Source: Comamonadaceae bacterium
Lineage (GTDB): Bacteria; Pseudomonadota; Gammaproteobacteria; Burkholderiales; Burkholderiaceae_C
Direction: 5' to 3'
DNA length: 64,000 nt
NCBI GenBank assembly: GCA_947373245.1
Contig: CANBWY010000002.1
Location: 1-64,000 of the forward strand
The position numbers and the translations under genes are program-made. Under the pieces are notes generated by a model that saw nothing but the letters and a program-made list of their open reading frames with translations, did no database searches and was not told where the DNA came from. This document shows positions 1-64,000 of the stretch, in pieces. Each line of letters opens with the position of its first letter. Within the stretch, counting starts at the first letter, position 1.

Positions 1-728
1 GTGTTGCCTTCACGCACAAACTTGGCAAGGTCGGTGGCAAACAGCACGTTGAAGATGGCGTCGGGTTTGGCGTCGGCAATCGCTTGCGTGACCGAACCTG
101 CGTCAATCTTGCCCAGCGCGGGCGCTTGCTCAGCCACAAACTCCACATCGGGTTGTGCGGCCTTCAGCAATTGTTTGAACGTGGCGGCAGCCGATTGGCC
201 GTATTCGTAGTTGGGGTACACCACGGCCCAACGCTTTTTCTTGAGCTTGGCGGCTTCGGGCACGAGCATGGCCACTTGCATGTAGGTGCTGGCGCGCAGG
301 CGGTAGGTGTAGCGGTTGCCGTTTTGCCAAACCATTTTGTCGGTCAGCGGCTCGCCTGCGAGGAAGAACACTTTGCGTTGCTTGGCAAAGTCGCCCAAGG
401 CCAAACCAATGTGCGAGAGGAATGCGCCCGAGAGCACATCTACCTTTTCGCGGCTCAGCAGTTCTTCGGCGGCACGCACGGCATCGCCGGGCGAGGCGTT
501 GTCGTCACGGGTGATGAGCTGAAGTTGCTTGCCGTTCACGCCACCGGCGGCGTTGATTTCTTCCACCGCCAATTCCATGCCCTTTTTGTAGGGGTCCAAG
601 AAAGCAGGCTGGGCTTTGTAGCTGTTGATCTCGCCAATTTTGATGACGTTTTGGGCGAAGGCGGGCAGCGCGGCCAAGCTCAGGGCAAGGGCGGCAGTGC
701 GCAGTGTGGTGACAAGTGTGTGGTTCAC
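1..728 (-). CDS. Branched-chain amino-acid-type ABC transporter substrate-binding protein (partial, runs off left edge)
   Basis: Minus-strand translation from GTG at 728: MNHTLVTTLRTAALALSLAALPAFAQNVIKIGEINSYKAQPAFLDPYKKGMELAVEEINAAGGVNGKQLQLITRDDNASPGDAVRAAEELL...; signal peptide plus periplasmic-binding fold. Not in ORF track as a minus ORF because it has no stop inside the window. Confidence 0.85.
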   Translation of the reverse strand, partial: MNHTLVTTLRTAALALSLAALPAFAQNVIKIGEINSYKAQPAFLDPYKKGMELAVEEINAAGGVNGKQLQLITRDDNASPGDAVRAAEELLSREKVDVLSGAFLSHIGLALGDFAKQRKVFFLAGEPLTDKMVWQNGNRYTYRLRASTYMQVAMLVPEAAKLKKKRWAVVYPNYEYGQSAAATFKQLLKAAQPDVEFVAEQAPALGKIDAGSVTQAIADAKPDAIFNVLFATDLAKFVREGN

Positions 729-808
729 GTCAGTGGCCTTTGAAAGTAAGCGTAGGCCAGGGATTGTCTTGCAAACCCAGAAGACGCTTGCATACGAGAT
801 GAAAAAAT

Positions 809-846
809 GCCCCGCAAGCTTTGCAACTTGCGGGGCCTCTTGGTTT
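809..846. terminator. Rho-independent terminator (bidirectional-looking)
   Basis: Perfect 10-bp stem GCCCCGCAAG(809-818)/CTTGCGGGGC(827-836), flanked by A-run and T-run. Confidence 0.75.
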
Positions 847-882
847 TTGCACACGGGGCGTTGGCCAAGTGTGTGGGACTGA

Positions 883-2721
883 TTAGGCGTCCAAACGTGC
901 TGCCAATGCCGACTTGGTGGCGGTCATCTCAGCGGGCAAGTGGTAAGCCAACTGGGTGAACAACTCTTCGTGCAACTTCAACTCAGCCACCCAAGCGGCT
1001 TTGTCGATGTTGGTGACGGTCTTGAATTGTTCAGCCGTGAAGTTCAACCCTGTCCAGTTGATTTCTTCGTAGGTGGGGCTCACGCCGAACACGTTTTCTT
1101 TGCCGTGGGCTTGGCCCTCGATGCGGTCAATCATCCACTTCAAGACGCGCATGTTTTCGCCGTAGCCTGGCCACACAAATTTGCCATCGTCGCCTTTGCG
1201 GAACCAATTGACGCAGTAGATGGCGGGCACTTTGGCCCCACCAGCTTTGAGCGTGTCGCCCATGTTGAGCCAGTGCTGGAAGTAATCGCTCATGTTGTAG
1301 CCCATGAACGGCAACATGGCGAACGGGTCGCGGCGCACCACGCCTTGTTGGCCAGCGGCGGCAGCGGTGGTCTCAGAGCCCATGGTCGCAGCCATGTAAA
1401 CGCCTTCGGTCCAGTTGCGTGCTTCGGTGACCAAAGGCACGGTGGTGGAGCGGCGGCCGCCGAAGATGAACGCGTCAATGGCCACGCCATCGGCGTCGTC
1501 CCATTGGTGGTCCAGCGCGGGGTTGTTGGTGGCCGCCACGGTGAAGCGTGCGTTGGGGTGGGCGGCTTTGGCGCCGGTTTCTTTGGCGATGGCAGGGGTC
1601 CAGTCATTGCCTTGCCAGTCGATCAAGTGATCGGGCATGGCGCCTGTGTCTTTTTCCATGCCTTCCCACCACACGTCACCGTCGTCGGTCAACGCGACGT
1701 TGGTGAAGATGACGTTGTGTCCTAAGCTGGCCATGCAGTTGGGGTTGGTGTGGAAGTTGGTGCCGGGGGCCACGCCAAAGTAACCCGCTTCGGGGTTGAT
1801 GGCGTACAACTTACCGTCTGAGTGTGGCTTGATCCAAGCGATGTCGTCACCGATGGTGGTGACTTTCCAGCCATCGAAGCCTTCGGGCGGCACCAGCATG
1901 GAGAAGTTGGTTTTGCCGCAAGCGCTTGGGAACGCGGCAGCGATGTGGTACTTCTTGCCTTGTGGGTTGGTCACGCCCAAGATGAGCATGTGTTCAGCCA
2001 ACCAACCTTGGTCGCGGCCCATGTTGGACGCGATGCGCAAAGCAAAACACTTCTTGCCCAACAACGCGTTGCCGCCGTAGCCTGAGCCGTAAGACCAGAT
2101 TTCACGGGTCTCAGGGAAGTGCACGATGTATTTGGTCTTGTTGCAAGGCCACTTGACATCGGCTTGGCCCGCCGCCAAAGGCGCAGCCACGGTGTGCACG
2201 CAAGGTACAAACGGGCCGTCGGTGCCGATCACGTCGTACACGGCTTTGCCCATGCGGGTCATGATTTTTTGGTTCACCGCCACATAGGCGCTGTCGGTCA
2301 ACTCAATGCCCACGTGGGCAATGTGCGAACCCAAGGGGCCCATGCTGAAAGGCACCACGTACATGGTGCGGCCTTTCATGCAGCCGTCGAACAAGGGGTT
2401 CAAGGTGGCGCGCATCTCGGCGGGGGCCATCCAGTTGTTGGTGGGGCCTGCGTTTTCTTTTTTCTCTGAGCAGATGTACGTGCGGTCTTCTACGCGGGCC
2501 ACGTCTGAGGGGTCAGAGCAAGCTAGGAAAGAGTTGGGGCGCTTGGTGGCGCTGAGCTTTTTGAAAGTGCCTGCATCGACCAGTTGTTGGCACAGGCGGT
2601 TGTATTCCTCGTCGCTGCCGTCACACCAGTAAACGGTGTCTGGCTTGCACAAGGTGGCCATCTCGGCGACCCAAGCGACCAGCTTGGGGTTTTTTACATA
2701 TGCGGGTGCATGGATGTTCAT
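883..2721 (-). CDS. pckG: Phosphoenolpyruvate carboxykinase (GTP)
   Basis: 612 aa; [16 protein letters not shown] and [14 protein letters not shown] motifs of GTP-PEPCK. Confidence 0.96.
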
Positions 2722-2957
2722 GAAAAGCTCCTAAGTCAAAAAATTGAGGTCAAAGCCCAGCCAATTGACTGCGAGGCGCTGACCTCAATTCATTGCCGCC
2801 CGTTTTTGGGGCAGTCGGATATTCTAAGAATTCAACCCTTTACACAGGCTTTCAAAGGGCAATAAAAGTAAAAAAATGGCGCAAAAGGAATGCAAAAAGC
2901 GTCCGTGAAGACGCTTTTCTGGGGCAGTGACCGAATCGGGTGCGACCGTCTCCGTGT

Positions 2958-3095
2958 TTAGGCCATGTACATGGCAATGAAAATCATCAAAAACATCAAA
3001 ATGGCACCGGCAACGGGGAGCACGATGGGCATCAAGGGGACGATGGCTTCGACGACGTCTTGTTCAGCCGTTGGCGCATGGGTGTCATGTGACAT
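2958..3095 (-). CDS. Small membrane protein (45 aa), function unknown
   Basis: Minus translation MSHDTHAPTAEQDVVEAIVPLMPIVLPVAGAILMFLMIFIAMYMA*; one hydrophobic segment. Confidence 0.5.
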   Translation of the reverse strand: MSHDTHAPTAEQDVVEAIVPLMPIVLPVAGAILMFLMIFIAMYMA

Positions 3096-3196
3096 GTCTG
3101 ATTTCCTCTACCTTTAAATGTTGTGGGAATTCTAGAGAAGTTAAGCCGCTTTGCAGTCGTGGGGGTGACAGGGTATACCCGTCAATATCTGTTGTT

Positions 3197-5152
3197 TTAA
3201 GCGGGGAGCGCCACCACGCGCAGCACTTCGCGGCCGTAGGCTTCCAGCTTTTTGGCACCAATGCCGGCGATGCCTTGCAGGGCTTCAAGGTCTTGCGGCT
3301 CGGCTTGCGCGATGGCGGCCAAGGTGGCGTCGTGGAAGATGACGTAAGCGGGCAAGTTGTGCGACTTGGCCACTTCGGCCCGCCACGCTTTGAGCGCGTC
3401 GTAGCGGGTTTGACCCGCATCGTCCAGTGCGATGGGCGCGGGCTTAGACGCGCCGCTGGCGCTGCGTTTGCCTTTGCGCTCGGCAGGCGTGGACATCGAG
3501 GCGCGCAGGCGCACCGACACGTCGCCTTTGAGCACCGCGCGTGAGGCCTCGGTCAAATACAAGGTGTTGAAGGCAAGGGCGTCTACACCCAGAGCGCCTA
3601 AGGCAATCAGCTGGCGTAGCACGCCGCGCAGTTGCACCTCGCTGAAATGCGCGCCAATGCCAAAGGTGCTGAGCTTCTCGTGGCCGTATTGGCTGACCTT
3701 CTCGGTGGCTTTGCCACGCAAGATATCCATCATGTGGCCCGCGCCAAACGACATGCCGCTTTGCTGCTTCACGCGGTAGATGGTGGACAGCAACATGCGT
3801 GCGGCTTCGGTGCCATCCCAAATGTCTGGGGGCTGCAAACAGTTGTCGCAGTTGTTGCAGGTATAGCGTGGCGCTTGTTCGCCTTGAGGCGTTTCGGTAT
3901 TGCCGCTTTCGTCTTTGGGCGCATAGGTCTCCCCAAAGTAGCCCAGCAAGCGCACGCGTCGGCAGTCGGTCGCCTCGGCCAACGCCAGCAGCGCGTCGAG
4001 TTTGCCGCGCATGGCTTGTTTGAAGTCTTCGCCAGCGGGGCTTTCGTCAATCATGCGGCGCTGGTTCACCACGTCGTTCAAACCGTAGGCCATCCACGCA
4101 TGAGCGGCTTGGCCATCGCGGCCGCCACGCCCAGTTTCTTGGTAATAGCCTTCGATGTTTTTGGGCATGTCCAAATGCGCCACAAAGCGCACATCGGGCT
4201 TGTCAATGCCCATGCCAAATGCGACGGTAGCCACCATCACCAAGCCTTCTTCACGCAAGAAACGGTTCTGGTGCTTCTGGCGAATCGCGCCATCCAAGCC
4301 CGCGTGGTAGGGCAGTGCGGCAATGCCTGCGTCGCACAAATTTTTGGCCACTTCTTCTACGCGCTTGCGTGACTGGCAATAGACGATGCCGCTGTCTTGC
4401 CAATCTGGCCCCGTGTGCTCGCGTTGAATGAAGCGCAGCAGTTGCAGCGAGGGGTCTTTTTTTTCGACGATGGTGTAGCGAATGTTCGGGCGGTCAAAGC
4501 TGCTGACGAACTGTTGTGCGTCTTCGAGCTGCAAGCGCTCCACGATGTCGGCGCGCGTCAGCGCGTCAGCTGTGGCGGTCAGCGCCATGCGTGGCACGCC
4601 CGCGTAGCGCTCGTGCAGCACAGTCAGGGCGCGGTATTCGGGGCGGAAATCGTGGCCCCATTGGCTCACGCAGTGCGCTTCGTCAATCGCAAACAGGCTG
4701 AGTTGGCCTTGTTCGTGCAGCATATCCAACTGCGCCAAAAAGCGCGGCGTGGTGATGCGCTCGGGCGCGGCGTACAGCAGCGTGATCTCGCCACGGCGCA
4801 GGCGTTGCTCGACTGCATTGGCTTCTTCGCCTGTGAGGCTGGAATTTAAAAATGCGGCTTCAACCCCCGCCTCGTGCAGCGCGCCCACTTGGTCGTGCAT
4901 GAGCGCGATGAGCGGCGACACCACGATGGTGATGCCGTGCCCCGCACGCTGGCGTGCAATGGCGGGTATTTGGTAACAGAGCGATTTACCGCCGCCCGTG
5001 GGCATAAGCACCAGCGCGTCGCCCCCGCTGCACATGTGGTTGACGATGGCTTCTTGGGGGCCACGAAATGCGCCGTAGCCAAAGACTTCGCGCAAGATGT
5101 CTTGCGGATTCACAGGTGTGGCGTGGGGTGTTTGGGGCGCAGACAGGGACAT
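3197..5152 (-). CDS. recQ: ATP-dependent DNA helicase RecQ
   Basis: [28 protein letters not shown], zinc cluster [10 protein letters not shown]-terminal HRDC. Start taken at MSLSAPQ. Confidence 0.95.
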
Positions 5153-5188
5153 TAGCCCGCTATTGTCCCCGCTTCTTACAATGGCGAT

Positions 5189-6232
5189 ATGACTCAAGCC
5201 TACACACGCGCAAAAGAATTACCCGCCATCTTGGCCAAACGCATCGCCATCCTCGACGGCGCGATGGGCACCATGATTCAGCGCTTCAAGTTGAACGAAG
5301 CGCAGTACCGTGGTGAGCGCTTCAAAGACTTTCACAAAGACGTGAAGGGCAACAACGAGTTGCTCAGCCTCACCCGCCCCGACGTGATTCGCGACATCCA
5401 CGAGCGCTACCTCGCCGCAGGTGCCGACCTGATTGAAACCAACACCTTTGGCGCCACCACCATCGCGCAGGCCGACTACGACATGGCCGACTTGGCCTAC
5501 GAGATGAATGTGGCCTCAGCCCGCATCGCCCGCGAAGCCTGCGACAAATACAGCACGCCCGACAAACCCCGTTTTGTGGCGGGTGCCGTGGGCCCCACCC
5601 CAAAAACCGCCAGCATCAGCCCCGATGTGAACGATGCGGGCGCACGCAATGTGAACTTTGAAGAGCTGCGTGCAGCGTATTACGACCAAGTCAAAGCTTT
5701 GGTCGAAGGCGGCTCGGACGTGCTGCTGGTCGAAACCATCTTTGATACGCTCAACGCCAAAGCCGCCTTGTTTGCGATTGAAGAGTTTTTCGAAGCCTCG
5801 GGCGAACGCCTGCCGCTCATCATCAGTGGCACCGTGACTGACGCCTCGGGTCGTATCTTGAGTGGTCAAACCGTGACCGCGTTTTGGCACAGCGTGCGCC
5901 ACGCGCAGCCCTTGGCCATTGGTCTGAACTGCGCTTTGGGTGCGACGCTGATGCGCCCCTACATTCAAGAACTCAACAAGGTCGCGGGCGACACGTTCAT
6001 CAGCTGCTACCCCAACGCGGGCCTGCCCAACCCCATGAGCGACACCGGCTTTGACGAAACACCCGACGTGACCAGCCGCTTGATTCACGAGTTTGCAGCC
6101 GAAGGTTTGGTCAACATCGTGGGTGGCTGCTGCGGCACCACGCCCGAGCACATCGCGGCCATTGGCAACGCGGTGGCGGACCAAAAGGCGCGCGCGTTGA
6201 GCGCGGGGCCTTTTTATCGCGAAGCGGCTTAA
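5189..6232 (+). CDS. metH: Methionine synthase, N-terminal homocysteine S-methyltransferase half (split MetH)
   Basis: [14 protein letters not shown]..., GLNCALG, zinc-binding [11 protein letters not shown]; ends after the Hcy-methyltransferase domain. Confidence 0.92.
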
Positions 6233-6285
6233 ACAATTCGCAGCAAACATTCTCAATAGATGTAAGCGAAAAATAAGTAACTACG

Positions 6286-6504
6286 CTAGTTGGGCACGTC
6301 GGCGTGTGGTGCGGTGTGCACCGATGGGCATTCGCCGTCAGACAGCCAACTTGCCCCCGCATCATTCATCATGCAGCGGTTGGAAAACGTTTGGGTGTGT
6401 TGCGGCAACTGGCCGCAGACGGGCATGTATTCGCGGGTGCAGATGCCGGCTTGAGCCAGCGACGTGCAACAAAAAACAGAGATGGTCAGTAAGATTTTTC
6501 GCAT
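6286..6504 (-). CDS. Small secreted Kazal-like cysteine-rich protein
   Basis: 72 aa with signal peptide and Kazal-like pattern CTREYMPVCGQ...TFSNRCMMNDAG...DGEC. Confidence 0.6.
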   Translation of the reverse strand: MRKILLTISVFCCTSLAQAGICTREYMPVCGQLPQHTQTFSNRCMMNDAGASWLSDGECPSVHTAPHADVPN

Positions 6505-6565
6505 GGGCTGGATTTTCGGTGGCTCGCGGGGCTTACGACAGCGTAGCGGTTAAAATATGAGCTTC

Positions 6566-6653
6566 CTCAAGGAGCGTTGCAGCTTCACCCGTCCTTTCAG
6601 GACTCGCGCGTGAAGTCAGGCTTGGGGCCGAATCTTTGCAACGACGCTCACCT
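6566..6653 (+). promoter_or_regulatory. S-adenosylhomocysteine (SAH) riboswitch
   Basis: ggagcgttgcagcttcaccc...tcaggcttggggccgaatctttgcaacgacgctcacc matches the conserved core remembered for the SAH riboswitch (GGAGCGCUGCA ... GCAACGGCGCUCACC), with GGAGCGT pairing to ACGCTC; directly 5' of metH C-terminal half. Confidence 0.85.
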
Positions 6654-6681
6654 GTTTTGTTAGCCCCAGGTGAGTACCCCC

Positions 6682-9441
<2,760 letters not shown>

Positions 9442-9469
9442 GCGACTCTCTCAAAAAGCATGCGAAAAA

Positions 9470-9493
9470 GGCCCGCCGCGAGCGGGCCTTTTT
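9470..9493 (+). terminator. Rho-independent terminator after metH
   Basis: GGCCCGC/GCGGGCC stem followed by TTTTT. Confidence 0.8.
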
Positions 9494-9664
9494 GCGTTTA
9501 TTGCTGGGTCAACGCGCGCAAGTTTTGGCAGTGTTACGTTGTGTTTTTTTGATAGTTACGGGTAAATATTAAAAAGATGACAATTTACATTCGCGTTTCT
9601 TCATGTTCTCGGCAGCCGAGACGAAGTAGTCGCCTAGGGCCAAGTGTTGGTCCATTGATAAGGC

Positions 9665-10399
9665 TTGCTCTTTATGAAACACCACATCCTGCACGGAACC
9701 GGGTTGGCGATGCGACCCGCGCTGTTGGCCGCGTTGATCAAACGTGCGCCAGCGCACTTGCAATTTTTAGAACTCTCGCCACTTGACTGGCTAGGCGAGG
9801 GGGTACGTGTTGGCAAAGATTTGCAGCAGCTCACCCGACGCTACCCCAGCGTGTGCCTCAGCCAAAACTTGTCTTTGGGCGGTCCCGCGGCGCTCGACAA
9901 AAAAGTGCTGCGTGACTTGCGTGGGTTCATCGCCGAGCACGACATTCAAGTGTTTTCGGAGGCTTTGGCGTGGAGTGCCGATGATGCGCCCTTGTTCATC
10001 CATCTGCCGATTCCGAGCACGCAGGCAGCGGTGGCTTGGACGGTGGCGCGCATTGCGCAGGTGCAAGACGCCTTGGGCATGCGCATCGGCATTCGCAATG
10101 TGGCGCATTGCATGAAACCTGTGCAAGTGGCGATGAACGAAGCCCAATTCATCACCGCCGTGGTGCGCGCAGCTGAGTGCAGTTTGCATTTGGACTTGGA
10201 CGCGCTGGCCAACAACGCGCAGCGGTTTCGTTTTGATGCGCATGCTTTTTTGCAAGCCTTGCCTCTGGACCGCGTTGACTATGTGCGCGTGGGCCGACAG
10301 CACCCCTTGTTGGCCGATGCGCTGGCGCACACGCCGCCATGCGTGCCGCGCTGCGTCGATGAAATTGCACAACTCCATCTAGAGGCCGTCGAATGCTGA
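9665..10399 (+). CDS. DUF692 (MNIO/MbnB/BufB-like) family protein, divergent
   Basis: 244 aa; TIM-barrel-like register GTGLAMRP..FLELSPLDWLGEG..LSLGG..VFSEALAWS.. matches DUF692 order, with many ligand positions substituted. Confidence 0.65.
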   Translation: MLFMKHHILHGTGLAMRPALLAALIKRAPAHLQFLELSPLDWLGEGVRVGKDLQQLTRRYPSVCLSQNLSLGGPAALDKKVLRDLRGFIAEHDIQVFSEALAWSADDAPLFIHLPIPSTQAAVAWTVARIAQVQDALGMRIGIRNVAHCMKPVQVAMNEAQFITAVVRAAECSLHLDLDALANNAQRFRFDAHAFLQALPLDRVDYVRVGRQHPLLADALAHTPPCVPRCVDEIAQLHLEAVEC

Positions 10400-11130
10400 A
10401 CGACTTTCAACACACGCAATTCGCCCTTGCACGACATTTGCGCGAGCCCTTGCACATGCCTGTACTTGAAGGTGTACATGCGGTCGATGTACGTGCTTGT
10501 AAACAAGACATGGCGGCCCAGCTCAGCGCTGTTTTGGCGCCTGTGTTTCCTGTGACGAAGGCTTGCTTGGATGACGCCCGTTGGCAACACGTGCTGCGCA
10601 TGTTTTTGCAGGCGTCACCCAGCCACGCGCCGTGGGCTACCGCCTTGCATCGTGCGTTTGTGGCCTATGTGTGCGTCAGTCCTGAATTGCAAACCTTCCC
10701 TGCTTGGTTGCAAGACCTCGTGCACTTTGAGGGTTTGCAAAATGCAGTCCGAACCACGCCTGTGACATGGCCCACGTTTGAGGCCCAAGGTGATGTGATG
10801 CACCACCCCGTGGTGCTCAACCCGACGCATGTCGAAGCTGTGTATGAATGGTCGGTGTATGGCATGGACGCGCAACACCCACGGCTCGACATGCAAAGCA
10901 CCTACGTGTCCGTGCTGCGAGATGAGGCAGACGCCGTGCATGTGTTCAAAAGCAGCGTGTTTCGCGGTCAACTTCTAGACTTGCTTGGCCAAGGGCAAAC
11001 GGGTGCGCAAGCGTTGGGCGCGCTGGCGCGTTGGCTGTCGCACCCGGAGCCCGAAGTCTTGGTGCGTGAGGGGGCGCAGCTTGTGGCGCAGTTACGGCGT
11101 GAAGGTGTGGTGCTGGGGACGCTGCGTTAG
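10393..11130 (+). CDS. DUF2063 (HvfC/BufC-like) DNA-binding-domain-type protein
   Basis: Overlaps the DUF692 gene; N-terminal FALARHLREPLHMPV..., typical DUF692 partner. Confidence 0.65.
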   Translation: MLNDFQHTQFALARHLREPLHMPVLEGVHAVDVRACKQDMAAQLSAVLAPVFPVTKACLDDARWQHVLRMFLQASPSHAPWATALHRAFVAYVCVSPELQTFPAWLQDLVHFEGLQNAVRTTPVTWPTFEAQGDVMHHPVVLNPTHVEAVYEWSVYGMDAQHPRLDMQSTYVSVLRDEADAVHVFKSSVFRGQLLDLLGQGQTGAQALGALARWLSHPEPEVLVREGAQLVAQLRREGVVLGTLR

Positions 11131-11156
11131 TGAGACGCCAGCGTCCGCTTGAGAAT

Positions 11157-11456
11157 TTAGCCCTTCAAACACTCGCTCATTTTGGCTTTGCGTTCTGCGC
11201 CCTTGAGACCCTTGGCTTCGGCATTGCAAGCTTTCATTTTTTCTTGCTGCGTACCTGATTTGGTCACTTCAGCCACGGGTGCTTTGGCGCTTAAACACGT
11301 CTTCATGAAGGCTTTGCGCTCATCGCCTTTTTTGCCCACGGCGTTTTGGTTGCAAGTGGCCATTTTGCTTTGTTGCGGCGTTTTTTCATCTTGTGCGTGC
11401 GCGATGTTGAGCGCGAGCGCCAGACCTAAAAATGCGGGAATTAAACAGAGTTTCAT
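11157..11456 (-). CDS. PsiF repeat protein
   Basis: Two Cys repeats MATCNQNAVGKKGDERKAFMKTCL / MKACNAEAKGLKGAERKAKMSECL after a signal peptide. Confidence 0.85.
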   Translation of the reverse strand: MKLCLIPAFLGLALALNIAHAQDEKTPQQSKMATCNQNAVGKKGDERKAFMKTCLSAKAPVAEVTKSGTQQEKMKACNAEAKGLKGAERKAKMSECLKG

Positions 11457-11582
11457 TGTGGGTCCTAAGTGTGTGGTTGTGGTCGCGTGGTTGCCCCGAC
11501 ATGGGGGTTGGCAATTTTGAAATAAGCCCCCTCTGGCATGTGCAAGCCACGGGCGCAGAAAAGCCAACTCCTACTCGTGTGC

Positions 11583-13142
11583 TTACTCTGGCATCAGCAC
11601 ACGGCGGTATTGAACTGCCTCTGCCACATGCGCCATCTGCACTTCAGCGGCATCGGCCAAGTCTGCAATCGTGCGGGCAATGCGCAACGTGCGGTGCATG
11701 CTGCGGCTGGACCACCCGAGTTGGGTTGCGACGGTGTGCAAAAACTGCGATGCCTTGGCGTCCAAGCGCACATGGGTGGCCAAGTCAGCCCCTGCCAACG
11801 CATGGTTGGCACACCCTTGACGCGCCAAGGCGCGGCCATGTGCCGTAAGGCTGCGCGCACGCACCTCGGCGGTGGACGCGCTGGTGTTGGCTTGCAACAG
11901 CACCTCGGGTGCCAGTGTGGGCACTTCCACTTGCAAGTCGATGCGGTCCAATAAAGGGCCGCTGAGTTTGCCTTGGTAGCGCGCCACTTGATCAGGCGTG
12001 CAGCGGCAAGCTTTGTGCGACGACCCCAAATAACCACAAGGACAGGGGTTCATGGCCGCAATCAATTGAAATTGCGCTGGAAATTCGGCTTGCGTGGCCG
12101 CGCGCGACAAGGTGATGTGGCCGCTTTCTAGGGGCTCGCGCAAGGCTTCCAGCGCGCGGCGTGGGAATTCGGGCAGCTCGTCCAAGAACAACACGCCTCG
12201 GTGCGCCAGCGAAATTTCTCCGGGGCGTGGCGGTGTGCCCCCGCCCACCAAGGCCACCGAGGTGGCCGTGTGGTGCGGGCTGCGCGTTGGCCGCTGGCGC
12301 CAGTGCCGCAAGTCAAACCGCCCCGCTAAGCTGGCAATGGCCGCACTTTCTAAGGCTTCATCGAGGGACAGCTCGGGGAGCAAGTCTGCAAAGCGCTGTG
12401 CCAGCATGGACTTACCCGTCCCGGGTGGTCCTATTAATAAGAGCGAGTGTCCTCCCGCCGCCGCAATTTCTAGGGCGCGTTTGGCCACAGCTTGGCCTTT
12501 CACATCGGCCAAATCTAGGGGGGGGGTTGAGGCGTGCGTTGTCGCTGTCAATGGCGCAATGCGGCTCCAGCCATCAGTGTCAGCTGTTGGCGGTGTGGTC
12601 TGGGTTGTCTCGGCGGTGCTCGGTGTTTTGGCAAAGTGCGCCACCACGTCGCGCAAATGCAGGGCGCGGTACACCTGTGCGGTGGGCACCAGCGCGGCCT
12701 CTTCAGCGCTGCCCGGTGGCAAGACCAAACGGGTACGAATCCCCGCACTGTGCAGCGCCAAACCCATGGCCAAGGCGCCGCGCACGGGCCGCAACTCGCC
12801 TGACAACGACAACTCGCCAGCAAACTCATACAAGGCCAACGCCGCTTCATCGAGTTGACCGCTGGCTGCCAAGATGCCCAAGGCGATGGGCAAATCAAAA
12901 CGGCCCGAATCTTTGGGCAAATCGGCAGGTGCCAAGTTGACAGTGATGCGTTTGTTGCTCGGAAAGTCCAGTCCTGCGTTTTGAATGGCGCAGCGCACCC
13001 GTTCGCGGGCCTCTTTGACCTCGGTATCCGCCAGACCCACCAACGTAAAACTGGGCAGACCATTGGCCAAATGCACCTCAACGGTCACTGCGGGCGCTTT
13101 CAAACCCAAAACGGCGCGGCTGTGAATTAACGAAAGCGTCAT
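11583..13142 (-). CDS. comM: YifB-family Mg chelatase-like AAA ATPase (ComM)
   Basis: 519 aa; LIGPPGTGKSMLAQRFADLLP, FLDELPEFPRRALEALREPLE, MNPCPCGY. Confidence 0.95.
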   Translation of the reverse strand: MTLSLIHSRAVLGLKAPAVTVEVHLANGLPSFTLVGLADTEVKEARERVRCAIQNAGLDFPSNKRITVNLAPADLPKDSGRFDLPIALGILAASGQLDEAALALYEFAGELSLSGELRPVRGALAMGLALHSAGIRTRLVLPPGSAEEAALVPTAQVYRALHLRDVVAHFAKTPSTAETTQTTPPTADTDGWSRIAPLTATTHASTPPLDLADVKGQAVAKRALEIAAAGGHSLLLIGPPGTGKSMLAQRFADLLPELSLDEALESAAIASLAGRFDLRHWRQRPTRSPHHTATSVALVGGGTPPRPGEISLAHRGVLFLDELPEFPRRALEALREPLESGHITLSRAATQAEFPAQFQLIAAMNPCPCGYLGSSHKACRCTPDQVARYQGKLSGPLLDRIDLQVEVPTLAPEVLLQANTSASTAEVRARSLTAHGRALARQGCANHALAGADLATHVRLDAKASQFLHTVATQLGWSSRSMHRTLRIARTIADLADAAEVQMAHVAEAVQYRRVLMPE

Positions 13143-13198
13143 AAAGCTTCTCTTTTTGAGTGTTTATCCCCATTGAGGGGCGTTGGAAACCCGGGGAT

Positions 13199-13213
13199 GC
13201 ACCAACTGCGTGC
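13199..13213 (+). promoter_or_regulatory. Putative NtrC enhancer site
   Basis: GCAC-CAACTGC-GTGC matches the NtrC half-site pattern GCAC-N7-GTGC, about 100 bp upstream of the sigma-54 element. Confidence 0.5.
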
Positions 13214-13296
13214 GTAAAAATAGGGCGCTCCTCAGCGTACTGCATCACTTTGGGTCTTAGGGCGAGTGAAGAGAACACTTTTGTAGACTTCAACGC

Positions 13297-13312
13297 TGGC
13301 ACGGACCCTGCT
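13297..13312 (+). promoter_or_regulatory. Putative sigma-54 promoter
   Basis: TGGCACGGACCCTGCT: TGGCAC-N5-CTGCT against consensus TGGCAC-N5-TTGCW (one mismatch), about 40 bp before the porin ATG. Confidence 0.7.
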
Positions 13313-13352
13313 ATGTAAATACGTCCCTCTTTATTTTTCAACGGAGAAAACA

Positions 13353-14147
13353 ATGAACCTCAAGTCCAAACTTTTGCTGGCCCTCTTGGCCACCTCATCT
13401 GCCGCTTTTGCTCAAACTGCACCAGCTGCGCCCGAAGTGCCAGAAGTCACTTACAACGTGGGCGTTGTAAGCCAATACCGTTACCGTGGTCTCGCTCAAA
13501 CCAAGGGCGACCCAGCATTGCAAGGTGGCATTGACTACGCCAACGCCAACGGTTTTTACTTAGGCACATGGGCTTCTACTATCAAGTGGATCAAAGATGG
13601 CGCATTAAATGGCGGCAAAGAAGCCAAGGGTCCAGTTGAGTTGGATTTGTACGGCGGCTATAAATTTGAAGCCGCGGGTATTGCTTATGACGTGGGTTAC
13701 TTGCGCTATGAGTACGTGGGCAACACATTCAAAGATGCTGCGCCAGTGGCAAATGGCAACGTCAATGCCAACACAGACGAAGCCTATGCAGCAGCAACTT
13801 ATGGCCCTGCAACTTTGAAGTATTCCTATGCTTTCTCTGACCTCTTCGGTTACTCCAACAGCAAAGGCAGCAGCTATTTGGATTTGAGCGCGACATTCGA
13901 CTTGGGTGAAGGTTACAGCTTGGTGCCGCACATTGGCCATCAAACAGTGAAACACAATAGCGCTCAGGTCAATATGGGTTACACCGATGTTGCCTTGACG
14001 TTGAACAAAGACTTGGGTGATGGTTTGTCAGCAAGCGTGGCTGCAATTGCTACAACCGGTAATTCGACCGACTTTATCGCCACATCTGCATCAGGTTACA
14101 ACACAGCTAAAAGCACTGTGGTCGTTGGCGTCAAGTACGCTTTCTAA
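13353..14147 (+). CDS. TorF-family (TIGR02001-type) outer-membrane porin
   Basis: Signal peptide, EVTYNVGVVSQYRYRGLAQTKGDPALQGGIDY...; ends VVVGVKYAF (beta-barrel C-terminal Phe). Confidence 0.85.
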   Translation: MNLKSKLLLALLATSSAAFAQTAPAAPEVPEVTYNVGVVSQYRYRGLAQTKGDPALQGGIDYANANGFYLGTWASTIKWIKDGALNGGKEAKGPVELDLYGGYKFEAAGIAYDVGYLRYEYVGNTFKDAAPVANGNVNANTDEAYAAATYGPATLKYSYAFSDLFGYSNSKGSSYLDLSATFDLGEGYSLVPHIGHQTVKHNSAQVNMGYTDVALTLNKDLGDGLSASVAAIATTGNSTDFIATSASGYNTAKSTVVVGVKYAF

Positions 14148-14160
14148 TCAAAGCGCATAG

Positions 14161-14517
<357 letters not shown>

Positions 14518-14533
14518 GAAAGAAGCACCCATC

Positions 14534-16006
14534 ATGAAAAAATTTCTAGCCTCTCTGGCCCTCGGGTTTGGCTTGCTGCTTGGCGGCACTGCCGCCATGG
14601 CACAAACCGCCCCTACGGCTGACGTCAAAGTCACCGCCCCAGCCGCAGCGCCCGCTGCTGCTGCCGCTACAGCTGCTGTCGCAGCCCCTGCCCCTGTGCC
14701 TAACAAAGGCGACACCGCTTGGATGACTGTGGCCACCCTGTTGGTCATCTTGATGACCATCCCAGGCTTGGCTTTGTTCTACGGCGGTTTGGTCCGCAGC
14801 AAGAACATGTTGTCTGTGTTAATGCAAGTGTTTGTCGTCAGCTCACTCATCTATTTGTTGTGGGTCATCTACGGCTACACGGTTGCATTCAGCGCCGGTT
14901 CACCGTTCTTTGGTGGTTTCGACAAATTGTTCTTCAAAGGCATCACGCCTGACTCTATTGCTGCCACGTTCAGCAAGGGTGTTGTGATTCCTGAGTTGAC
15001 ATTTGCCGCCTTCCAAGCCACGTTCGCTGCGATCACTTGCACGTTGATCGTGGGTGCTTTCGCTGAGCGTGTGCGCTTCTCTGCTGTGTTGTTGTTCTGC
15101 GCCATTTGGTTCACGTTCAGCTACTTGCCAGTGGCTCACATGGTTTGGTATTGGGACGGCCCAGATGCGATCACCGACGCTGCTTCTTTGGAAACTGTGA
15201 CTGCCGCTGCTGGCTGGTTGTGGGCTAAGGGTGCATTGGACTTCGCTGGCGGTACGGTGGTTCACATCAACGCTGCGGTTGCAGGTTTGGTGGGTGCTTA
15301 TGTGATCGGCAAGCGTACGGGCTACGGCAAAGAGTCGATGGCGCCTCACAGCTTGACATTGACCATGGTTGGCGCATCGTTGTTGTGGGTGGGTTGGTTC
15401 GGTTTCAACGCTGGCTCTAACCTCGAAGCCAACGGCGTGACTGCGCTCGCATTCATGAACACTTTGGTGGCGACTGCTGCTGCGACTTTGAGCTGGATTG
15501 CTGGCGAAGCATTGTCTAAAGGCAAAGCCTCGATGTTGGGCGCGGCTTCTGGTGCTGTGGCCGGTTTGGTTGCCATCACCCCAGCTTGCGGTTTCGTGGG
15601 CCCCATGGGTGCCATCGCGATCGGTGTGGCTGGCGGCTTCTTGTGCCTGTGGGGTGTCAATGGCCTCAAGCGCATGCTTGGTGCTGACGACTCACTCGAT
15701 GTGTTCGGCGTCCACGGCGTGGGCGGTATCGTGGGTGCTTTGCTGACCGGTGTGTTTGCAGCGCCTTCGCTCGGCGGCACAGGTATTTTCGACTACGTTG
15801 CCAATGCTGTGAGCCCTGACTACTCCATCGGCGGTCAAGTGTTGATCCAGTTGGAAGCCATCGTGACCACCATTGTTTGGTCGGGTGTGGTTTCTTTCAT
15901 CGGCTACAAAATTGTCGATATGGTTCTGGGTCTGCGTGTCAGCGAAGAAGAAGAGCGCGAAGGCCTCGACATCAGCTCACACGGCGAAACGGCCTACCAC
16001 CGTTAA
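14534..16006 (+). CDS. amtB: Ammonium transporter
   Basis: Signal peptide, Ala/Pro-rich linker, PGLALFYGGLVRSKNMLSV, DFAGGTVVHINAAVAGL. Confidence 0.96.
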   Translation: MKKFLASLALGFGLLLGGTAAMAQTAPTADVKVTAPAAAPAAAAATAAVAAPAPVPNKGDTAWMTVATLLVILMTIPGLALFYGGLVRSKNMLSVLMQVFVVSSLIYLLWVIYGYTVAFSAGSPFFGGFDKLFFKGITPDSIAATFSKGVVIPELTFAAFQATFAAITCTLIVGAFAERVRFSAVLLFCAIWFTFSYLPVAHMVWYWDGPDAITDAASLETVTAAAGWLWAKGALDFAGGTVVHINAAVAGLVGAYVIGKRTGYGKESMAPHSLTLTMVGASLLWVGWFGFNAGSNLEANGVTALAFMNTLVATAAATLSWIAGEALSKGKASMLGAASGAVAGLVAITPACGFVGPMGAIAIGVAGGFLCLWGVNGLKRMLGADDSLDVFGVHGVGGIVGALLTGVFAAPSLGGTGIFDYVANAVSPDYSIGGQVLIQLEAIVTTIVWSGVVSFIGYKIVDMVLGLRVSEEEEREGLDISSHGETAYHR

Positions 16007-16042
16007 TTTTCAAGTTCTTCAAGGTTTCCCTTGGACTTTACA

Positions 16043-16066
16043 GCCCGCCTCACGGCGGGCTTTTTT
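16043..16066 (+). terminator. Rho-independent terminator after amtB
   Basis: GCCCGCC/GGCGGGC stem plus TTTTTT. Confidence 0.8.
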
Positions 16067-16162
16067 GTGTCTGCGCACTTTGTCGCCAAGAGGGGTGCTG
16101 ACAGGGATTTTTGACGGTGCTGTGCAAAAAATTCAACCGCCCACCCAGCGCCAGCGGCTAAC

Positions 16163-17323
16163 ATGACCGCCATGCCAGATACCTTGCAACACCTCACCGA
16201 CCGCATCCTCCACGCCACACAGACCGCCCAGCCTTTGCGCCTGCGCGGCGGTGGCACCAAAGACTTTTTAGGCCAGAGCCTGCAAGGCGAGGTGCTAGAC
16301 ACCAAGGCCTACAGCGGCATCTTGAGCTACGAGCCCAGCGAGTTGGTCATCACCGTGCGCAGTGGCACCTCGCTGGCCGAGGTGGAGGCTGCGTTGGCTG
16401 AGAAAGGCCAGAGCTTTGCTTTTGAGCCACCGCACTTTGGTGCGGGTGCCACCATCGGTGGCATGGTTGCCGCAGGGTTGAGTGGCCCCGCGCGCGCCAG
16501 CGTGGGCACCGTGCGCGACTTTGTGCTGGGTGCACATGTCCTCAACGGCAAAGGTGAACACCTCACCTTCGGCGGCCAAGTGATGAAGAACGTGGCGGGT
16601 TACGACGTGTCGCGTTTGTTGGCCGGTAGTTGGGGTCAGTTGGGTTTGATCACAGACGTGTCTTTGAAAGTGTTGCCTGTGTTTCCGGGCGAAGCCACCT
16701 TAATGTGCGCTGGTGTGTCGCAAGTCCAAGCGCTCACGCTCATCAACCGCTGGGGCGGCCAGCCCCTGCCATTGAATGCCAGTGCATGGGTGCACGACAC
16801 CACCGCATCGCCTGCCCAAGACTATTTCTTTGTGCGCCTGCGTGGCGCCATTGCCGCCGTTGAAGCCGCTGTGACGAAGATGAGCGCGGAGGTGCAAGCC
16901 TTGGGCGCACAAGTGACCCGCATGGACAACGCACAAGCCGCCAACGACTGGAAAGCCAGTGGCGAGCAAAGCTTGGACTTTTTCAAAGCGCCCACCGAGC
17001 ATGACTGCTTGTGGCGCCTGAGCGTGCCGCAAACAGCGCCTGTGCTGGATGTGCGTGTGAACGGTATGCCGTGTGCGCAATACATGGAGTGGCATGGCGC
17101 ACAGCGTTGGCTGTGGGCCCCCGCCTCTGCGGTCACCCAAGTGCGCGAGGCCGCAGTGCAAGCGGGTGGTCACGCCACCTTGTTTCGCGCCAGTACCGCG
17201 CAAGGTGACGCCGACAAACAAGTGGGCGTGTACACGCCTCTCAATGCGGTGCAGCAACGCATTCAAAATGAACTCAAAAAACAGTTTGACCCAGCGGGCA
17301 TCTTCAACCCCGGTCGCGTTTAA
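16163..17323 (+). CDS. glcE: Glycolate oxidase FAD-binding subunit
   Basis: RLRGGGTKDFLG, GAGATIGGMVAAGLSGPARASVGTVRDFVLGA; followed by glcF. Confidence 0.92.
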   Translation: MTAMPDTLQHLTDRILHATQTAQPLRLRGGGTKDFLGQSLQGEVLDTKAYSGILSYEPSELVITVRSGTSLAEVEAALAEKGQSFAFEPPHFGAGATIGGMVAAGLSGPARASVGTVRDFVLGAHVLNGKGEHLTFGGQVMKNVAGYDVSRLLAGSWGQLGLITDVSLKVLPVFPGEATLMCAGVSQVQALTLINRWGGQPLPLNASAWVHDTTASPAQDYFFVRLRGAIAAVEAAVTKMSAEVQALGAQVTRMDNAQAANDWKASGEQSLDFFKAPTEHDCLWRLSVPQTAPVLDVRVNGMPCAQYMEWHGAQRWLWAPASAVTQVREAAVQAGGHATLFRASTAQGDADKQVGVYTPLNAVQQRIQNELKKQFDPAGIFNPGRV

Positions 17324-17337
17324 ACACAGAGCCTCAC

Positions 17338-18594
17338 ATGCAAACCAACCTGGCCCCCCAATACGTCGGCACGCCTGAGGGCATTCAAGCCGAAGCCATT
17401 TTGCGCAAGTGCGTGCACTGCGGTTTTTGTACCGCGACGTGCCCCACCTACCAACTCTTGGGTGACGAGTTAGACGGCCCACGCGGTCGCATCTACTTGA
17501 TGAAACAAGTGTTCGAGGGCGCCACGCCCACGCGCAAAACCCAGCAGCATTTAGACCGCTGCCTGACCTGTCGCAACTGCGAAAGCACTTGCCCCAGCGG
17601 TGTGCAATACGGCCACTTGGTGGACGTGGGCCGCAAAGTGGTGGACGCACAAGTGCCGCGGCCCATGGGTGAGCGCCTGATGCGTTGGGCTTTGAAAGAA
17701 GGCCTGCCGTCACCGCTGTTTGCCCCCGCCATGAAACTGGGCCAAGCCGTGCGTGGCATCTTGCCCGCCAAACTCAAAGCCAAAGTGCCAGCACCACAAA
17801 CCGCAGCACGCAACGGCGTGGTGTGGCCCACCCAGACCCACGCACGTCAAGTGCTGATGCTGGCCGGTTGCGTGCAACCCGCCATGCTGCCCAACATCAA
17901 CACCGCCACCGCGCGCGTGTTGGATGCGGCAAGCATTCAAACCATCGTTGCGCCCAAAGCGGGCTGCTGCGGTGCAGTGAAATTCCACTTGAATGACCAA
18001 GACGGCAGCCTCGTGCAAATACGCGCCAACATCGACGCGTGGTGGCCGTTTGTTGAGCCAGGGAGCGCCTACGCGGTGGAAGCGATTGTGATGAACGCCT
18101 CTGGCTGCGGCGTGATGGTCAAGGACTACGGCCATGTGCTGAGAGACGATGCGCTGTACGCGGCCAAAGCCAAGCGCATCAGCGAACTCACCAAAGATTT
18201 GAGTGAGTTGCTGCCAGACCTCGTGCCCGTGTTGAAACCCAAGTTGAAAGCCTCGGTGCTCGTCACTGCGGGCATGCAAGCCTTTCACCCACCCTGCACC
18301 TTGCAGCATGGCCAGCAACTCAAAGGTGGCGTGGAAAAGCACTTGGCCGAATTGGGCTTTGCCATTCAAGTGGCCAACACCGAAGCGCACCTGTGCTGCG
18401 GTTCTGCCGGCACCTACAGCGTGTTGAATCCCGAAATCAGCACCACCTTGCGCGACCGCAAGCTGGGCCACTTAGATGCGCTCAAACCCAAAGCCATTTT
18501 GAGCGCCAACGTGGGCTGCATCACCCATTTGCAAAGCGGCACCGATGTGCCCGTCAAGCATTGGGTGGAGGTGTTGGACGAGGCTTTGAACTGA
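17338..18594 (+). CDS. glcF: Glycolate oxidase iron-sulfur subunit
   Basis: CVHCGFCTATCPTY, CLTCRNCESTCPSGV ferredoxin motifs and CCG domains. Confidence 0.95.
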   Translation: MQTNLAPQYVGTPEGIQAEAILRKCVHCGFCTATCPTYQLLGDELDGPRGRIYLMKQVFEGATPTRKTQQHLDRCLTCRNCESTCPSGVQYGHLVDVGRKVVDAQVPRPMGERLMRWALKEGLPSPLFAPAMKLGQAVRGILPAKLKAKVPAPQTAARNGVVWPTQTHARQVLMLAGCVQPAMLPNINTATARVLDAASIQTIVAPKAGCCGAVKFHLNDQDGSLVQIRANIDAWWPFVEPGSAYAVEAIVMNASGCGVMVKDYGHVLRDDALYAAKAKRISELTKDLSELLPDLVPVLKPKLKASVLVTAGMQAFHPPCTLQHGQQLKGGVEKHLAELGFAIQVANTEAHLCCGSAGTYSVLNPEISTTLRDRKLGHLDALKPKAILSANVGCITHLQSGTDVPVKHWVEVLDEALN

Positions 18595-18602
18595 GCCTCA
18601 AC

Positions 18603-19088
18603 TCAAGCCGCTAACGCGGCTTCAATGTCTTTCGCCAACTTCTGCGGCGTATCCATCGACGCATAGCGCTTGAGCACGCGGCCATCTTTGCCCACCAAGA
18701 ACTTGGTGAAGTTCCATTTAATGGCTTCGCTGCCCAAGAGGCCCGGTGCCTCAGCCTTGAGCCACTTGAACAACGGGTGCGCGTCGTCGCCGTTGACGTT
18801 GATTTTTTCCATCATGGCAAAACTCACGCCGTAGTTGCGTTGGCAAAACGCGCCAATCTCGGCGTTGCTGCCGGCGTCTTGCGCGCCAAACTGGTTGCAC
18901 GGAAAACCGATGACGGTCAAGCCTTGGTCAGCATAGGTTTTGTGCAGCGCTTCTAAGCCTTCAAACTGCGGCGTGAAGCCGCAGGCGCTGGCGGTGTTGA
19001 CGATGAGCAGCACTTGGCCTTTTAGGTCGGCAAAGGCGAAGGGATGGCCATCGATGCGGGTGGCGGTGAAGTCGCTCAAAGGGGTCAT
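18603..19088 (-). CDS. Glutathione peroxidase
   Basis: VNTASACGFTPQFEGLE, GFPCNQFGAQD, KWNFTKFLV; start at MTPLSDF. Confidence 0.94.
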   Translation of the reverse strand: MTPLSDFTATRIDGHPFAFADLKGQVLLIVNTASACGFTPQFEGLEALHKTYADQGLTVIGFPCNQFGAQDAGSNAEIGAFCQRNYGVSFAMMEKINVNGDDAHPLFKWLKAEAPGLLGSEAIKWNFTKFLVGKDGRVLKRYASMDTPQKLAKDIEAALAA

Positions 19089-19139
19089 GTGGGTGTGCCT
19101 TTCCATGCGAGTGAGTTAAGGGGTCGTGCGGTGCAGGTG

Positions 19140-20060
19140 TCAAGGGGTGGGTTGGGTTTTCACTTGCGATGCCAGCAATGCCGCCAACACGATCATGCAC
19201 CCACCGAGTGCCATGCGTCCAGTGAGCACCGATGCCCCCAGTGCCACCGAGGACACGCTGGCAAACACCACTTCCGACATCATCAACATCGCGGTGGTGT
19301 GCGCGCGCAAGCGGGCTGCGGCGTATTGCAGCGCGTAATTGGCCGCCAAGAAAGCGCTACTCAAACCCAGCACCCACAGGGCCCAAGAGAGCAGCGCTGA
19401 TTCACCCAAGCCTTCAAGTGGCATGGCAAAGACGTGCGCCGCAGGCATCACCCCCAGCAGTGTCGCCAGCAGGGCAGACGCCACCGCCATCAGCGCGCCG
19501 CCGCCAAACATGGCGACCATGCGTGCAGAAGCAGGCGCTTCGTGAATTCGCAGCAGCAAGATATTGGTCAACGCAAAACAAAAACCACCCAGCAACGCCA
19601 GCACGTCGGCCAAGTCTTGTGGCAGAGGCCACGGGGACTCCGGCGTTTTCAGCACCAACACCACACCCAGCACAGCCAGCCCCACACGGGCCAAGGCGCT
19701 GCGTGTCGGCGGTTCTTTGAGCAGCCACCAAGCCAGCAGCAACGACCAGGTGGGCATGAGGTAAAACAGCAACACCACACGCACCACATCGCCCGTGGCG
19801 ACGGCCCAGTTAAAGCCCACATTGGTCAGGCCCGAAGCGGCCATGAGCCACCAGAGTTGCGGGTGTGTTTTGAACTTGCGCCAAGCGCTGGGGCTCAGCA
19901 GCACAAGCACCAGCGTGGCCAAAGCAAACACACAGGCGGTGGTCCACAACGGATGTAGCCCCTGTGCGTTGAGCTGGCGCAGCGGCCACCAAGAAAGGCC
20001 CCACACCACGGCGTTGAGTACCAACGCCAGCACGGCAAGCACGGGGCGGGTCTGCGTCAC
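19140..20060 (-). CDS. EamA/DMT-family transporter
   Basis: 306 aa, ten hydrophobic segments, VWGLSWWPLRQL EamA motif. Confidence 0.88.
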   Translation of the reverse strand: MTQTRPVLAVLALVLNAVVWGLSWWPLRQLNAQGLHPLWTTACVFALATLVLVLLSPSAWRKFKTHPQLWWLMAASGLTNVGFNWAVATGDVVRVVLLFYLMPTWSLLLAWWLLKEPPTRSALARVGLAVLGVVLVLKTPESPWPLPQDLADVLALLGGFCFALTNILLLRIHEAPASARMVAMFGGGALMAVASALLATLLGVMPAAHVFAMPLEGLGESALLSWALWVLGLSSAFLAANYALQYAAARLRAHTTAMLMMSEVVFASVSSVALGASVLTGRMALGGCMIVLAALLASQVKTQPTP

Positions 20061-20063
20061 TGC

Positions 20064-21371
20064 TTAGCCGTGCAAGTCGTCGTTGCGTGCGATGTGCATC
20101 AAGCGCGCGAGCTCTTCGCGGTGGTGCGTGTGGTTGTTTTCGTGCCAGAGCTTGATGAGCCACATGGTGTACGCGACCAACACACCAAACGCGGTGATGG
20201 CGCCAAACGCACTCAAACCCATGCTGGTGCAGAAGGTGTACAGACCACCCAGACCCAAAATGCACAGTTGCTCGTTGAGGTTTTGCACCGCGATGGACCT
20301 GCCTGCCCCCATGAGGTTGTGGCCGCGGTGTTGCAGCAAGGCATTCATGGGCACCACCAAGAAGCCGCCCAAGCCCCCCAAAACAATCAGGAAAGGCACG
20401 GCCACCCAAAGGTTGTCGATGAAGTTCATCGCCACTACCAAACAGCCCATCGCGATGCCCAAGGGCATGAGGCGGGTGGCGTGGTCAAGTCGCATCTTCA
20501 TCGACGCTGCCACAGCGCCCACGGCCGTACCAATCGCGACCACGCCGACCAAGCTCGACGCTTGCGTGGTGGTGTAGCCCAAGGCCGCAGCGCTCCAAGC
20601 CAGCACGATGTAGCGCAGGTTGCCGCTCACACCCCAAAACAAGGTGGTGCTGGCCAGCGAGATTTGTCCGAGCTTGTCTTGCCACAAACGTTGGTTGCAA
20701 TGCCAAAAATCGGGGACCAAGGCCAGCAGGTTGCGCGCCATGCTTTTCTCGGGGTCCGCACGCATGGGCATGAGCGCAGCGCCCGTGTAAGGAATGCGGG
20801 TGTTGAACCATGCGGCCAAGGCGTACAAGGGAATCAACAAACTGATGGCCGCTTCTGCCGAGGTGTCGATGCCGGTGGTAACGAAGGGCAGGTCAAACGA
20901 CAACAACCAGCCCGACAAGTTGGGGCCGACCAGTTGACCACCTAACAAAACGCCCAAGATGATGGAGGTGATGGTCAAGCCCTCAATCCACCCATTGGCT
21001 TTGACCAGCTGCGAGGCTGGTAGCAACTCGGTCAAGATGCCGTACTTCGCTGGCGAGTACGCCGCAGCACCCAAGCCCACCACCGCATAGGCCAACAGCG
21101 GGTGCAAGCCAAACAACATCAGCAAGCAGCCCAGCACCTTGATGGTGTTGCTCATGAGCATGACCTCACCCTTGGGGCGTGAGTCGGCAAACGCGCCGAC
21201 AAACGGCGCGAGCACCACGTAGAACAAGGCAAACATGGGGACCAAAGCGGCGCGCTGCCATTCAGCGGCGCCCTCTGATTTCAATAATTCGACGGCTGTC
21301 ACAAACAGGGCGTTGTCGGCCAACGAGCTGAAAAACTGGGCCGACATGATGGTGTAAAAACCGCGCTTCAT
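20064..21371 (-). CDS. lplT: LplT-type lysophospholipid/MFS transporter
   Basis: MKRGFYTIMSAQFFSSLADNALFVTAVELLK, GAAAYSPAKYGILTELLP. Confidence 0.88.
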   Translation of the reverse strand: MKRGFYTIMSAQFFSSLADNALFVTAVELLKSEGAAEWQRAALVPMFALFYVVLAPFVGAFADSRPKGEVMLMSNTIKVLGCLLMLFGLHPLLAYAVVGLGAAAYSPAKYGILTELLPASQLVKANGWIEGLTITSIILGVLLGGQLVGPNLSGWLLSFDLPFVTTGIDTSAEAAISLLIPLYALAAWFNTRIPYTGAALMPMRADPEKSMARNLLALVPDFWHCNQRLWQDKLGQISLASTTLFWGVSGNLRYIVLAWSAAALGYTTTQASSLVGVVAIGTAVGAVAASMKMRLDHATRLMPLGIAMGCLVVAMNFIDNLWVAVPFLIVLGGLGGFLVVPMNALLQHRGHNLMGAGRSIAVQNLNEQLCILGLGGLYTFCTSMGLSAFGAITAFGVLVAYTMWLIKLWHENNHTHHREELARLMHIARNDDLHG

Positions 21372-21470
21372 GGGGGGGTCTGGCAGATCGCAACGTGCTG
21401 CGAACTGACTGATGCTTCTTTCTTCTGAACTGAGGCAAGGTTATATCACGCGGGTGCCACAATATTGGTT

Positions 21471-22577
21471 ATGCCCCGTCCGATTCAAGCCTTTGTTCAC
21501 ACCGACGCCTTGCGTCATAACTTGGCCCGCATGCGCGCTGCCGCACCTGACGCTCGCGTGTGGGCGGTGGTCAAAGCCAACGCCTATGGCCACGGCATAG
21601 AGCGCGTGTTTGAAGGTTTGCGTGCGGCGGATGGCTTTGCATTGCTCGACCTCGATGAGGCGCAACGCCTACGCAGCTTGGGCTGGCGCGGACCCGTGCT
21701 GCTTTTAGAAGGTGTGTTTGAGCCCCGTGATTTAGAACTGTGCTCGCGCCTAGACCTCTGGCACACGGTGCATTGCGAGGCGCAAATTGACATGCTCAGT
21801 CGCCACAAAACCCAAGTGCCGCACCGCATCTTCCTCAAAATGAACAGTGGCATGAACCGCTTGGGTTTCACGCCCATGCGCTTTCGTTCAGCTTGGACGC
21901 GCTTGAACCAGTTGCCCCAAGTCGATGAGATTTCGCTCATCACCCATTTCAGTGACGCCGATGGCGCGCGAGGTATTGCCCAGCAAATGGCGGTGTTTGC
22001 CAAAACCACCGAAGATTTGCCCGGCGAACGCAGCACCTGCAACAGCGCTGGATTGTTACGCCACGCAGGCGATGCATTGGTGGCAGCCGATTGGGTGCGC
22101 CCCGGCATTGCGCTGTATGGCAGCGCGCCCGATTTTCCTGAGCACAACATCGCGCATTGGGGTTTGCAACCCACCATGAGCCTGCGCAGCCGCGTGATTG
22201 CGACGCAAGAGCTGCAGGTGGGCGACACCGTGGGCTACGGCTCGTCGTTCATAGCCGAGGTGCCCATGCGCTTGGGCGTGGTGGCCTGCGGCTATGCCGA
22301 CGGCTATCCACGCCACTGTCCCACGGGCACGCCCGTGTTGGTCGACGGTGTGCGCACCCGCACCTTGGGCCGCGTGAGCATGGACATGATTGCGGTGGAC
22401 CTCACGCCGTGCAGCGAAGCGGGCCATGAGGCTGGTTACGGCAGCGAGGTCACGCTGTGGGGCAAGGCTGCCAACGGCGCGCTGCTGCCGATCGATGAAG
22501 TCGCCCAAGCCGCCGAGACGGTCGGCTATGAGCTGATGTGTGCCGTCTCTGCGCGCGTGGGTTTCACGCAGGACTGA
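21471..22577 (+). CDS. alr: Alanine racemase
   Basis: [14 protein letters not shown] site, [25 protein letters not shown]. Confidence 0.95.
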
Positions 22578-22585
22578 TCGCCTAC

Positions 22586-23398
22586 TTAATAGGGGCCTTT
22601 GCTGGCCGTCATTTCTGCCAAGCCTTCTTTGTATTTGGCTGCCAGTGCTGAAGTTTGGCGAGACAAGATCATGCTGTCCACGCCCACCGCCACAAACAAG
22701 GCGCCCAGCGACAGGTACTGACGTGCCAGCGTCTCGTCGCCCATCAAGATACCCGGTGCTTTGCCTGCTTTGCGGATGCACGCAATCGCGTCCACGATGG
22801 CGGCTTGCACCTCGGGGTGGGTGGGGTTACCGATGTGGCCCATCGAGGCCGACAAGTCGGCGGGGCCGATGAACACGCCATCCACGCCGGGGGTGGCGGC
22901 AATGGCGTCAAGGTTGTTCAGCGCCTCGCGTGTTTCGGCTTGCACCAGCACACACACTTGGTCGTTGGCTTCTTTGCCGTAGTTGGCGAAGCGGCCCCAG
23001 CGCGAAGCGCGCGTGCCCGCCATGCCGCGAATGCCGCCCTTGCCATCGTCTTGTGGGTAGCGGCAGGCGCTCACAATGGCGGCGGCTTGCGCGGCCGTGT
23101 CCACCATCGGAACCAGCACGGTCGTGGCCCCAATGTCCAGCACTTGCTTGAGCAAAGCCGGCGCATCGTGCGGCACGCGCACCACGGGGTGTGAATGGGG
23201 GTAGGCCGCCACGGTTTGCAGCTGAGACAGCAAGGTGGTCAAGTCGTTGGGGCCATGCTCACCGTCAATCACCAACCAATCAAACCCCGCACCCGCACAA
23301 ATGTCGGTGGTGACCGCGTTGCCCAAACCCATCCACATGCCGATTTGCGGTTGTTTGTTGTGCAGCGCTTGTTTGAAAAGGTTCACAGGGGTTTGCAT
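22586..23398 (-). CDS. HpcH/HpaI aldolase family protein
   Basis: [48 protein letters not shown]. Confidence 0.92.
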
Positions 23399-23525
23399 GA
23401 CGGGTGGCTTTCAAGAGGGGTTGAACAAGGGTTGCAGTTTAGTGTGGGCGAGGTGGCGCATCCCGAACCGGTGAGGCGCCGGCGACAGGAAATAGAACTG
23501 TCTATTTATCCAGTAATATCTGGGC

Positions 23526-24902
23526 ATGGCCAAAGAAAAAACCCAATACACCTGCACCGACTGCGGCGGCATCAGCGCCAAATGGCTGGGCAAATGCCAG
23601 AGCTGCAACGCCTGGAACACGCTGATCGAAAGCACGGTCGATAGCGCCGGTCCGACCAAAAACCGTTACGCCGGCATGGCGGCGTTGGCACCTGCTTCGG
23701 AGGTGGCGGTGCTTTCAGACATCGAAGCGCAAGACGTGGCGCGCACGCCCACCGGCCAAGAGGAGCTCGACCGTGTGTTGGGCGGTGGCATGGTGGAGGG
23801 CGGTGTGGTGCTGATTGGCGGTGACCCCGGCATTGGCAAATCCACTTTGATTTTGCAAGCGATGGATGGCCTGCAACGCAGCGGCATGAACACCTTGTAT
23901 GTGACAGGCGAAGAGTCTGCGGCGCAAGTGGCCTTGCGCTCGCGCCGCTTGGGACTGGACCAGAGTCAAGTGCAAGTGCTGGCCGAAACGCAGCTTGAAA
24001 AAATACTCGCCACCGTCGACAAGCTGCAGCCCGCGGTGGTGGTGATGGACTCCATCCAAACCGTGTACTCCGACCAACTCACCAGCGCCCCGGGCTCGGT
24101 GGCGCAGGTGCGCGAATGCGCGTCACACCTCACACGCATGGCCAAGTCCACCGGCACGGCGGTGGTGTTGGTGGGACACGTCACCAAAGAGGGCGCACTC
24201 GCTGGCCCGCGTGTGTTGGAGCACATGGTGGACACCGTGTTGTACTTTGAGGGCGACACCCACTCCACCTACCGTTTGGTGCGCGCCATCAAAAACCGCT
24301 TTGGCGCGGTGAACGAAATTGGCGTGTTCGCCATGACCGAAAAAGGCTTGAAGGCCGTCACCAACCCCAGCGCCATCTTTTTGAGCCAACACGCCGAGCC
24401 CGTGCCCGGCAGCTGCGTGTTGGTCACGCTGGAAGGCACGCGCCCGATGCTGGTGGAGATTCAAGCCTTGGTCGATAGCGGTGGCCCATCGCCACGCCGT
24501 CTGAGCGTGGGCTTGGACCGTGACCGTTTGGCCATGTTGTTGGCCGTGTTGCACCGCCACGCGGGCGTGGCGTGCATGGACCAAGACGTGTTTGTCAACG
24601 CCGTGGGCGGTGTGCGCATCAGCGAGCCGGCGGCTGACTTGGCGGTCATGCTGGCCATTCAAAGCAGCTTGCGCGGCAAGCCACTGCCGCAAGGCTTCAT
24701 CGCGTTTGGCGAGGTGGGCTTGGCGGGCGAGGTTCGGCCCGCACCGCGTGGGCAAGAGCGTTTGAAAGAAGCCGCTAAATTGGGCTTCACTGTTGCGGTG
24801 ATCCCCAAGGCCAACGCGCCCAAAAAGCCCATACCCGGTATGACGGTGCACGCCGTGGAGCGTGTGGACGAGGCCATCAGCTTGGTGCGCTCCTTGACCT
24901 AA
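23526..24902 (+). CDS. radA: DNA repair protein RadA
   Basis: CTDCGGISAKWLGKCQSC zinc finger, GGDPGIGKSTL, KNRFG, C-terminal Lon-like domain. Confidence 0.97.
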   Translation: MAKEKTQYTCTDCGGISAKWLGKCQSCNAWNTLIESTVDSAGPTKNRYAGMAALAPASEVAVLSDIEAQDVARTPTGQEELDRVLGGGMVEGGVVLIGGDPGIGKSTLILQAMDGLQRSGMNTLYVTGEESAAQVALRSRRLGLDQSQVQVLAETQLEKILATVDKLQPAVVVMDSIQTVYSDQLTSAPGSVAQVRECASHLTRMAKSTGTAVVLVGHVTKEGALAGPRVLEHMVDTVLYFEGDTHSTYRLVRAIKNRFGAVNEIGVFAMTEKGLKAVTNPSAIFLSQHAEPVPGSCVLVTLEGTRPMLVEIQALVDSGGPSPRRLSVGLDRDRLAMLLAVLHRHAGVACMDQDVFVNAVGGVRISEPAADLAVMLAIQSSLRGKPLPQGFIAFGEVGLAGEVRPAPRGQERLKEAAKLGFTVAVIPKANAPKKPIPGMTVHAVERVDEAISLVRSLT

Positions 24903-24964
24903 GGCCCCGCCGCCCTACGTAAAAGCCAGCATGTTGGCTCAGCAGAGCCTGAGACAATAAGCCC

Positions 24965-25396
24965 ATGAACTTTCAAAGATATTTGGTGCCCATTGGCACC
25001 GTGGGCCTGACGGCATGGGCCTGGCAAAGCTGGGGCTGGATGGGCATTGCCATGGTGGTGACCGGTGGCGTCATGTGGCTGCTGCTGCACTTCACCCGCT
25101 TGGTGCAACTCATGAAACGTGCCAGCAAACGCCCGATTGGTTTTGTTGACAGCGCGGTCATGCTCAACGCCAAGCTCAAAAAGGGCTTTAGCTTGATGCA
25201 CGTCATCGCCATGACCCGTGCCTTGGGTCAGCCCGAAACCGAGCAGGGCGTTCAGCCCGAGGTGTTCAGCTGGCGCGATGGCAGCCAGTCTGTGGTGCTT
25301 TGCGTGTTTGTGCAAGGCAAGCTCCAAAGCTGGACGCTGGACCGCCCGTTTCAGGCCACCGATGTGGCGCCTGTGACGCACGCGGCGAACGATTAA
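24965..25396 (+). CDS. Conserved membrane protein of unknown function
   Basis: 143 aa with two N-terminal hydrophobic segments. Confidence 0.65.
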   Translation: MNFQRYLVPIGTVGLTAWAWQSWGWMGIAMVVTGGVMWLLLHFTRLVQLMKRASKRPIGFVDSAVMLNAKLKKGFSLMHVIAMTRALGQPETEQGVQPEVFSWRDGSQSVVLCVFVQGKLQSWTLDRPFQATDVAPVTHAAND

Positions 25397-25496
25397 GCCG
25401 CATCAATTCTGCGTTAGCGAAGGGCCGTGCTGGGCTCGCTAAAATGAACGATTACGCCACTTGGCGAACACATTACACAAGTCCAAAGGAAACCCC

Positions 25497-26438
25497 ATGA
25501 GCGTCGTGATCCCCTCATCCATGTCTGACCGTGACGGCAAAATCTGGATGGACGGCCAGATGGTCGATTGGCGCGATGCCAAGATCCATGTGTTGAGTCA
25601 CACCTTGCACTACGGTTGTGGCGCCTTCGAAGGCGTGCGCGCTTACAAAACCGAGCAAGGCACCGCCATCTTCCGTTTGCAAGAGCACACCGACCGCCTG
25701 TTCAACAGCGCCAAAATTTTGCGCATGGCCATCCCCTTCACCAAAGACCAAGTGAACGAAGCCCAACGCGCCGTGGTGCGTGAGAACAATTTGGAAAGCG
25801 GCTACATCCGCCCCCTCACTTGGATTGGCGACAAAAAATTGGGCGTCTCACCCAAAGGCAACGACATCCACATCATGGTGGCCGCATGGACTTGGGGTGC
25901 GTACCTCGGCGAAGAAGGCATGAAGCGCGGCATCCGCGTGAAGACATCGAGTTACACACGCCACCACGTCAACATCACCATGACCCAAGCCAAGGCGGTG
26001 AGCAACTACACCAACTCCATCTTGGCCAACATGGAAGTGACCGACGAAGGTTACGACGAAGCGCTGTTGCTCGACACCTCGGGCTTTGTGTCTGAAGGCG
26101 CAGGCGAAAATATTTTTGTGATCAAAGACGGCGTCATCTACACCCCCGATTTGTCGGCAGGCGCTTTGAACGGCATCACCCGCAACACCGTGTTCCACAT
26201 CGCCAAAGATTTGGGCCTAGAGATCGTGCAAAAGCGCATCACCCGTGACGAGGTGTACATCGCAGACGAAGCCTTCTTCACCGGCACCGCCGCTGAAGTC
26301 ACGCCCATCCGCGAACTCGACCGCATCGAACTGGGCGCCGGTAGCCGTGGCCCGATCACCGAAAAAATCCAATCGGCTTTCTTTGACATCGTCAACGGCC
26401 GCAACCCCAAGTACGCACACTGGCTGACCAACGTCTAA
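25497..26438 (+). CDS. ilvE: Branched-chain amino acid aminotransferase
   Basis: HTLHYGCGAFEGVRAYKTEQGTAIFRLQEHTDRL, EGAGENIFVIKDG, GTAAEVTPIRELD. Confidence 0.96.
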   Translation: MSVVIPSSMSDRDGKIWMDGQMVDWRDAKIHVLSHTLHYGCGAFEGVRAYKTEQGTAIFRLQEHTDRLFNSAKILRMAIPFTKDQVNEAQRAVVRENNLESGYIRPLTWIGDKKLGVSPKGNDIHIMVAAWTWGAYLGEEGMKRGIRVKTSSYTRHHVNITMTQAKAVSNYTNSILANMEVTDEGYDEALLLDTSGFVSEGAGENIFVIKDGVIYTPDLSAGALNGITRNTVFHIAKDLGLEIVQKRITRDEVYIADEAFFTGTAAEVTPIRELDRIELGAGSRGPITEKIQSAFFDIVNGRNPKYAHWLTNV

Positions 26439-26457
26439 ACACGCACGGGAAAAAATC

Positions 26458-26661
26458 ATGAGCAACACGATTGAACTTTTAGCCAAGGACCTCAACGGCC
26501 AAGGCGGTGTTTTCTGTCCCAGTGCCAAAGCACACATGGCCCTGTGGGACAGCCACCCCAAGGTCTACTTGGATGTGGCCAAAACCGGCGAAGCCAAGTG
26601 CCCTTACTGCGGCACCGTGTACAAACTGAAAGCCGGCGAGCACGTTGGCGGCCACCACTAA
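26458..26661 (+). CDS. Zinc-finger domain protein (CHCC type)
   Basis: 67 aa; C-H...KCPYCGTVYKL, between ilvE and waaF. Confidence 0.85.
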   Translation: MSNTIELLAKDLNGQGGVFCPSAKAHMALWDSHPKVYLDVAKTGEAKCPYCGTVYKLKAGEHVGGHH

Positions 26662-27706
26662 AAACGCCCTCATCATCGCGCCCCAATGGATTGGGGATGC
26701 GGTGATGACCGAGCCCTTGCTGCGCCGCTTGGCCGCGCGTGGCGAGCGCCTCACCGTCGCTGCGCTGCCTTGGATTGCTCCGGTCTACCGCGTGATGCCG
26801 GGCGTGGCCGAGGTCATCGAGATGCCGTTCAAGCATGGCGGCTTGCAACTGATGGGCCGCTTCAAACTGGCGCGTCAGTTGCGCGGCAAGTTCGACGTGG
26901 CCTATGTCTGCCCCAACTCCCTCAAGAGCGCCTTGTTGCCGTGGATGGCCGGCATTGCCAAACGCGTGGGCTACACCGGCGAGATGCGTTTTGGCCTGCT
27001 GACCGATCGCCTTGACAACCCCCAAACCGAAGAACGCCCTCCCATGGTGGAGTGGTACGCCGCCTTGAGCTTGGTGGGCCAAAACACCGGCCAAGCGATG
27101 AAGCTGGTGGGTGATTTACGTCCCGTGCTCAAAGCGGGTGTGGGCGTGATGGACGAAGCGCTCGAGGCCTTGGCGACCCACATGCCCACGCTGCCGACCT
27201 TGGCCAAACACAGCTACGTGGTGTTCGCACCCGGTGCCGAATACGGCCCCGCCAAACGGTGGCCGGCCAAACACTTTGCCGAATTGGCGGCCATGGTGGA
27301 CTACCCCGTGCTCTTGTTGGGTTCGACCAAAGAGTTCGATATTTGCCAAGAAATTGCCACCACCGCCAACGCCAAAAAGCCTGGCCATTGCTTTAACTTG
27401 GCAGGCCAAACCCATTTGCTGCAAGCCTTTGCGTTGATTGCGCACGCGCATCGCGTGGTCAGCAATGACTCCGGCCTCATGCATGTGGCCGCTGCGTTTG
27501 GGGTGCCGCAAGTGGCGGTGTTTGGCTCCTCCAGCCCCGAGCACACACCGCCTTTGAACACCCGTGCGCGCGTGGTGTGGCTGCGCGTGGACCCCAACTA
27601 CCAACCGCCATTGGCTTGTTCACCTTGCTACGAGCGCAACTGTCCGTTGGACCACACGCGTTGTTTAGAAGATGTGTCGGCTGAACGCGTGTACCGCTTG
27701 CTCTGA
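26645..27706 (+). CDS. waaF: ADP-heptose:LPS heptosyltransferase II
   Basis: IIAPQWIGDAVMTEPLLRRL, FAPGAEYGPAKRWPAKHFAEL, VVSNDSGLMHVAAAFG, CSPCYERNCPL. Confidence 0.95.
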   Translation: MAATTKNALIIAPQWIGDAVMTEPLLRRLAARGERLTVAALPWIAPVYRVMPGVAEVIEMPFKHGGLQLMGRFKLARQLRGKFDVAYVCPNSLKSALLPWMAGIAKRVGYTGEMRFGLLTDRLDNPQTEERPPMVEWYAALSLVGQNTGQAMKLVGDLRPVLKAGVGVMDEALEALATHMPTLPTLAKHSYVVFAPGAEYGPAKRWPAKHFAELAAMVDYPVLLLGSTKEFDICQEIATTANAKKPGHCFNLAGQTHLLQAFALIAHAHRVVSNDSGLMHVAAAFGVPQVAVFGSSSPEHTPPLNTRARVVWLRVDPNYQPPLACSPCYERNCPLDHTRCLEDVSAERVYRLL

Positions 27707-27727
27707 GCCTATTTTCAAAGCCTGACC

Positions 27728-28555
27728 ATGTCCGAACAAAAGCCCAAGCTCAGCATCATCACCGCGGTCTACAACCAATTGCCGATGAACCAGATTTATT
27801 GGGAGAACTTGGTCAAAAACACCCGGCATGCGTTTGAGCTCATCGTCATTGACAACGCCTCCACCGATGCCAGTGCCGACTTCTTTGAGTCTGTCGGTGC
27901 GCGCGTCATTCGCAACCCTGGCAACTACTCGTACCCCGTGTCACAAAACCAAGGCATTGCCATCGCGCAAGGCGAGTGGCTGGCGTTTTTGAACAACGAC
28001 ATCATCGTCAGCAAAGATTGGGACGACACGCTGATCGCCAACGCCGAGCACAACCAACTCGACGTCATCACCTCATGCGGCATTGAGCGTATTGAAAGCA
28101 AAGCGGCCACCAAAAAACTGCGCCGCCGCTGGAACCGCATTCGCGGCTTGGTGGGCTTGTTGGGCACAGGACGCAACAGCTTGCTGCTCATGCACAAATG
28201 GATGTACGGCAACTGGGCCGCGTTTTGCAAATACCGCCAAGACAAGTTCAAACACCAAGCCGTCGAAGGCTTTGTGGGCAACACCGTGATGTTCTCGCGC
28301 CGTGCGTTGGCCATCTTGGGCCCTTGGGACGAGACGCAACAAGCCGCCGACTTTGATTTGTTTTTGCGCACCGCCCTGCGTGCGCGCGACGTGGGTGACA
28401 TTCGTCCCATGCACATCGCGCTGGACTGCTTCAACCACCACTACATCCGCCTGACCATGAAGGGTGGCTACCCACCCTTTGTGGACAAAGACAAGCTCAT
28501 TCCACTCGACCAAAAGTGGACGCCCGAGCAGCGCGCCTTGTTGATCGAAAACTGA
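27728..28555 (+). CDS. Glycosyltransferase family 2
   Basis: LSIITAVYNQ...LIVIDNASTDASADFF, WLAFLNNDIIVS. Confidence 0.9.
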   Translation: MSEQKPKLSIITAVYNQLPMNQIYWENLVKNTRHAFELIVIDNASTDASADFFESVGARVIRNPGNYSYPVSQNQGIAIAQGEWLAFLNNDIIVSKDWDDTLIANAEHNQLDVITSCGIERIESKAATKKLRRRWNRIRGLVGLLGTGRNSLLLMHKWMYGNWAAFCKYRQDKFKHQAVEGFVGNTVMFSRRALAILGPWDETQQAADFDLFLRTALRARDVGDIRPMHIALDCFNHHYIRLTMKGGYPPFVDKDKLIPLDQKWTPEQRALLIEN

Positions 28556-28572
28556 GCACCGGGCGGACGCGC

Positions 28573-29592
28573 TCAGGCCGGCTGTAAGAACACCCGCGTG
28601 CGCGTGTGGGGCGCCGTCAGCACCTGTGCGAGCGCTTTCATCACCTCTGGCAAACCAATGTCACTCACGGCTTGGCCGGCGGGCGCAACGATTTGGGCGT
28701 AGGTGTCAGACAAGGGCTCCCAAGAATCCACCGACAGCACGCTGGGCTCATACAGCGCAATGACGGGTTTGTTCCATGCGCTGGCGGCGTGCACAGCATA
28801 GGTGTCGGGCGACACCACCAAGTCGGCGCTTTGAATGATGGCCAACGCGGGCGTGACGGTGGGGGCAAAGGGCATCACCGTCACGCGGTCGGCGTGGGCT
28901 TGGCACATCTCACGCATCGCCACTTCCAGCGCCGGGCTGGCGCTGAGCAACTGCATGTGAATGTTGGGGTGCTGCGCATACACAGCGGTCACAAACGCCT
29001 GCAACCATGGCAGCGAGAACGATTTGTTGGCCGCACTGCTTTGGCTGTTGATGACCATGCGCAAGCCCGCGTGGGTGGCTGGCGTCGGGGGAGCGGCTGA
29101 ACCTAAATGGATGTCGTATTGGTAAGGCGCAGCGGCCACGCCCAGCGTTTGCAAAAACCGAAGGTGGCGCGCCGTGTAGTGTTGCGCTGCGGTGTTGGCG
29201 CTGTATCCCCAATCGCCTTGCATCACCACATCGTTGGGCAGCGGCCGAGTGGGGTGTTGCAAGAATAAAAAGCGTTGCTTGGCGTTGACTGTGTTCAGCA
29301 CAATTTGCACCGAGGGGTTGGCTAGGTCTAGGCCAAAGTGCACCACCATGTCGTACCGCTTCATGCGGGCTTTCAGGCTGGCCCATAGGCGCGCAAACAC
29401 ATTGCGGCTGGACGACACGTGCAACCACTTCACATCGGGGTGGTGGCGGTACAGCGCGGCATTGCTGGCGCCGCACAGCACCCCAATTTCGCAATCAGGC
29501 CAATGCGCGCGCAAAGGCTTGAGCAAACCCGTCACCACAATGGCGTCGCCAATTTTGTTGTCGTGCGACAAGATCAGAATGCGTTGGGTCAT
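28573..29592 (-). CDS. Glycosyltransferase family 9 (heptosyltransferase-like)
   Basis: ILSHDNKIGDAIVVTGLLKPLRAHWPDCEIGVLC, LVVSPDTYAVHAASAWNKPVIALY. Confidence 0.85.
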   Translation of the reverse strand: MTQRILILSHDNKIGDAIVVTGLLKPLRAHWPDCEIGVLCGASNAALYRHHPDVKWLHVSSSRNVFARLWASLKARMKRYDMVVHFGLDLANPSVQIVLNTVNAKQRFLFLQHPTRPLPNDVVMQGDWGYSANTAAQHYTARHLRFLQTLGVAAAPYQYDIHLGSAAPPTPATHAGLRMVINSQSSAANKSFSLPWLQAFVTAVYAQHPNIHMQLLSASPALEVAMREMCQAHADRVTVMPFAPTVTPALAIIQSADLVVSPDTYAVHAASAWNKPVIALYEPSVLSVDSWEPLSDTYAQIVAPAGQAVSDIGLPEVMKALAQVLTAPHTRTRVFLQPA

Positions 29593-29600
29593 GCGTGTCT

Positions 29601-30605
29601 TTATGGCGCCAGCAAAGCTTGCGCTTGGTGTGTGATGCGTGCAATCAATGCGGCCGCAGGTGGGATATCGGCAATCAAACCCACCGCTTCGCCCACGGTG
29701 GCGTGGGCGCGGGTGAAGTCGCCAGCTTTCACGCCTGCGTCGTACTCGGCGCGGGCCGCGTCTGGACTGGCTTGCAGCGCGGCGATGTGGCCTTCGAACT
29801 GGCGGTGCAACGCATTGCGGATGGCGCGAAAGTCATACGGGGCAGGCCAGTTTTTACGGCGCAAGATGTCAAACACCGCACTGCGCGCGGTGCCGTCACC
29901 GCTGGTGTGCGTGGCCAGTGTTTTGGCGCCTGTGGCGGCCAAGCTTTCTTGTGTGGCCCACAAGCGTGAACCCACCAAGGCGCCATCCGCGCCCAGCATC
30001 AACGCGGCGGCCAAGCCACGGCCATCGGCCACGCCGCCTGCGGCGAGCAGCAAGGTGTGGGGTGCGTGTGCGGCCAAGTAGTCGGCAATTTCGGGCACCA
30101 GGGTGAACGTGCTGCGGCCTTCCAGCGCATTGGCACCGTGACCTCCGGCTTCGCCACCTTGCGCGACGATGACGGCGGCACCGGCTTCGAGGGCTTGTGG
30201 CACTTGGTCTAAGCGTTGCACTTGGCAAATCAGTTGTGCGCCAGCGGCGGCAATGCGCGCGGCATACGGGCGAGGGTCACCAAACGACAACATCACAGCG
30301 CAGGGCTTTTGCGTCAGCACCCAGTCCAGGGCTTGGGCGTTTTCGTCCAGCTTCCAAGTGATGAAGCCGCAGCCCAAGCGCGCATGCGCGGCGGCATCGC
30401 TTTTGAGCAGTTCAGTCGCCAAGGTGTATTCGCGTTGGGTCCAAGCCAAGTCGCCGTAGCCGCCACCCACCAAACCCAGTGCGCCTGCTTGCGCACAGGC
30501 GGCTGCCAAAGCACCGCCCGTGGCGAGAGCCATGGGTGCTAAGGCCAAGGGTGTGGTGAGGGCAAAATGCTGGGCAAACCGTGTGTTCAAAGAGGCATGT
30601 GTCAT
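29601..30605 (-). CDS. Nitronate monooxygenase-like FMN protein
   Basis: LAPMALATGGALAAACAQAGALGLVGGG, VIVAQGGEAGGHG, LLAAGGVADGRGLAAALMLGADGALVGSRL. Confidence 0.9.
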   Translation of the reverse strand: MTHASLNTRFAQHFALTTPLALAPMALATGGALAAACAQAGALGLVGGGYGDLAWTQREYTLATELLKSDAAAHARLGCGFITWKLDENAQALDWVLTQKPCAVMLSFGDPRPYAARIAAAGAQLICQVQRLDQVPQALEAGAAVIVAQGGEAGGHGANALEGRSTFTLVPEIADYLAAHAPHTLLLAAGGVADGRGLAAALMLGADGALVGSRLWATQESLAATGAKTLATHTSGDGTARSAVFDILRRKNWPAPYDFRAIRNALHRQFEGHIAALQASPDAARAEYDAGVKAGDFTRAHATVGEAVGLIADIPPAAALIARITHQAQALLAP

Positions 30606-30625
30606 GCCAATATTGTGCAACGCGC

Positions 30626-31864
30626 TTAGCTTGCTGGCAGTTCCACGACAAAACAGGCACCGCCGCCAGCGCGGTCTTCGCAGTGCACCTGCCCGCCATG
30701 GCGTTGCACGATAGAGCGCACCAGCGACAGGCCCAGTCCCACGCCCCCTTCGCGTTCGCTTGCGCCGGGCAAGCGATAGAAGGGCTCAAAGATGCGTTCG
30801 CGCAAATCCAGGGGCACACCGGGGCCGCGGTCACACACGGTTAAGCGAACCCACGGGCGGTTGCGCTCGGTCTGCGGAGCGAGTTGCACCTCAATGTCGG
30901 AGGTGCCGTAACGCCGCGCGTTTTCAAGCAAGTTGCGCAGCATGCGGCGCAGCAGTTTGGCCACGCCCGGCACCACAAAGCTTTGGGGGGTCAAGCCCAG
31001 ATCTAGGTGGGCATCGACACGTGCGCACTCTTCGCTGGCTAGACCTGTCAAGTCCACCGCTTCGACAGTGCCCAGATCGATCTCTTTGGCATCTAGGCGG
31101 CTGGCCAACAAAATTTCATCAATCAGTTGGTCGAGTTCACCCACGCTGCGTGAGATTTCTTCTTTCATGGCCGGTGAGGGCGAATTGCCCATCAATTCCA
31201 GCCCCATGCGAATGCGGGTGAGGGGTGAACGCAACTCGTGTGAGGCATTGGCCAGCAGAGATTTGTGCGAGGTGACCAACTGCTCGACTTGTTCTGCCGC
31301 ATGGTTGAAGCGTTGGGCCAAGAAGGTGACCTCGTCGTTGCCTTGTTCTGCCACGCGGGCCGACAGGTTGCCCGTGCCCCATTGCTCCACGCCTTTTTGT
31401 AAATTTTCCAAACGCCGTGTCAGGTGTCGGGCGATGGGGTAGGTGCCCAAGGCCACTGCCAACGCGACCAAGGCCAGCGTCCACGCAAACCCAAAGGGCG
31501 GGCGCGACCAAAAGGTGTGGGGCGGGCGAGGCAGATGGATGTGCATCAACTCGCCGTTGTTCATGCGCACCATGAATTCGGGGCCAGAGCCAAAGTGCCC
31601 GGGCGGATGTGACATATCGGGCTCTTGCAAAGGCGGGGCTTCCACGGGCAAACCATCCGGTGGACGCAGGCGCGCTTTACCTTCACCCACCAGTTCACCT
31701 GCTGCATTGCGCACCATGACTTCGCGCAGCGGGGGCTCGGCCGTCATGCGCAAGACCCAGCCTGTGAGTAAGGTCAACACGGCCACTGCGAACACCACCG
31801 CCAGCCAAATGCGCACATACAAAGGCAAGTGCCGGCCTCGACTGGGTGTGACGGTGGTTGGCAT
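30626..31864 (-). CDS. Sensor histidine kinase (HAMP-HisKA-HATPase)
   Basis: H-box LLANASHELRSPLTRIRMGLELM; N box NLLENARRYG; DRGPGVPLDLRERIFEPFYR. Confidence 0.94.
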   Translation of the reverse strand: MPTTVTPSRGRHLPLYVRIWLAVVFAVAVLTLLTGWVLRMTAEPPLREVMVRNAAGELVGEGKARLRPPDGLPVEAPPLQEPDMSHPPGHFGSGPEFMVRMNNGELMHIHLPRPPHTFWSRPPFGFAWTLALVALAVALGTYPIARHLTRRLENLQKGVEQWGTGNLSARVAEQGNDEVTFLAQRFNHAAEQVEQLVTSHKSLLANASHELRSPLTRIRMGLELMGNSPSPAMKEEISRSVGELDQLIDEILLASRLDAKEIDLGTVEAVDLTGLASEECARVDAHLDLGLTPQSFVVPGVAKLLRRMLRNLLENARRYGTSDIEVQLAPQTERNRPWVRLTVCDRGPGVPLDLRERIFEPFYRLPGASEREGGVGLGLSLVRSIVQRHGGQVHCEDRAGGGACFVVELPAS

Positions 31865-31868
31865 GGCT

Positions 31869-32576
31869 TCAGTCTTGTTGTTTGGCGAACACGTAGCCTA
31901 CACCGCGCACGGTCAAGATGCGTTTGGGGGCTTTGGCATCGTCTTCAATGGCGGCGCGAATGCGACCCATGTGCACGTCGATGGAACGGTCAAAGGCTTC
32001 GAGTTCTCGGCCGCGCACCGCCTCCATGATTTGGTCGCGTGACAGCACGCGGCCTGCGCGTTCGGCCAACACCCACAGCAGGTCGAATTGGTAGGCGGTC
32101 AGGTCGCACACGTGGCCGCGCACGCTGACGGTGCGAGCGTCTCGGTCTAGCTCTAGCGAGCCGAATTTGAGGGTTTGGTGCGTGTCCTCGGCTGCTACGC
32201 CAGGCGCGTGACGGCGGAGCACCGCGCGGATGCGGGCCAGCAATTCGCGGGGCTCAAAGGGTTTGGGCAGGTAGTCGTCTGCGCCGAGCTCTAGGCCGAC
32301 GATGCGGTCCATCGGATCGCCCTTGGCCGTGAGCATCAGCACGGGAGTTTGTGCCAAGGCGCCGGGCAAGGCGCGGATGCGGCGACACACTTCAAGGCCG
32401 TCGAGGTCGGGCAGCATCAGGTCGAGCAGCACCAACGCTGGCGCGGTGTCTTGCAGCGTCTTCAGACCGCTCAGCCCGTTGGCCGCGTGTTGTACGGTGA
32501 AACCAGAGAGTTCAAGGTACTCGCTCACCATGTTGGCGAGTCGGTGGTCGTCTTCGATCAGGAGCAAGGTATTCAT
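31869..32576 (-). CDS. OmpR-family response regulator
   Basis: LLIEDDHRLANMVSEYL, LVLLDLMLPDLDG, C-terminal winged helix. Confidence 0.95.
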   Translation of the reverse strand: MNTLLLIEDDHRLANMVSEYLELSGFTVQHAANGLSGLKTLQDTAPALVLLDLMLPDLDGLEVCRRIRALPGALAQTPVLMLTAKGDPMDRIVGLELGADDYLPKPFEPRELLARIRAVLRRHAPGVAAEDTHQTLKFGSLELDRDARTVSVRGHVCDLTAYQFDLLWVLAERAGRVLSRDQIMEAVRGRELEAFDRSIDVHMGRIRAAIEDDAKAPKRILTVRGVGYVFAKQQD

Positions 32577-32639
32577 GGTGAATTCATCATGCCTTGGGTT
32601 TTCTGAGCTTGACTGAAGGCCAGGTAAAGACTGGGTAAA

Positions 32640-34007
32640 TCAGCGCGATGCAGCCACTTCTTCGTGCGCCACCGGCAAGATGCGTGAGGCCAACCACACC
32701 AGCAGCAACACAGGCGCACCCAGCAGCGCGGTGCTGGTAAAAAAGGCTTCGTAGCCGTGGGCGTCCACATAGACGCCCGAGAAGCCAGCCAGCCATTTGG
32801 GCGCGAGCAACATCATGGAGCTAAATAGCGCGTACTGCGTGGCTGAGTAGTTCACATTCGTCAGGCTTGACAAATACGCAATGAAGGCCGCAGACGCAAT
32901 GCCGCTGGCCAAGTTGTCAGCCGAGATGACCCAAATCAAAGCGGTCAAGTCATGGCCGCGTGTGGCCAGCCAAGCAAACAACAAATTGGTAAGGGCGCTG
33001 AGTACCGCGCCCAACATGAGGATGCGCATCACGCCCAAACGCATTGACAGTACGCCGCCAATGAAAGCGCCCAGCAGCGTCATGATGACGCCAAACACTT
33101 TGGTGACGGCGGCCACTTCGTCTTTGGTGTAACCCATGTCCACATAAAACGGGTTGGCCATGATGCCCATCACCACATCGCTGATGCGGTACACCGCAAT
33201 CAAGCCGAGGATGAGCGCGGCTTGCCAGCGGTAGCGGCGGATGAACTCGGCAAAGGGCTCAATGAGTGCGCCTTGCAACCACTCTGCCGCGTTGCGTGCG
33301 GCAGGCATCTCGCGCTGCGCGGGCTCGGGCGAGAGCAGCACGGTCAACGCGCCCAGGCTCATGGACGCGGCCATCACGAGGTAAGCGGTTTGCCAAGCGG
33401 CGTGTTGGTAGTTGGTGTCGTCGGTGCCCGCGACGCGCGCGGCAATCCACAACACGCCTGCGCCAGCCCAAATCATGGCTAGGCGGTAGCCGGTTTGGTA
33501 GGTGGCGGCCAATGCGGCTTGGTGCCGGGCGTCGGCCGATTCAATGCGAAAGGCGTCCAGTGCAATGTCTTGCGTGGCCGAGCCAAACGCCACCACCAAG
33601 GCGCACCACACCACCGGAGCCAAGGCCACTTGTGGGTCGAGCAAGGCCATGCCCACCAAGCCGGCCATCACGGTGGCCTGTGCGAGCAACAGCCAACTGC
33701 GGCGACGGCCCAGCCAGCGCGTGAGCAGGGGCAAAGGCAGGCGGTCCACCAAGGGGGCCCACATCCACTTGAAACCGTAGGCCAGCCCCACCCAACTTAA
33801 AAAGCCAATCGTGCTGCGGTCAATGCCGGCCTCGCGCAAACGAAAACTCAAGGTGCCCAGCACCAGCAACAGGGGCAAGCCCGCAGAGAAACCCAGACAC
33901 AACATGCGCCAAGAAGCGGGTTCCAAGTACACATGAAACGCGGCCAGCCAAGCGAGTTTTTGAGTGTCTGGCGCGCGCGCGGGTTCAGGTCTTGTTGTAT
34001 CGTTCAT
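32640..34007 (-). CDS. ampG: AmpG-like MFS transporter (muropeptide permease family)
   Basis: LGFSAGLPLLLVLGTLSFRLREAGIDRSTIGFLSWVGLAYGFKWMWAPLVDRLPLP, FGSATQDIALDAFRIE. Confidence 0.88.
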   Translation of the reverse strand: MNDTTRPEPARAPDTQKLAWLAAFHVYLEPASWRMLCLGFSAGLPLLLVLGTLSFRLREAGIDRSTIGFLSWVGLAYGFKWMWAPLVDRLPLPLLTRWLGRRRSWLLLAQATVMAGLVGMALLDPQVALAPVVWCALVVAFGSATQDIALDAFRIESADARHQAALAATYQTGYRLAMIWAGAGVLWIAARVAGTDDTNYQHAAWQTAYLVMAASMSLGALTVLLSPEPAQREMPAARNAAEWLQGALIEPFAEFIRRYRWQAALILGLIAVYRISDVVMGIMANPFYVDMGYTKDEVAAVTKVFGVIMTLLGAFIGGVLSMRLGVMRILMLGAVLSALTNLLFAWLATRGHDLTALIWVISADNLASGIASAAFIAYLSSLTNVNYSATQYALFSSMMLLAPKWLAGFSGVYVDAHGYEAFFTSTALLGAPVLLLVWLASRILPVAHEEVAASR

Positions 34008-34043
34008 GCCTGCTATTTTCACGCTTTCATTCAAAGGTCAGTC

Positions 34044-34871
34044 ATGCGCATCCCACGTGTTTTTCTTTACAGCTGTGTTGCGGTTGCCTGCGTGCTCGGC
34101 AGCGGCGCGCTGGTGGCCCGCGATGGCGTGGAGGTGAACAAAGAAGCCTCGGTGTTCGCCAACCTCGTGCCTGCGGCTGAAGTCGAACAATCGGCCCTCA
34201 AGCAATACGGCGACATGATGAAAGAAGCCGCCAGCAAAAATGCCTTAGGGCCAGACAACAACCCGCAAGTCATTCGCCTGCGCCGCATTGCCAAAGACCT
34301 GATTCCGCACAGCTATGACTGGAATCCACGCGCGCGGGAGTGGACATGGGAGGTCAACCTCGTGGGTTCCAACCAAATCAACGCGTTTTGCATGCCCGGT
34401 GGCAAGATTGCGTTTTACAGCGGCATCTTGACCCAGCTGCAACTCACCGACGACGAAGTGGCGATGGTGATGGGCCACGAAATTGCCCACGCCTTGCGCG
34501 AGCATGCACGCGAGCGCATGGGCAAAGCCACCGCCACCAATGGCCTTGCCACCATTGGCAGCACCGTCGCTTCCGTGTTCTTTGGCGTCAGTCCGCAACT
34601 CACCGACATCGTGGCCAAGCAAGGCGCGAACTTGATCAACCTCAAGTTCAGCCGCGACGACGAAACCGAGGCCGATTTGGTGGGCATGGAAATCGCCGCC
34701 CGCGCGGGCTTTGACCCACGCGCGGGTGTGAGTTTGTGGCAAAAAATGAGCGCGGCTAACAAAGGTGCGCCGCCGCAGTGGCTCAGCACCCACCCTTCAG
34801 GCAACACGCGCATTGAAGAAATTCAGGCCAACTTGCCCAAGGTGATGCCGCTGTACGAGCGCACCAAATAA
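34044..34871 (+). CDS. M48-family metallopeptidase
   Basis: MVMGHEIAHALREHARERMGK (HExxH) and RDDETEADLVGMEIAARAGFDPRAG. Confidence 0.94.
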   Translation: MRIPRVFLYSCVAVACVLGSGALVARDGVEVNKEASVFANLVPAAEVEQSALKQYGDMMKEAASKNALGPDNNPQVIRLRRIAKDLIPHSYDWNPRAREWTWEVNLVGSNQINAFCMPGGKIAFYSGILTQLQLTDDEVAMVMGHEIAHALREHARERMGKATATNGLATIGSTVASVFFGVSPQLTDIVAKQGANLINLKFSRDDETEADLVGMEIAARAGFDPRAGVSLWQKMSAANKGAPPQWLSTHPSGNTRIEEIQANLPKVMPLYERTK

Positions 34872-34884
34872 ACGGGTGCGCGGC

Positions 34885-35523
34885 TCAGGTCCCGCCCACG
34901 TAAGGGTTGGTGCGACGCTCACGGCCAAAGGTGCTCTCAGGCCCATGGCCGGGAATGAACACCGTGTCGTCGCCCATGGGCCACAAACGCTGGGTGATGC
35001 TGTTGATCAAATCCTCGTGGTTGCCACGCGGAAAATCGGTTCGCCCAATGCTGCCTGCAAACAGCACATCACCCACAAACGCACGCTTGATCTCGGGTGA
35101 GTAAAACACCACGTGGCCGGGCGTGTGGCCGGGGCAATGGCGCACTTGCAAGGTGTGCGCACCCAAGGTCACGCTGTCGCCATCGTGCAACCAACGCGTG
35201 GGTTTGAAGGGCCGTGAGGGGGGGAAGTGGTAGCTGGCCGCTGCTTGCGGCAAGCCATCAATCCAAAACTGGTCGTCTTCGTGTGGACCGATGATGGGGA
35301 GGTTGAGCTTCTCCGCCAAGTCGGCGGTGCCGCCCGCGTGATCCACGTGCGCGTGGGTGATCCAAATTTGTTCTAGGGTGACGCCCAGTTGTTTGCAGGC
35401 ATTTTCGAGCAGGGGCAAGTCGCCACCGGGGTCGATGATGGCCGCTTGCATGGTCTCATCGCACCAGACGATGGAGCAGTTTTGTTGGAACGGCGTGACG
35501 GGAACGGTTTCGTAATGAAGCAT
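34885..35523 (-). CDS. MBL-fold metallo-hydrolase (GloB-like)
   Basis: WITHAHVDHAGG, VRHCPGHTPGHVVFYSPEIKRAFVGDVLFAGSIGRTDFP. Confidence 0.93.
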   Translation of the reverse strand: MLHYETVPVTPFQQNCSIVWCDETMQAAIIDPGGDLPLLENACKQLGVTLEQIWITHAHVDHAGGTADLAEKLNLPIIGPHEDDQFWIDGLPQAAASYHFPPSRPFKPTRWLHDGDSVTLGAHTLQVRHCPGHTPGHVVFYSPEIKRAFVGDVLFAGSIGRTDFPRGNHEDLINSITQRLWPMGDDTVFIPGHGPESTFGRERRTNPYVGGT

Positions 35524-35541
35524 CCGGAAATGGTGGTAGTT

Positions 35542-35705
35542 GATAACAATGTTTAGAACTTGAGGGCAATGTTTCGAACTCGTCCGCTTGAAACTCAAAG
35601 CATAGATGTGAAAGTTTTGAATTGCGTTGATTTATATGAAGAATTTTGACAGACGTGGAACAGTTTTTAACGCATGCGAATCTTAATAACAATGTTTCGA
35701 ATTCG
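35542..35705 (+). repeat. Three copies of (A)ACAATGTTT(A/C)GAA(C/T)T(Y)G - putative TnsB-binding sites / left end
   Basis: GATAACAATGTTTAGAACTTG (from 35542), GCAATGTTTCGAACTCG (35566-35582), AATAACAATGTTTCGAATTCG (35685-35705). Confidence 0.5.
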
Positions 35706-36155
35706 TGTTGAATGGTTTTAACAAGAAGAGTTCAACAAGTTTTGTGAAAATTGAGGGCTTTCAGCGTCCAGTTAGCAGCGGTTGCGGTCTTCCAGGGAAA
35801 GTTGCCCGATTCACGGTCGGTGACACGAAGCCGTCATCGGCTCGCAGGTCGCTGTGCCAGCAGTGATGCCTGCTGTCGTGGGTGAAGCAGAAGGCCAAGC
35901 GGTCTGGCTGCAGCTCACTGCGTCATCCCGCCGCCGGTGTCTGCTATTCGACGGGGCGAACTGCGGATATCGACCCGGAGCGGCCTGTCAGCCGACTCCG
36001 ACAACTCGGCGGAAAGCTGTCGCTCAGCGGTAGGGCGGGTTAGCCACAGGCGTACCCTGCCGCGTAGGCGGTACCGTCCTAGCGGCTCACTGTTGGGCTC
36101 CCAAGATGTGGGTTACGCGGGCAGCGAACCCACAGTATTTGACTGGTTGCCCCAT

Positions 36156-37073
36156 CTAGACCGCAACGAAACGCTGCAAAAAGTCATTTAACTCGCGAGG
36201 CGGTCTTGAGCGGCACGCCATCATGTCGAGGGTGAAATTATTGGTTGGCAAGAGGGCGCTTGTTGTTTTACCGAATAGTCGGGATTGCTCGCTGCGCCTG
36301 TCGCTGGCCAGTAAATTCAACCAGCGCAGGAAGAACCAAAAAGCGAATTTCCCTCGGTAATTCATCTGAGGAATCAAACTATCGAAATCTGGTTTGTGAT
36401 GCTCAATCTCAACTGCGCTTGGCTCTCGCTCTAATACGACAGCGTCACCTGCAGCGGTGTCACTGGCTGCGACTTCCAGGAGTGACACCACAGCGATTTC
36501 AGAAAGCTTGCTGGGCAAAGCCCCAACTTGGCGAATTTTTGCCCGCCTAGCCAGATATATGCGCCAGTTCAAGCTCTTCGTCACCTCAAGGAACTGCGAA
36601 TATATATCTGAAAAGGCCTCTCTTACATTCGCTCGGCACTGTGGCTCGCCGTGGCAGTGCAATTCGACCCTAAGAACGTCGTCAAGGACACTATTGCATA
36701 CCAAATAATTCTCAATCGAATATGCGGGTGTCACAAATACTTCAGGGCCAGGTTCCCTGCCTTTCAATCCATCGAAGTCGTTATCGAGCAGGAAATACAC
36801 ATCTTTGGCTAGATCTGTCTGATCCCGTCGCAACGCGTCCAGTAATTTCAGCGCATCATCTTTGGTGCCGCATATGTGCATTTCGTATTGAAGATCCGGT
36901 GCAATACTGCGAATCCAGTGGAAATAGACCCGCTTATCGTCAACCCCCTCCACCGAAAAAATTAGACCCTCCGGATATTTGGCTCGAAATTCGGCAAGCT
37001 TGATCTTCTGGCGCGCGGGGCTATCGCGATTCGAAAGGAAGTATTGCACATAGGGGTCTTCAATCTCATTCAT
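36156..37073 (-). CDS. ariB: PARIS-like AriB: DUF4435/TOPRIM-like protein
   Basis: IFSVEGVDDKRVYF (TOPRIM Glu), VYFLLDNDFDGL (DxD), VTPAYSIENYLVC; overlaps the upstream ATPase by 8 nt. Confidence 0.8.
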   Translation of the reverse strand: MNEIEDPYVQYFLSNRDSPARQKIKLAEFRAKYPEGLIFSVEGVDDKRVYFHWIRSIAPDLQYEMHICGTKDDALKLLDALRRDQTDLAKDVYFLLDNDFDGLKGREPGPEVFVTPAYSIENYLVCNSVLDDVLRVELHCHGEPQCRANVREAFSDIYSQFLEVTKSLNWRIYLARRAKIRQVGALPSKLSEIAVVSLLEVAASDTAAGDAVVLEREPSAVEIEHHKPDFDSLIPQMNYRGKFAFWFFLRWLNLLASDRRSEQSRLFGKTTSALLPTNNFTLDMMACRSRPPRELNDFLQRFVAV

Positions 37074-38607
37074 TCACAGGCCCTTCGTCTTCTTCAGGAA
37101 ATAGCGAGGGATTGACGGGCCCCGTGATCCTCATCTTCAAAGTAGTAGCAAAAGGCTCGAGTTCGTTTTCAAACACGAAAGGAGAATGCGTGATCGCGAT
37201 TAATTGCTCGCATGAAGGCGCGCCGAGGATGTCAGGAAGAATTTTCTTTTGCCAATCAATCGACAAGGAAAGTTCCGGCTCGTCAATAAGAACAATCTTC
37301 CGCGTCGGTGGGTACAAGTACAACCGAGCAAACAAGGAAATCATCTGCTTTTCACCGGACGAAAGTGAGTCGAGTGGAACCTTTCGGCTTAGTGCTTTGC
37401 TAGTTACTGTGACACGCAGATTCCGCCTGTCGAAGGTCAACTCTTTTGCATCCTGCGCTTGACCAATTCGGGCAAGCAGTTCGTCAGGCAAAGATAAATA
37501 TCTATTGCAGTTCCCAATGAATTCCTCTACAACACTTTCAACATCGCGAGTCTTCTCAATGACCGAGTTTAGTTTGCCAAGAAAGTAGGTTAAGAACTTC
37601 TCTGACTCCGCCGGAATTGATCCCGAATAAATAGCATCGATGTTTGGAATTAGGTTTTGGTAGGGTCCAAAACGCCGTCCTTCCATTTCTTCAATACGTG
37701 AAAAGAAGAGATGCAAGTCTTCACGCGACGGCCGAGCATCTAGACTCGGGATTTCTCGTTCGAACGCGCCAGTTATCAAGTCATTGACAATGTTCGCACT
37801 GATTTGCCCATAGCCTCGATTCGATTCAAAAACCATCTGTCGGTGCAAACCTGCAAGACGCTCGGAGATGTCAGCCAATCCAAACTGGATCTCCCCAGAA
37901 TGCAAGCCTTGCCGGGTCAAACCGAGGCGAGCACGCACACTCTGACGCTTCCTATAGCCTGGCCTGGCCTCAGGGTCCTCTGGTAGCGATATTTCGATGC
38001 GCCGATAAGTTGGCAAATAGACCACCTCATAGTCGGCAAGCGTCAGCTTTAGGATGTCCCTAATCCGATCTATGTTTGGGAGCCGCCCACTGAGGGACTG
38101 AGTCAAATGATCGCAAATGTTTTTAACAGCCGCATGCCGATATCCAGACTTGGCATATATTGTTTGGTAAACAGAGTTCTCTCGGATCTCGTCTTGATCA
38201 ACGCTGGAATAATCATTCAAAAGGAAATCTTGAAGGACAGTAGGAGCAAGTTCCCAAGACTTCGCAAAACCAATCAAATTGCTTTCCGACGGAATCGAAG
38301 AGAAATCATCAATTTCTTGCTTCGTAACCGTGAGTTCCTCTGACACCCCACGCAAGCGGCAGGTTATGGATTCAAAGTTGAGGCCGGCTAGACGCGTGAA
38401 TTGCCCTTTGAGGAATGCATCTAACGCCCCTAGGAACGTGGTCTTGCCAGAGCCATTCGGTGCTATTAAGACACTGCCTGAGAACCTCGTGTTGAGGCTG
38501 AGAGATCGGTAGCCGTGAAGGCCTTCAATCGCGAAGCTTTCGATGAGTGGCTTCGTCAGCGCAGTGATAGAGGCTGCCGTAGGCGTCTCTTCTTGATCTT
38601 TTGTCAT
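37066..38607 (-). CDS. ariA: PARIS-like AriA: ABC-type AAA ATPase
   Basis: 513 aa; Walker A APNGSGKTTFL, SLSSGEKQMISL signature, Walker B IVLIDEPELSL, ITHSPF. Confidence 0.82.
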   Translation of the reverse strand: MTKDQEETPTAASITALTKPLIESFAIEGLHGYRSLSLNTRFSGSVLIAPNGSGKTTFLGALDAFLKGQFTRLAGLNFESITCRLRGVSEELTVTKQEIDDFSSIPSESNLIGFAKSWELAPTVLQDFLLNDYSSVDQDEIRENSVYQTIYAKSGYRHAAVKNICDHLTQSLSGRLPNIDRIRDILKLTLADYEVVYLPTYRRIEISLPEDPEARPGYRKRQSVRARLGLTRQGLHSGEIQFGLADISERLAGLHRQMVFESNRGYGQISANIVNDLITGAFEREIPSLDARPSREDLHLFFSRIEEMEGRRFGPYQNLIPNIDAIYSGSIPAESEKFLTYFLGKLNSVIEKTRDVESVVEEFIGNCNRYLSLPDELLARIGQAQDAKELTFDRRNLRVTVTSKALSRKVPLDSLSSGEKQMISLFARLYLYPPTRKIVLIDEPELSLSIDWQKKILPDILGAPSCEQLIAITHSPFVFENELEPFATTLKMRITGPVNPSLFPEEDEGPVNE

Positions 38608-39070
38608 TTGTCCTCCTTCACAGACTCACAGTTATAGGGGGCTTCGTCCGAGGGACGACTAGGGCGATACTCGCATGCGGTTGCCGCTCACGCAGTCTAG
38701 AGACTTTCTAGTTCAAGCTTGCTCAATCATCCTCGATGATAGTTGCTGGCGGCCTAGACGATTCAGCGGCTGCTGCACTTGCATGCGGTCGTCCGACGCC
38801 TGAGTTCAGCAGAGGGCTAAGCCGTCCGCTGCGTGTCGCGTATCCGTCATCCTGAGTGGTCATCACAGCAGTAGCGCTGCTGGCCGAGCCGATGTCGGCA
38901 TGCGTCGCCGATGCCCTTCGCAGCGCGCCGATTTGGGTTTGAACCGAGGATCACGGCCCGATGGCGGTGGTAAGCTCGTCTTCAAGCCATAGAATTGGAA
39001 CAGCGAGGTTCCGCGCATGCGGAGGTTCGCTCTACGGGGCGGTCACGCAGCGATCAGGAGTTCGAACGGC

Positions 39071-40975
39071 ATGGACGAAGCTAGATATGGTCAGATGATC
39101 AGGGATGGCGAGCGGAACAAGGATGTTGTGGAGCTCATCCACAACTGGTGCTCTCACGGGCGAGTGAGCAACCAGGGCGGAGTTGGCTTGATTGCTCAGC
39201 AAACTGGATTGCCCATTGGTCACTTCGCCATGGAGTGCGACTTCGCCCCAGCCAGCGGCTTCGCCGGCTGGTACCTGGAATCGTGTGCCCTCGACTTTCA
39301 CGACCGCAACTGCGCGCATTGCGACAAGCGCAAAGCGGTACGCATGCCGAATCTCTCCATCCTGGTGGGTCAGCGCGACCGCAAGGCAATCCGCCAGCAG
39401 GAAGAGGCTGATCGTGCTGAGGCGGAACTACAAGCGGCGCTTGAGGCACGGAAAAAGCAACGAGAGGCCCTACGCGTCGGTCAGAACGCAGCAGTTCGAG
39501 CCCTGCTTGACGACCTGGACACCCTCGACGCCACCCATGCCGACGACGCAAAGACACGAGTCGTCGAGACGGTGCGGCTCGCTCCCGAAGTCCTAACGCC
39601 ATCGCTCACTGACTACTTTTTTGAGTTGACCGCATCCCCGGAGGCCGGATGCCAAGATGTGGCGTTACAGGCTCTGAAGTGTGCACAAGCTGATCCGGCC
39701 CGCCTTGCGGATGCAGCGCTGCGGTGCCTAGCGAAACGCGCCGCAGTTCAAACTGCTGCGTACATCGTAATGGAGACGCCTGAGCTAGCAGATGAACAGA
39801 CAATGGAGGCGGCAGCTCCAGCGCTGATCAGCCTCGCACAAGCCCCTCGCTCCGAGTTTGGCCATGGCGAGCGGGTCTTCCATCCCGATCCCTTGAAGGC
39901 CGTTTTTGCAGTCTGGCCAGAGGCCGTTTGTCGCGCAATTCAGCGCCTGCTCGATTCACGGAGCTCCTATGCCATCCGGATGGGAACCGCCGGGCTCAAG
40001 GTTCTCTCAGCGCAAGCTCCGGATCTCCTAGACCGGTTTTCACGGTCGCTTGTGACCAAGCTGACGCGTGCGCATCTATTGATCGACGACAGCGATGCCG
40101 ACCGAGAAATGCGGATGGTGTGCAGCGACCTGCAACGTGCGGTTGCCGCTGCCCTCCGCCATGCGCCTTCTGAGACAGACAAATTGATCGCCACCTATTT
40201 CGAAGGTGCGACAGCGGAGGGTGAAGCTCGCCTCGTGAGGGCCTACGGCGAAATCTTCGGGACCAGTCGCACCGAAGAAGAAGCGCTGGATGGCAAGGTC
40301 GCTGCCATCGCTCTGATGCGGTTCGTGGCATGGTCTAGCACTTCGAAGAATCTCACTGTATTGACCGAAATTACTCATACGTTGAGGCCATACGGCGAGG
40401 AGATCGTTGAGTCTGTTGATGAAGTGTTGGACATTGCGCTAGGCGCAGCTGCCGTCATGGATGCCCGTCGTGAAGCGTTTGACGCCGAGCAATCGCTCAG
40501 CAAGTCGGAAAGCTTCCTCGACGTGCTGGACACGCAGAACTTTCAATCGGCGCTTTATGACTCACGAGAGGTGTTCGCAGCGATTGCGGCAGCGGCAGCA
40601 AGCAGGAGTCTGGCTGCGGCCGAGTCATACGTCGACTTCTTGTCAAGGATAGACGGCGGCCGTCACACCTTGATCGCTGTTCTGCTGGAGGAGTCGAGCA
40701 AGCTCATCGCTACACCAGAAGGTTTGCGTCTCGTCTTGCCTGAGCTCTACACGGCCATGGTGGGCACCTCAACGCTGGTGCGTGCAAGTGCTGCGGAGAC
40801 GTTGGGACGCGCTGGACGGAAGCGCTCCAACGATCTCCCGGCGCTGGTTCTTGAAGCATTCATCCTGCTTTTGGAAGACCAGTACGTGATTGTCCACAAG
40901 GCTGCAGCGAAGGCGCTTGAGAGCATCTCTCTCTCTCTGGTGAGTTGGAGCAGAGGGCTGGCAGGGCACTTCTGA
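39071..40975 (+). CDS. Large alpha-helical (HEAT-like) protein with N-terminal His/Cys motif; 5' part of an apparently frameshifted gene
   Basis: MDEARYGQMIRDGERNKDVVELIHNWCSHGRVSNQGGVGLIAQQTGLPIGHF...FHDRNCAHCDKR; long Ala/Leu-rich helical repeats; reading continues in another frame after the (TC)6 tract. Confidence 0.6.
   Translation: MDEARYGQMIRDGERNKDVVELIHNWCSHGRVSNQGGVGLIAQQTGLPIGHFAMECDFAPASGFAGWYLESCALDFHDRNCAHCDKRKAVRMPNLSILVGQRDRKAIRQQEEADRAEAELQAALEARKKQREALRVGQNAAVRALLDDLDTLDATHADDAKTRVVETVRLAPEVLTPSLTDYFFELTASPEAGCQDVALQALKCAQADPARLADAALRCLAKRAAVQTAAYIVMETPELADEQTMEAAAPALISLAQAPRSEFGHGERVFHPDPLKAVFAVWPEAVCRAIQRLLDSRSSYAIRMGTAGLKVLSAQAPDLLDRFSRSLVTKLTRAHLLIDDSDADREMRMVCSDLQRAVAAALRHAPSETDKLIATYFEGATAEGEARLVRAYGEIFGTSRTEEEALDGKVAAIALMRFVAWSSTSKNLTVLTEITHTLRPYGEEIVESVDEVLDIALGAAAVMDARREAFDAEQSLSKSESFLDVLDTQNFQSALYDSREVFAAIAAAAASRSLAAAESYVDFLSRIDGGRHTLIAVLLEESSKLIATPEGLRLVLPELYTAMVGTSTLVRASAAETLGRAGRKRSNDLPALVLEAFILLLEDQYVIVHKAAAKALESISLSLVSWSRGLAGHF
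40926..40938 (+). repeat. (TC)6T microsatellite at frameshift junction
   Basis: tctctctctctct; frame 2 homology stops just after it and frame 1 (GELEQRAGRALLTLLRVYGNKG...) continues. Confidence 0.8.
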
Positions 40976-41646
40976 CGCTCCTTCGCGTCTATGGCAACAA
41001 GGGAAAAGTTGAGAGTTTCCTGTTGGATTGGATGCAGCTCTACTTCCGCCGGTACACCGCTGACGATGCATCTCGTGCAAATCTGGCCCGGTGGTGCCTG
41101 AAAGTCTTGATGGGTGTCTCGGTCCACATGCACCTCAGGAACCTCACTTCGCTCTCCAAGTATCTGAAGGGCCAGCCGACCTTTGTTGATCTGGTAATCA
41201 GGGCTTTGGAAGATCCGGAGGTCAGCGACCATGGTCAGGAGGATGTCATCCGATTGCTGTACTCGATACCTGATGCCGAGGCAAGCAAGCGATCCGCGGA
41301 TCTCAGCAAGCTATCGGTGCACCGGGCGGATCGCGGCTGGCACGTGGGCGCCGTCGTTGAAGTCCTTACTCGCGTCGGGGCGTGGAATGAAGCCGTCGAG
41401 GCCATTGAATCGTCTTGGGAGGCGATCCCAGATACCGTGCCCATGAGGCGCATGAAGTGGTCCAGGCGGCTACACGTTGTGGCGGTGCAGTTCGAGGCTG
41501 CGGTTGCTGCAGGAGATCTGTCTCTGCAGGATGCGCTGAAGGCGGAGTGGGAAGGCCTATATCAATTGTTGAAGGAAGACCAAGAGAAATATGCAGAGAG
41601 ACGCAATCCTTTCCCAGGTGTTTTTCGCCCGAATTCAGGCAGTTGA
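40939..41646 (+). CDS. 3' part of the same HEAT-like protein (frameshifted)
   Basis: Open in frame 1 from 40921 (a stop lies at 40918-40920); no credible ATG near the junction (ORF track uses TTG 40945); same helical composition. Confidence 0.55.
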   Translation, partial: GELEQRAGRALLTLLRVYGNKGKVESFLLDWMQLYFRRYTADDASRANLARWCLKVLMGVSVHMHLRNLTSLSKYLKGQPTFVDLVIRALEDPEVSDHGQEDVIRLLYSIPDAEASKRSADLSKLSVHRADRGWHVGAVVEVLTRVGAWNEAVEAIESSWEAIPDTVPMRRMKWSRRLHVVAVQFEAAVAAGDLSLQDALKAEWEGLYQLLKEDQEKYAERRNPFPGVFRPNSGS

Positions 41647-43039
41647 AGCGCTCCGCAAGCTCGGCGGTGGCGAGGTCGTCAGCGCCGAGCTTTTACGCCA
41701 AATCTGCACCGAGTTGGATGATGCGTCTCTCAGGTATGGGCGGGCTTCGACCGCAACGGTCTACGGCGCTTTTTCGGCGCTCCTGCGCATCGTGCTGTCT
41801 CTGGCGGAGTGGCGGCAAGCAGTTCTCGACGCAGTTCCAGACGGTGACCGGTTCCTGCGCAGTGCAGTGGAGCGCCATCGTCTTTGGCTTAAGGAGTTTG
41901 GTAAGAAAGACGTCGCCAAGAGCCTCGTGGATGCGTCAGCCTCATTGCAGTCTGTCGCAACCATTGCCGATTTCGAGTCTATCTGCAAAACGCTGGCTGG
42001 CATTCCGTTGCCGATCGGTGTGTTTTCTGAGGAGAGGCCGCGCATTCCGGCCGGTCCGGAAAAAGTTGAAGAGCGCCCACGGCCTACGGAGCTCTCAGTG
42101 GCCTTCGTGAAGTTTCAGCTTGGTGGCCAACCAGCGGCCAACATCCACCACCTCGTCCCGCGCGAATTGCATGACATGGAGATCGAGGTCAGAGTCTCTC
42201 GATGGCCAGAGGGCGCCACGCACCTGGTGCTGACGCCGATCTCGGCGGAGCCCAATAGCACCTACGAGCTCTCCGAGTTCACGTTCACGAAGCCGTCCAC
42301 GGAGCCACCGTACACGCTCATCCAGACGGGTCGTGCTGCTCTCCAGATCGCACAGGGATTGAAATCGAGGCCATTCGAGTTCAAGTACACGGCGGCATTC
42401 CAACCCGCCAGCTCAGAGCAGCCCGTTGCTGTCGTCGGCCACCGTACGCTTTTGGTGGAGGGCTTCGACATACGGGCCAACTCGATTACCGGCTATCAGC
42501 CTGTCGACGAAAAGATCCTGTGGATCCGCGATCTGCTAAGACGGGAAGGCAGAGCAAATGCCGAGGAGCTGTCGGACATTCTTGAGCTACTGACCAGTCT
42601 GGGCAATCTTGCTGGGAGAGCAGTTCAAGATGCCGTGTTCGATGGCACGTGGTGCGAGAAGGAATTCCAAGCCCAGGTTCGTGAGGACCTTCGCCGGTCG
42701 CCCCGCATCGGGTCGGATCTGGAGGAGCACCCCGCGGCCGCAGGGGGCTTCACTGACTTGAGCCTTCGCGGAATCACGATCGAGCTCAAGAAGACGGGCA
42801 CGCGGATCAAACAGATGGAAGGCTGCCGCAAATATGTCGAGCAAGCTGCCAGCTACGCGGTGGCCAAAGGCAAGCGCGTAGCTCTGTTGTGCATTCTGGA
42901 TACCAGCGTCAAAAATTCTGCGCCTTGGTCGGCGGCCGACGGCATCGACGTTTTGATGTCAGCACCGCCAGCCAACGTGGCGGTCATCACGCTCGTCATC
43001 CAGGGGAACATCACTCGTCCGAGCAAGTTGTCCCGTTGA
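41591..43039 (+). CDS. Protein with C-terminal PD-(D/E)xK-type nuclease domain
   Basis: 482 aa; CEKEFQAQVREDLRRSP...GGFTDLSLRGITIELKKTGT...EGCRKYVEQAASYA = E...D-x(n)-ExK...Q pattern. Confidence 0.65.
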   Translation: MQRDAILSQVFFARIQAVEALRKLGGGEVVSAELLRQICTELDDASLRYGRASTATVYGAFSALLRIVLSLAEWRQAVLDAVPDGDRFLRSAVERHRLWLKEFGKKDVAKSLVDASASLQSVATIADFESICKTLAGIPLPIGVFSEERPRIPAGPEKVEERPRPTELSVAFVKFQLGGQPAANIHHLVPRELHDMEIEVRVSRWPEGATHLVLTPISAEPNSTYELSEFTFTKPSTEPPYTLIQTGRAALQIAQGLKSRPFEFKYTAAFQPASSEQPVAVVGHRTLLVEGFDIRANSITGYQPVDEKILWIRDLLRREGRANAEELSDILELLTSLGNLAGRAVQDAVFDGTWCEKEFQAQVREDLRRSPRIGSDLEEHPAAAGGFTDLSLRGITIELKKTGTRIKQMEGCRKYVEQAASYAVAKGKRVALLCILDTSVKNSAPWSAADGIDVLMSAPPANVAVITLVIQGNITRPSKLSR

Positions 43040-43571
43040 GGCCTTAGTCGCTTCGCTGGATGTGAAAAGCGCACGATGTCGTCAGTCAAGTTCCGGGGCC
43101 GAATAGGCAGCCCTTCGCAGGGTCTTGCTCGAGCCGCAGCTTTCCTTGGGGGCCTTGAAACTGCCCACATCGAACAGGGAGCCGAGATGCCGCAAAGGAG
43201 TCGTTGGTGAACTTCAGCAATCAGCCTAAAGCTGTCAAGTTACGGAAAACTTGGCTGTCCGGTTTGGGGCGCTCAACAAAGTGACATATGCCCAGAGGCG
43301 CTACACCAGACACATAAATTTTTGGCCCACTGGTGCTCATCGAAAACAGAAACACGCGCAGTGCTAGTTTAATTACCTGTCTTTCAATCATCGTCTAGCG
43401 TGTAGACTCTTGCTCGCGCCGTTGCATGGTCGGCGTGCTGCCCATCCCCAGGGCCCATAGGGCCACAGCAAAGTGGAATCGACCTGCGTTTTTCTGCCCT
43501 AAGGTTAGCTCTTTGTGAGCACCAGGGAAGGTGGGTGGGCGTCTCTGGTGCATATGCATAGAGGACAAACA

Positions 43572-45194
43572 ATGAACGATTCCACGCATGTCGAGCACCA
43601 GCTCGACACCATCCACCGTCAAGCCAAGCGTTTTGCGGTAAGGCTCAAACTACCAACCACTGCGGCCAAGACCATCCTGGCTCGGGCGTTCTACCGATGC
43701 GCTGAATGGCGTGATTTGGAAGCCCGTCTGAAGAGCCAAGATTTGGACAGACATATTCAAATGCTGACGGCTTTGCCTCGGTCAGACCAAGCCCGTTTGT
43801 ATTTCGCTGCGATTCGTTGCGACCTAGCCAAATCGTTGAGTCAGCACATGTTGACAAACTCAAACCTAGCGGGACTGATTGATCTCGTTCAAGAGGTCTT
43901 TGTCGTTGATTCAGTTCCTACAACACTTGATGATCTGGTGCCGACCCTCAAGGCCTCTGCCTGGCGCGCAACAAACATTGGTCCCGATCCATGGGCTGTG
44001 GTGGAGTCCAATATTGTGGTCAATGGAGCTTGCATCAGGCTGGTGGGCACGCGAACCTATTTGCCAAGGTACTACGACTTTGGTCCCAAGCACGAGTTCG
44101 GGGAGTACGCTGAGCCTGCTGGAGGAATGCTCCAAATCGTTTGGGCAGAACCGATGGCGTGGTATCAAGCTGCTCTGGACTACCTCGATGAACTAGACGC
44201 AGAGGATATAAAGTTTCCGGATGTTGAACTAACAAAAGAGATGTCTCAACATCAGGCTTGGTTCGAAGCCGCCCTCGTGGCTGTTGGCAATATTGCGGAG
44301 TACCGCGCTGGCGATAACGACCTTTTGCCAGTCGTTCTTGAGGATGGAAATTGCTACGTTGTTTTCGGATATCCAGTGAGAACACTGGAAACGAATCCGA
44401 CGAGTTTCACGACAGTTGAGCTTGCATCAACTAGCGACAACTTCAGTCAGGTCGTGATGTTGCACGAGAACCCTGTTTGCTTGGAATGGATTGCCTATGA
44501 TCAAAAGTGTGGGAAACATTCTGGCGAATTTGACGACTACTTCTTGACGCTGAAGGAGGCAATTTTTCGAGATGAATGTTTGCCTGTAACACCTCGCACT
44601 GATGGTCAACCAGGTTTGTTGTTCGTTCGTCCGGCTACTGAGTTCGACATTCGCCAGGAGTTGAAAGTTGACTTCACTTACCTCGCAAATGAAGTTGCGT
44701 TCGTAGTGAAAACATCTAATCTCACACTGAGCCGCAAGCTTCTTGACAAGGTGGCGAATCGTGATCTGATGGTTTATGCCTCTGAGGAACATCCGAGGTA
44801 CTTTGCTCAGTTTTTAGTGCCTCAAACTGAAGGCCCGCCCATGCTGAGCCTGTCGTTTGATTCCGAGAGCCCTAACTGGACGACGATGTCGAATCTTGTT
44901 CAGAGCTCATATTGGGAAGCAAAAGAGGACCAGTGGGAGCTCCTGGTAGAAGTTGTGCCAAAACTGATGAACTTGATCGACAGAATTGGCAAAAAGGCGC
45001 TGGACAGGGCGATGTGTCATGGTTTGATACAGCGCTTGCCAACTACGGTTTTGGATGAGCTTGAGCAGCCTCCTACGCGCTGTAAGCAAATTCCATCGGT
45101 ATCTAAAGAGATAGCCACCGCAATAAACAAGCCACTAGACGGTGACGGCCATCTCACTATGCGCTATATACGGAATTTACGGGACAACTTCTAG
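43572..45194 (+). CDS. Cargo protein of unknown function (540 aa)
   Basis: Intact ORF MNDSTHVEHQLDTIHRQAKRFAVRLKLPTTAAKTILARAFYRCAEWRDLEARL...; no catalytic motif recognised. Confidence 0.6.
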   Translation: MNDSTHVEHQLDTIHRQAKRFAVRLKLPTTAAKTILARAFYRCAEWRDLEARLKSQDLDRHIQMLTALPRSDQARLYFAAIRCDLAKSLSQHMLTNSNLAGLIDLVQEVFVVDSVPTTLDDLVPTLKASAWRATNIGPDPWAVVESNIVVNGACIRLVGTRTYLPRYYDFGPKHEFGEYAEPAGGMLQIVWAEPMAWYQAALDYLDELDAEDIKFPDVELTKEMSQHQAWFEAALVAVGNIAEYRAGDNDLLPVVLEDGNCYVVFGYPVRTLETNPTSFTTVELASTSDNFSQVVMLHENPVCLEWIAYDQKCGKHSGEFDDYFLTLKEAIFRDECLPVTPRTDGQPGLLFVRPATEFDIRQELKVDFTYLANEVAFVVKTSNLTLSRKLLDKVANRDLMVYASEEHPRYFAQFLVPQTEGPPMLSLSFDSESPNWTTMSNLVQSSYWEAKEDQWELLVEVVPKLMNLIDRIGKKALDRAMCHGLIQRLPTTVLDELEQPPTRCKQIPSVSKEIATAINKPLDGDGHLTMRYIRNLRDNF

Positions 45195-45229
45195 TTCTAC
45201 GATACAAGGGCTCCAAAGCTAACGGGGCT

Positions 45230-45274
45230 CGCGCTCACCCTATAGGTCGGTTTCAACACTGAAAGGTGAGCGCG
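45230..45274. repeat. Nested inverted repeat between cargo gene and tniQ
   Basis: CGCGCTCACC(45230-45239)/GGTGAGCGCG(45265-45274), with inner TTTCA-ACAC-TGAAA hairpin. Confidence 0.65.
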
Positions 45275-45342
45275 TCTATGATTTTGAATCTAAAGCAACT
45301 TCAGAAATTAGGCCGATAGAACGTATTTTGAACGCCTGAGCC

Positions 45343-46674
45343 CTATGCATTAAATAATGGCAGTACACATTGCCTATCTCTTATTTCCGGAATTTTTGCC
45401 AAAGTTGAAGCAAGCAATTCTGGCTCCCACCGCTTAAGCCAACTCACAGATCCTTTGCACCGTAGGTGCACATCCGTTTTGGTTACATCGTGTGTTTCAT
45501 TTATCAGGGCTTCAATTTCAGCTAACGCTGCGACCTTTCTGTTTTGCCTGAGATTTGTCCCCCGTACATGTTGGGGTGAGCATTGTGCTTCTTTCATATA
45601 GCGTCTAATCGTTGCAACGGATACCTTTAGCTGCTGGGCCGCAGATTTAATTGTCTTTGCGTTTTTCACAATGGCTTGTACTTTTTCATCCGCTTGAAAC
45701 TCTTTCTCGATCCACAACTGACCTTGGCCATCGTCTTGCCAAATTAGCATCGCGTCTGGCTCGTGAAAACCTCGAACCACATCTTGTGTGGAAAATCCTT
45801 CAAAGGTAGCCACCCACAACATCATCCATAACAAAGGATGGCTAGCTCTTCGCTTGAGAAGAGTTTCGTAAATCCATTGTTTTTCAATCACCGATTGGAT
45901 CGAAGGTTCGACTTGTTTTACTGCTTCAGCCAAGCGTGTCAACGCAAACCACTGTTGAAGAATCTCGGAGGACACAGGTTTAATGGATGTCACTAAACCC
46001 ATGTCTCTCAAGCGTGAAAGTACAGCTCGCTTAATACCAACAAGATTGACGCGTTCCTTGCCTACCAAGCTACCAGCTAGCGCAGACAAATTACGCAGTG
46101 CCTGAATACATTCGTTGTTTAGCAACGGTTGGGACGTCGGGTTAGTGATTAAAGGAATCACCCATTCAGCTATATCTGGATTGAGCTTATTTAAGTACAA
46201 GTCATGTTCTACACACCACCAAGCCCCTGGCAATTGGTGAGGAAGTCGCCACCTTGGCATTGCGCCATCTGCAAGATCATTTTGAATGCAGCATTGGCAC
46301 CAACGCATTTCTACCTTGTCTAGGGTGCTGGCACGCATTCCAAATCGCGTTAGCCAAGGTGTTCGCACATTACTTTCAGCGCATCGGTCAAACTCTTCAC
46401 GCTGCTCATATCTCAAAAATGGATAGTAGGCCGCGAGAACAGTTCTTTGCAACAAAATGTCCTTTGTGTTTCCAAGGTGCTTGTTAGTTGCGATCCCGAA
46501 ATGTGCAAACCGAGTGCTAGTTGCCCATTCTTTGTAGGCATGTGATGCGCCAAACAACAGTCGCCCAGTGTCTTTAACGGAATACCCAACAATACGATGC
46601 ATCCTTGCTGCCCAAGAATACAAAGTCTCATCTCCACGCCATTGGGGGATGAGTTGCAGAGGTCTTACATGCAT
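45343..46674 (-). CDS. tniQ: TniQ/TnsD-family target-selection protein
   Basis: PLQLIPQWRGDETLYSWAARMHRI and zinc finger CQCCIQNDLADGAMPRWRLPHQLPGAWWCVEHDLYL; C-terminal HTH-like region. Confidence 0.85.
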   Translation of the reverse strand: MHVRPLQLIPQWRGDETLYSWAARMHRIVGYSVKDTGRLLFGASHAYKEWATSTRFAHFGIATNKHLGNTKDILLQRTVLAAYYPFLRYEQREEFDRCAESNVRTPWLTRFGMRASTLDKVEMRWCQCCIQNDLADGAMPRWRLPHQLPGAWWCVEHDLYLNKLNPDIAEWVIPLITNPTSQPLLNNECIQALRNLSALAGSLVGKERVNLVGIKRAVLSRLRDMGLVTSIKPVSSEILQQWFALTRLAEAVKQVEPSIQSVIEKQWIYETLLKRRASHPLLWMMLWVATFEGFSTQDVVRGFHEPDAMLIWQDDGQGQLWIEKEFQADEKVQAIVKNAKTIKSAAQQLKVSVATIRRYMKEAQCSPQHVRGTNLRQNRKVAALAEIEALINETHDVTKTDVHLRCKGSVSWLKRWEPELLASTLAKIPEIRDRQCVLPLFNA

Positions 46675-46678
46675 TCGG

Positions 46679-48115
46679 TTATTTTCTCGAACGTGTTTGC
46701 TTTGACTGCCGATTAACACTAGTTTCGTGAGTGAGCGCTTTAAGGTCGGAGATTAATTTTTTCTGCTCGGTCGTAGATTCAATTTTGGCGCTCATCTCAA
46801 AAACCTCTTGAACTGCTTTAGCTTCAACTGAAGATCGATGAGATGTTTTAGTTTGAGATGGTGTTGGTTTGTCTGCCAACCAGTAATTTCGCAATTGTTC
46901 GATCGGAAGATCTTGATAGGCCATCAGTGCTTTGATGTCTTTATTAGCTAGCGCTTTGTTGCGCTCTTTCACAACAGAAAATTTAGGTGAATGATTAAAA
47001 ACTTTTAGCACAAGCTCTGAAGTCACTTGTGACACGTTATTGACCAATGCCCATTCCATGACCTCGGAGCGCAAGCGTCCAAGATGCCTCGGCATGCCAC
47101 CTGTCAGCTGCCAGAGAAAAGTAGGCCAATCAGTGATATCTGGGTAAGTTGCTAGCGGTGAAAACGGAGCATCTGGTTCGTCAAGGAGGCTAGGAGCCCA
47201 AAGTCCTGGCATCCAAGATTTTCTCCATGTGTCGCTATCAGGGCCCAACTCTGGGAGCATCGTGAACCAGCCGCCCTCAGAAAATCGATCAACGTCTTGC
47301 GCATGCATGCGTAGCTCACGAAACGAAAGTGGATTTCCAATAATCAGAATCGGAATACCCCAATTCAAAATCCTCAAGAAAAAATTCAAGAAGTCACGTG
47401 AAAACGCTCTCGATCCAAGATTGTCTTCTTGCGCCTCTTCAATAATCAGCATGCCACAACGATGTTGCACCAGCAGTTGCATGACGTTGACGATTAAGGT
47501 CTCAACGCGACTAGTTGTCTTTACTAGGGCGCGGCAATAATTTGTTTCCAATACGGTGTCCATTGCGACCAAGATGGACACCAGTAATCCTTTTCGAGAT
47601 TGATCGGCTGGCATATGCACCTTGAGATATACCAATTGACGCAGTTTGAGCATGCCCCAATCGCCTTGAGGTTCATGGTCAACGACTTGAGGAAGTAGGG
47701 TAAGCACTCGATCAACGATGTGAGATTTACCGATGCCTGTAATACCTTCGATGATCATGCCCTTTGCTTGAATTGGATTCCATGGAATTTCGTCCACACT
47801 TCGTCCATGCCATTGCTGTGTTGAGTTGATCCAACGTTGGACCTCTGGCCAAATCGGATTGCGACGTTCTAGATTGCTGTACATGATGTTCAGGATGCGA
47901 TCTGAAATTTGTATCGCTTGGTGCGTAGGCACATAAATCTTTAAATATTGATCAGTCAGTCTGCGGCGATTTTCTCTAGCGACTGTGCACTTGCCCGCTT
48001 GAGGAATCGGTGAATGAATCAACATCTTGATCAGCTCTCTCGAATTGGAAAGCCAATTCGCGATTGAGCAAAGGCCCGGAGCTTGTAACAGTGGATTTAG
48101 TGGTACGTCAGACAT
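46679..48115 (-). CDS. tnsC: TnsC-like AAA transposition regulator
   Basis: Walker A IIEGITGIGKSHIV, Walker B MLIIEEAQE, position between tnsB and tniQ. Confidence 0.85.
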   Translation of the reverse strand: MSDVPLNPLLQAPGLCSIANWLSNSRELIKMLIHSPIPQAGKCTVARENRRRLTDQYLKIYVPTHQAIQISDRILNIMYSNLERRNPIWPEVQRWINSTQQWHGRSVDEIPWNPIQAKGMIIEGITGIGKSHIVDRVLTLLPQVVDHEPQGDWGMLKLRQLVYLKVHMPADQSRKGLLVSILVAMDTVLETNYCRALVKTTSRVETLIVNVMQLLVQHRCGMLIIEEAQEDNLGSRAFSRDFLNFFLRILNWGIPILIIGNPLSFRELRMHAQDVDRFSEGGWFTMLPELGPDSDTWRKSWMPGLWAPSLLDEPDAPFSPLATYPDITDWPTFLWQLTGGMPRHLGRLRSEVMEWALVNNVSQVTSELVLKVFNHSPKFSVVKERNKALANKDIKALMAYQDLPIEQLRNYWLADKPTPSQTKTSHRSSVEAKAVQEVFEMSAKIESTTEQKKLISDLKALTHETSVNRQSKQTRSRK

Positions 48116-50405
48116 TAGTACCTCGGTTTTGTTCTTCATACAGCTGGGCTGCAATATTTAGCCAATGATCATCATTTGAGTTGGCCGCGGTTTGAGGTGG
48201 TGACTCAAAAATGCCAGTCGTTCGATTTATTTGATCTGGTTGAAGCGGTTTCAACGGATCCTCTTTAAGCGGTACGCCAGTCAGGACTGCTTTTTCCATA
48301 TCTGTCATGAGTCGAATGTCACGACGCATTTCAGTCTTTGTAGGTTTGCCATGTTGCTTGATCGCTTCTTGTCTAACCTTTCGTCCTTCTTTGTAGCGAT
48401 GGTCAATGCTTGCCAGTTTCTCGGAAAGGTGTTGTGTTTCGATTTTGTTAGCGAGAAAAGCAGATAGCTTGTCATCCTCAGTGATCGCTAGCCAATCGAT
48501 CAACGTCACTCCCGCTAAATCATGGTCGCCTGAGACCAAATCAAATCGTCGTAATCCTCCGATGTTGGCCCAAATGTGGGATAGGTCTATCGGATTCAGG
48601 TGAACTTCCAGTTTGTGAACTTTCTGTCGGCTTTTATGCAACAGGCCATGAGTGAGTAGAAATTCGTTGCGATAAACCAACTTTTTAATCAGTTGTTTAC
48701 CGCCTGATCCTGGGACAAAGACATGAATTCCGTCACCATGCATGGACGCTTCAAATCGCGGAAGACACGTCACACGCAGGATATCAATGTCCACAGGTGA
48801 TGAGGACATATAGTGGTGCTCCATGAGCCACTCCACGACGCCACGACGCGTTCTTTCCTTGAGACCTGGATACATCTCTTGTCTTGGCGGGTCTATGTAG
48901 TCTTTGTTGTTGTGGTGCAAAATTTCTTTGAGCAGCAAGTGCATGTAGTCGTCAAACCTCAATCCAGCAATTTGTGCACGGTCTTTTTCGCCGCGAATTT
49001 TTTGTCTGCCCATCGTTGTTCCTGGCATCAAGTGATCGTTTCTTTTTTGTCGTTGGTGGTGGCCAGATTCATTCGGAGATTTGTTGATCGCGTCATATGC
49101 TTTGCCGTATGAAGCGGTCATGCTCATTTGCTCTAAGGTGTACATCGCTAGCTTCCCTTTGCCTTCACCGTTGTCTGTTTCAAACGTGTTGAAAGTGCAG
49201 CTATACCAGTCCCTAGGTTCTATGGTGTGGCCAAATCGCGCGCAAAGAGCAACCTTGTCTGAGGCGGCATTAAGAATTGCAAGTAGCGCTGTCGTTGCAC
49301 TAGCAGCTTCAAATCCAACATAAATTCCGAATATGTAATCAATGGCTGAACCCAGCACTTCAGTCCGCCAAGGTGACTTCAATCGTTTAAGTGGATGAAT
49401 TGATGAAATCAAAGTTTGGTCAGTGGATGTGCTGTCTATATAAGCAACGCCATTCAACGTTTCATATCGATCCCTTGCTTTATTCAAGCGTCTTTGAATT
49501 TCGTCACGAGCCGGAGATAGTCCTCTACGGATGTCAATAGATCGCAAGGCTTGCGGATCTTTTAATCCCCAATATCTAAACATTTGTGGACTGATATCGA
49601 AGGCTTCTGGTTTGAGCTCAATCCTTACGCCATGCTTTGATGGCGTGACTGCTTTCACAAAATAGTCGTTGCGAGTTTTAGCAAGTGCAACTTGATCAGA
49701 AACGCCTTGTCTCTTGTGCCTTTTCCAGCCCAACATTAGTTTTGATCGTGTATCCGGTGTGAGATATGGACGGCTCTTTTTTTGATTTTCAATTCGTGCG
49801 GCAATGGTCGGGCGCCCAGTATCTGTTGTGCTGAACTTCTGACTACCAGGCCCACCGCAATTTGCATATCCAGGCATAAGTGCTCGTTTGTCGGCCATTC
49901 CAAGTAAGTACGCATGAAGAGCACGTCTGATTTTTGTTGAGGATTTCAGTCCCAAATCTTGAGCGCGCAAATTTGGCCAGCTCTGAAAATTTCGATCGGT
50001 AAGAATTTCTTGAATTGTTCGGGTTTCGACAAAAGGCCGAATTAATTCAAATGAGTTGTCGCGTATTGTTTTCCATTTAAATAGATTTCTTCTGTGCCGC
50101 ATCAGAGGGCTACTGTTTGTGAATTCAGTTTCCATCTGAGCGTCAACCCATAACCAATGTTCTGGAGCCTTGAAGTCAACTAAAGAAAATTTTTCAGAAC
50201 TTCCTAAGTCCTTGGCTAAATCAATAGCTGACATGAAACGTGGTGCAGCAACATAGTTATTCTGTTTTCCGTTCTTTGATTTGGGAAACGGAACGCAGAC
50301 CACCAAACCTTCAGCCATGTCTACGTAGATGATCCGAAAAGTATGGATAGCTTTTCCAACGGGCGTTTTTTGTACGATGCACTTGCCAATCCAACTTTGA
50401 CTCAT
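48108..50405 (-). CDS. tnsB: TnsB-like DDE transposase
   Basis: 765 aa; catalytic D in YIDSTSTDQT, D in FETDNGEGKG, E exactly 35 residues later in NKSPNESGHHQRQKRND (D-x34-E). Confidence 0.88.
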   Translation of the reverse strand: MSQSWIGKCIVQKTPVGKAIHTFRIIYVDMAEGLVVCVPFPKSKNGKQNNYVAAPRFMSAIDLAKDLGSSEKFSLVDFKAPEHWLWVDAQMETEFTNSSPLMRHRRNLFKWKTIRDNSFELIRPFVETRTIQEILTDRNFQSWPNLRAQDLGLKSSTKIRRALHAYLLGMADKRALMPGYANCGGPGSQKFSTTDTGRPTIAARIENQKKSRPYLTPDTRSKLMLGWKRHKRQGVSDQVALAKTRNDYFVKAVTPSKHGVRIELKPEAFDISPQMFRYWGLKDPQALRSIDIRRGLSPARDEIQRRLNKARDRYETLNGVAYIDSTSTDQTLISSIHPLKRLKSPWRTEVLGSAIDYIFGIYVGFEAASATTALLAILNAASDKVALCARFGHTIEPRDWYSCTFNTFETDNGEGKGKLAMYTLEQMSMTASYGKAYDAINKSPNESGHHQRQKRNDHLMPGTTMGRQKIRGEKDRAQIAGLRFDDYMHLLLKEILHHNNKDYIDPPRQEMYPGLKERTRRGVVEWLMEHHYMSSSPVDIDILRVTCLPRFEASMHGDGIHVFVPGSGGKQLIKKLVYRNEFLLTHGLLHKSRQKVHKLEVHLNPIDLSHIWANIGGLRRFDLVSGDHDLAGVTLIDWLAITEDDKLSAFLANKIETQHLSEKLASIDHRYKEGRKVRQEAIKQHGKPTKTEMRRDIRLMTDMEKAVLTGVPLKEDPLKPLQPDQINRTTGIFESPPQTAANSNDDHWLNIAAQLYEEQNRGTNV

Positions 50406-51397
50406 GCTGAGACCCCTAAAAAATGTTTAGCCAGCTTGTTTGCACATTGACTCCCGCCTAGCCGAATTGGCTGCAACATAGAAATTCGACTGCTCATGTC
50501 GATATCAATCAATCGAAGCCATGAGCCAACCCGCCATAAGGTGGCGGCTTCTTCGGGAGCGCCAACTGCTAAGCCTGCATGTGAAATGCACAAGTGCAGT
50601 GGTTTGCCGTCGCGTGTCTGATTTAAATGCTCACTGAAATCCTCCAACTGTGCAGAGCCTGCCCATCGTTGAATTTCATTTTTTGTGGGTTGATAAGTTT
50701 GCAAATTTTTGGTGACGATCGAGCTGAAACTACTTCCTCCTTCTCGCAGATGTCTTGCGCCAACAGCGCGACAGTAGATTTCATCTAGAGTCGCTCTTTC
50801 TTGTGCCCTAGGGCTGCGAGTATGAATTTCATCAGGCTTGCAGCTGATACCAATGTGATGTGTTTGACCATGCCAAACAACCGTTGCCATGATGTCCAAC
50901 GAAGCGATGTAAGGCACATCACTACCAACAAAATTTCCATGCTCAACTCCGGCATCACGAGCTATATCTAACAATCCAGTTGTACGAGCATTTGTTCGCT
51001 CATCAATCGGATGCTGATGTTCAGTTGGCCACATTGGCAAACACTCACGCAATTCAACGGCACCTAGATAGGCTAGTTGTAATGCAGTGTGATGCTCTAA
51101 CTTGCTCAGGAAGTGGTGGTTACGTCTGTGAATGCTTAGAGATGCAAAAACCTGATGGCTAACGGGACTTGAAAAACCTCTCGTAATTCGAATCCAAGGC
51201 GAATATTCTTCATGACGGCCTTGTCCTCGGCCATCACGAATCCATTTCAAAACTTGATTCAGCTTTCGTTCGTTGAAGCTTCTTTTTAATTTTTTGTGGG
51301 ACACACGACTTACGCGGTCCAGCAATCGATATTCATCTAGGTATTGATTTACAAAACCAACCCTTTCCCCAAACGAGTTGTCAGTAATTTCAAACAT
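50402..51397 (-). CDS. tnsA: TnsA-like endonuclease
   Basis: LSKLEHHTALQLAYLG...PYIASLDIMATVVWHGQTHHIGISCKPDE matches TnsA N-terminal nuclease layout; ATGA overlap with tnsB. Confidence 0.8.
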   Translation of the reverse strand: MFEITDNSFGERVGFVNQYLDEYRLLDRVSRVSHKKLKRSFNERKLNQVLKWIRDGRGQGRHEEYSPWIRITRGFSSPVSHQVFASLSIHRRNHHFLSKLEHHTALQLAYLGAVELRECLPMWPTEHQHPIDERTNARTTGLLDIARDAGVEHGNFVGSDVPYIASLDIMATVVWHGQTHHIGISCKPDEIHTRSPRAQERATLDEIYCRAVGARHLREGGSSFSSIVTKNLQTYQPTKNEIQRWAGSAQLEDFSEHLNQTRDGKPLHLCISHAGLAVGAPEEAATLWRVGSWLRLIDIDMSSRISMLQPIRLGGSQCANKLAKHFLGVSA

Positions 51398-51545
51398 ACA
51401 GTTCCCCTCCAAACGCTAAATACAGTTAGCTTTAAGTTGGTTTTTGCAATGGCTGCGGCCATGCATTACGAGGGAATACAGATGATCAGGTTGGCGTGTT
51501 CTAAAAATTTGCGCGCAGGTATTTACACACTTGCCTCATTTCTTG

Positions 51546-51557
51546 GCAAATATTTGC
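51546..51557. promoter_or_regulatory. Perfect 12-bp palindrome GCAAATATTTGC in the tnsA/regulator intergenic region (possible operator)
   Basis: Sequence-level palindrome upstream of tnsA. Confidence 0.35.
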
Positions 51558-51640
51558 AAATTTCAGAAAGAGTAGCGCTAGATGCGGTCTGTACCCCATT
51601 GACAGGGAGTCGAACTGGTCAGAGAATTAAGGTGCTTAGG

Positions 51641-51695
51641 TTTGGTTCTCTAACCAAATCGTTCCCGGCGGGCCTTGCGCCCGCCGTTTTCTTTT
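51641..51695 (+). terminator. Two tandem hairpins ending in a + strand Rho-independent terminator (possible 3' end of an ncRNA)
   Basis: TTTGGTT-CTCT-AACCAAA (51641-51658) then CGGCGGGC-CTTGC-GCCCGCCG (51666-51686) then TTTTCTTTT. Confidence 0.6.
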
Positions 51696-52131
51696 ATGTC
51701 ATGGCCATCTCCATTAGCTGGTTAGGCTTGGTCAGAGAAGACACCAAGCGTGCACTTTGACTAATTTGACGCAAGCTTGCGACTAGTCCGTTTCTTTGTT
51801 CAGGGCCGAGGTGATGCCACGCGTGAAGACTGGCAGATAACAGTGCTACCTCTGATTTGCTAGCACCTCTATGGTCCAGTATTCCAATTATTCGATCGTG
51901 GTGTGCTGCCCATTGCAGTTGATCGATTTCATCGTTGGTTAGCTTGAAAAGCTCACAGGCTTTTTGGAGCATTCGATCATCTAGAGGGCCACGTGTCCCT
52001 TTTTCTATCCCGCAAAGTACAGCCGCATCTAACCCAAGATCTATCGCTACTGACTTTTGCATGAGCCCGCGACTTGATCTCACCTGTTTGAGCACGGGTG
52101 GGAAAAGTAGGTTTGCATGCCGTTGATTCAT
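51694..52131 (-). CDS. Helix-turn-helix (XRE-like) regulator
   Basis: LKQVRSSRGLMQKSVAIDLGLDAAVLCGIEKGTRGPLDDRMLQKACELFKL. Confidence 0.75.
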   Translation of the reverse strand: MNQRHANLLFPPVLKQVRSSRGLMQKSVAIDLGLDAAVLCGIEKGTRGPLDDRMLQKACELFKLTNDEIDQLQWAAHHDRIIGILDHRGASKSEVALLSASLHAWHHLGPEQRNGLVASLRQISQSARLVSSLTKPNQLMEMAMT

Positions 52132-52240
52132 TCTCTTGATGTTTTGATGTCAATGATTTTGGGGAATCGTATAAAGTTTTTTCTTGTTGCACAACACGCA
52201 GCGTGGTGTCGTTTCGCTAGAAAATTTGCAGATCAAAAAA

Positions 52241-53284
52241 ATGCTCGAATCAACAGGGTTAAAGGAAAAATCATGTGCACAACGTATCTTGTTGTCGGTA
52301 AATAGGCGGCAAATTTTGCATGTCGAAAAAATTAATGCCTACCGAATTCAAATTTGGTTGAAAGAAATTTTTCAGCGCACAGGTGAAACTCGCGTGTTCG
52401 CGCTCGCATCATTGCTTGATCCAAAGTCAAATTGGCGAGATGATTTTGGTTCAGTACATCAGTCGAAGTGGTATGGCTTTACAAAACACAAAGTTGTGCC
52501 ATCAAAAACTTTGGCTACGAGAGTGAGAGACCTGCTTCCGCAGCTTGAGTTTGATCTTCACCATCCAGCGTGGTCATTGATCTTGCGTCCTAGCGTATCT
52601 CAGCGAACGCTTGAAAGACAGGTGGCGAAGATGTCGCATGAATGGCGTAGCAATCTTAAGAAAATCAAAGCTACTCCTTTTGAATTTCGTCGCGTATGTT
52701 TGCCGCTCGTAGACGAATTCAACTTAATGAATTGTTCGTATCTTGATGCGTATTTGCTGTTTGAGATCGCACGACGGTATGCAACAGGTAAAGATCAAAA
52801 AAAAGCAGAGAACTTGATGTATGTATTAATGGCTTTGCCATTGTTATATGTCGATGATCCGATTTGGATGCTTCTAAATGACAGTCAGCATCATAATTTT
52901 TTGGACTTGCTTGACGAAACATCAAGGACTGCAAATCGCAATTTGCAATTCCCTAATGCTGAGAGAGCTATTGCGATACGCATACAAAAAATGCTTCTTC
53001 AGAAGAGCACCAAAAAACAGGCAGGACTCAAAACCTCGGCTTCATTGCGCCGCCGATATCTTGCAAAATTTTTGAGTAGAGATATTGACTCGGTTTACGT
53101 GACAGCCACGTCTGCATTTTTTTCACAATCTTCTATTGGTCGAGTATTGCGGTTACTCATGAATGATGTTGAACACTATTCAGAAGTTGCCTGGAAAAAT
53201 GCGTGGAAAAAGTTGCGTACTGACTCTGCGTACGTTGAGTTCACTAAGTGTTTTGAAGTATTGAGTTCTGAAAAACTAGACTGA
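52241..53284 (+). CDS. Unknown protein, putative accessory transposition factor coupled to second TniQ
   Basis: Intact ORF immediately upstream of tniQ2, same low-GC character as the tns module; no recognised motif. Upstream in-frame start 52184 possible. Confidence 0.55.
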   Translation: MLESTGLKEKSCAQRILLSVNRRQILHVEKINAYRIQIWLKEIFQRTGETRVFALASLLDPKSNWRDDFGSVHQSKWYGFTKHKVVPSKTLATRVRDLLPQLEFDLHHPAWSLILRPSVSQRTLERQVAKMSHEWRSNLKKIKATPFEFRRVCLPLVDEFNLMNCSYLDAYLLFEIARRYATGKDQKKAENLMYVLMALPLLYVDDPIWMLLNDSQHHNFLDLLDETSRTANRNLQFPNAERAIAIRIQKMLLQKSTKKQAGLKTSASLRRRYLAKFLSRDIDSVYVTATSAFFSQSSIGRVLRLLMNDVEHYSEVAWKNAWKKLRTDSAYVEFTKCFEVLSSEKLD

Positions 53285-53302
53285 GCAAACGTTGCGTACA
53301 TT

Positions 53303-54319
53303 ATGTTTTCAAATATACCTGCGCTATTTTTAGATGAGTGTGCACGAGGTTATATGCTTCGCATCACTGCATTGCATGCAAAAAAGAATGTCTTTGTCAC
53401 CAAGCTACTGCCCGCCCTTGTACGTGTTACTGGCTTAGATCTAGAGACGTTGCTTAAGAAGCATACACACATGGGCTACATGCGATATGTGAGCACTGAG
53501 TTTTTTGGGCAAGACATTTCTAGGCACGGAGATGTTATGACAAACACCAGAGTTTTATCTGGAGTGACGCCGTTGAGTGGTGCGCGAATGTGTGTTGATT
53601 GCACTAAAGATGACGCAGACCGGTACGGGGTTAGCTATTGGAGACGTATACATCAACTTCCTGGTATCGATTTTTGTATTCGTCATGGCAAAGGACTATC
53701 TAATTTCCGTGCGTATGTTGATATACACAATTTACCAATGAAATTTCTGAAGGAACCGACGATAGATGAAGAGGGTATTTATGAATTGCTTCAGTGCGAA
53801 GCCTATCAACGATTTCTGGTTTTAAGTGAAATTGCATTGAACGCCGTGGTTCCCATTGCTACAGGGTCAATGGGTAGAGCATTTATAAAACGATTCAATG
53901 CTCTTCACTTTAGTAGTCGAACTTCGTTGAAAGAACTTTTACTTTGTACGTTTCCACACGAATGGCTTGAGCAGCATTTTCGAATTCAGGGAGGTACAGA
54001 ACGCGTCTGGCCAACGATAGATTACTTTTCGAAGATCAACCATCAAATTCAGGCGATCCCATTTTATTTGCTCGTTATGGCTTTGCTTTGGGATGATCCG
54101 AATGAGGCTGTGCAAGCTTGTCTGCAGGAAGAACATTCTTTCGATCAAGTCGGAGCGCGTCTTGCACTACAGGATGTACTCCGAGGTCGATCAATCACGT
54201 GGGCATGTCGGATACACAAAATTGAATTCAGAGATTTTGAAATTGCCTTGCAAAAGTTTTTTGCAGAAAATCGACCTGTAACCAATGATTTTCTAAGTAG
54301 TGGAGTAGCTTGCAAATAA
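53303..54319 (+). CDS. Second TniQ/TnsD-family protein
   Basis: TniQ zinc finger MCVDCTKDDADRYGVSYWRRIHQLPGIDFCIRHGKGL. Confidence 0.82.
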   Translation: MFSNIPALFLDECARGYMLRITALHAKKNVFVTKLLPALVRVTGLDLETLLKKHTHMGYMRYVSTEFFGQDISRHGDVMTNTRVLSGVTPLSGARMCVDCTKDDADRYGVSYWRRIHQLPGIDFCIRHGKGLSNFRAYVDIHNLPMKFLKEPTIDEEGIYELLQCEAYQRFLVLSEIALNAVVPIATGSMGRAFIKRFNALHFSSRTSLKELLLCTFPHEWLEQHFRIQGGTERVWPTIDYFSKINHQIQAIPFYLLVMALLWDDPNEAVQACLQEEHSFDQVGARLALQDVLRGRSITWACRIHKIEFRDFEIALQKFFAENRPVTNDFLSSGVACK

Positions 54320-54598
54320 TATGACTTGCAAGTGGCATCTACAGGGCGTGTTGACCTAACGCCGAGTGGTTCAAACATTCTTGCAGGTGATATGCACTGT
54401 GGTGTTCAAGTCGGCGATGATCTTCTCGTAAGGCTCAGAGGAGTTGTGTTCACAACCTAATTCATTTGCGAAGGGCAGAGCAGCTATGTCGTATGCATGA
54501 CAGTTGTTGTATCATCATCCTGTAGACCTAAAAAGATCCCACTCCCGCACCTTCACAAAGGTACCTAAGCCGGTGACGCCTTTTCTGGTATCAGAGCC

Positions 54599-54640
54599 AA
54601 TGCCGTCGTAAGACGGCATTGTGCTTTGTGTTTCACTCTA
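54599..54640 (+). terminator. Hairpin, probable terminator
   Basis: AATGCCGTC-GTAA-GACGGCATT followed by T-rich gtgctttgtgttt. Confidence 0.5.
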
Positions 54641-54956
54641 AACATTTACGCGGCACATAGGCTATTTTCTACAGCAGACTCAGCCCATATGTTCGATGCA
54701 ATTCGATCAAACAGTTGAACTGATTAGCTAGGGGTTGCTCATTCCAAAGCTGTTACAAGTGCATTTCTAACGTCAAGGGCTGACCAATTTACGTTATTGA
54801 TCCCCCCTCAGCTTATTGAAAACTGTTGTTGGGACAGTTTGGTTGTTGCTTCTGCCAGTTTGCATATTTCTTAAATGGGAATCGCACAAGTCTTGTACTG
54901 ATATGCTTAAGCATTAATTTTGAACGCCCTGCTCTATTAAGCGGTGGATATAAAGA

Positions 54957-56501
54957 ATGCTCGACGACATCAAAAAGACCCTCTGGGCATCTGCCGACAA
55001 ACTGCGCGCCAACATGGACGCTGCCGAATACAAGCACTTGGTACTCGGACTCATCTTCATCAAATACATCAGCGACAGTTTTGAAGCCCACAAAGCTAAC
55101 CTGACCGCGCGCCTGCAAAACCCCAAAGACGAGCTGTACTTTGGTGGCGCGTCAGAAGCCGACATTGTTGCCGAGCTAGAAGACCGCGATTACTTCACAG
55201 CTGCCAACGTGTTTTGGGTTCCCGAAGGCGCACGCTGGACACAGCTTCGCGCTGCAGCACCCCAGCCCGACGTTGGCAAACGCATCGACGATGCGCTCAC
55301 CCTCATTGAGCAAGAAAACCCGCGCCTCAAAGGCATCCTCGACAAACGCTTTGCCCGCGCTCAATTGCCAGACGGCAAGCTGGGCGAGTTGGTCAACCTG
55401 ATCTCCACCATCGGCTTTGGTGACGACCCATCGAAGGCCCGCGACATCTTGGGCCAGGTGTACGAATATTTCTTGGGCATGTTTGCCAGCGCCGAAGGCA
55501 AGCGGGGCGGGCAGTTCTACACGCCCGCCAGCATTGTCAAAACGCTGGTGGCCGTGCTCTCGCCCAGCAAAGGCCAGATTTACGACCCGTGCTGCGGGTC
55601 GAGCGGCATGTTCGTGCAGTCTGAAAAGTTCATCGAAGACCACGGCGGCAAGCTGGGCGATGTGTCCATCTACGGCCAAGAGGCCAACCCCACCACCTGG
55701 CGCTTGGCGGCCATGAACCTCGTCATTCGGGGCATGGACTACAACCTGGGCAAAGAACCCGCCGACACCTTCACCCGCAACCAACACCCCGACCTGCGGG
55801 CGGACTACGTGCTGGCCAATCCGCCCTTCAACATCAGCGACTGGTGGCACGCCAGCCTGGACGGCGACGCCCGCTGGGAATACGGCACGCCCCCGCAAGG
55901 CAACGCCAACTACGCCTGGCTGCAACACATCCTGCACCACCTCAAGCCCACGGGCCGGGCGGGCATTGTGCTGGCCAACGGCAGCATGAGCAGCAGCCAG
56001 AACAGCGAAGGCCAAATCCGCGCCGCCATGGTCGATGCCGACGTGGTGGAGGTGATGGTGGCCTTGCCCGGCCAGTTGTTCTTCAACACGCAGATTCCCG
56101 CGTGCCTGTGGTTCTTGGCCAAACAGAAAAAGCGCAAAGGCGAAGTGCTGTTCATCGACGCCCGCAAACAAGCCACCATGATCAGCCGCGTGCAAAGCGA
56201 GCTGACCGACGAAGTGATCGAGCGCATCAGCCAAACCGTGGCCGCGTGGCGATCAGGTACTGACGATTACCAAGACATTGCAGGTTTTTGCCGCAGCGTG
56301 CCGCTAGCCGAAATCGCCCAACACTGCCATGTGCTCACCCCAGGCCGCTATGTGGGTGCGGAAGAAGTGGAAGACGACGACGAAGCCTTTGCCGACAAGA
56401 TGCAAACGCTCACCGCGAAGCTGGCCGAGCAAATGGTCAAAGGCGCAGAACTGGACGCACTAATTCGCCAGAAGCTGGGGGGGCTGGGGTATGAGTTCTG
56501 A
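54957..56501 (+). CDS. hsdM: Type I restriction-modification methyltransferase subunit
   Basis: GQFYTPASIVKTLVAVLSP, PCCGSSGMFVQSEKF, ADYVLANPPFNISDWW (NPPF). Confidence 0.96.
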   Translation: MLDDIKKTLWASADKLRANMDAAEYKHLVLGLIFIKYISDSFEAHKANLTARLQNPKDELYFGGASEADIVAELEDRDYFTAANVFWVPEGARWTQLRAAAPQPDVGKRIDDALTLIEQENPRLKGILDKRFARAQLPDGKLGELVNLISTIGFGDDPSKARDILGQVYEYFLGMFASAEGKRGGQFYTPASIVKTLVAVLSPSKGQIYDPCCGSSGMFVQSEKFIEDHGGKLGDVSIYGQEANPTTWRLAAMNLVIRGMDYNLGKEPADTFTRNQHPDLRADYVLANPPFNISDWWHASLDGDARWEYGTPPQGNANYAWLQHILHHLKPTGRAGIVLANGSMSSSQNSEGQIRAAMVDADVVEVMVALPGQLFFNTQIPACLWFLAKQKKRKGEVLFIDARKQATMISRVQSELTDEVIERISQTVAAWRSGTDDYQDIAGFCRSVPLAEIAQHCHVLTPGRYVGAEEVEDDDEAFADKMQTLTAKLAEQMVKGAELDALIRQKLGGLGYEF

Positions 56502-57789
56502 ATTGTCCCCGCTCTACCGTTTTGCCGATCTCCTTGCAGAACCATTGCGGAATGGCATCTACAAAACTAAAGAGCACCACGGGCATGGCGTCAAAGTAGT
56601 GAATATGGGAGAACTCTTCGGGCACCCTAGGCTGAGCGATATACCCATGAAAAGAGTCGGACTCACAATAGCGGAGATATCGAAATCAAGTCTTAGGGAG
56701 GGTGACCTGCTGTTCGCAAGGCGCTCCCTAGTAGCTTCAGGCGCAGGCAAATGCACTATTGTCAAAAAAATAGTTGAAGCGACCACTTTCGAAAGCTCAA
56801 TCATTAGAGCTCGTCCAAATGGAAGCCTTGCTGATAGCGACTATCTCTACTACTTTTTCGCATCTCCGCAAGGAAAGGAGCTTATGGGCACCATCTTGCG
56901 GCAGGTTGCTGTTTCCGGCATTACTGGCGGTGATCTTGCGGAATTAAAAATTCCGTTGCCTAACCTCAATGAGCAACGAAGACGGGCTTCAGTGCTTCAG
57001 GCGCTAGACGACCGCATTACCCTCCTACGCGAAATCAACACCACCCTCGAAGCCATCGCCCAAGCCCTGTTCAAGTCCTGGTTCGTGGACTTCGACCCCG
57101 TCCAAGCCAAGATGCAAGGCCGCGCCCCCGAAGGCATGGACGAAGCCACCGCCGCCCTGTTTCCTGACAGCTTTGAAGAGTCGGAGTTGGGGGCTGTGCC
57201 GAAGGGGTGGAAATGGCTGCCGCTGAATGTTGCTTATGAAATCTATCCGACACGAAAGCTGAAGAAAGGTGAGACTGCGCCTTACTTGGATATGGCAGGT
57301 GTCCAAACGCAAGGGCACTCAGTCGATGGCGTGATTCAACGTGAAATGGGCTCGGGGACAAAGTTCATCAACGGTGACACCTTGTTGGCGCGCATCACAC
57401 CATGTCTTGAAAACGGCAAGACGGCATTCGTCGATTTTTTACCCGCTGATACAACGGGATGGGGCTCGACAGAGTTTGTTGTTTTGAGACCCAAAGACCC
57501 GCTGCCGCCGTACCACGCCTATTTGTTAGCTCGACATCCTGCATTTAGAGAGCATGCAATCAGAAGCATGTCCGGCACCAGTGGTCGTCAGCGCATTCAA
57601 AACGATGTGCTGAGCCAATTCTTTGTCACTGTACCAAATGAATCTGTTGCTAAAGCGTTCTCAGAATTGGTGGTGGCTATACATGAAGCTATCTGCGAAG
57701 GGCACCAGAGATCGCAAACACTTTCAGCTTTACGGAACAATTTACTACCCCGTCTTATTTCTGGTCACTTGAAGCTCAAGGCTGGATGA
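56491..57789 (+). CDS. hsdS: Type I restriction-modification specificity subunit
   Basis: Two TRD-type halves, LNEQRRRASVLQALDDRITLLREINTTLEAIAQALFKSWFVDFDPV. Confidence 0.94.
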   Translation: MSSELSPLYRFADLLAEPLRNGIYKTKEHHGHGVKVVNMGELFGHPRLSDIPMKRVGLTIAEISKSSLREGDLLFARRSLVASGAGKCTIVKKIVEATTFESSIIRARPNGSLADSDYLYYFFASPQGKELMGTILRQVAVSGITGGDLAELKIPLPNLNEQRRRASVLQALDDRITLLREINTTLEAIAQALFKSWFVDFDPVQAKMQGRAPEGMDEATAALFPDSFEESELGAVPKGWKWLPLNVAYEIYPTRKLKKGETAPYLDMAGVQTQGHSVDGVIQREMGSGTKFINGDTLLARITPCLENGKTAFVDFLPADTTGWGSTEFVVLRPKDPLPPYHAYLLARHPAFREHAIRSMSGTSGRQRIQNDVLSQFFVTVPNESVAKAFSELVVAIHEAICEGHQRSQTLSALRNNLLPRLISGHLKLKAG

Positions 57790-57793
57790 CCAT

Positions 57794-58486
57794 ATGAAAA
57801 AAATAACACTTTCAAATTTCGGTCACTTTTTGGCAATTCTGCTTGTGCTGATGTCGGTGTTTGTCATGGGCTACTTTGGATATCAGTACTACGTGGAACC
57901 CAAGTCAGAGGTTGCGAATGTTTTCACAGGGGCCGGAGCAGTTTTGGCTGCGGCAGTTTCTGCTCTTGTTTCCTTTCGAACTGTTACGATTATTGAAGAG
58001 TCTCAACGGCCTTTCCCATACCCCTACATCGATATTAAAAGTCGTTATGGTTTGTCCCTCATAAAAATCAAAAATGCAGGAGGCTCAGCAGCGCATCGTG
58101 TTTATATTGAGTGGGAGGATGGCACTCCCTCGCTTCGTCAAGGAGCGGATAGTCAGGCTCAACCTATTCATTTCGCAGGCGATGAGGCGCACGCTATATC
58201 GATACTCATGCCAGGGGACGAGCAGTCCACCATGCTTGGTGCCCACCATTGGGTCGCAGAACAACTTAATAGCAATCAGCCCAAGCTGAAAGGTAATGTT
58301 GTCTTTCAGGACGTCAAGGGCAATATTTGCCGAATTCCGTTTTTCATTGACACATCGTTTTATGAATGGGCCTTGGCTGATGAAACGGAGCTACTAAAAG
58401 CGCAGAGAGCAATGACTGAGTTACCACAGGCGCTTGTCAACATTAATCAGTCGCTTTCAAGAATCAACGCTACCTTGGGGAAATAA
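57794..58486 (+). CDS. Membrane protein of unknown function inside the hsd locus
   Basis: 230 aa, two N-terminal hydrophobic segments, then soluble domain. Confidence 0.6.
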   Translation: MKKITLSNFGHFLAILLVLMSVFVMGYFGYQYYVEPKSEVANVFTGAGAVLAAAVSALVSFRTVTIIEESQRPFPYPYIDIKSRYGLSLIKIKNAGGSAAHRVYIEWEDGTPSLRQGADSQAQPIHFAGDEAHAISILMPGDEQSTMLGAHHWVAEQLNSNQPKLKGNVVFQDVKGNICRIPFFIDTSFYEWALADETELLKAQRAMTELPQALVNINQSLSRINATLGK

Positions 58487-58509
58487 TGAAACCAACTGGC
58501 CTCCTCGAA

Positions 58510-58850
58510 ACACGGGGCGATTCACGCTAGGTGAAACTTGGAAGCATGAAGCCAACGACTTCACGCCTTGGTTGGCCGATCAGTAGTTCGTGGTCACCGA
58601 GCATTTGGTGGGGTGGGTTTGATGGGCCAGATCCTCACCTACGCGGCAGGCACTGGGGCTAAGAAGGTGATTGGGGTGGCCGAGTCTTTCCAGCCCGAGC
58701 ATGTGGCGGCGCTGGAGTTTTTGAACCAAAACACGATGGGCCTGCCAAGCAGCGGCAGTTCAAGTTGTGCCGAACTGGTGCCGTATCGCCACTTGGCGTC
58801 AGGACAGCCCGATTGAAGACGAAACTCAATGGGAAAGAACGTGCCGTGAA
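58510..58850 (+). pseudogene. Decayed DUF4268-like (restriction/nuclease-like) gene remnant
   Basis: Pieces GRFTLGETWKHEANDFTPWLADQ(stop) and MGQILTYAAGTGAKKVIGVAESFQPEHVAALEFLNQNT in different frames resemble DUF4268 proteins (..HEAxDFTxWLA.., ..LTYAAGxxAKxVIWVAExFxxEHxAALxxLN..). Confidence 0.6.
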
Positions 58851-58982
58851 AACCCTCGACAGGCGTTTCAATAGCTACCGTCGGTCTTTTTTATCAGACT
58901 CGAAAATAGCTAAAATGAATTAATCATTCGGATTGGGTAGTTCAGATGGTTATTTTTATTTTGTATATACAATGAGGTAAAT

Positions 58983-59276
58983 ATGAAGAACTTAGTGGTC
59001 TCGGCAGCAATAGAAACTAAGCTTCATAAAAAGCACCAAGTGTCGATCAAAGAGGTTGAGCAATGTTTCTACAACAGGGACGGAAAGCTGCTTTATGACA
59101 CCCGAGCAAAGACCAAAACCATTCCACCCACTCTCTGGTTTATTGCGTTAACCAATAAAAATCGCAAGCTCAAAATTGTGTATATACAAAAAGGGATGCA
59201 ACTGATACTCAAAACAGCATACGAGCCCAACGATGTTGAGTTGGCCATCTATGAACGTTTTGGCGCTGCGGCCTGA
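58983..59276 (+). CDS. BrnT-like toxin candidate
   Basis: 97 aa basic protein, KLHKKHQVSIKEVEQCFYN...LKIVYIQKGMQLILKTAYEPNDVELAIYERF. Confidence 0.55.
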   Translation: MKNLVVSAAIETKLHKKHQVSIKEVEQCFYNRDGKLLYDTRAKTKTIPPTLWFIALTNKNRKLKIVYIQKGMQLILKTAYEPNDVELAIYERFGAAA

Positions 59277-59301
59277 CGCAGTGCAACCAAGGAGAGTTCA
59301 A

Positions 59302-59634
59302 ATGACAGTGAAAAAAAATAGAAATACAGAGCAAGCATGGGACGAACGCAAGTTAGGGGCAGAGGCCGAGTTTGTGGGCGTGGCCGATGCGTCGCATGAA
59401 GAGGCGTTACAAGAGGCTTTGGAATTGCAAGCCATCTCCATTCGATTGCCCAAAGATTTGGTGCGTAACTACAAGCTGATTGCCGAGTTTCATGGCATTG
59501 GCTATCAGCCTTTGATGCGTGATGTGTTGCAACGTTTTGTAGCCCCTGAGTTAAAGCACATTTTGGAAACGCAGCACAAGGCCGCTAAAGCGATGGAGAA
59601 ACCAGGGCTTATCCCAAGACGTAAAGCGGCCTGA
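59302..59634 (+). CDS. CopG/BrnA-like antitoxin candidate
   Basis: [39 protein letters not shown] (ribbon-helix-helix-like), 3' partner of the toxin. Confidence 0.65.
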
Positions 59635-62600
59635 TGATGACGGAGGACCAGCTCGAACAAGAAGTCCTAGGCTGGCTGGCCTCTGTAGGCTACACGCCGC
59701 TCAATGCCCGCGACCTAGACCACCTTGATCCAAGGCTAGAGCGCGGCAGCACGCGTGAGGTGTTGTTGGCGGTTAGTCTGCGTGCGGCGATTGCGCGCCT
59801 GAACCCGCACATGCCCAGTAGCGCACACGAGGATGCCTACAAGCAGGTGCTCGACATGGGGCAGCCTGCGTTGTTGTCGGGCAACCGAGCTTTCCACCGC
59901 GTGCTGGTGGCGGGTGTGCCAGTGCAATACCAAAAAGATGGCGAAACGCGTGGCGACTTTGTACGCTTGGTCGATTGGCATAACACGGCAGCCAACGAGT
60001 GGCTGGCAGTGCAGCAGTTCACCATCAAAGGGCCGCGTCACACGCGCAGACCTGACATTATTTTGTTCATCAACGGCTTACCGCTGGTGTTGGTCGAGTT
60101 AAAGAACCCTGCCGACGTGAATGCCGATATTTGGAAGGCCTACGACCAAATACAAACCTACAAAGAGCAAATCGCCGATGTGTTTACCTACAACGAGTTG
60201 TTGGTAATTTCAGACGGTACAGACGCACGCATGGGCTCGCTATCGGCCAATGCCGAGCGCTTCATGCAGTGGCGCACGATTGACGGCGTAGCGCTTGACC
60301 CACTGGGTGAATTGCGCGAGCTAGAAACCATGGTGCGCGGCGTGTTGTCCCCCGCGTATTTGCTGGACTATTTGCGTTTCTTTGTGTTGTTTGAAGACGA
60401 TGGTCACTTGGTGAAGAAGGTGGCGGGTTATCACCAGTTTCATGCAGTGCGTGCAGCCATCGAACAGGTGGTGCAAGCATCCAGCACCGAAGACACTAAA
60501 ACACGCGGCAAGGGCGGCGTGGTGTGGCACACGCAGGGCAGTGGCAAAAGTATCACCATGACGTGCTTTGCAGCACGCGTGATGCAAGAGCCCAAGCTAG
60601 AGAACCCAACAATTGTGGTGATCACCGACCGCAACGATTTAGACGGTCAGCTGCTGGGTGTATTTAGCCTGAGCCAAGACTTGTTGCGCGAGCAACCACA
60701 GCAAGCCACTACACGCCACAAGCTGCGTGAGCTGCTAGACAACCGGCCATCGGGCGGCATCATATTTGCCACGATTCAAAAATTCATGCTGGGCGAAGAC
60801 GAGGATGTGTTTCCCGTGCTTTCTAGCCGCCGCAACATTGTGGTGATTGCCGATGAAGCGCACCGCACGCAATACGGCTTTGAGGCGAAGCTAAAGAACG
60901 TCAAGTTGCCCAGCAAGCCATTGCCGACAGGGCAAGCAAACACCTCTGCAGTAGCGGCAGAGTTTGCGCCGCCTGAGTACGAGGTAAAATACCAAGCAGG
61001 CTACGCGCAGCACTTGCGTGATGCCTTGCCCAATGCCACGTTCGTGGCGTTTACTGGTACGCCGGTTAGCAGCACAGACCGCGACACGCGCTCGGTGTTC
61101 GGCGAGTACATCCATGTGTACGACATGAAGCAGGCCCAAGAAGATGGCGCAACCGTGGCCATTTACTACGAAAGCCGCTTGGCCAAGCTGGGCTTAAACG
61201 ATGCAGACCTAAGCGACTTAGATGATGAAGTAGACGAGTTGGCCGAGGACGAAGAAGAAAGCGCACAAGCCAAACTAAAAAGCCGCTGGGCCGCACTAGA
61301 AAAAGTAGTGGGCGCTGTGCCCCGCGTGGCCAGTGTGGCTGCCGATTTAGTAACGCATTTTGAAACTCGCAACAGCGCGCACCCAGGCAAGGCGATGGTG
61401 GTGGCGATGAGCCGCGAGATTTGTGTGCACTTGTATGACGAGATCATCAAGCTGCGTCCGCAGTGGCACAGCGATGACCCTGAGCAAGGCGCAATCAAGA
61501 TAGTGATGACGGGCAGTGCCAGCGACAAAGCGCTGTTGCGCCCACACATCTACAGCAGCCAAGTGAAGAAGCGTTTAGAAACGCGATTCAAAGACCCGCA
61601 AGACGAGCTAAAGCTAGTCATCGTGCGCGACATGTGGTTAACGGGCTTTGATGCGCCATGTGTGCACACCTTGTATGTGGATAAGCCCATGAAAGGCCAC
61701 AACCTCATGCAAGCGATTGCCCGCGTGAACCGCGTGTTCAAAGACAAACAGGGCGGCTTGGTGGTGGACTACATCGGTATTGGCGAAGACCTGAAAGCCG
61801 CCATGAAGGAATACACCGCCAGCAAAGGCCGAGGCAAGCCCACGGTGGATGCCCGCGAAGCGTTGTCAGTGCTTTTAGAAAAGCTCGATGTGCTGCGTGC
61901 CATGCTGCATGGTTTTGACTACTCCGACTTTTTAACGGGTGGCCACAAAACATTGGCCTGTGCTGCCAACCATGTGTTGGGCATCAAAGGTGACAAAGAG
62001 CGCGATGGCAAAAAACGTTTTGCCGATCAAGCGCTGGCCATGAGCCACGCTTACAGCCTGTGCTGTACCTTAGAGGAAGCCAAAGGCTTGCGCGACGAAG
62101 TGGCCTTTATGCAGGCCGTGAAAGTGATTTTGACCAAGCGCGAAGTGAGCAAGCAGCGCAAGACCGACGAAGAGCGCGATTTGGCAATTCGCCAAATCAT
62201 CAGCTCGGCGGTGGTGTCGGGTGAGGTGGTGGATATTTTTGCGGCCGTGGGCTTAGATAAGCCCAACATTGGTTTGCTTGATGACGACTTCTTGGCGCAA
62301 GTGCATAACTTGCCCGAGAAAAACCTAGCGGTGGAATTGCTTGAACGTTTGTTGCAAGGCGAAATCAAAAGCCGTTTTGCCAGCAACGTGGTGCAAGATA
62401 AAAAGTTCAGCGATATGTTGGCCAGCGTAATTCAGCGTTACCAAAACCGTAGCATTGAAACCGCGCAGGTGATGGAAGAGCTGATTGCCATGGCCAAGAA
62501 GTTCCGCGAGGCCGCCACCCGTGGCGACCAACTAGGCTTGCACGAAGACGAAGTGAAGTTCTACGACGCACTAGCTAACAACGAGTCGGCCGTGCGTGAA

Positions 62601-62819
62601 CTGCAAGACGAAACGCTGAAGAAGATTGCCCAAGAACTCACGCAAAACCTGCGCGAGAACTTGACCGTGGATTGGTCCGAGCGCGAGAGCGTGAGGGCTA
62701 AGCTGCGATTGATGGTGAAGCGGATATTGAAAAAATACAAATACCCACCAGATCAAGCCGACAACGCCGTACAGCTGGTGCTGGAGCAGGCTGAGGCGTT
62801 GGGGGAAGAGTGGACTTAA
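59634..62819 (+). CDS. hsdR: Type I restriction endonuclease subunit R
   Basis: 1061 aa; [13 protein letters not shown] (ExK nuclease), [30 protein letters not shown]. Confidence 0.96.
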
Positions 62820-62890
62820 GAAAAACTCTAGCGATTGAGGCAGGAACTTATCGTCGCTAAGTTGTTTAAAGCAATCTACCTGCGCTGCAA

Positions 62891-63106
62891 AAATCATGAA
62901 TTGCCACATTACTGCGGAGTTTGCGAGGAAAGTTTCGAGCTGAATTACGGATCAATTCTGACGATATCGGCTCAATGCACATCCACATTCCAAAGGCGAA
63001 TGAGTGGATCGCTGTACTTATGCAAAGTCCATCGCCTGCACATGGAAATGGACTGTTATTGATGCAGCATGAATTGATTCGTAGCGAAACTAAAAAAGGC
63101 TAACTA
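62891..63106 (+). pseudogene. C-terminal fragment of a TniA/TnsB/Mu-type transposase
   Basis: Frame translation IATLLRSLRGKFRAELRINSDDIGSMHIHIPKANEWIAVLMQSPSPAHGNGLLLMQHELIRSETKKG* resembles the Mu-transposase C-terminal barrel (R..V.idP.Disxi.V..p....w..v......GlsL.qH.lir); upstream in-frame stops. Confidence 0.5.
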
Positions 63107-63146
63107 AGTCAAACGCATATGAAGTACTGGAACGTAGGAGTTGAGA

Positions 63147-64000
63147 GTGGCAGATGACAGCTTGGATACGCTACGCGTAGAAAACGCTCGCTTGACTTCA
63201 TTGCTCGAGTTGCACGGCATTGAATGGAAGCAGCCATCTCAGTCCATCATTGCGGCACCAGTTCCAGAAAAATTGCACATCTCGACCAGCGAAAAAATTG
63301 CTTTATTCCGTCGTCTTTTTCGGGGGCGAGTTGATGTCTACCCTGTCCGCTGGGAAGGGAAAAATACCAATAAGGCGGGATATTCACCTGCATGTGCTAA
63401 CGAATGGCGTGTTGGTGTTTGCGAGAAGCCTCGGATCAAGTGTGGTGATTGTGGAAATCGGCTGCTAGTACCAATGGCCGATTCAGTAGTCTATAAACAC
63501 TTGGCTGGTGAGCACACGATTGGCGTGTATCCATTGCTGGAAGATGACAGTTGTTACTTTCTAGCTTTTGATTTCGACGAGGCCGATTGGCGCGATGATG
63601 CTCGCGCACTCATGCATTCCTGTGAGGAGCTTGGTATACCGGCAGCGTTAGAAATTTCACGATCTGGCAAGGGCGCACATGTTTGGATATTTTTTGCAGC
63701 AAAAGTTTTTGCCCGCGATGCACGCCGGCTTGGCACTGCCATCATCAGTCATACATGTGCTCGCACACGGCAGCTGAAACTTGAGTCTTATGACCGATTA
63801 TTTCCGAACCAAGATTCTCTACCCAAAGGTGGTTTTGGCAATTTGATTGCACTGCCTTTGCAAAAACATCCACGCCAAAGTGGTTGTAGCGTATTTGTCG
63901 ATAGAGATTTTCAACCATACCAAGATCAATGGGGATTTCTGTATCAAATGGAGCTGATGTCGCCTCACGATGTTGAGTCCACCATCCTTAGAGCAACGGG
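63147..64000 (+). CDS. TOTE conflict system archaeo-eukaryotic primase domain protein (partial, runs off right edge)
   Basis: GTG 63147 with GGAG upstream: MADDSLDTLRVENARLTSLLELHGIEW...SEKIALFRRLFRGRVDVYPVRWEGKNTNKAGYSPACANEWRVGVCEKPRIKCGDCGNRLLVPM...LAFDFDEADWRDDARAL...ALEISRSGKGAHVWIFF...FPNQDSLPKGGFGNLIALPLQ; typical TOTE AEP motifs. Confidence 0.75.
   Translation, partial: MADDSLDTLRVENARLTSLLELHGIEWKQPSQSIIAAPVPEKLHISTSEKIALFRRLFRGRVDVYPVRWEGKNTNKAGYSPACANEWRVGVCEKPRIKCGDCGNRLLVPMADSVVYKHLAGEHTIGVYPLLEDDSCYFLAFDFDEADWRDDARALMHSCEELGIPAALEISRSGKGAHVWIFFAAKVFARDARRLGTAIISHTCARTRQLKLESYDRLFPNQDSLPKGGFGNLIALPLQKHPRQSGCSVFVDRDFQPYQDQWGFLYQMELMSPHDVESTILRAT

Follow-up and report, generated by a model that had tools for sequence, protein, structure and literature searches.

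A 64,000-nucleotide stretch of Comamonadaceae DNA, referred to here as the window, carries a Tn7-like transposon that bears anti-phage defense genes and is inserted upstream of a gene for an MBL-fold hydrolase, an attachment site that is new for a Tn7-like transposon. Besides tnsA, tnsB, tnsC and a TnsD-like tniQ (TniQ1), the element contains a gene for an HTH-like regulator and, divergent from the tns operon, an unnamed gene, called the partner in the following, and a gene for a short second TniQ (TniQ2). Homologs of the partner reside in IS21-like elements; gene neighborhoods and a tree of the partner proteins suggest that different transposon families exchange a control module. Target choice governs the spread of transposons and makes Tn7-type systems useful for the insertion of large DNA; in Tn7, TnsAB cut and paste the element.

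All seven genes of the module lie where the earlier note on this DNA had placed them. Four are packed on the minus strand. TniQ1 (45343-46719, 458 aa) combines a TniQ domain (Pfam TniQ 1.8e-12) with a C-terminal HTH/TnsD-like region (TnsD 5.4e-07 at residues 344-439), and is accompanied by the AAA+ ATPase TnsC (46679-48154; Pfam AAA_22/TniB), the DDE transposase TnsB (48108-50405) and the endonuclease TnsA (50402-51412). The tnsA and tnsB genes are joined by an ATGA overlap, and the 8-nt overlap of tnsB and tnsC follows if tnsC starts, as is probable from the sequence, at the ATG near 48115. TnsC as a profile matched Tn7 TnsC (8glu) at 1e-30, TnsB matched Tn7 TnsB (7pik) at 1.5e-16 alone and at 2.6e-28 as a profile, TnsA as a profile matched Tn7 TnsA (1t0f) at 2.5e-14, and the TniQ set, also as a profile, matched Tn7 TnsD (8glu_X) at 3.5e-16, the profiles having been built from four homologs each. 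Neither TnsA nor TnsB found a match in Pfam or NCBIfam. The alignment of TnsA revealed the conserved residues E106, D173 and S190-C-K192; the D-x34-E pair read in TnsB corresponds to D411-x34-E446 and is invariant in four homologs, with a further D also conserved, TnsC contains the Walker motifs A (GITGIGKS) and B (LIIEEAQE), and HQLPG occurs in both TniQ proteins, each of which is recognized by Pfam TniQ. The Tn7-like identity proposed in the earlier note is borne out by these comparisons; by profile, the element is a Tn7-like transposon close to canonical Tn7. The reported absence of CRISPR-Cas also holds, as neither a Cas family match nor CRISPR-like spaced repeats were found. A TnsE homolog was sought by family match in all scanned ORFs and in 13 partner homologs, with no match in either.

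The module at 45343-54319, to which the earlier description had been confined, forms only the middle part of the element, which in fact reaches from 35534 to 65706. The whole element comprises 30,173 bp (30.2 kb) when the 7 nt outside TGATAAC are taken as the termini, and 35534-64000 lies in the window. The MBL-proximal end (35534-35722, plus strand) begins with the 7 nt TGGTAGT followed by TGATAACAATGTTTAGAACT; the far end, at 65706 of the contig (C2) beyond the window and at 1681-1706 of L031, consists of GTTCTAAACATTGTTATCA followed by GTTACCT. The terminal inverted repeat is a perfect one of 20 bp, with TGATAACAATGTTTAGAACT at one end and its reverse complement at the other, and the exact 19-mer of the ends occurs at only two places in the 2.29-Mb genome, both of them ends of the element. 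With further TnsB-like sites (AATGTTTnGAA) at 35568, 35611, 35691 and 35711, and with those at 65570 and 65623, internal to the far terminus, the element displays the Tn7-like trait of inverted ends with several putative TnsB-binding sites. In a genome of the same genus (G009), collinearity with the window breaks off after 35532 and is restored from contig position 65723 onward. The entire stretch is missing from this empty site, which supports a single insertion of the genes, a point on which the earlier note could have been overturned by an element-free relative. The restriction-modification (RM) system would be an element of its own if there were internal ends near 54.3 kb, but a search for such ends found none.

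When the ends were placed at TGATAAC no target duplication was seen; when they were moved 7 nt outward, perfect 5-bp duplications appeared in two relatives, TTATA on either side of the 23,588-bp element of Limnohabitans sp. T6-20 and TCAAG on either side of the 43,340-bp element of Aquabacterium lacunae. Of the exact ends and the 5-bp duplication anticipated in the earlier note, the ends were found, and the duplication is perfect in these two relatives but not in the window. There the flanks are AATGG and GGTAG, a clean duplication being absent or eroded; either it may have eroded or one junction may have been rearranged.

The adjoining host gene (34885-35523, minus strand), outside the element, encodes a gloB-like hydrolase (Pfam Lactamase_B 1.2e-34) whose best NCBIfam match, GSH_gloB at 6.1e-31, stays below the cut-off of that model; the gene was found in 26 of 41 relatives, the matches beginning at an internal Met. 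The window element begins 10 bp ahead of its start codon; for the Limnohabitans and Aquabacterium elements the distance to the same gene is 12 bp and 8 bp, again on the upstream side. All three complete elements share one orientation, in which the tns operon reads toward the MBL gene, and the Limnohabitans element has a second element end abutting in tandem. When up to two mismatches are allowed, the end motif is present in 7 of the 84 genomes of the genus, in six of the seven directly upstream of the MBL gene; those at the MBL gene are mostly remnants without tns genes, and the remnant in one genome (G015) retains a TniQ2-like fragment near the end. The site at this gene is occupied by the three complete elements and in five other genomes. 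No other genome among the 84 of the genus contains this TnsB at E <1e-20. Because insertions recur at the same site in the same orientation and end motifs lie there in the genus, the position upstream of the MBL gene is, on the evidence of the sequences compared, a real attachment site, at which complete elements are rare. The fixed chromosomal site envisaged in the earlier note thus exists and is now located. The literature, with subscription papers, preprints and ISfinder notes outside its scope, contained no link of this MBL attachment gene to Tn7-like elements.

Cargo flanks the tns genes on both sides. A PARIS-like pair on the minus strand (36156-38607; AriB 36156-37073, PADLOC 1.8e-22; AriA 37066-38607, 4.1e-24) is followed on the plus strand by an Olokun-like pair (39017-43039; OloA 39017-40975, PADLOC 1.5e-40; OloB 41591-43039, 2.9e-51) and an ORF of 559 aa without a family match (43515-45194). 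Beyond the module, also on the plus strand, lie a type I RM system (54957-62819; HsdM 54957-56501, HsdS 56491-57789, HsdR 59634-62819, with small ORFs in between) and, from 63148 to the window end at 64000, the start of a primase-like gene and then a helicase gene that reaches 65525 of the contig, a pair that, from the sequence and the ORF list, looks like the TOTE type. PARIS, Olokun and type I RM supply the defense cargo that the earlier note had associated with such elements.

The regulator, an XRE/HTH-like protein of 145 aa (51694-52131, minus strand; Pfam HTH_31 3.3e-05, below the cut-off), is kept in all four elements. The partner (347 aa) is read divergently from the tns operon, from the ATG at 52241 to 53284 on the plus strand, in an ORF that opens at TTG 52184. 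The 338-aa TniQ2 (53303-54319, plus strand; Pfam TniQ 2.5e-10) lies downstream of the partner and is probably co-transcribed with it. Pfam, NCBIfam, PHROGs and PDB yielded no match to the partner, and Pfam applied to 13 members of its family yielded none either, including no tyrosine-recombinase domain; a DNA-binding domain was not recognizable in the partner. AlphaFold2 gave poor models both for the partner (pLDDT 54.6 with three alignment rows) and for TniQ2 (pLDDT 37.1 with two), and a fold search with the poor model of the partner returned nothing below E 0.75. By eye the N-terminus of the partner (KW-x-RY...P...PGS) resembled an XRE HTH; a profile comparison with the HTH regulator of the element gave a probability of 0.6%, and the resemblance was discarded. 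Viral contigs scanned for relatives contained none.

In Limnohabitans T6-20 the seven genes are fully syntenic with those of the window, which argues that their grouping is not due to chance. Identities amount to 66% for TnsA, 69% for TnsB, 64% for TnsC, 63% for TniQ1 and 53% for the regulator, and are lower for the partner (36%) and TniQ2 (34-36%). Aquabacterium and an Acidovorax plasmid carry the module as well; there the partner and the regulator are divergently oriented, and the second TniQ differs in kind or orientation. In Acidovorax a small TniQ is convergent with the partner, not downstream of it. A second Tn7-like locus with the partner (L067) has a single TniQ, so that TniQ2 is not obligatory. 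In the genome G374 the partner is read divergently from another TnsA/TnsB/TnsC/TniQ-like operon, distinct from the first and identified solely by gene order, an AAA_22 match and a weak integrase-core match.

Translated searches of plasmids revealed a family of hypothetical proteins of about 350 aa homologous to the partner. The partner gene is divergent from istA-istB in 12 of the 13 distinct plasmid loci examined on the IS21 side, usually with a small ORF in between, the exception being an Acinetobacter locus in which it adjoins IS3; in each of the five Tn7-like loci, too, it is read divergently from the transposase operon. In IS21-like elements the partner lies between istA and the element end. 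Two such elements of Pseudomonas are bounded by the same terminal repeats, TTGCATTC...CTTGACC, beyond istB and beyond the partner, which enclose only istB, istA, the small ORF (where annotated) and the partner, without cargo. Two copies that are 94% identical lose their likeness sharply 220 bp past the partner, and their surroundings differ. The enclosing repeats and the sharp end beyond the partner indicate that it is resident in the IS21-like element; the compact elements with the partner measure 4.3 kb. Their IstA exceeds the cut-off of the NCBIfam IS21 model, whereas TnsB of the window does not match this model. In the Xanthomonas plasmid element L080, the gene in the divergent position (3201-4268) is not detectably a homolog of the partner.

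An HMM built exclusively from IS21-side proteins recovered all five Tn7-side partners with 40.8-161.6 bits, the window partner scoring 40.8 bits (E 1.3e-11 at Z=2000), compared with 5.7 bits for the best of 2,000 shuffled decoys and 1.9 for unrelated proteins of the same region. Leave-one-out tests agreed with homology across the two transposon types. In a maximum-likelihood tree of the partner, Tn7-like and IS21-like labels are interleaved, and the strongly supported branches alone require at least two switches of transposon type. The Tn7-like L067 groups with the IS21-like L010 with support of 100/100; several branches are long and the remainder of the topology is unsure. Within the literature, subscription papers, preprints and ISfinder notes again lying outside the scope, this cross-family protein family is undescribed, and a combination of IS21, Tn7-like elements and a target selector led only to PMC10293859.

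The two TniQ proteins may, as the earlier note inferred, mean two targeting modes. In the best explanation, which we hold with slightly more confidence than doubt, TniQ1 is a TnsD-like homing selector and the partner with the short TniQ2 forms a second selector. TnsAB would attach to the ends and move the element by cut-and-paste. TniQ1 would recruit TnsC after recognizing the MBL gene by its conserved 5' end; homing is assigned to it because of its TnsD-type C-terminus and its conservation (63%) between elements at the same site. The partner, linked to TnsC by the short TniQ2, would recognize a different target, which may be mobile DNA, and the divergent promoters are probably under the control of the HTH-like regulator. 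The plasmid-borne Acidovorax relative, a single case, fits a second, mobile-DNA mode. Faure et al. (2023) argued that elements with an additional selector can be recognized by a short TniQ, and TnsF was found in this way (PMC10293859). This logic, a short TniQ beside an unnamed gene and the fast divergence of both speak for a second selector whose family would also serve IS21-like elements. Against it count the lack of a clean duplication in the window, the single TniQ of L067, the convergent TniQ of Acidovorax, the low pLDDT values and the missing recognizable DNA-binding domain. Tentatively, and with somewhat more doubt than confidence, the family could be a portable selector that operates in Tn7-like elements through a short TniQ and in IS21-like elements directly with the AAA+ helper IstB, without TniQ.

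According to the main rival explanation, the partner regulates transposition, by acting on transcription of the transposase operon or on the assembly of transposase and AAA+ ATPase, and does not select targets; such a protein would be useful to any transposase-ATPase pair. It would account for the divergent position of the partner in every case, beside an HTH-like or small ORF, for its occurrence with IS21-like elements, which are without TniQ, and for the differing surroundings of the 94%-identical copies, which suggest that no fixed site is dictated there. However, in the window and in Limnohabitans the partner directly precedes the short TniQ and both evolve fast, unlike the HTH regulator, and a separate regulator gene, to which profile comparison does not relate the partner, is already present. 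A regulatory role is rather unlikely. An exchange of roles, in which the partner and TniQ2 choose the MBL site and TniQ1 serves the other pathway, would agree with every MBL-site element carrying both and with the TniQ2-like fragment of the G015 remnant; it is improbable, as TniQ1 possesses the TnsD-like C-terminal region and is the more conserved protein, and the IS21-side homologs of the partner are not at the MBL site. That the partner and TniQ2 play no part in transposition and are only cargo or relics, as their rapid divergence and the low G+C of the region might suggest, is highly improbable, given that four elements of this Tn7-like family hold them intact, in unchanged position and orientation, and that the partner is present inside compact, cargo-free IS21-like elements.

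Should the partner prove to be a selector, IS21-like and Tn7-like transposons have traded a compact protein-guided module; IS21 elements, otherwise regarded as lacking selectors, would then have their first known one, a protein-only counterpart to the CRISPR effectors that Tn7 has recruited. Should it prove to be a regulator, one control device acts on two classes of transposase. In either case its role is directly testable, both in the compact IS21-like elements and in the complete element of Limnohabitans. In freshwater Burkholderiales, the window element marks a conserved attachment site where defense cargo is loaded.

With canonical Tn7 the element shares homologous TnsA, TnsB, TnsC and TniQ/TnsD, with TnsA as a separate protein, a 5-bp target duplication (here in the relatives), a fixed chromosomal site used in one orientation and, plausibly, a second pathway. 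Tn7 inserts downstream of glmS and has TnsE, whereas here insertion occurs upstream of the MBL hydrolase gene, the tns genes are in mid-element with cargo on either side, and a second TniQ and the unnamed partner take the place of TnsE. The CRISPR-associated Tn7-like transposons likewise use a short TniQ as a likely adaptor, but no cas genes and no CRISPR array are present here. Dual TniQ-TnsD Tn7-like loci, of which there are about 1,000 (PMC10293859), also have one TniQ of >400 aa and a short one; here TniQ2 is in a divergent unit with the partner and not in tandem with TniQ1. The IS21 family (IstA/IstB), for which no target selector is reported (PMC10293859), contains partner homologs that are likewise divergent from the transposase-ATPase operon, in elements without TnsA and TniQ. 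TnsF has an inactivated tyrosine-recombinase domain and zinc fingers and targets comM, whereas the partner gives no tyrosine-recombinase match and the insertions precede the MBL gene; here the other host element is IS21-like, and a TnsD-like TniQ1 is additionally present. As in Tn6022 with TniQ-TnsF and in the Tsy transposon, a short TniQ adjoins an unnamed gene (PMC10293859), and just as TnsF homologs were shown in a non-Tn7 transposon (PMC10293859), the partner, as a putative selector, belongs to a family common to Tn7-like and non-Tn7 elements.

At the attachment site directly upstream of the gloB-like MBL-fold hydrolase gene, Limnohabitans T6-20 carries two tandem element ends (G468:C1 950515-950594, L055) that have the TTATA duplication in common, which indicates that one site was hit repeatedly and that target immunity is not absolute. 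In genome G488, both element ends enclose a 6.7-kb stretch at this site (contig C11, L076 5187-11916) within which no tns genes are recognisable; the stretch is either a decayed element or one mobilised in trans. The remnant at the same site in genome G015 (L037 5930-6396) contains, close to the end, a fragment resembling the short TniQ protein TniQ2 (55 aa, 44%).

Among the cargo of the window element, the 559-aa ORF adjoining Olokun (43515-45194) had no family match and is a possible new defence gene. Two further ORFs lie between HsdS and HsdR (57794-58486 and 59233-59634), one without a family and the other CopG-antitoxin-like.

A relative of the second Tn7-like operon, that of genome G374, resides on a Xanthomonas campestris plasmid (L080 3201-10378; TnsB 51%), where homology of the 355-aa gene product in the divergent position to the partner protein was not detectable. 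In several IS21-like elements, a small ORF of 87-117 aa is located upstream of istA, between istA and the partner gene (L003, L006, L012, L013, L014, L081), and in two cases weakly resembles PrtN; on the IS21 side it may correspond to the HTH regulator.

Follow-up and report, generated by a model that had tools for sequence, protein, structure and literature searches.

An intact AEP-TOTE primase-helicase gene behind type I restriction genes in a Tn7-like transposon of a Comamonadaceae bacterium

The protein families nearest to the gene described here are the AEP-TOTE family (PF22548), whose Escherichia coli members, 67% identical to our protein, bear the RefSeq name 'TOTE conflict system archaeo-eukaryotic primase domain-containing protein', and the CRISPR-associated primase-polymerases (CAPPs), in particular CAPP_A type 3, or 'CAPP-Helicase' (Zabrady et al., 2021, PMC8211822). 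Our literature search found no experimental work on AEP-TOTE and no measured activity for any TOTE protein. CAPP is a proven DNA primase-polymerase (prim-pol), the DxD-to-AxA mutant of the Marinitoga enzyme (MpCAPP) is inactive, and the helicase-bearing type is the commonest form outside CRISPR operons, where it is found in mobile elements (PMC8211822). Anantharaman et al. (2013, PMC3710099), in the passages found, describe as multi-level defence those restriction-modification (R-M) operons to which RhuM or DOC layers have been added. Primases go unmentioned in the main text of the DefensePredictor paper.

The window, that is, the whole stretch of 64,000 nucleotides that was analysed, covers positions 1 to 64,000 of a contig that ends at 79,118, from a draft genome of 2.29 Mb in 112 contigs (84% complete). 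At its right edge lies a frame that begins with GTG, is preceded by a ribosome-binding site (AGGAG at 63136-63140), and remains open to the last nucleotide, as the first-pass annotation had reported. That annotation called the gene truncated, which is correct for the window, whose edge cuts the frame, but not for the genome: on the same contig the frame continues beyond 64000 and closes at 65525, encoding 792 aa with no internal stops and no frameshifts. The gene is complete and intact in the genome, only the window edge cutting it, and we dropped a pseudogene or frameshifted-gene reading because the frame is intact. The extension also revealed the helicase domains that had been anticipated downstream. 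The coordinates of this gene and its neighbors are collected in the table.

Table 1. Features of the Tn7-like element and of the primase-helicase gene, in window coordinates unless noted.
Feature	Position	Strand	Basis
Left end, three TnsB-site-like repeats AACAATGTTTMGAAYT	35541..35703 (repeats at 35545, 35565, 35688)	+	repeat search
PARIS AriB	36156-37073	-	PADLOC 1.8e-22
PARIS AriA	37066-38607	-	PADLOC 4e-24
Olokun OloA	39017-40975, possibly on in another frame to 41646	+	PADLOC 1.5e-40
Olokun OloB	41591-43039	+	PADLOC 2.9e-51
TniQ/TnsD-like	45343-46719	-	PF06527; transposition block 45343..51412
TnsC/TniB-like	46679-48154	-	PF05621
TnsB	48108-50405	-	match to Tn7 TnsB (7pik) 1.5e-16
TnsA-like	50402-51412	-	position and inspection only
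Second TniQ-domain gene, inside element	53303..54319	+	PF06527 2.5e-10
hsdM, type I methyltransferase	54957..56501	+	PF02384 1.9e-108, PF12161
hsdS, specificity subunit	56491..57789	+	PF01420 8.1e-16
230-aa ORF between hsdS and hsdR	57794..58486	+	no Pfam, PADLOC or NCBIfam match
Toxin-antitoxin-like pair, 97 aa and 133 aa	58983..59634	+	133 aa: CopG-antitoxin-like PF12441 2.5e-5, below Pfam cut-off
hsdR, type I restriction subunit	59634..62819	+	PF11867, PF18766, PF04313; TIGR00348 9e-182
Orphan coding-like ORFs between hsdR and primase-helicase	62835..63103	+	no match among relatives' neighbor families
AEP-TOTE primase-helicase gene	63147..64000 in window, on to contig position 65525	+	Pfam and frame extension
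Four-Cys cluster codons, start of AEP domain	63393..63452, residues 83-102	+	conserved in relatives
AEP motif I FDFDEADW (DxD metal ligands)	63567..63590, residues 141-148	+	aligned to MpCAPP
AEP motif II SGKGAHVW	63663..63686, residues 173-180	+	aligned to MpCAPP
AEP motif III SVFVDRDF	63888..63911	+	aligned to MpCAPP

The assignment to AEP-TOTE with a predicted helicase, which the first-pass annotation had made from motifs, is upheld by profile and fold matches. PF22548 covers residues 49-278 (E-value 5.4e-100, 334 bits against a cut-off of 27) along model positions 1-229 of 230, far more than chance would give, and a DNA_primase_S match lies within it at residues 147-252. An SF2 helicase follows, with ResIII/DEAD at residues 422-564 and Helicase_C at residues 638-737, its motifs intact. 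The AEP-type motifs that had been quoted (FDFDEADW, SGKGAHVW and PKGGFGNLIALPLQ) are all present, and the DFD, GAH and FVD of motifs I-III all fall on their MpCAPP counterparts and are conserved among relatives. Relatives conserve the AEP motifs, the helicase motifs and the four-Cys cluster, a possible zinc-binding site, and most of these persist even where identity falls to 33-48%.

The best solved relatives of the protein are the helicases XPB, RadD and UvsW together with MpCAPP. Its C-terminal half (residues ~422-756) resembles XPB, RadD and T4 UvsW in both sequence and fold, and differs from them in its fusion to a primase and in its patchy occurrence, which is not that of a core repair gene. 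We modelled an 80% identical homologue from a more diverse alignment (pLDDT 76, pTM 0.41), an earlier model having been poor (pLDDT 62). The predicted prim-pol domain matches CAPP with a TM-score of up to 0.81 and the other half matches the SF2 helicases UvsW, XPB and RadD; the placement of the two halves relative to each other is unreliable given the pTM of 0.41. With 'CAPP-Helicase' the protein shares the order of PrimPol then helicase, motifs I-III and the fold of the primase domain.

An endonuclease domain had also been expected in the same protein, and here the expectation failed: no nuclease domain, C-terminal or in the middle, stands out by Pfam, PADLOC or NCBIfam profiles, restriction-enzyme models match over the helicase part only, and the protein ends ~55 residues beyond Helicase_C. 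In this it is unlike a distant relative (L142) that bears a C-terminal PLD nuclease domain. Because that nuclease is fused in L142, the three-part architecture varies across the AEP-TOTE family, whose members may have or lack a nuclease in cis. In all, the primase-helicase is an ordinary member of an already known, NCBI-named family, one that sits here behind a type I R-M system in a Tn7-like element.

The neighbors are as first described: hsdM, hsdS and hsdR share the strand of the gene and are accompanied by a small pair of CopG-like/toxin-like genes, whose CopG match falls below the cut-off. The hsdR gene lies directly upstream of the primase-helicase gene, on the same strand and across a gap of 328 bp, in which a search brought up neither a promoter-like nor a terminator-like site. 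The orphan ORFs in this gap may be what is left of a gene since lost; a remnant of the usual partner gene of the family (see below) was considered and dropped, as they match no neighbor family.

All of these genes lie within a Tn7-like transposon of ~30.2 kb that runs from window position 35541 to contig position ~65702. Its right end is marked by inverted AACAATGTTTMGAAYT copies at contig positions 65680 and, more weakly, 65621, just past the primase-helicase gene, which is the last gene before that end; the remaining cargo comprises PARIS (a pair that also matches PF14491 in Pfam), Olokun, the type I R-M system and the toxin-antitoxin-like pair. In common with Tn7-like transposons that carry defence cargo, the element has a TnsB homologous to that of Tn7, TnsC/TniB, TniQ and repeats at both ends; it differs in that its TnsA and TnsB are divergent and without Pfam matches, and in its target, just upstream of a gene for an MBL-fold hydrolase. 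A comparison based on the left-flank gene found the probable uninterrupted site in a relative of the same genus (L230), where the flanks lie 34 bp apart, the relative being diverged at the junction, and the sequence TGGTAG on both sides of the element is a candidate target duplication, with the same divergence of L230 at the junction. A comparison from the FeoB side with two relatives showed no uninterrupted site. Among 84 genomes of the genus, TnsB and the element occur in one. OloA seems split between two frames, a 652-aa ORF up to 40975 being followed by one of 233 aa, perhaps through a frameshift. Pfam and PADLOC give no match, and NCBIfam no meaningful one, for a 559-aa ORF (43515-45194) that lies between Olokun and the transposition genes.

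The primase-helicase is far more widespread than this element. Full-length genes were found in 4 of the 84 genomes of the genus (partial in 3 more), matches in 15 of 151 genomes at the family level, and the domain in 18 of 399 at the phylum level; relatives at 66-81% identity occur in many genera, and 91 records of conjugative and other plasmids contain a copy with at least 80% coverage. A reading as a phage gene was dropped, since no full-length copy occurs among 50,697 phage records; nine long matches on uncultivated viral contigs are possibly proviruses. In E. coli, 1,723 of 5,426 genomes have a match, with 80% or more of the query gene covered in 683. Of the E. coli copies that we inspected, some are truncated; the others belong to integrative elements, where they follow a Gp2/YagK-YfjJ-type gene and have YfjI/DUF3987 genes nearby, without R-M. 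In many E. coli genomes the gene is cut down to about its first tenth (L136, L137 and L139), in two of these (L136, L139) with a 4,959-bp AAA-domain gene following. The AEP-TOTE domain (PF22548 match) is also held by Corynebacterium glutamicum, used as a control genome; in C. glutamicum ATCC 13032, loss of the restriction locus cglIM-cglIR-cglIIR lets phage CL31 plate (PMC8002715).

Proximity to type I R-M genes is more than a local coincidence. For 80 relatives, drawn from many genera and 72-81% identical, we called and grouped the neighboring genes and searched for restriction genes in all frames, over 550 kb of upstream and 520 kb of downstream sequence. R-M genes lie upstream on the same strand at 33 loci, among them 28 of the 59 loci whose upstream stretch reaches 3 kb or more, as against two in all other orientations: one upstream on the opposite strand, one downstream on the same strand and none downstream on the opposite strand. 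If the four orientations were equally likely, p would be ~5e-18, a guide only, as related loci are not fully independent. The R-M systems vary, from type I of more than one lineage to type III Mod/Res and McrB-like, and the restriction label is scattered on the primase-helicase tree with at least 13 changes, so that the pairing was gained or lost many times. In 47 of the 80 relatives R-M is absent from the stretch examined, some stretches being short.

The same loci indicate how the gene is arranged. A same-strand ORF ends within -70 to +60 nt of the primase-helicase start at 50 of 69 loci and an ORF starts just downstream at 14 of 58, a pattern in which the primase-helicase usually closes its operon. 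An unannotated protein of ~181 aa is encoded upstream at 33 loci (within 300 bp at 30), mostly with the same overlapping spacing; at L060:9451-9996 and about 30 related loci its gene adjoins and overlaps the primase-helicase start. Searches of Pfam, PADLOC and NCBIfam returned nothing for this family, a PDB search gave no credible hit, and the partner gene is absent from the window. Elsewhere a gene for RhuM (20 loci) or for a YgjP-like metallopeptidase (10 loci) lies upstream. The similarity among upstream regions comes from these shared partner genes; a larger conserved mobile unit was considered and dropped, as downstream flanks are shared in only 22 of 2,080 pairs. With HsdMSR, RhuM, Fic, the YhcG nuclease and the YgjP peptidase as operon companions, TOTE relatives share operons of the kind described in the passages found of Anantharaman et al. 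(PMC3710099); the add-on in the window is a DNA primase-helicase placed last, which those passages do not name. Measured against the papers compared, how strong this association with restriction operons is, and which way it runs, may be new.

With the sum of this evidence, we propose, giving it about an even chance, that this 792-aa AEP-TOTE primase-helicase, close to the 'CAPP-Helicase' prim-pols, is an accessory, operon-terminal part of restriction loci, working as follows. The helicase would engage open or damaged invader DNA, at forks, gaps or ends cut by the restriction enzyme, and expose single strand, on which the AEP domain would prime and extend. Single-stranded intermediates to which restriction is blind would in this way be converted to unmodified duplex that the neighboring restriction enzyme could cut, and replication of the invader would be disturbed at the same time. 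The nuclease step would be supplied in trans by the R-M system here, and by a PLD nuclease in cis in some relatives. The primase, polymerase and helicase activities, the action on invader DNA and the provision of the nuclease step by restriction are predictions from sequence.

In favour of this accessory role are the intact domains and motifs, with CAPP and SF2 folds and the activity of CAPP itself (PMC8211822); the upstream position of R-M genes at 33 of 80 loci against 2, scattered on the tree, with varied R-M types and an operon-terminal place; and the patchy occurrence in the genus (full length in 4 of 84) as co-cargo with PARIS and Olokun. Against it stand the 47 relatives and the E. coli copies without R-M, the 328-bp gap to hsdR in the window, and the fact that a place behind R-M genes suits repair as well as attack. 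More tentatively, and rather doubtfully at present, the family as a whole may be a transferable tail module, repeatedly acquired by unrelated R-M types (type I lineages, type III, McrB-like), often with the co-translated 181-aa partner, that would extend the reach of restriction by turning single-stranded or damaged DNA of the invader into unmodified duplex open to cutting.

Primase-polymerases take part in repriming. The main rival explanation, which we judge unlikely though deserving of weight, is one of host protection by repair or damage tolerance: the protein would reprime and refill host DNA damaged by its own restriction enzyme or by phage, and so lower the cost of R-M. The helicase relatives XPB, RadD and UvsW are DNA-repair enzymes, prim-pols known in repriming have been reviewed (PMC10345425), and a tail position behind R-M genes would suit a safeguard; however, the patchy, mobile distribution and the defence co-cargo are more typical of conflict genes, and many relatives have no R-M nearby.

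A second rival, to our minds improbable, would make the protein a replication helper that primes its own carriers, whether plasmids, integrative elements or satellites. PrimPol-helicases do replicate some plasmids (ORF904 of pRN1, PMC10345425), and the plasmid-borne copies and the E. coli copies in integrative elements, with their Gp2/YagK-YfjJ-type and YfjI/DUF3987 neighbors, fit such a role; yet in this genome the gene is carried by an element that moves by cut and paste and in others it closes chromosomal R-M operons, its surroundings show no recognisable origin or replication gene, and the phage records hold no full-length copy. That it is a CAPP making spacer precursors for Cas1-Cas2 is very improbable, for although CRISPR-associated PrimPol models pick up its AEP domain (PADLOC PDLC01465, 5e-111; NCBIfam NF040561, 1e-27), the NCBIfam CAPP score of 96.6 bits falls under the cut-off of 200, the context is one of restriction instead of CRISPR, with no Cas1, Cas2 or other CRISPR gene recognised among the annotated genes of the island, and the helicase-bearing type is itself most prevalent outside CRISPR operons (PMC8211822).

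The role as an accessory to restriction matters because AEP-TOTE is a common family, with matches, whole or in pieces, in nearly one E. coli genome in three, and because its recurring position at the end of the operon, after the restriction genes, gives its function a concrete, testable partner and direction, which the E. coli members make easy to test in the laboratory. A transposon that carries PARIS, Olokun, a type I R-M system and this primase-helicase is also informative about the assembly and movement of defence islands.
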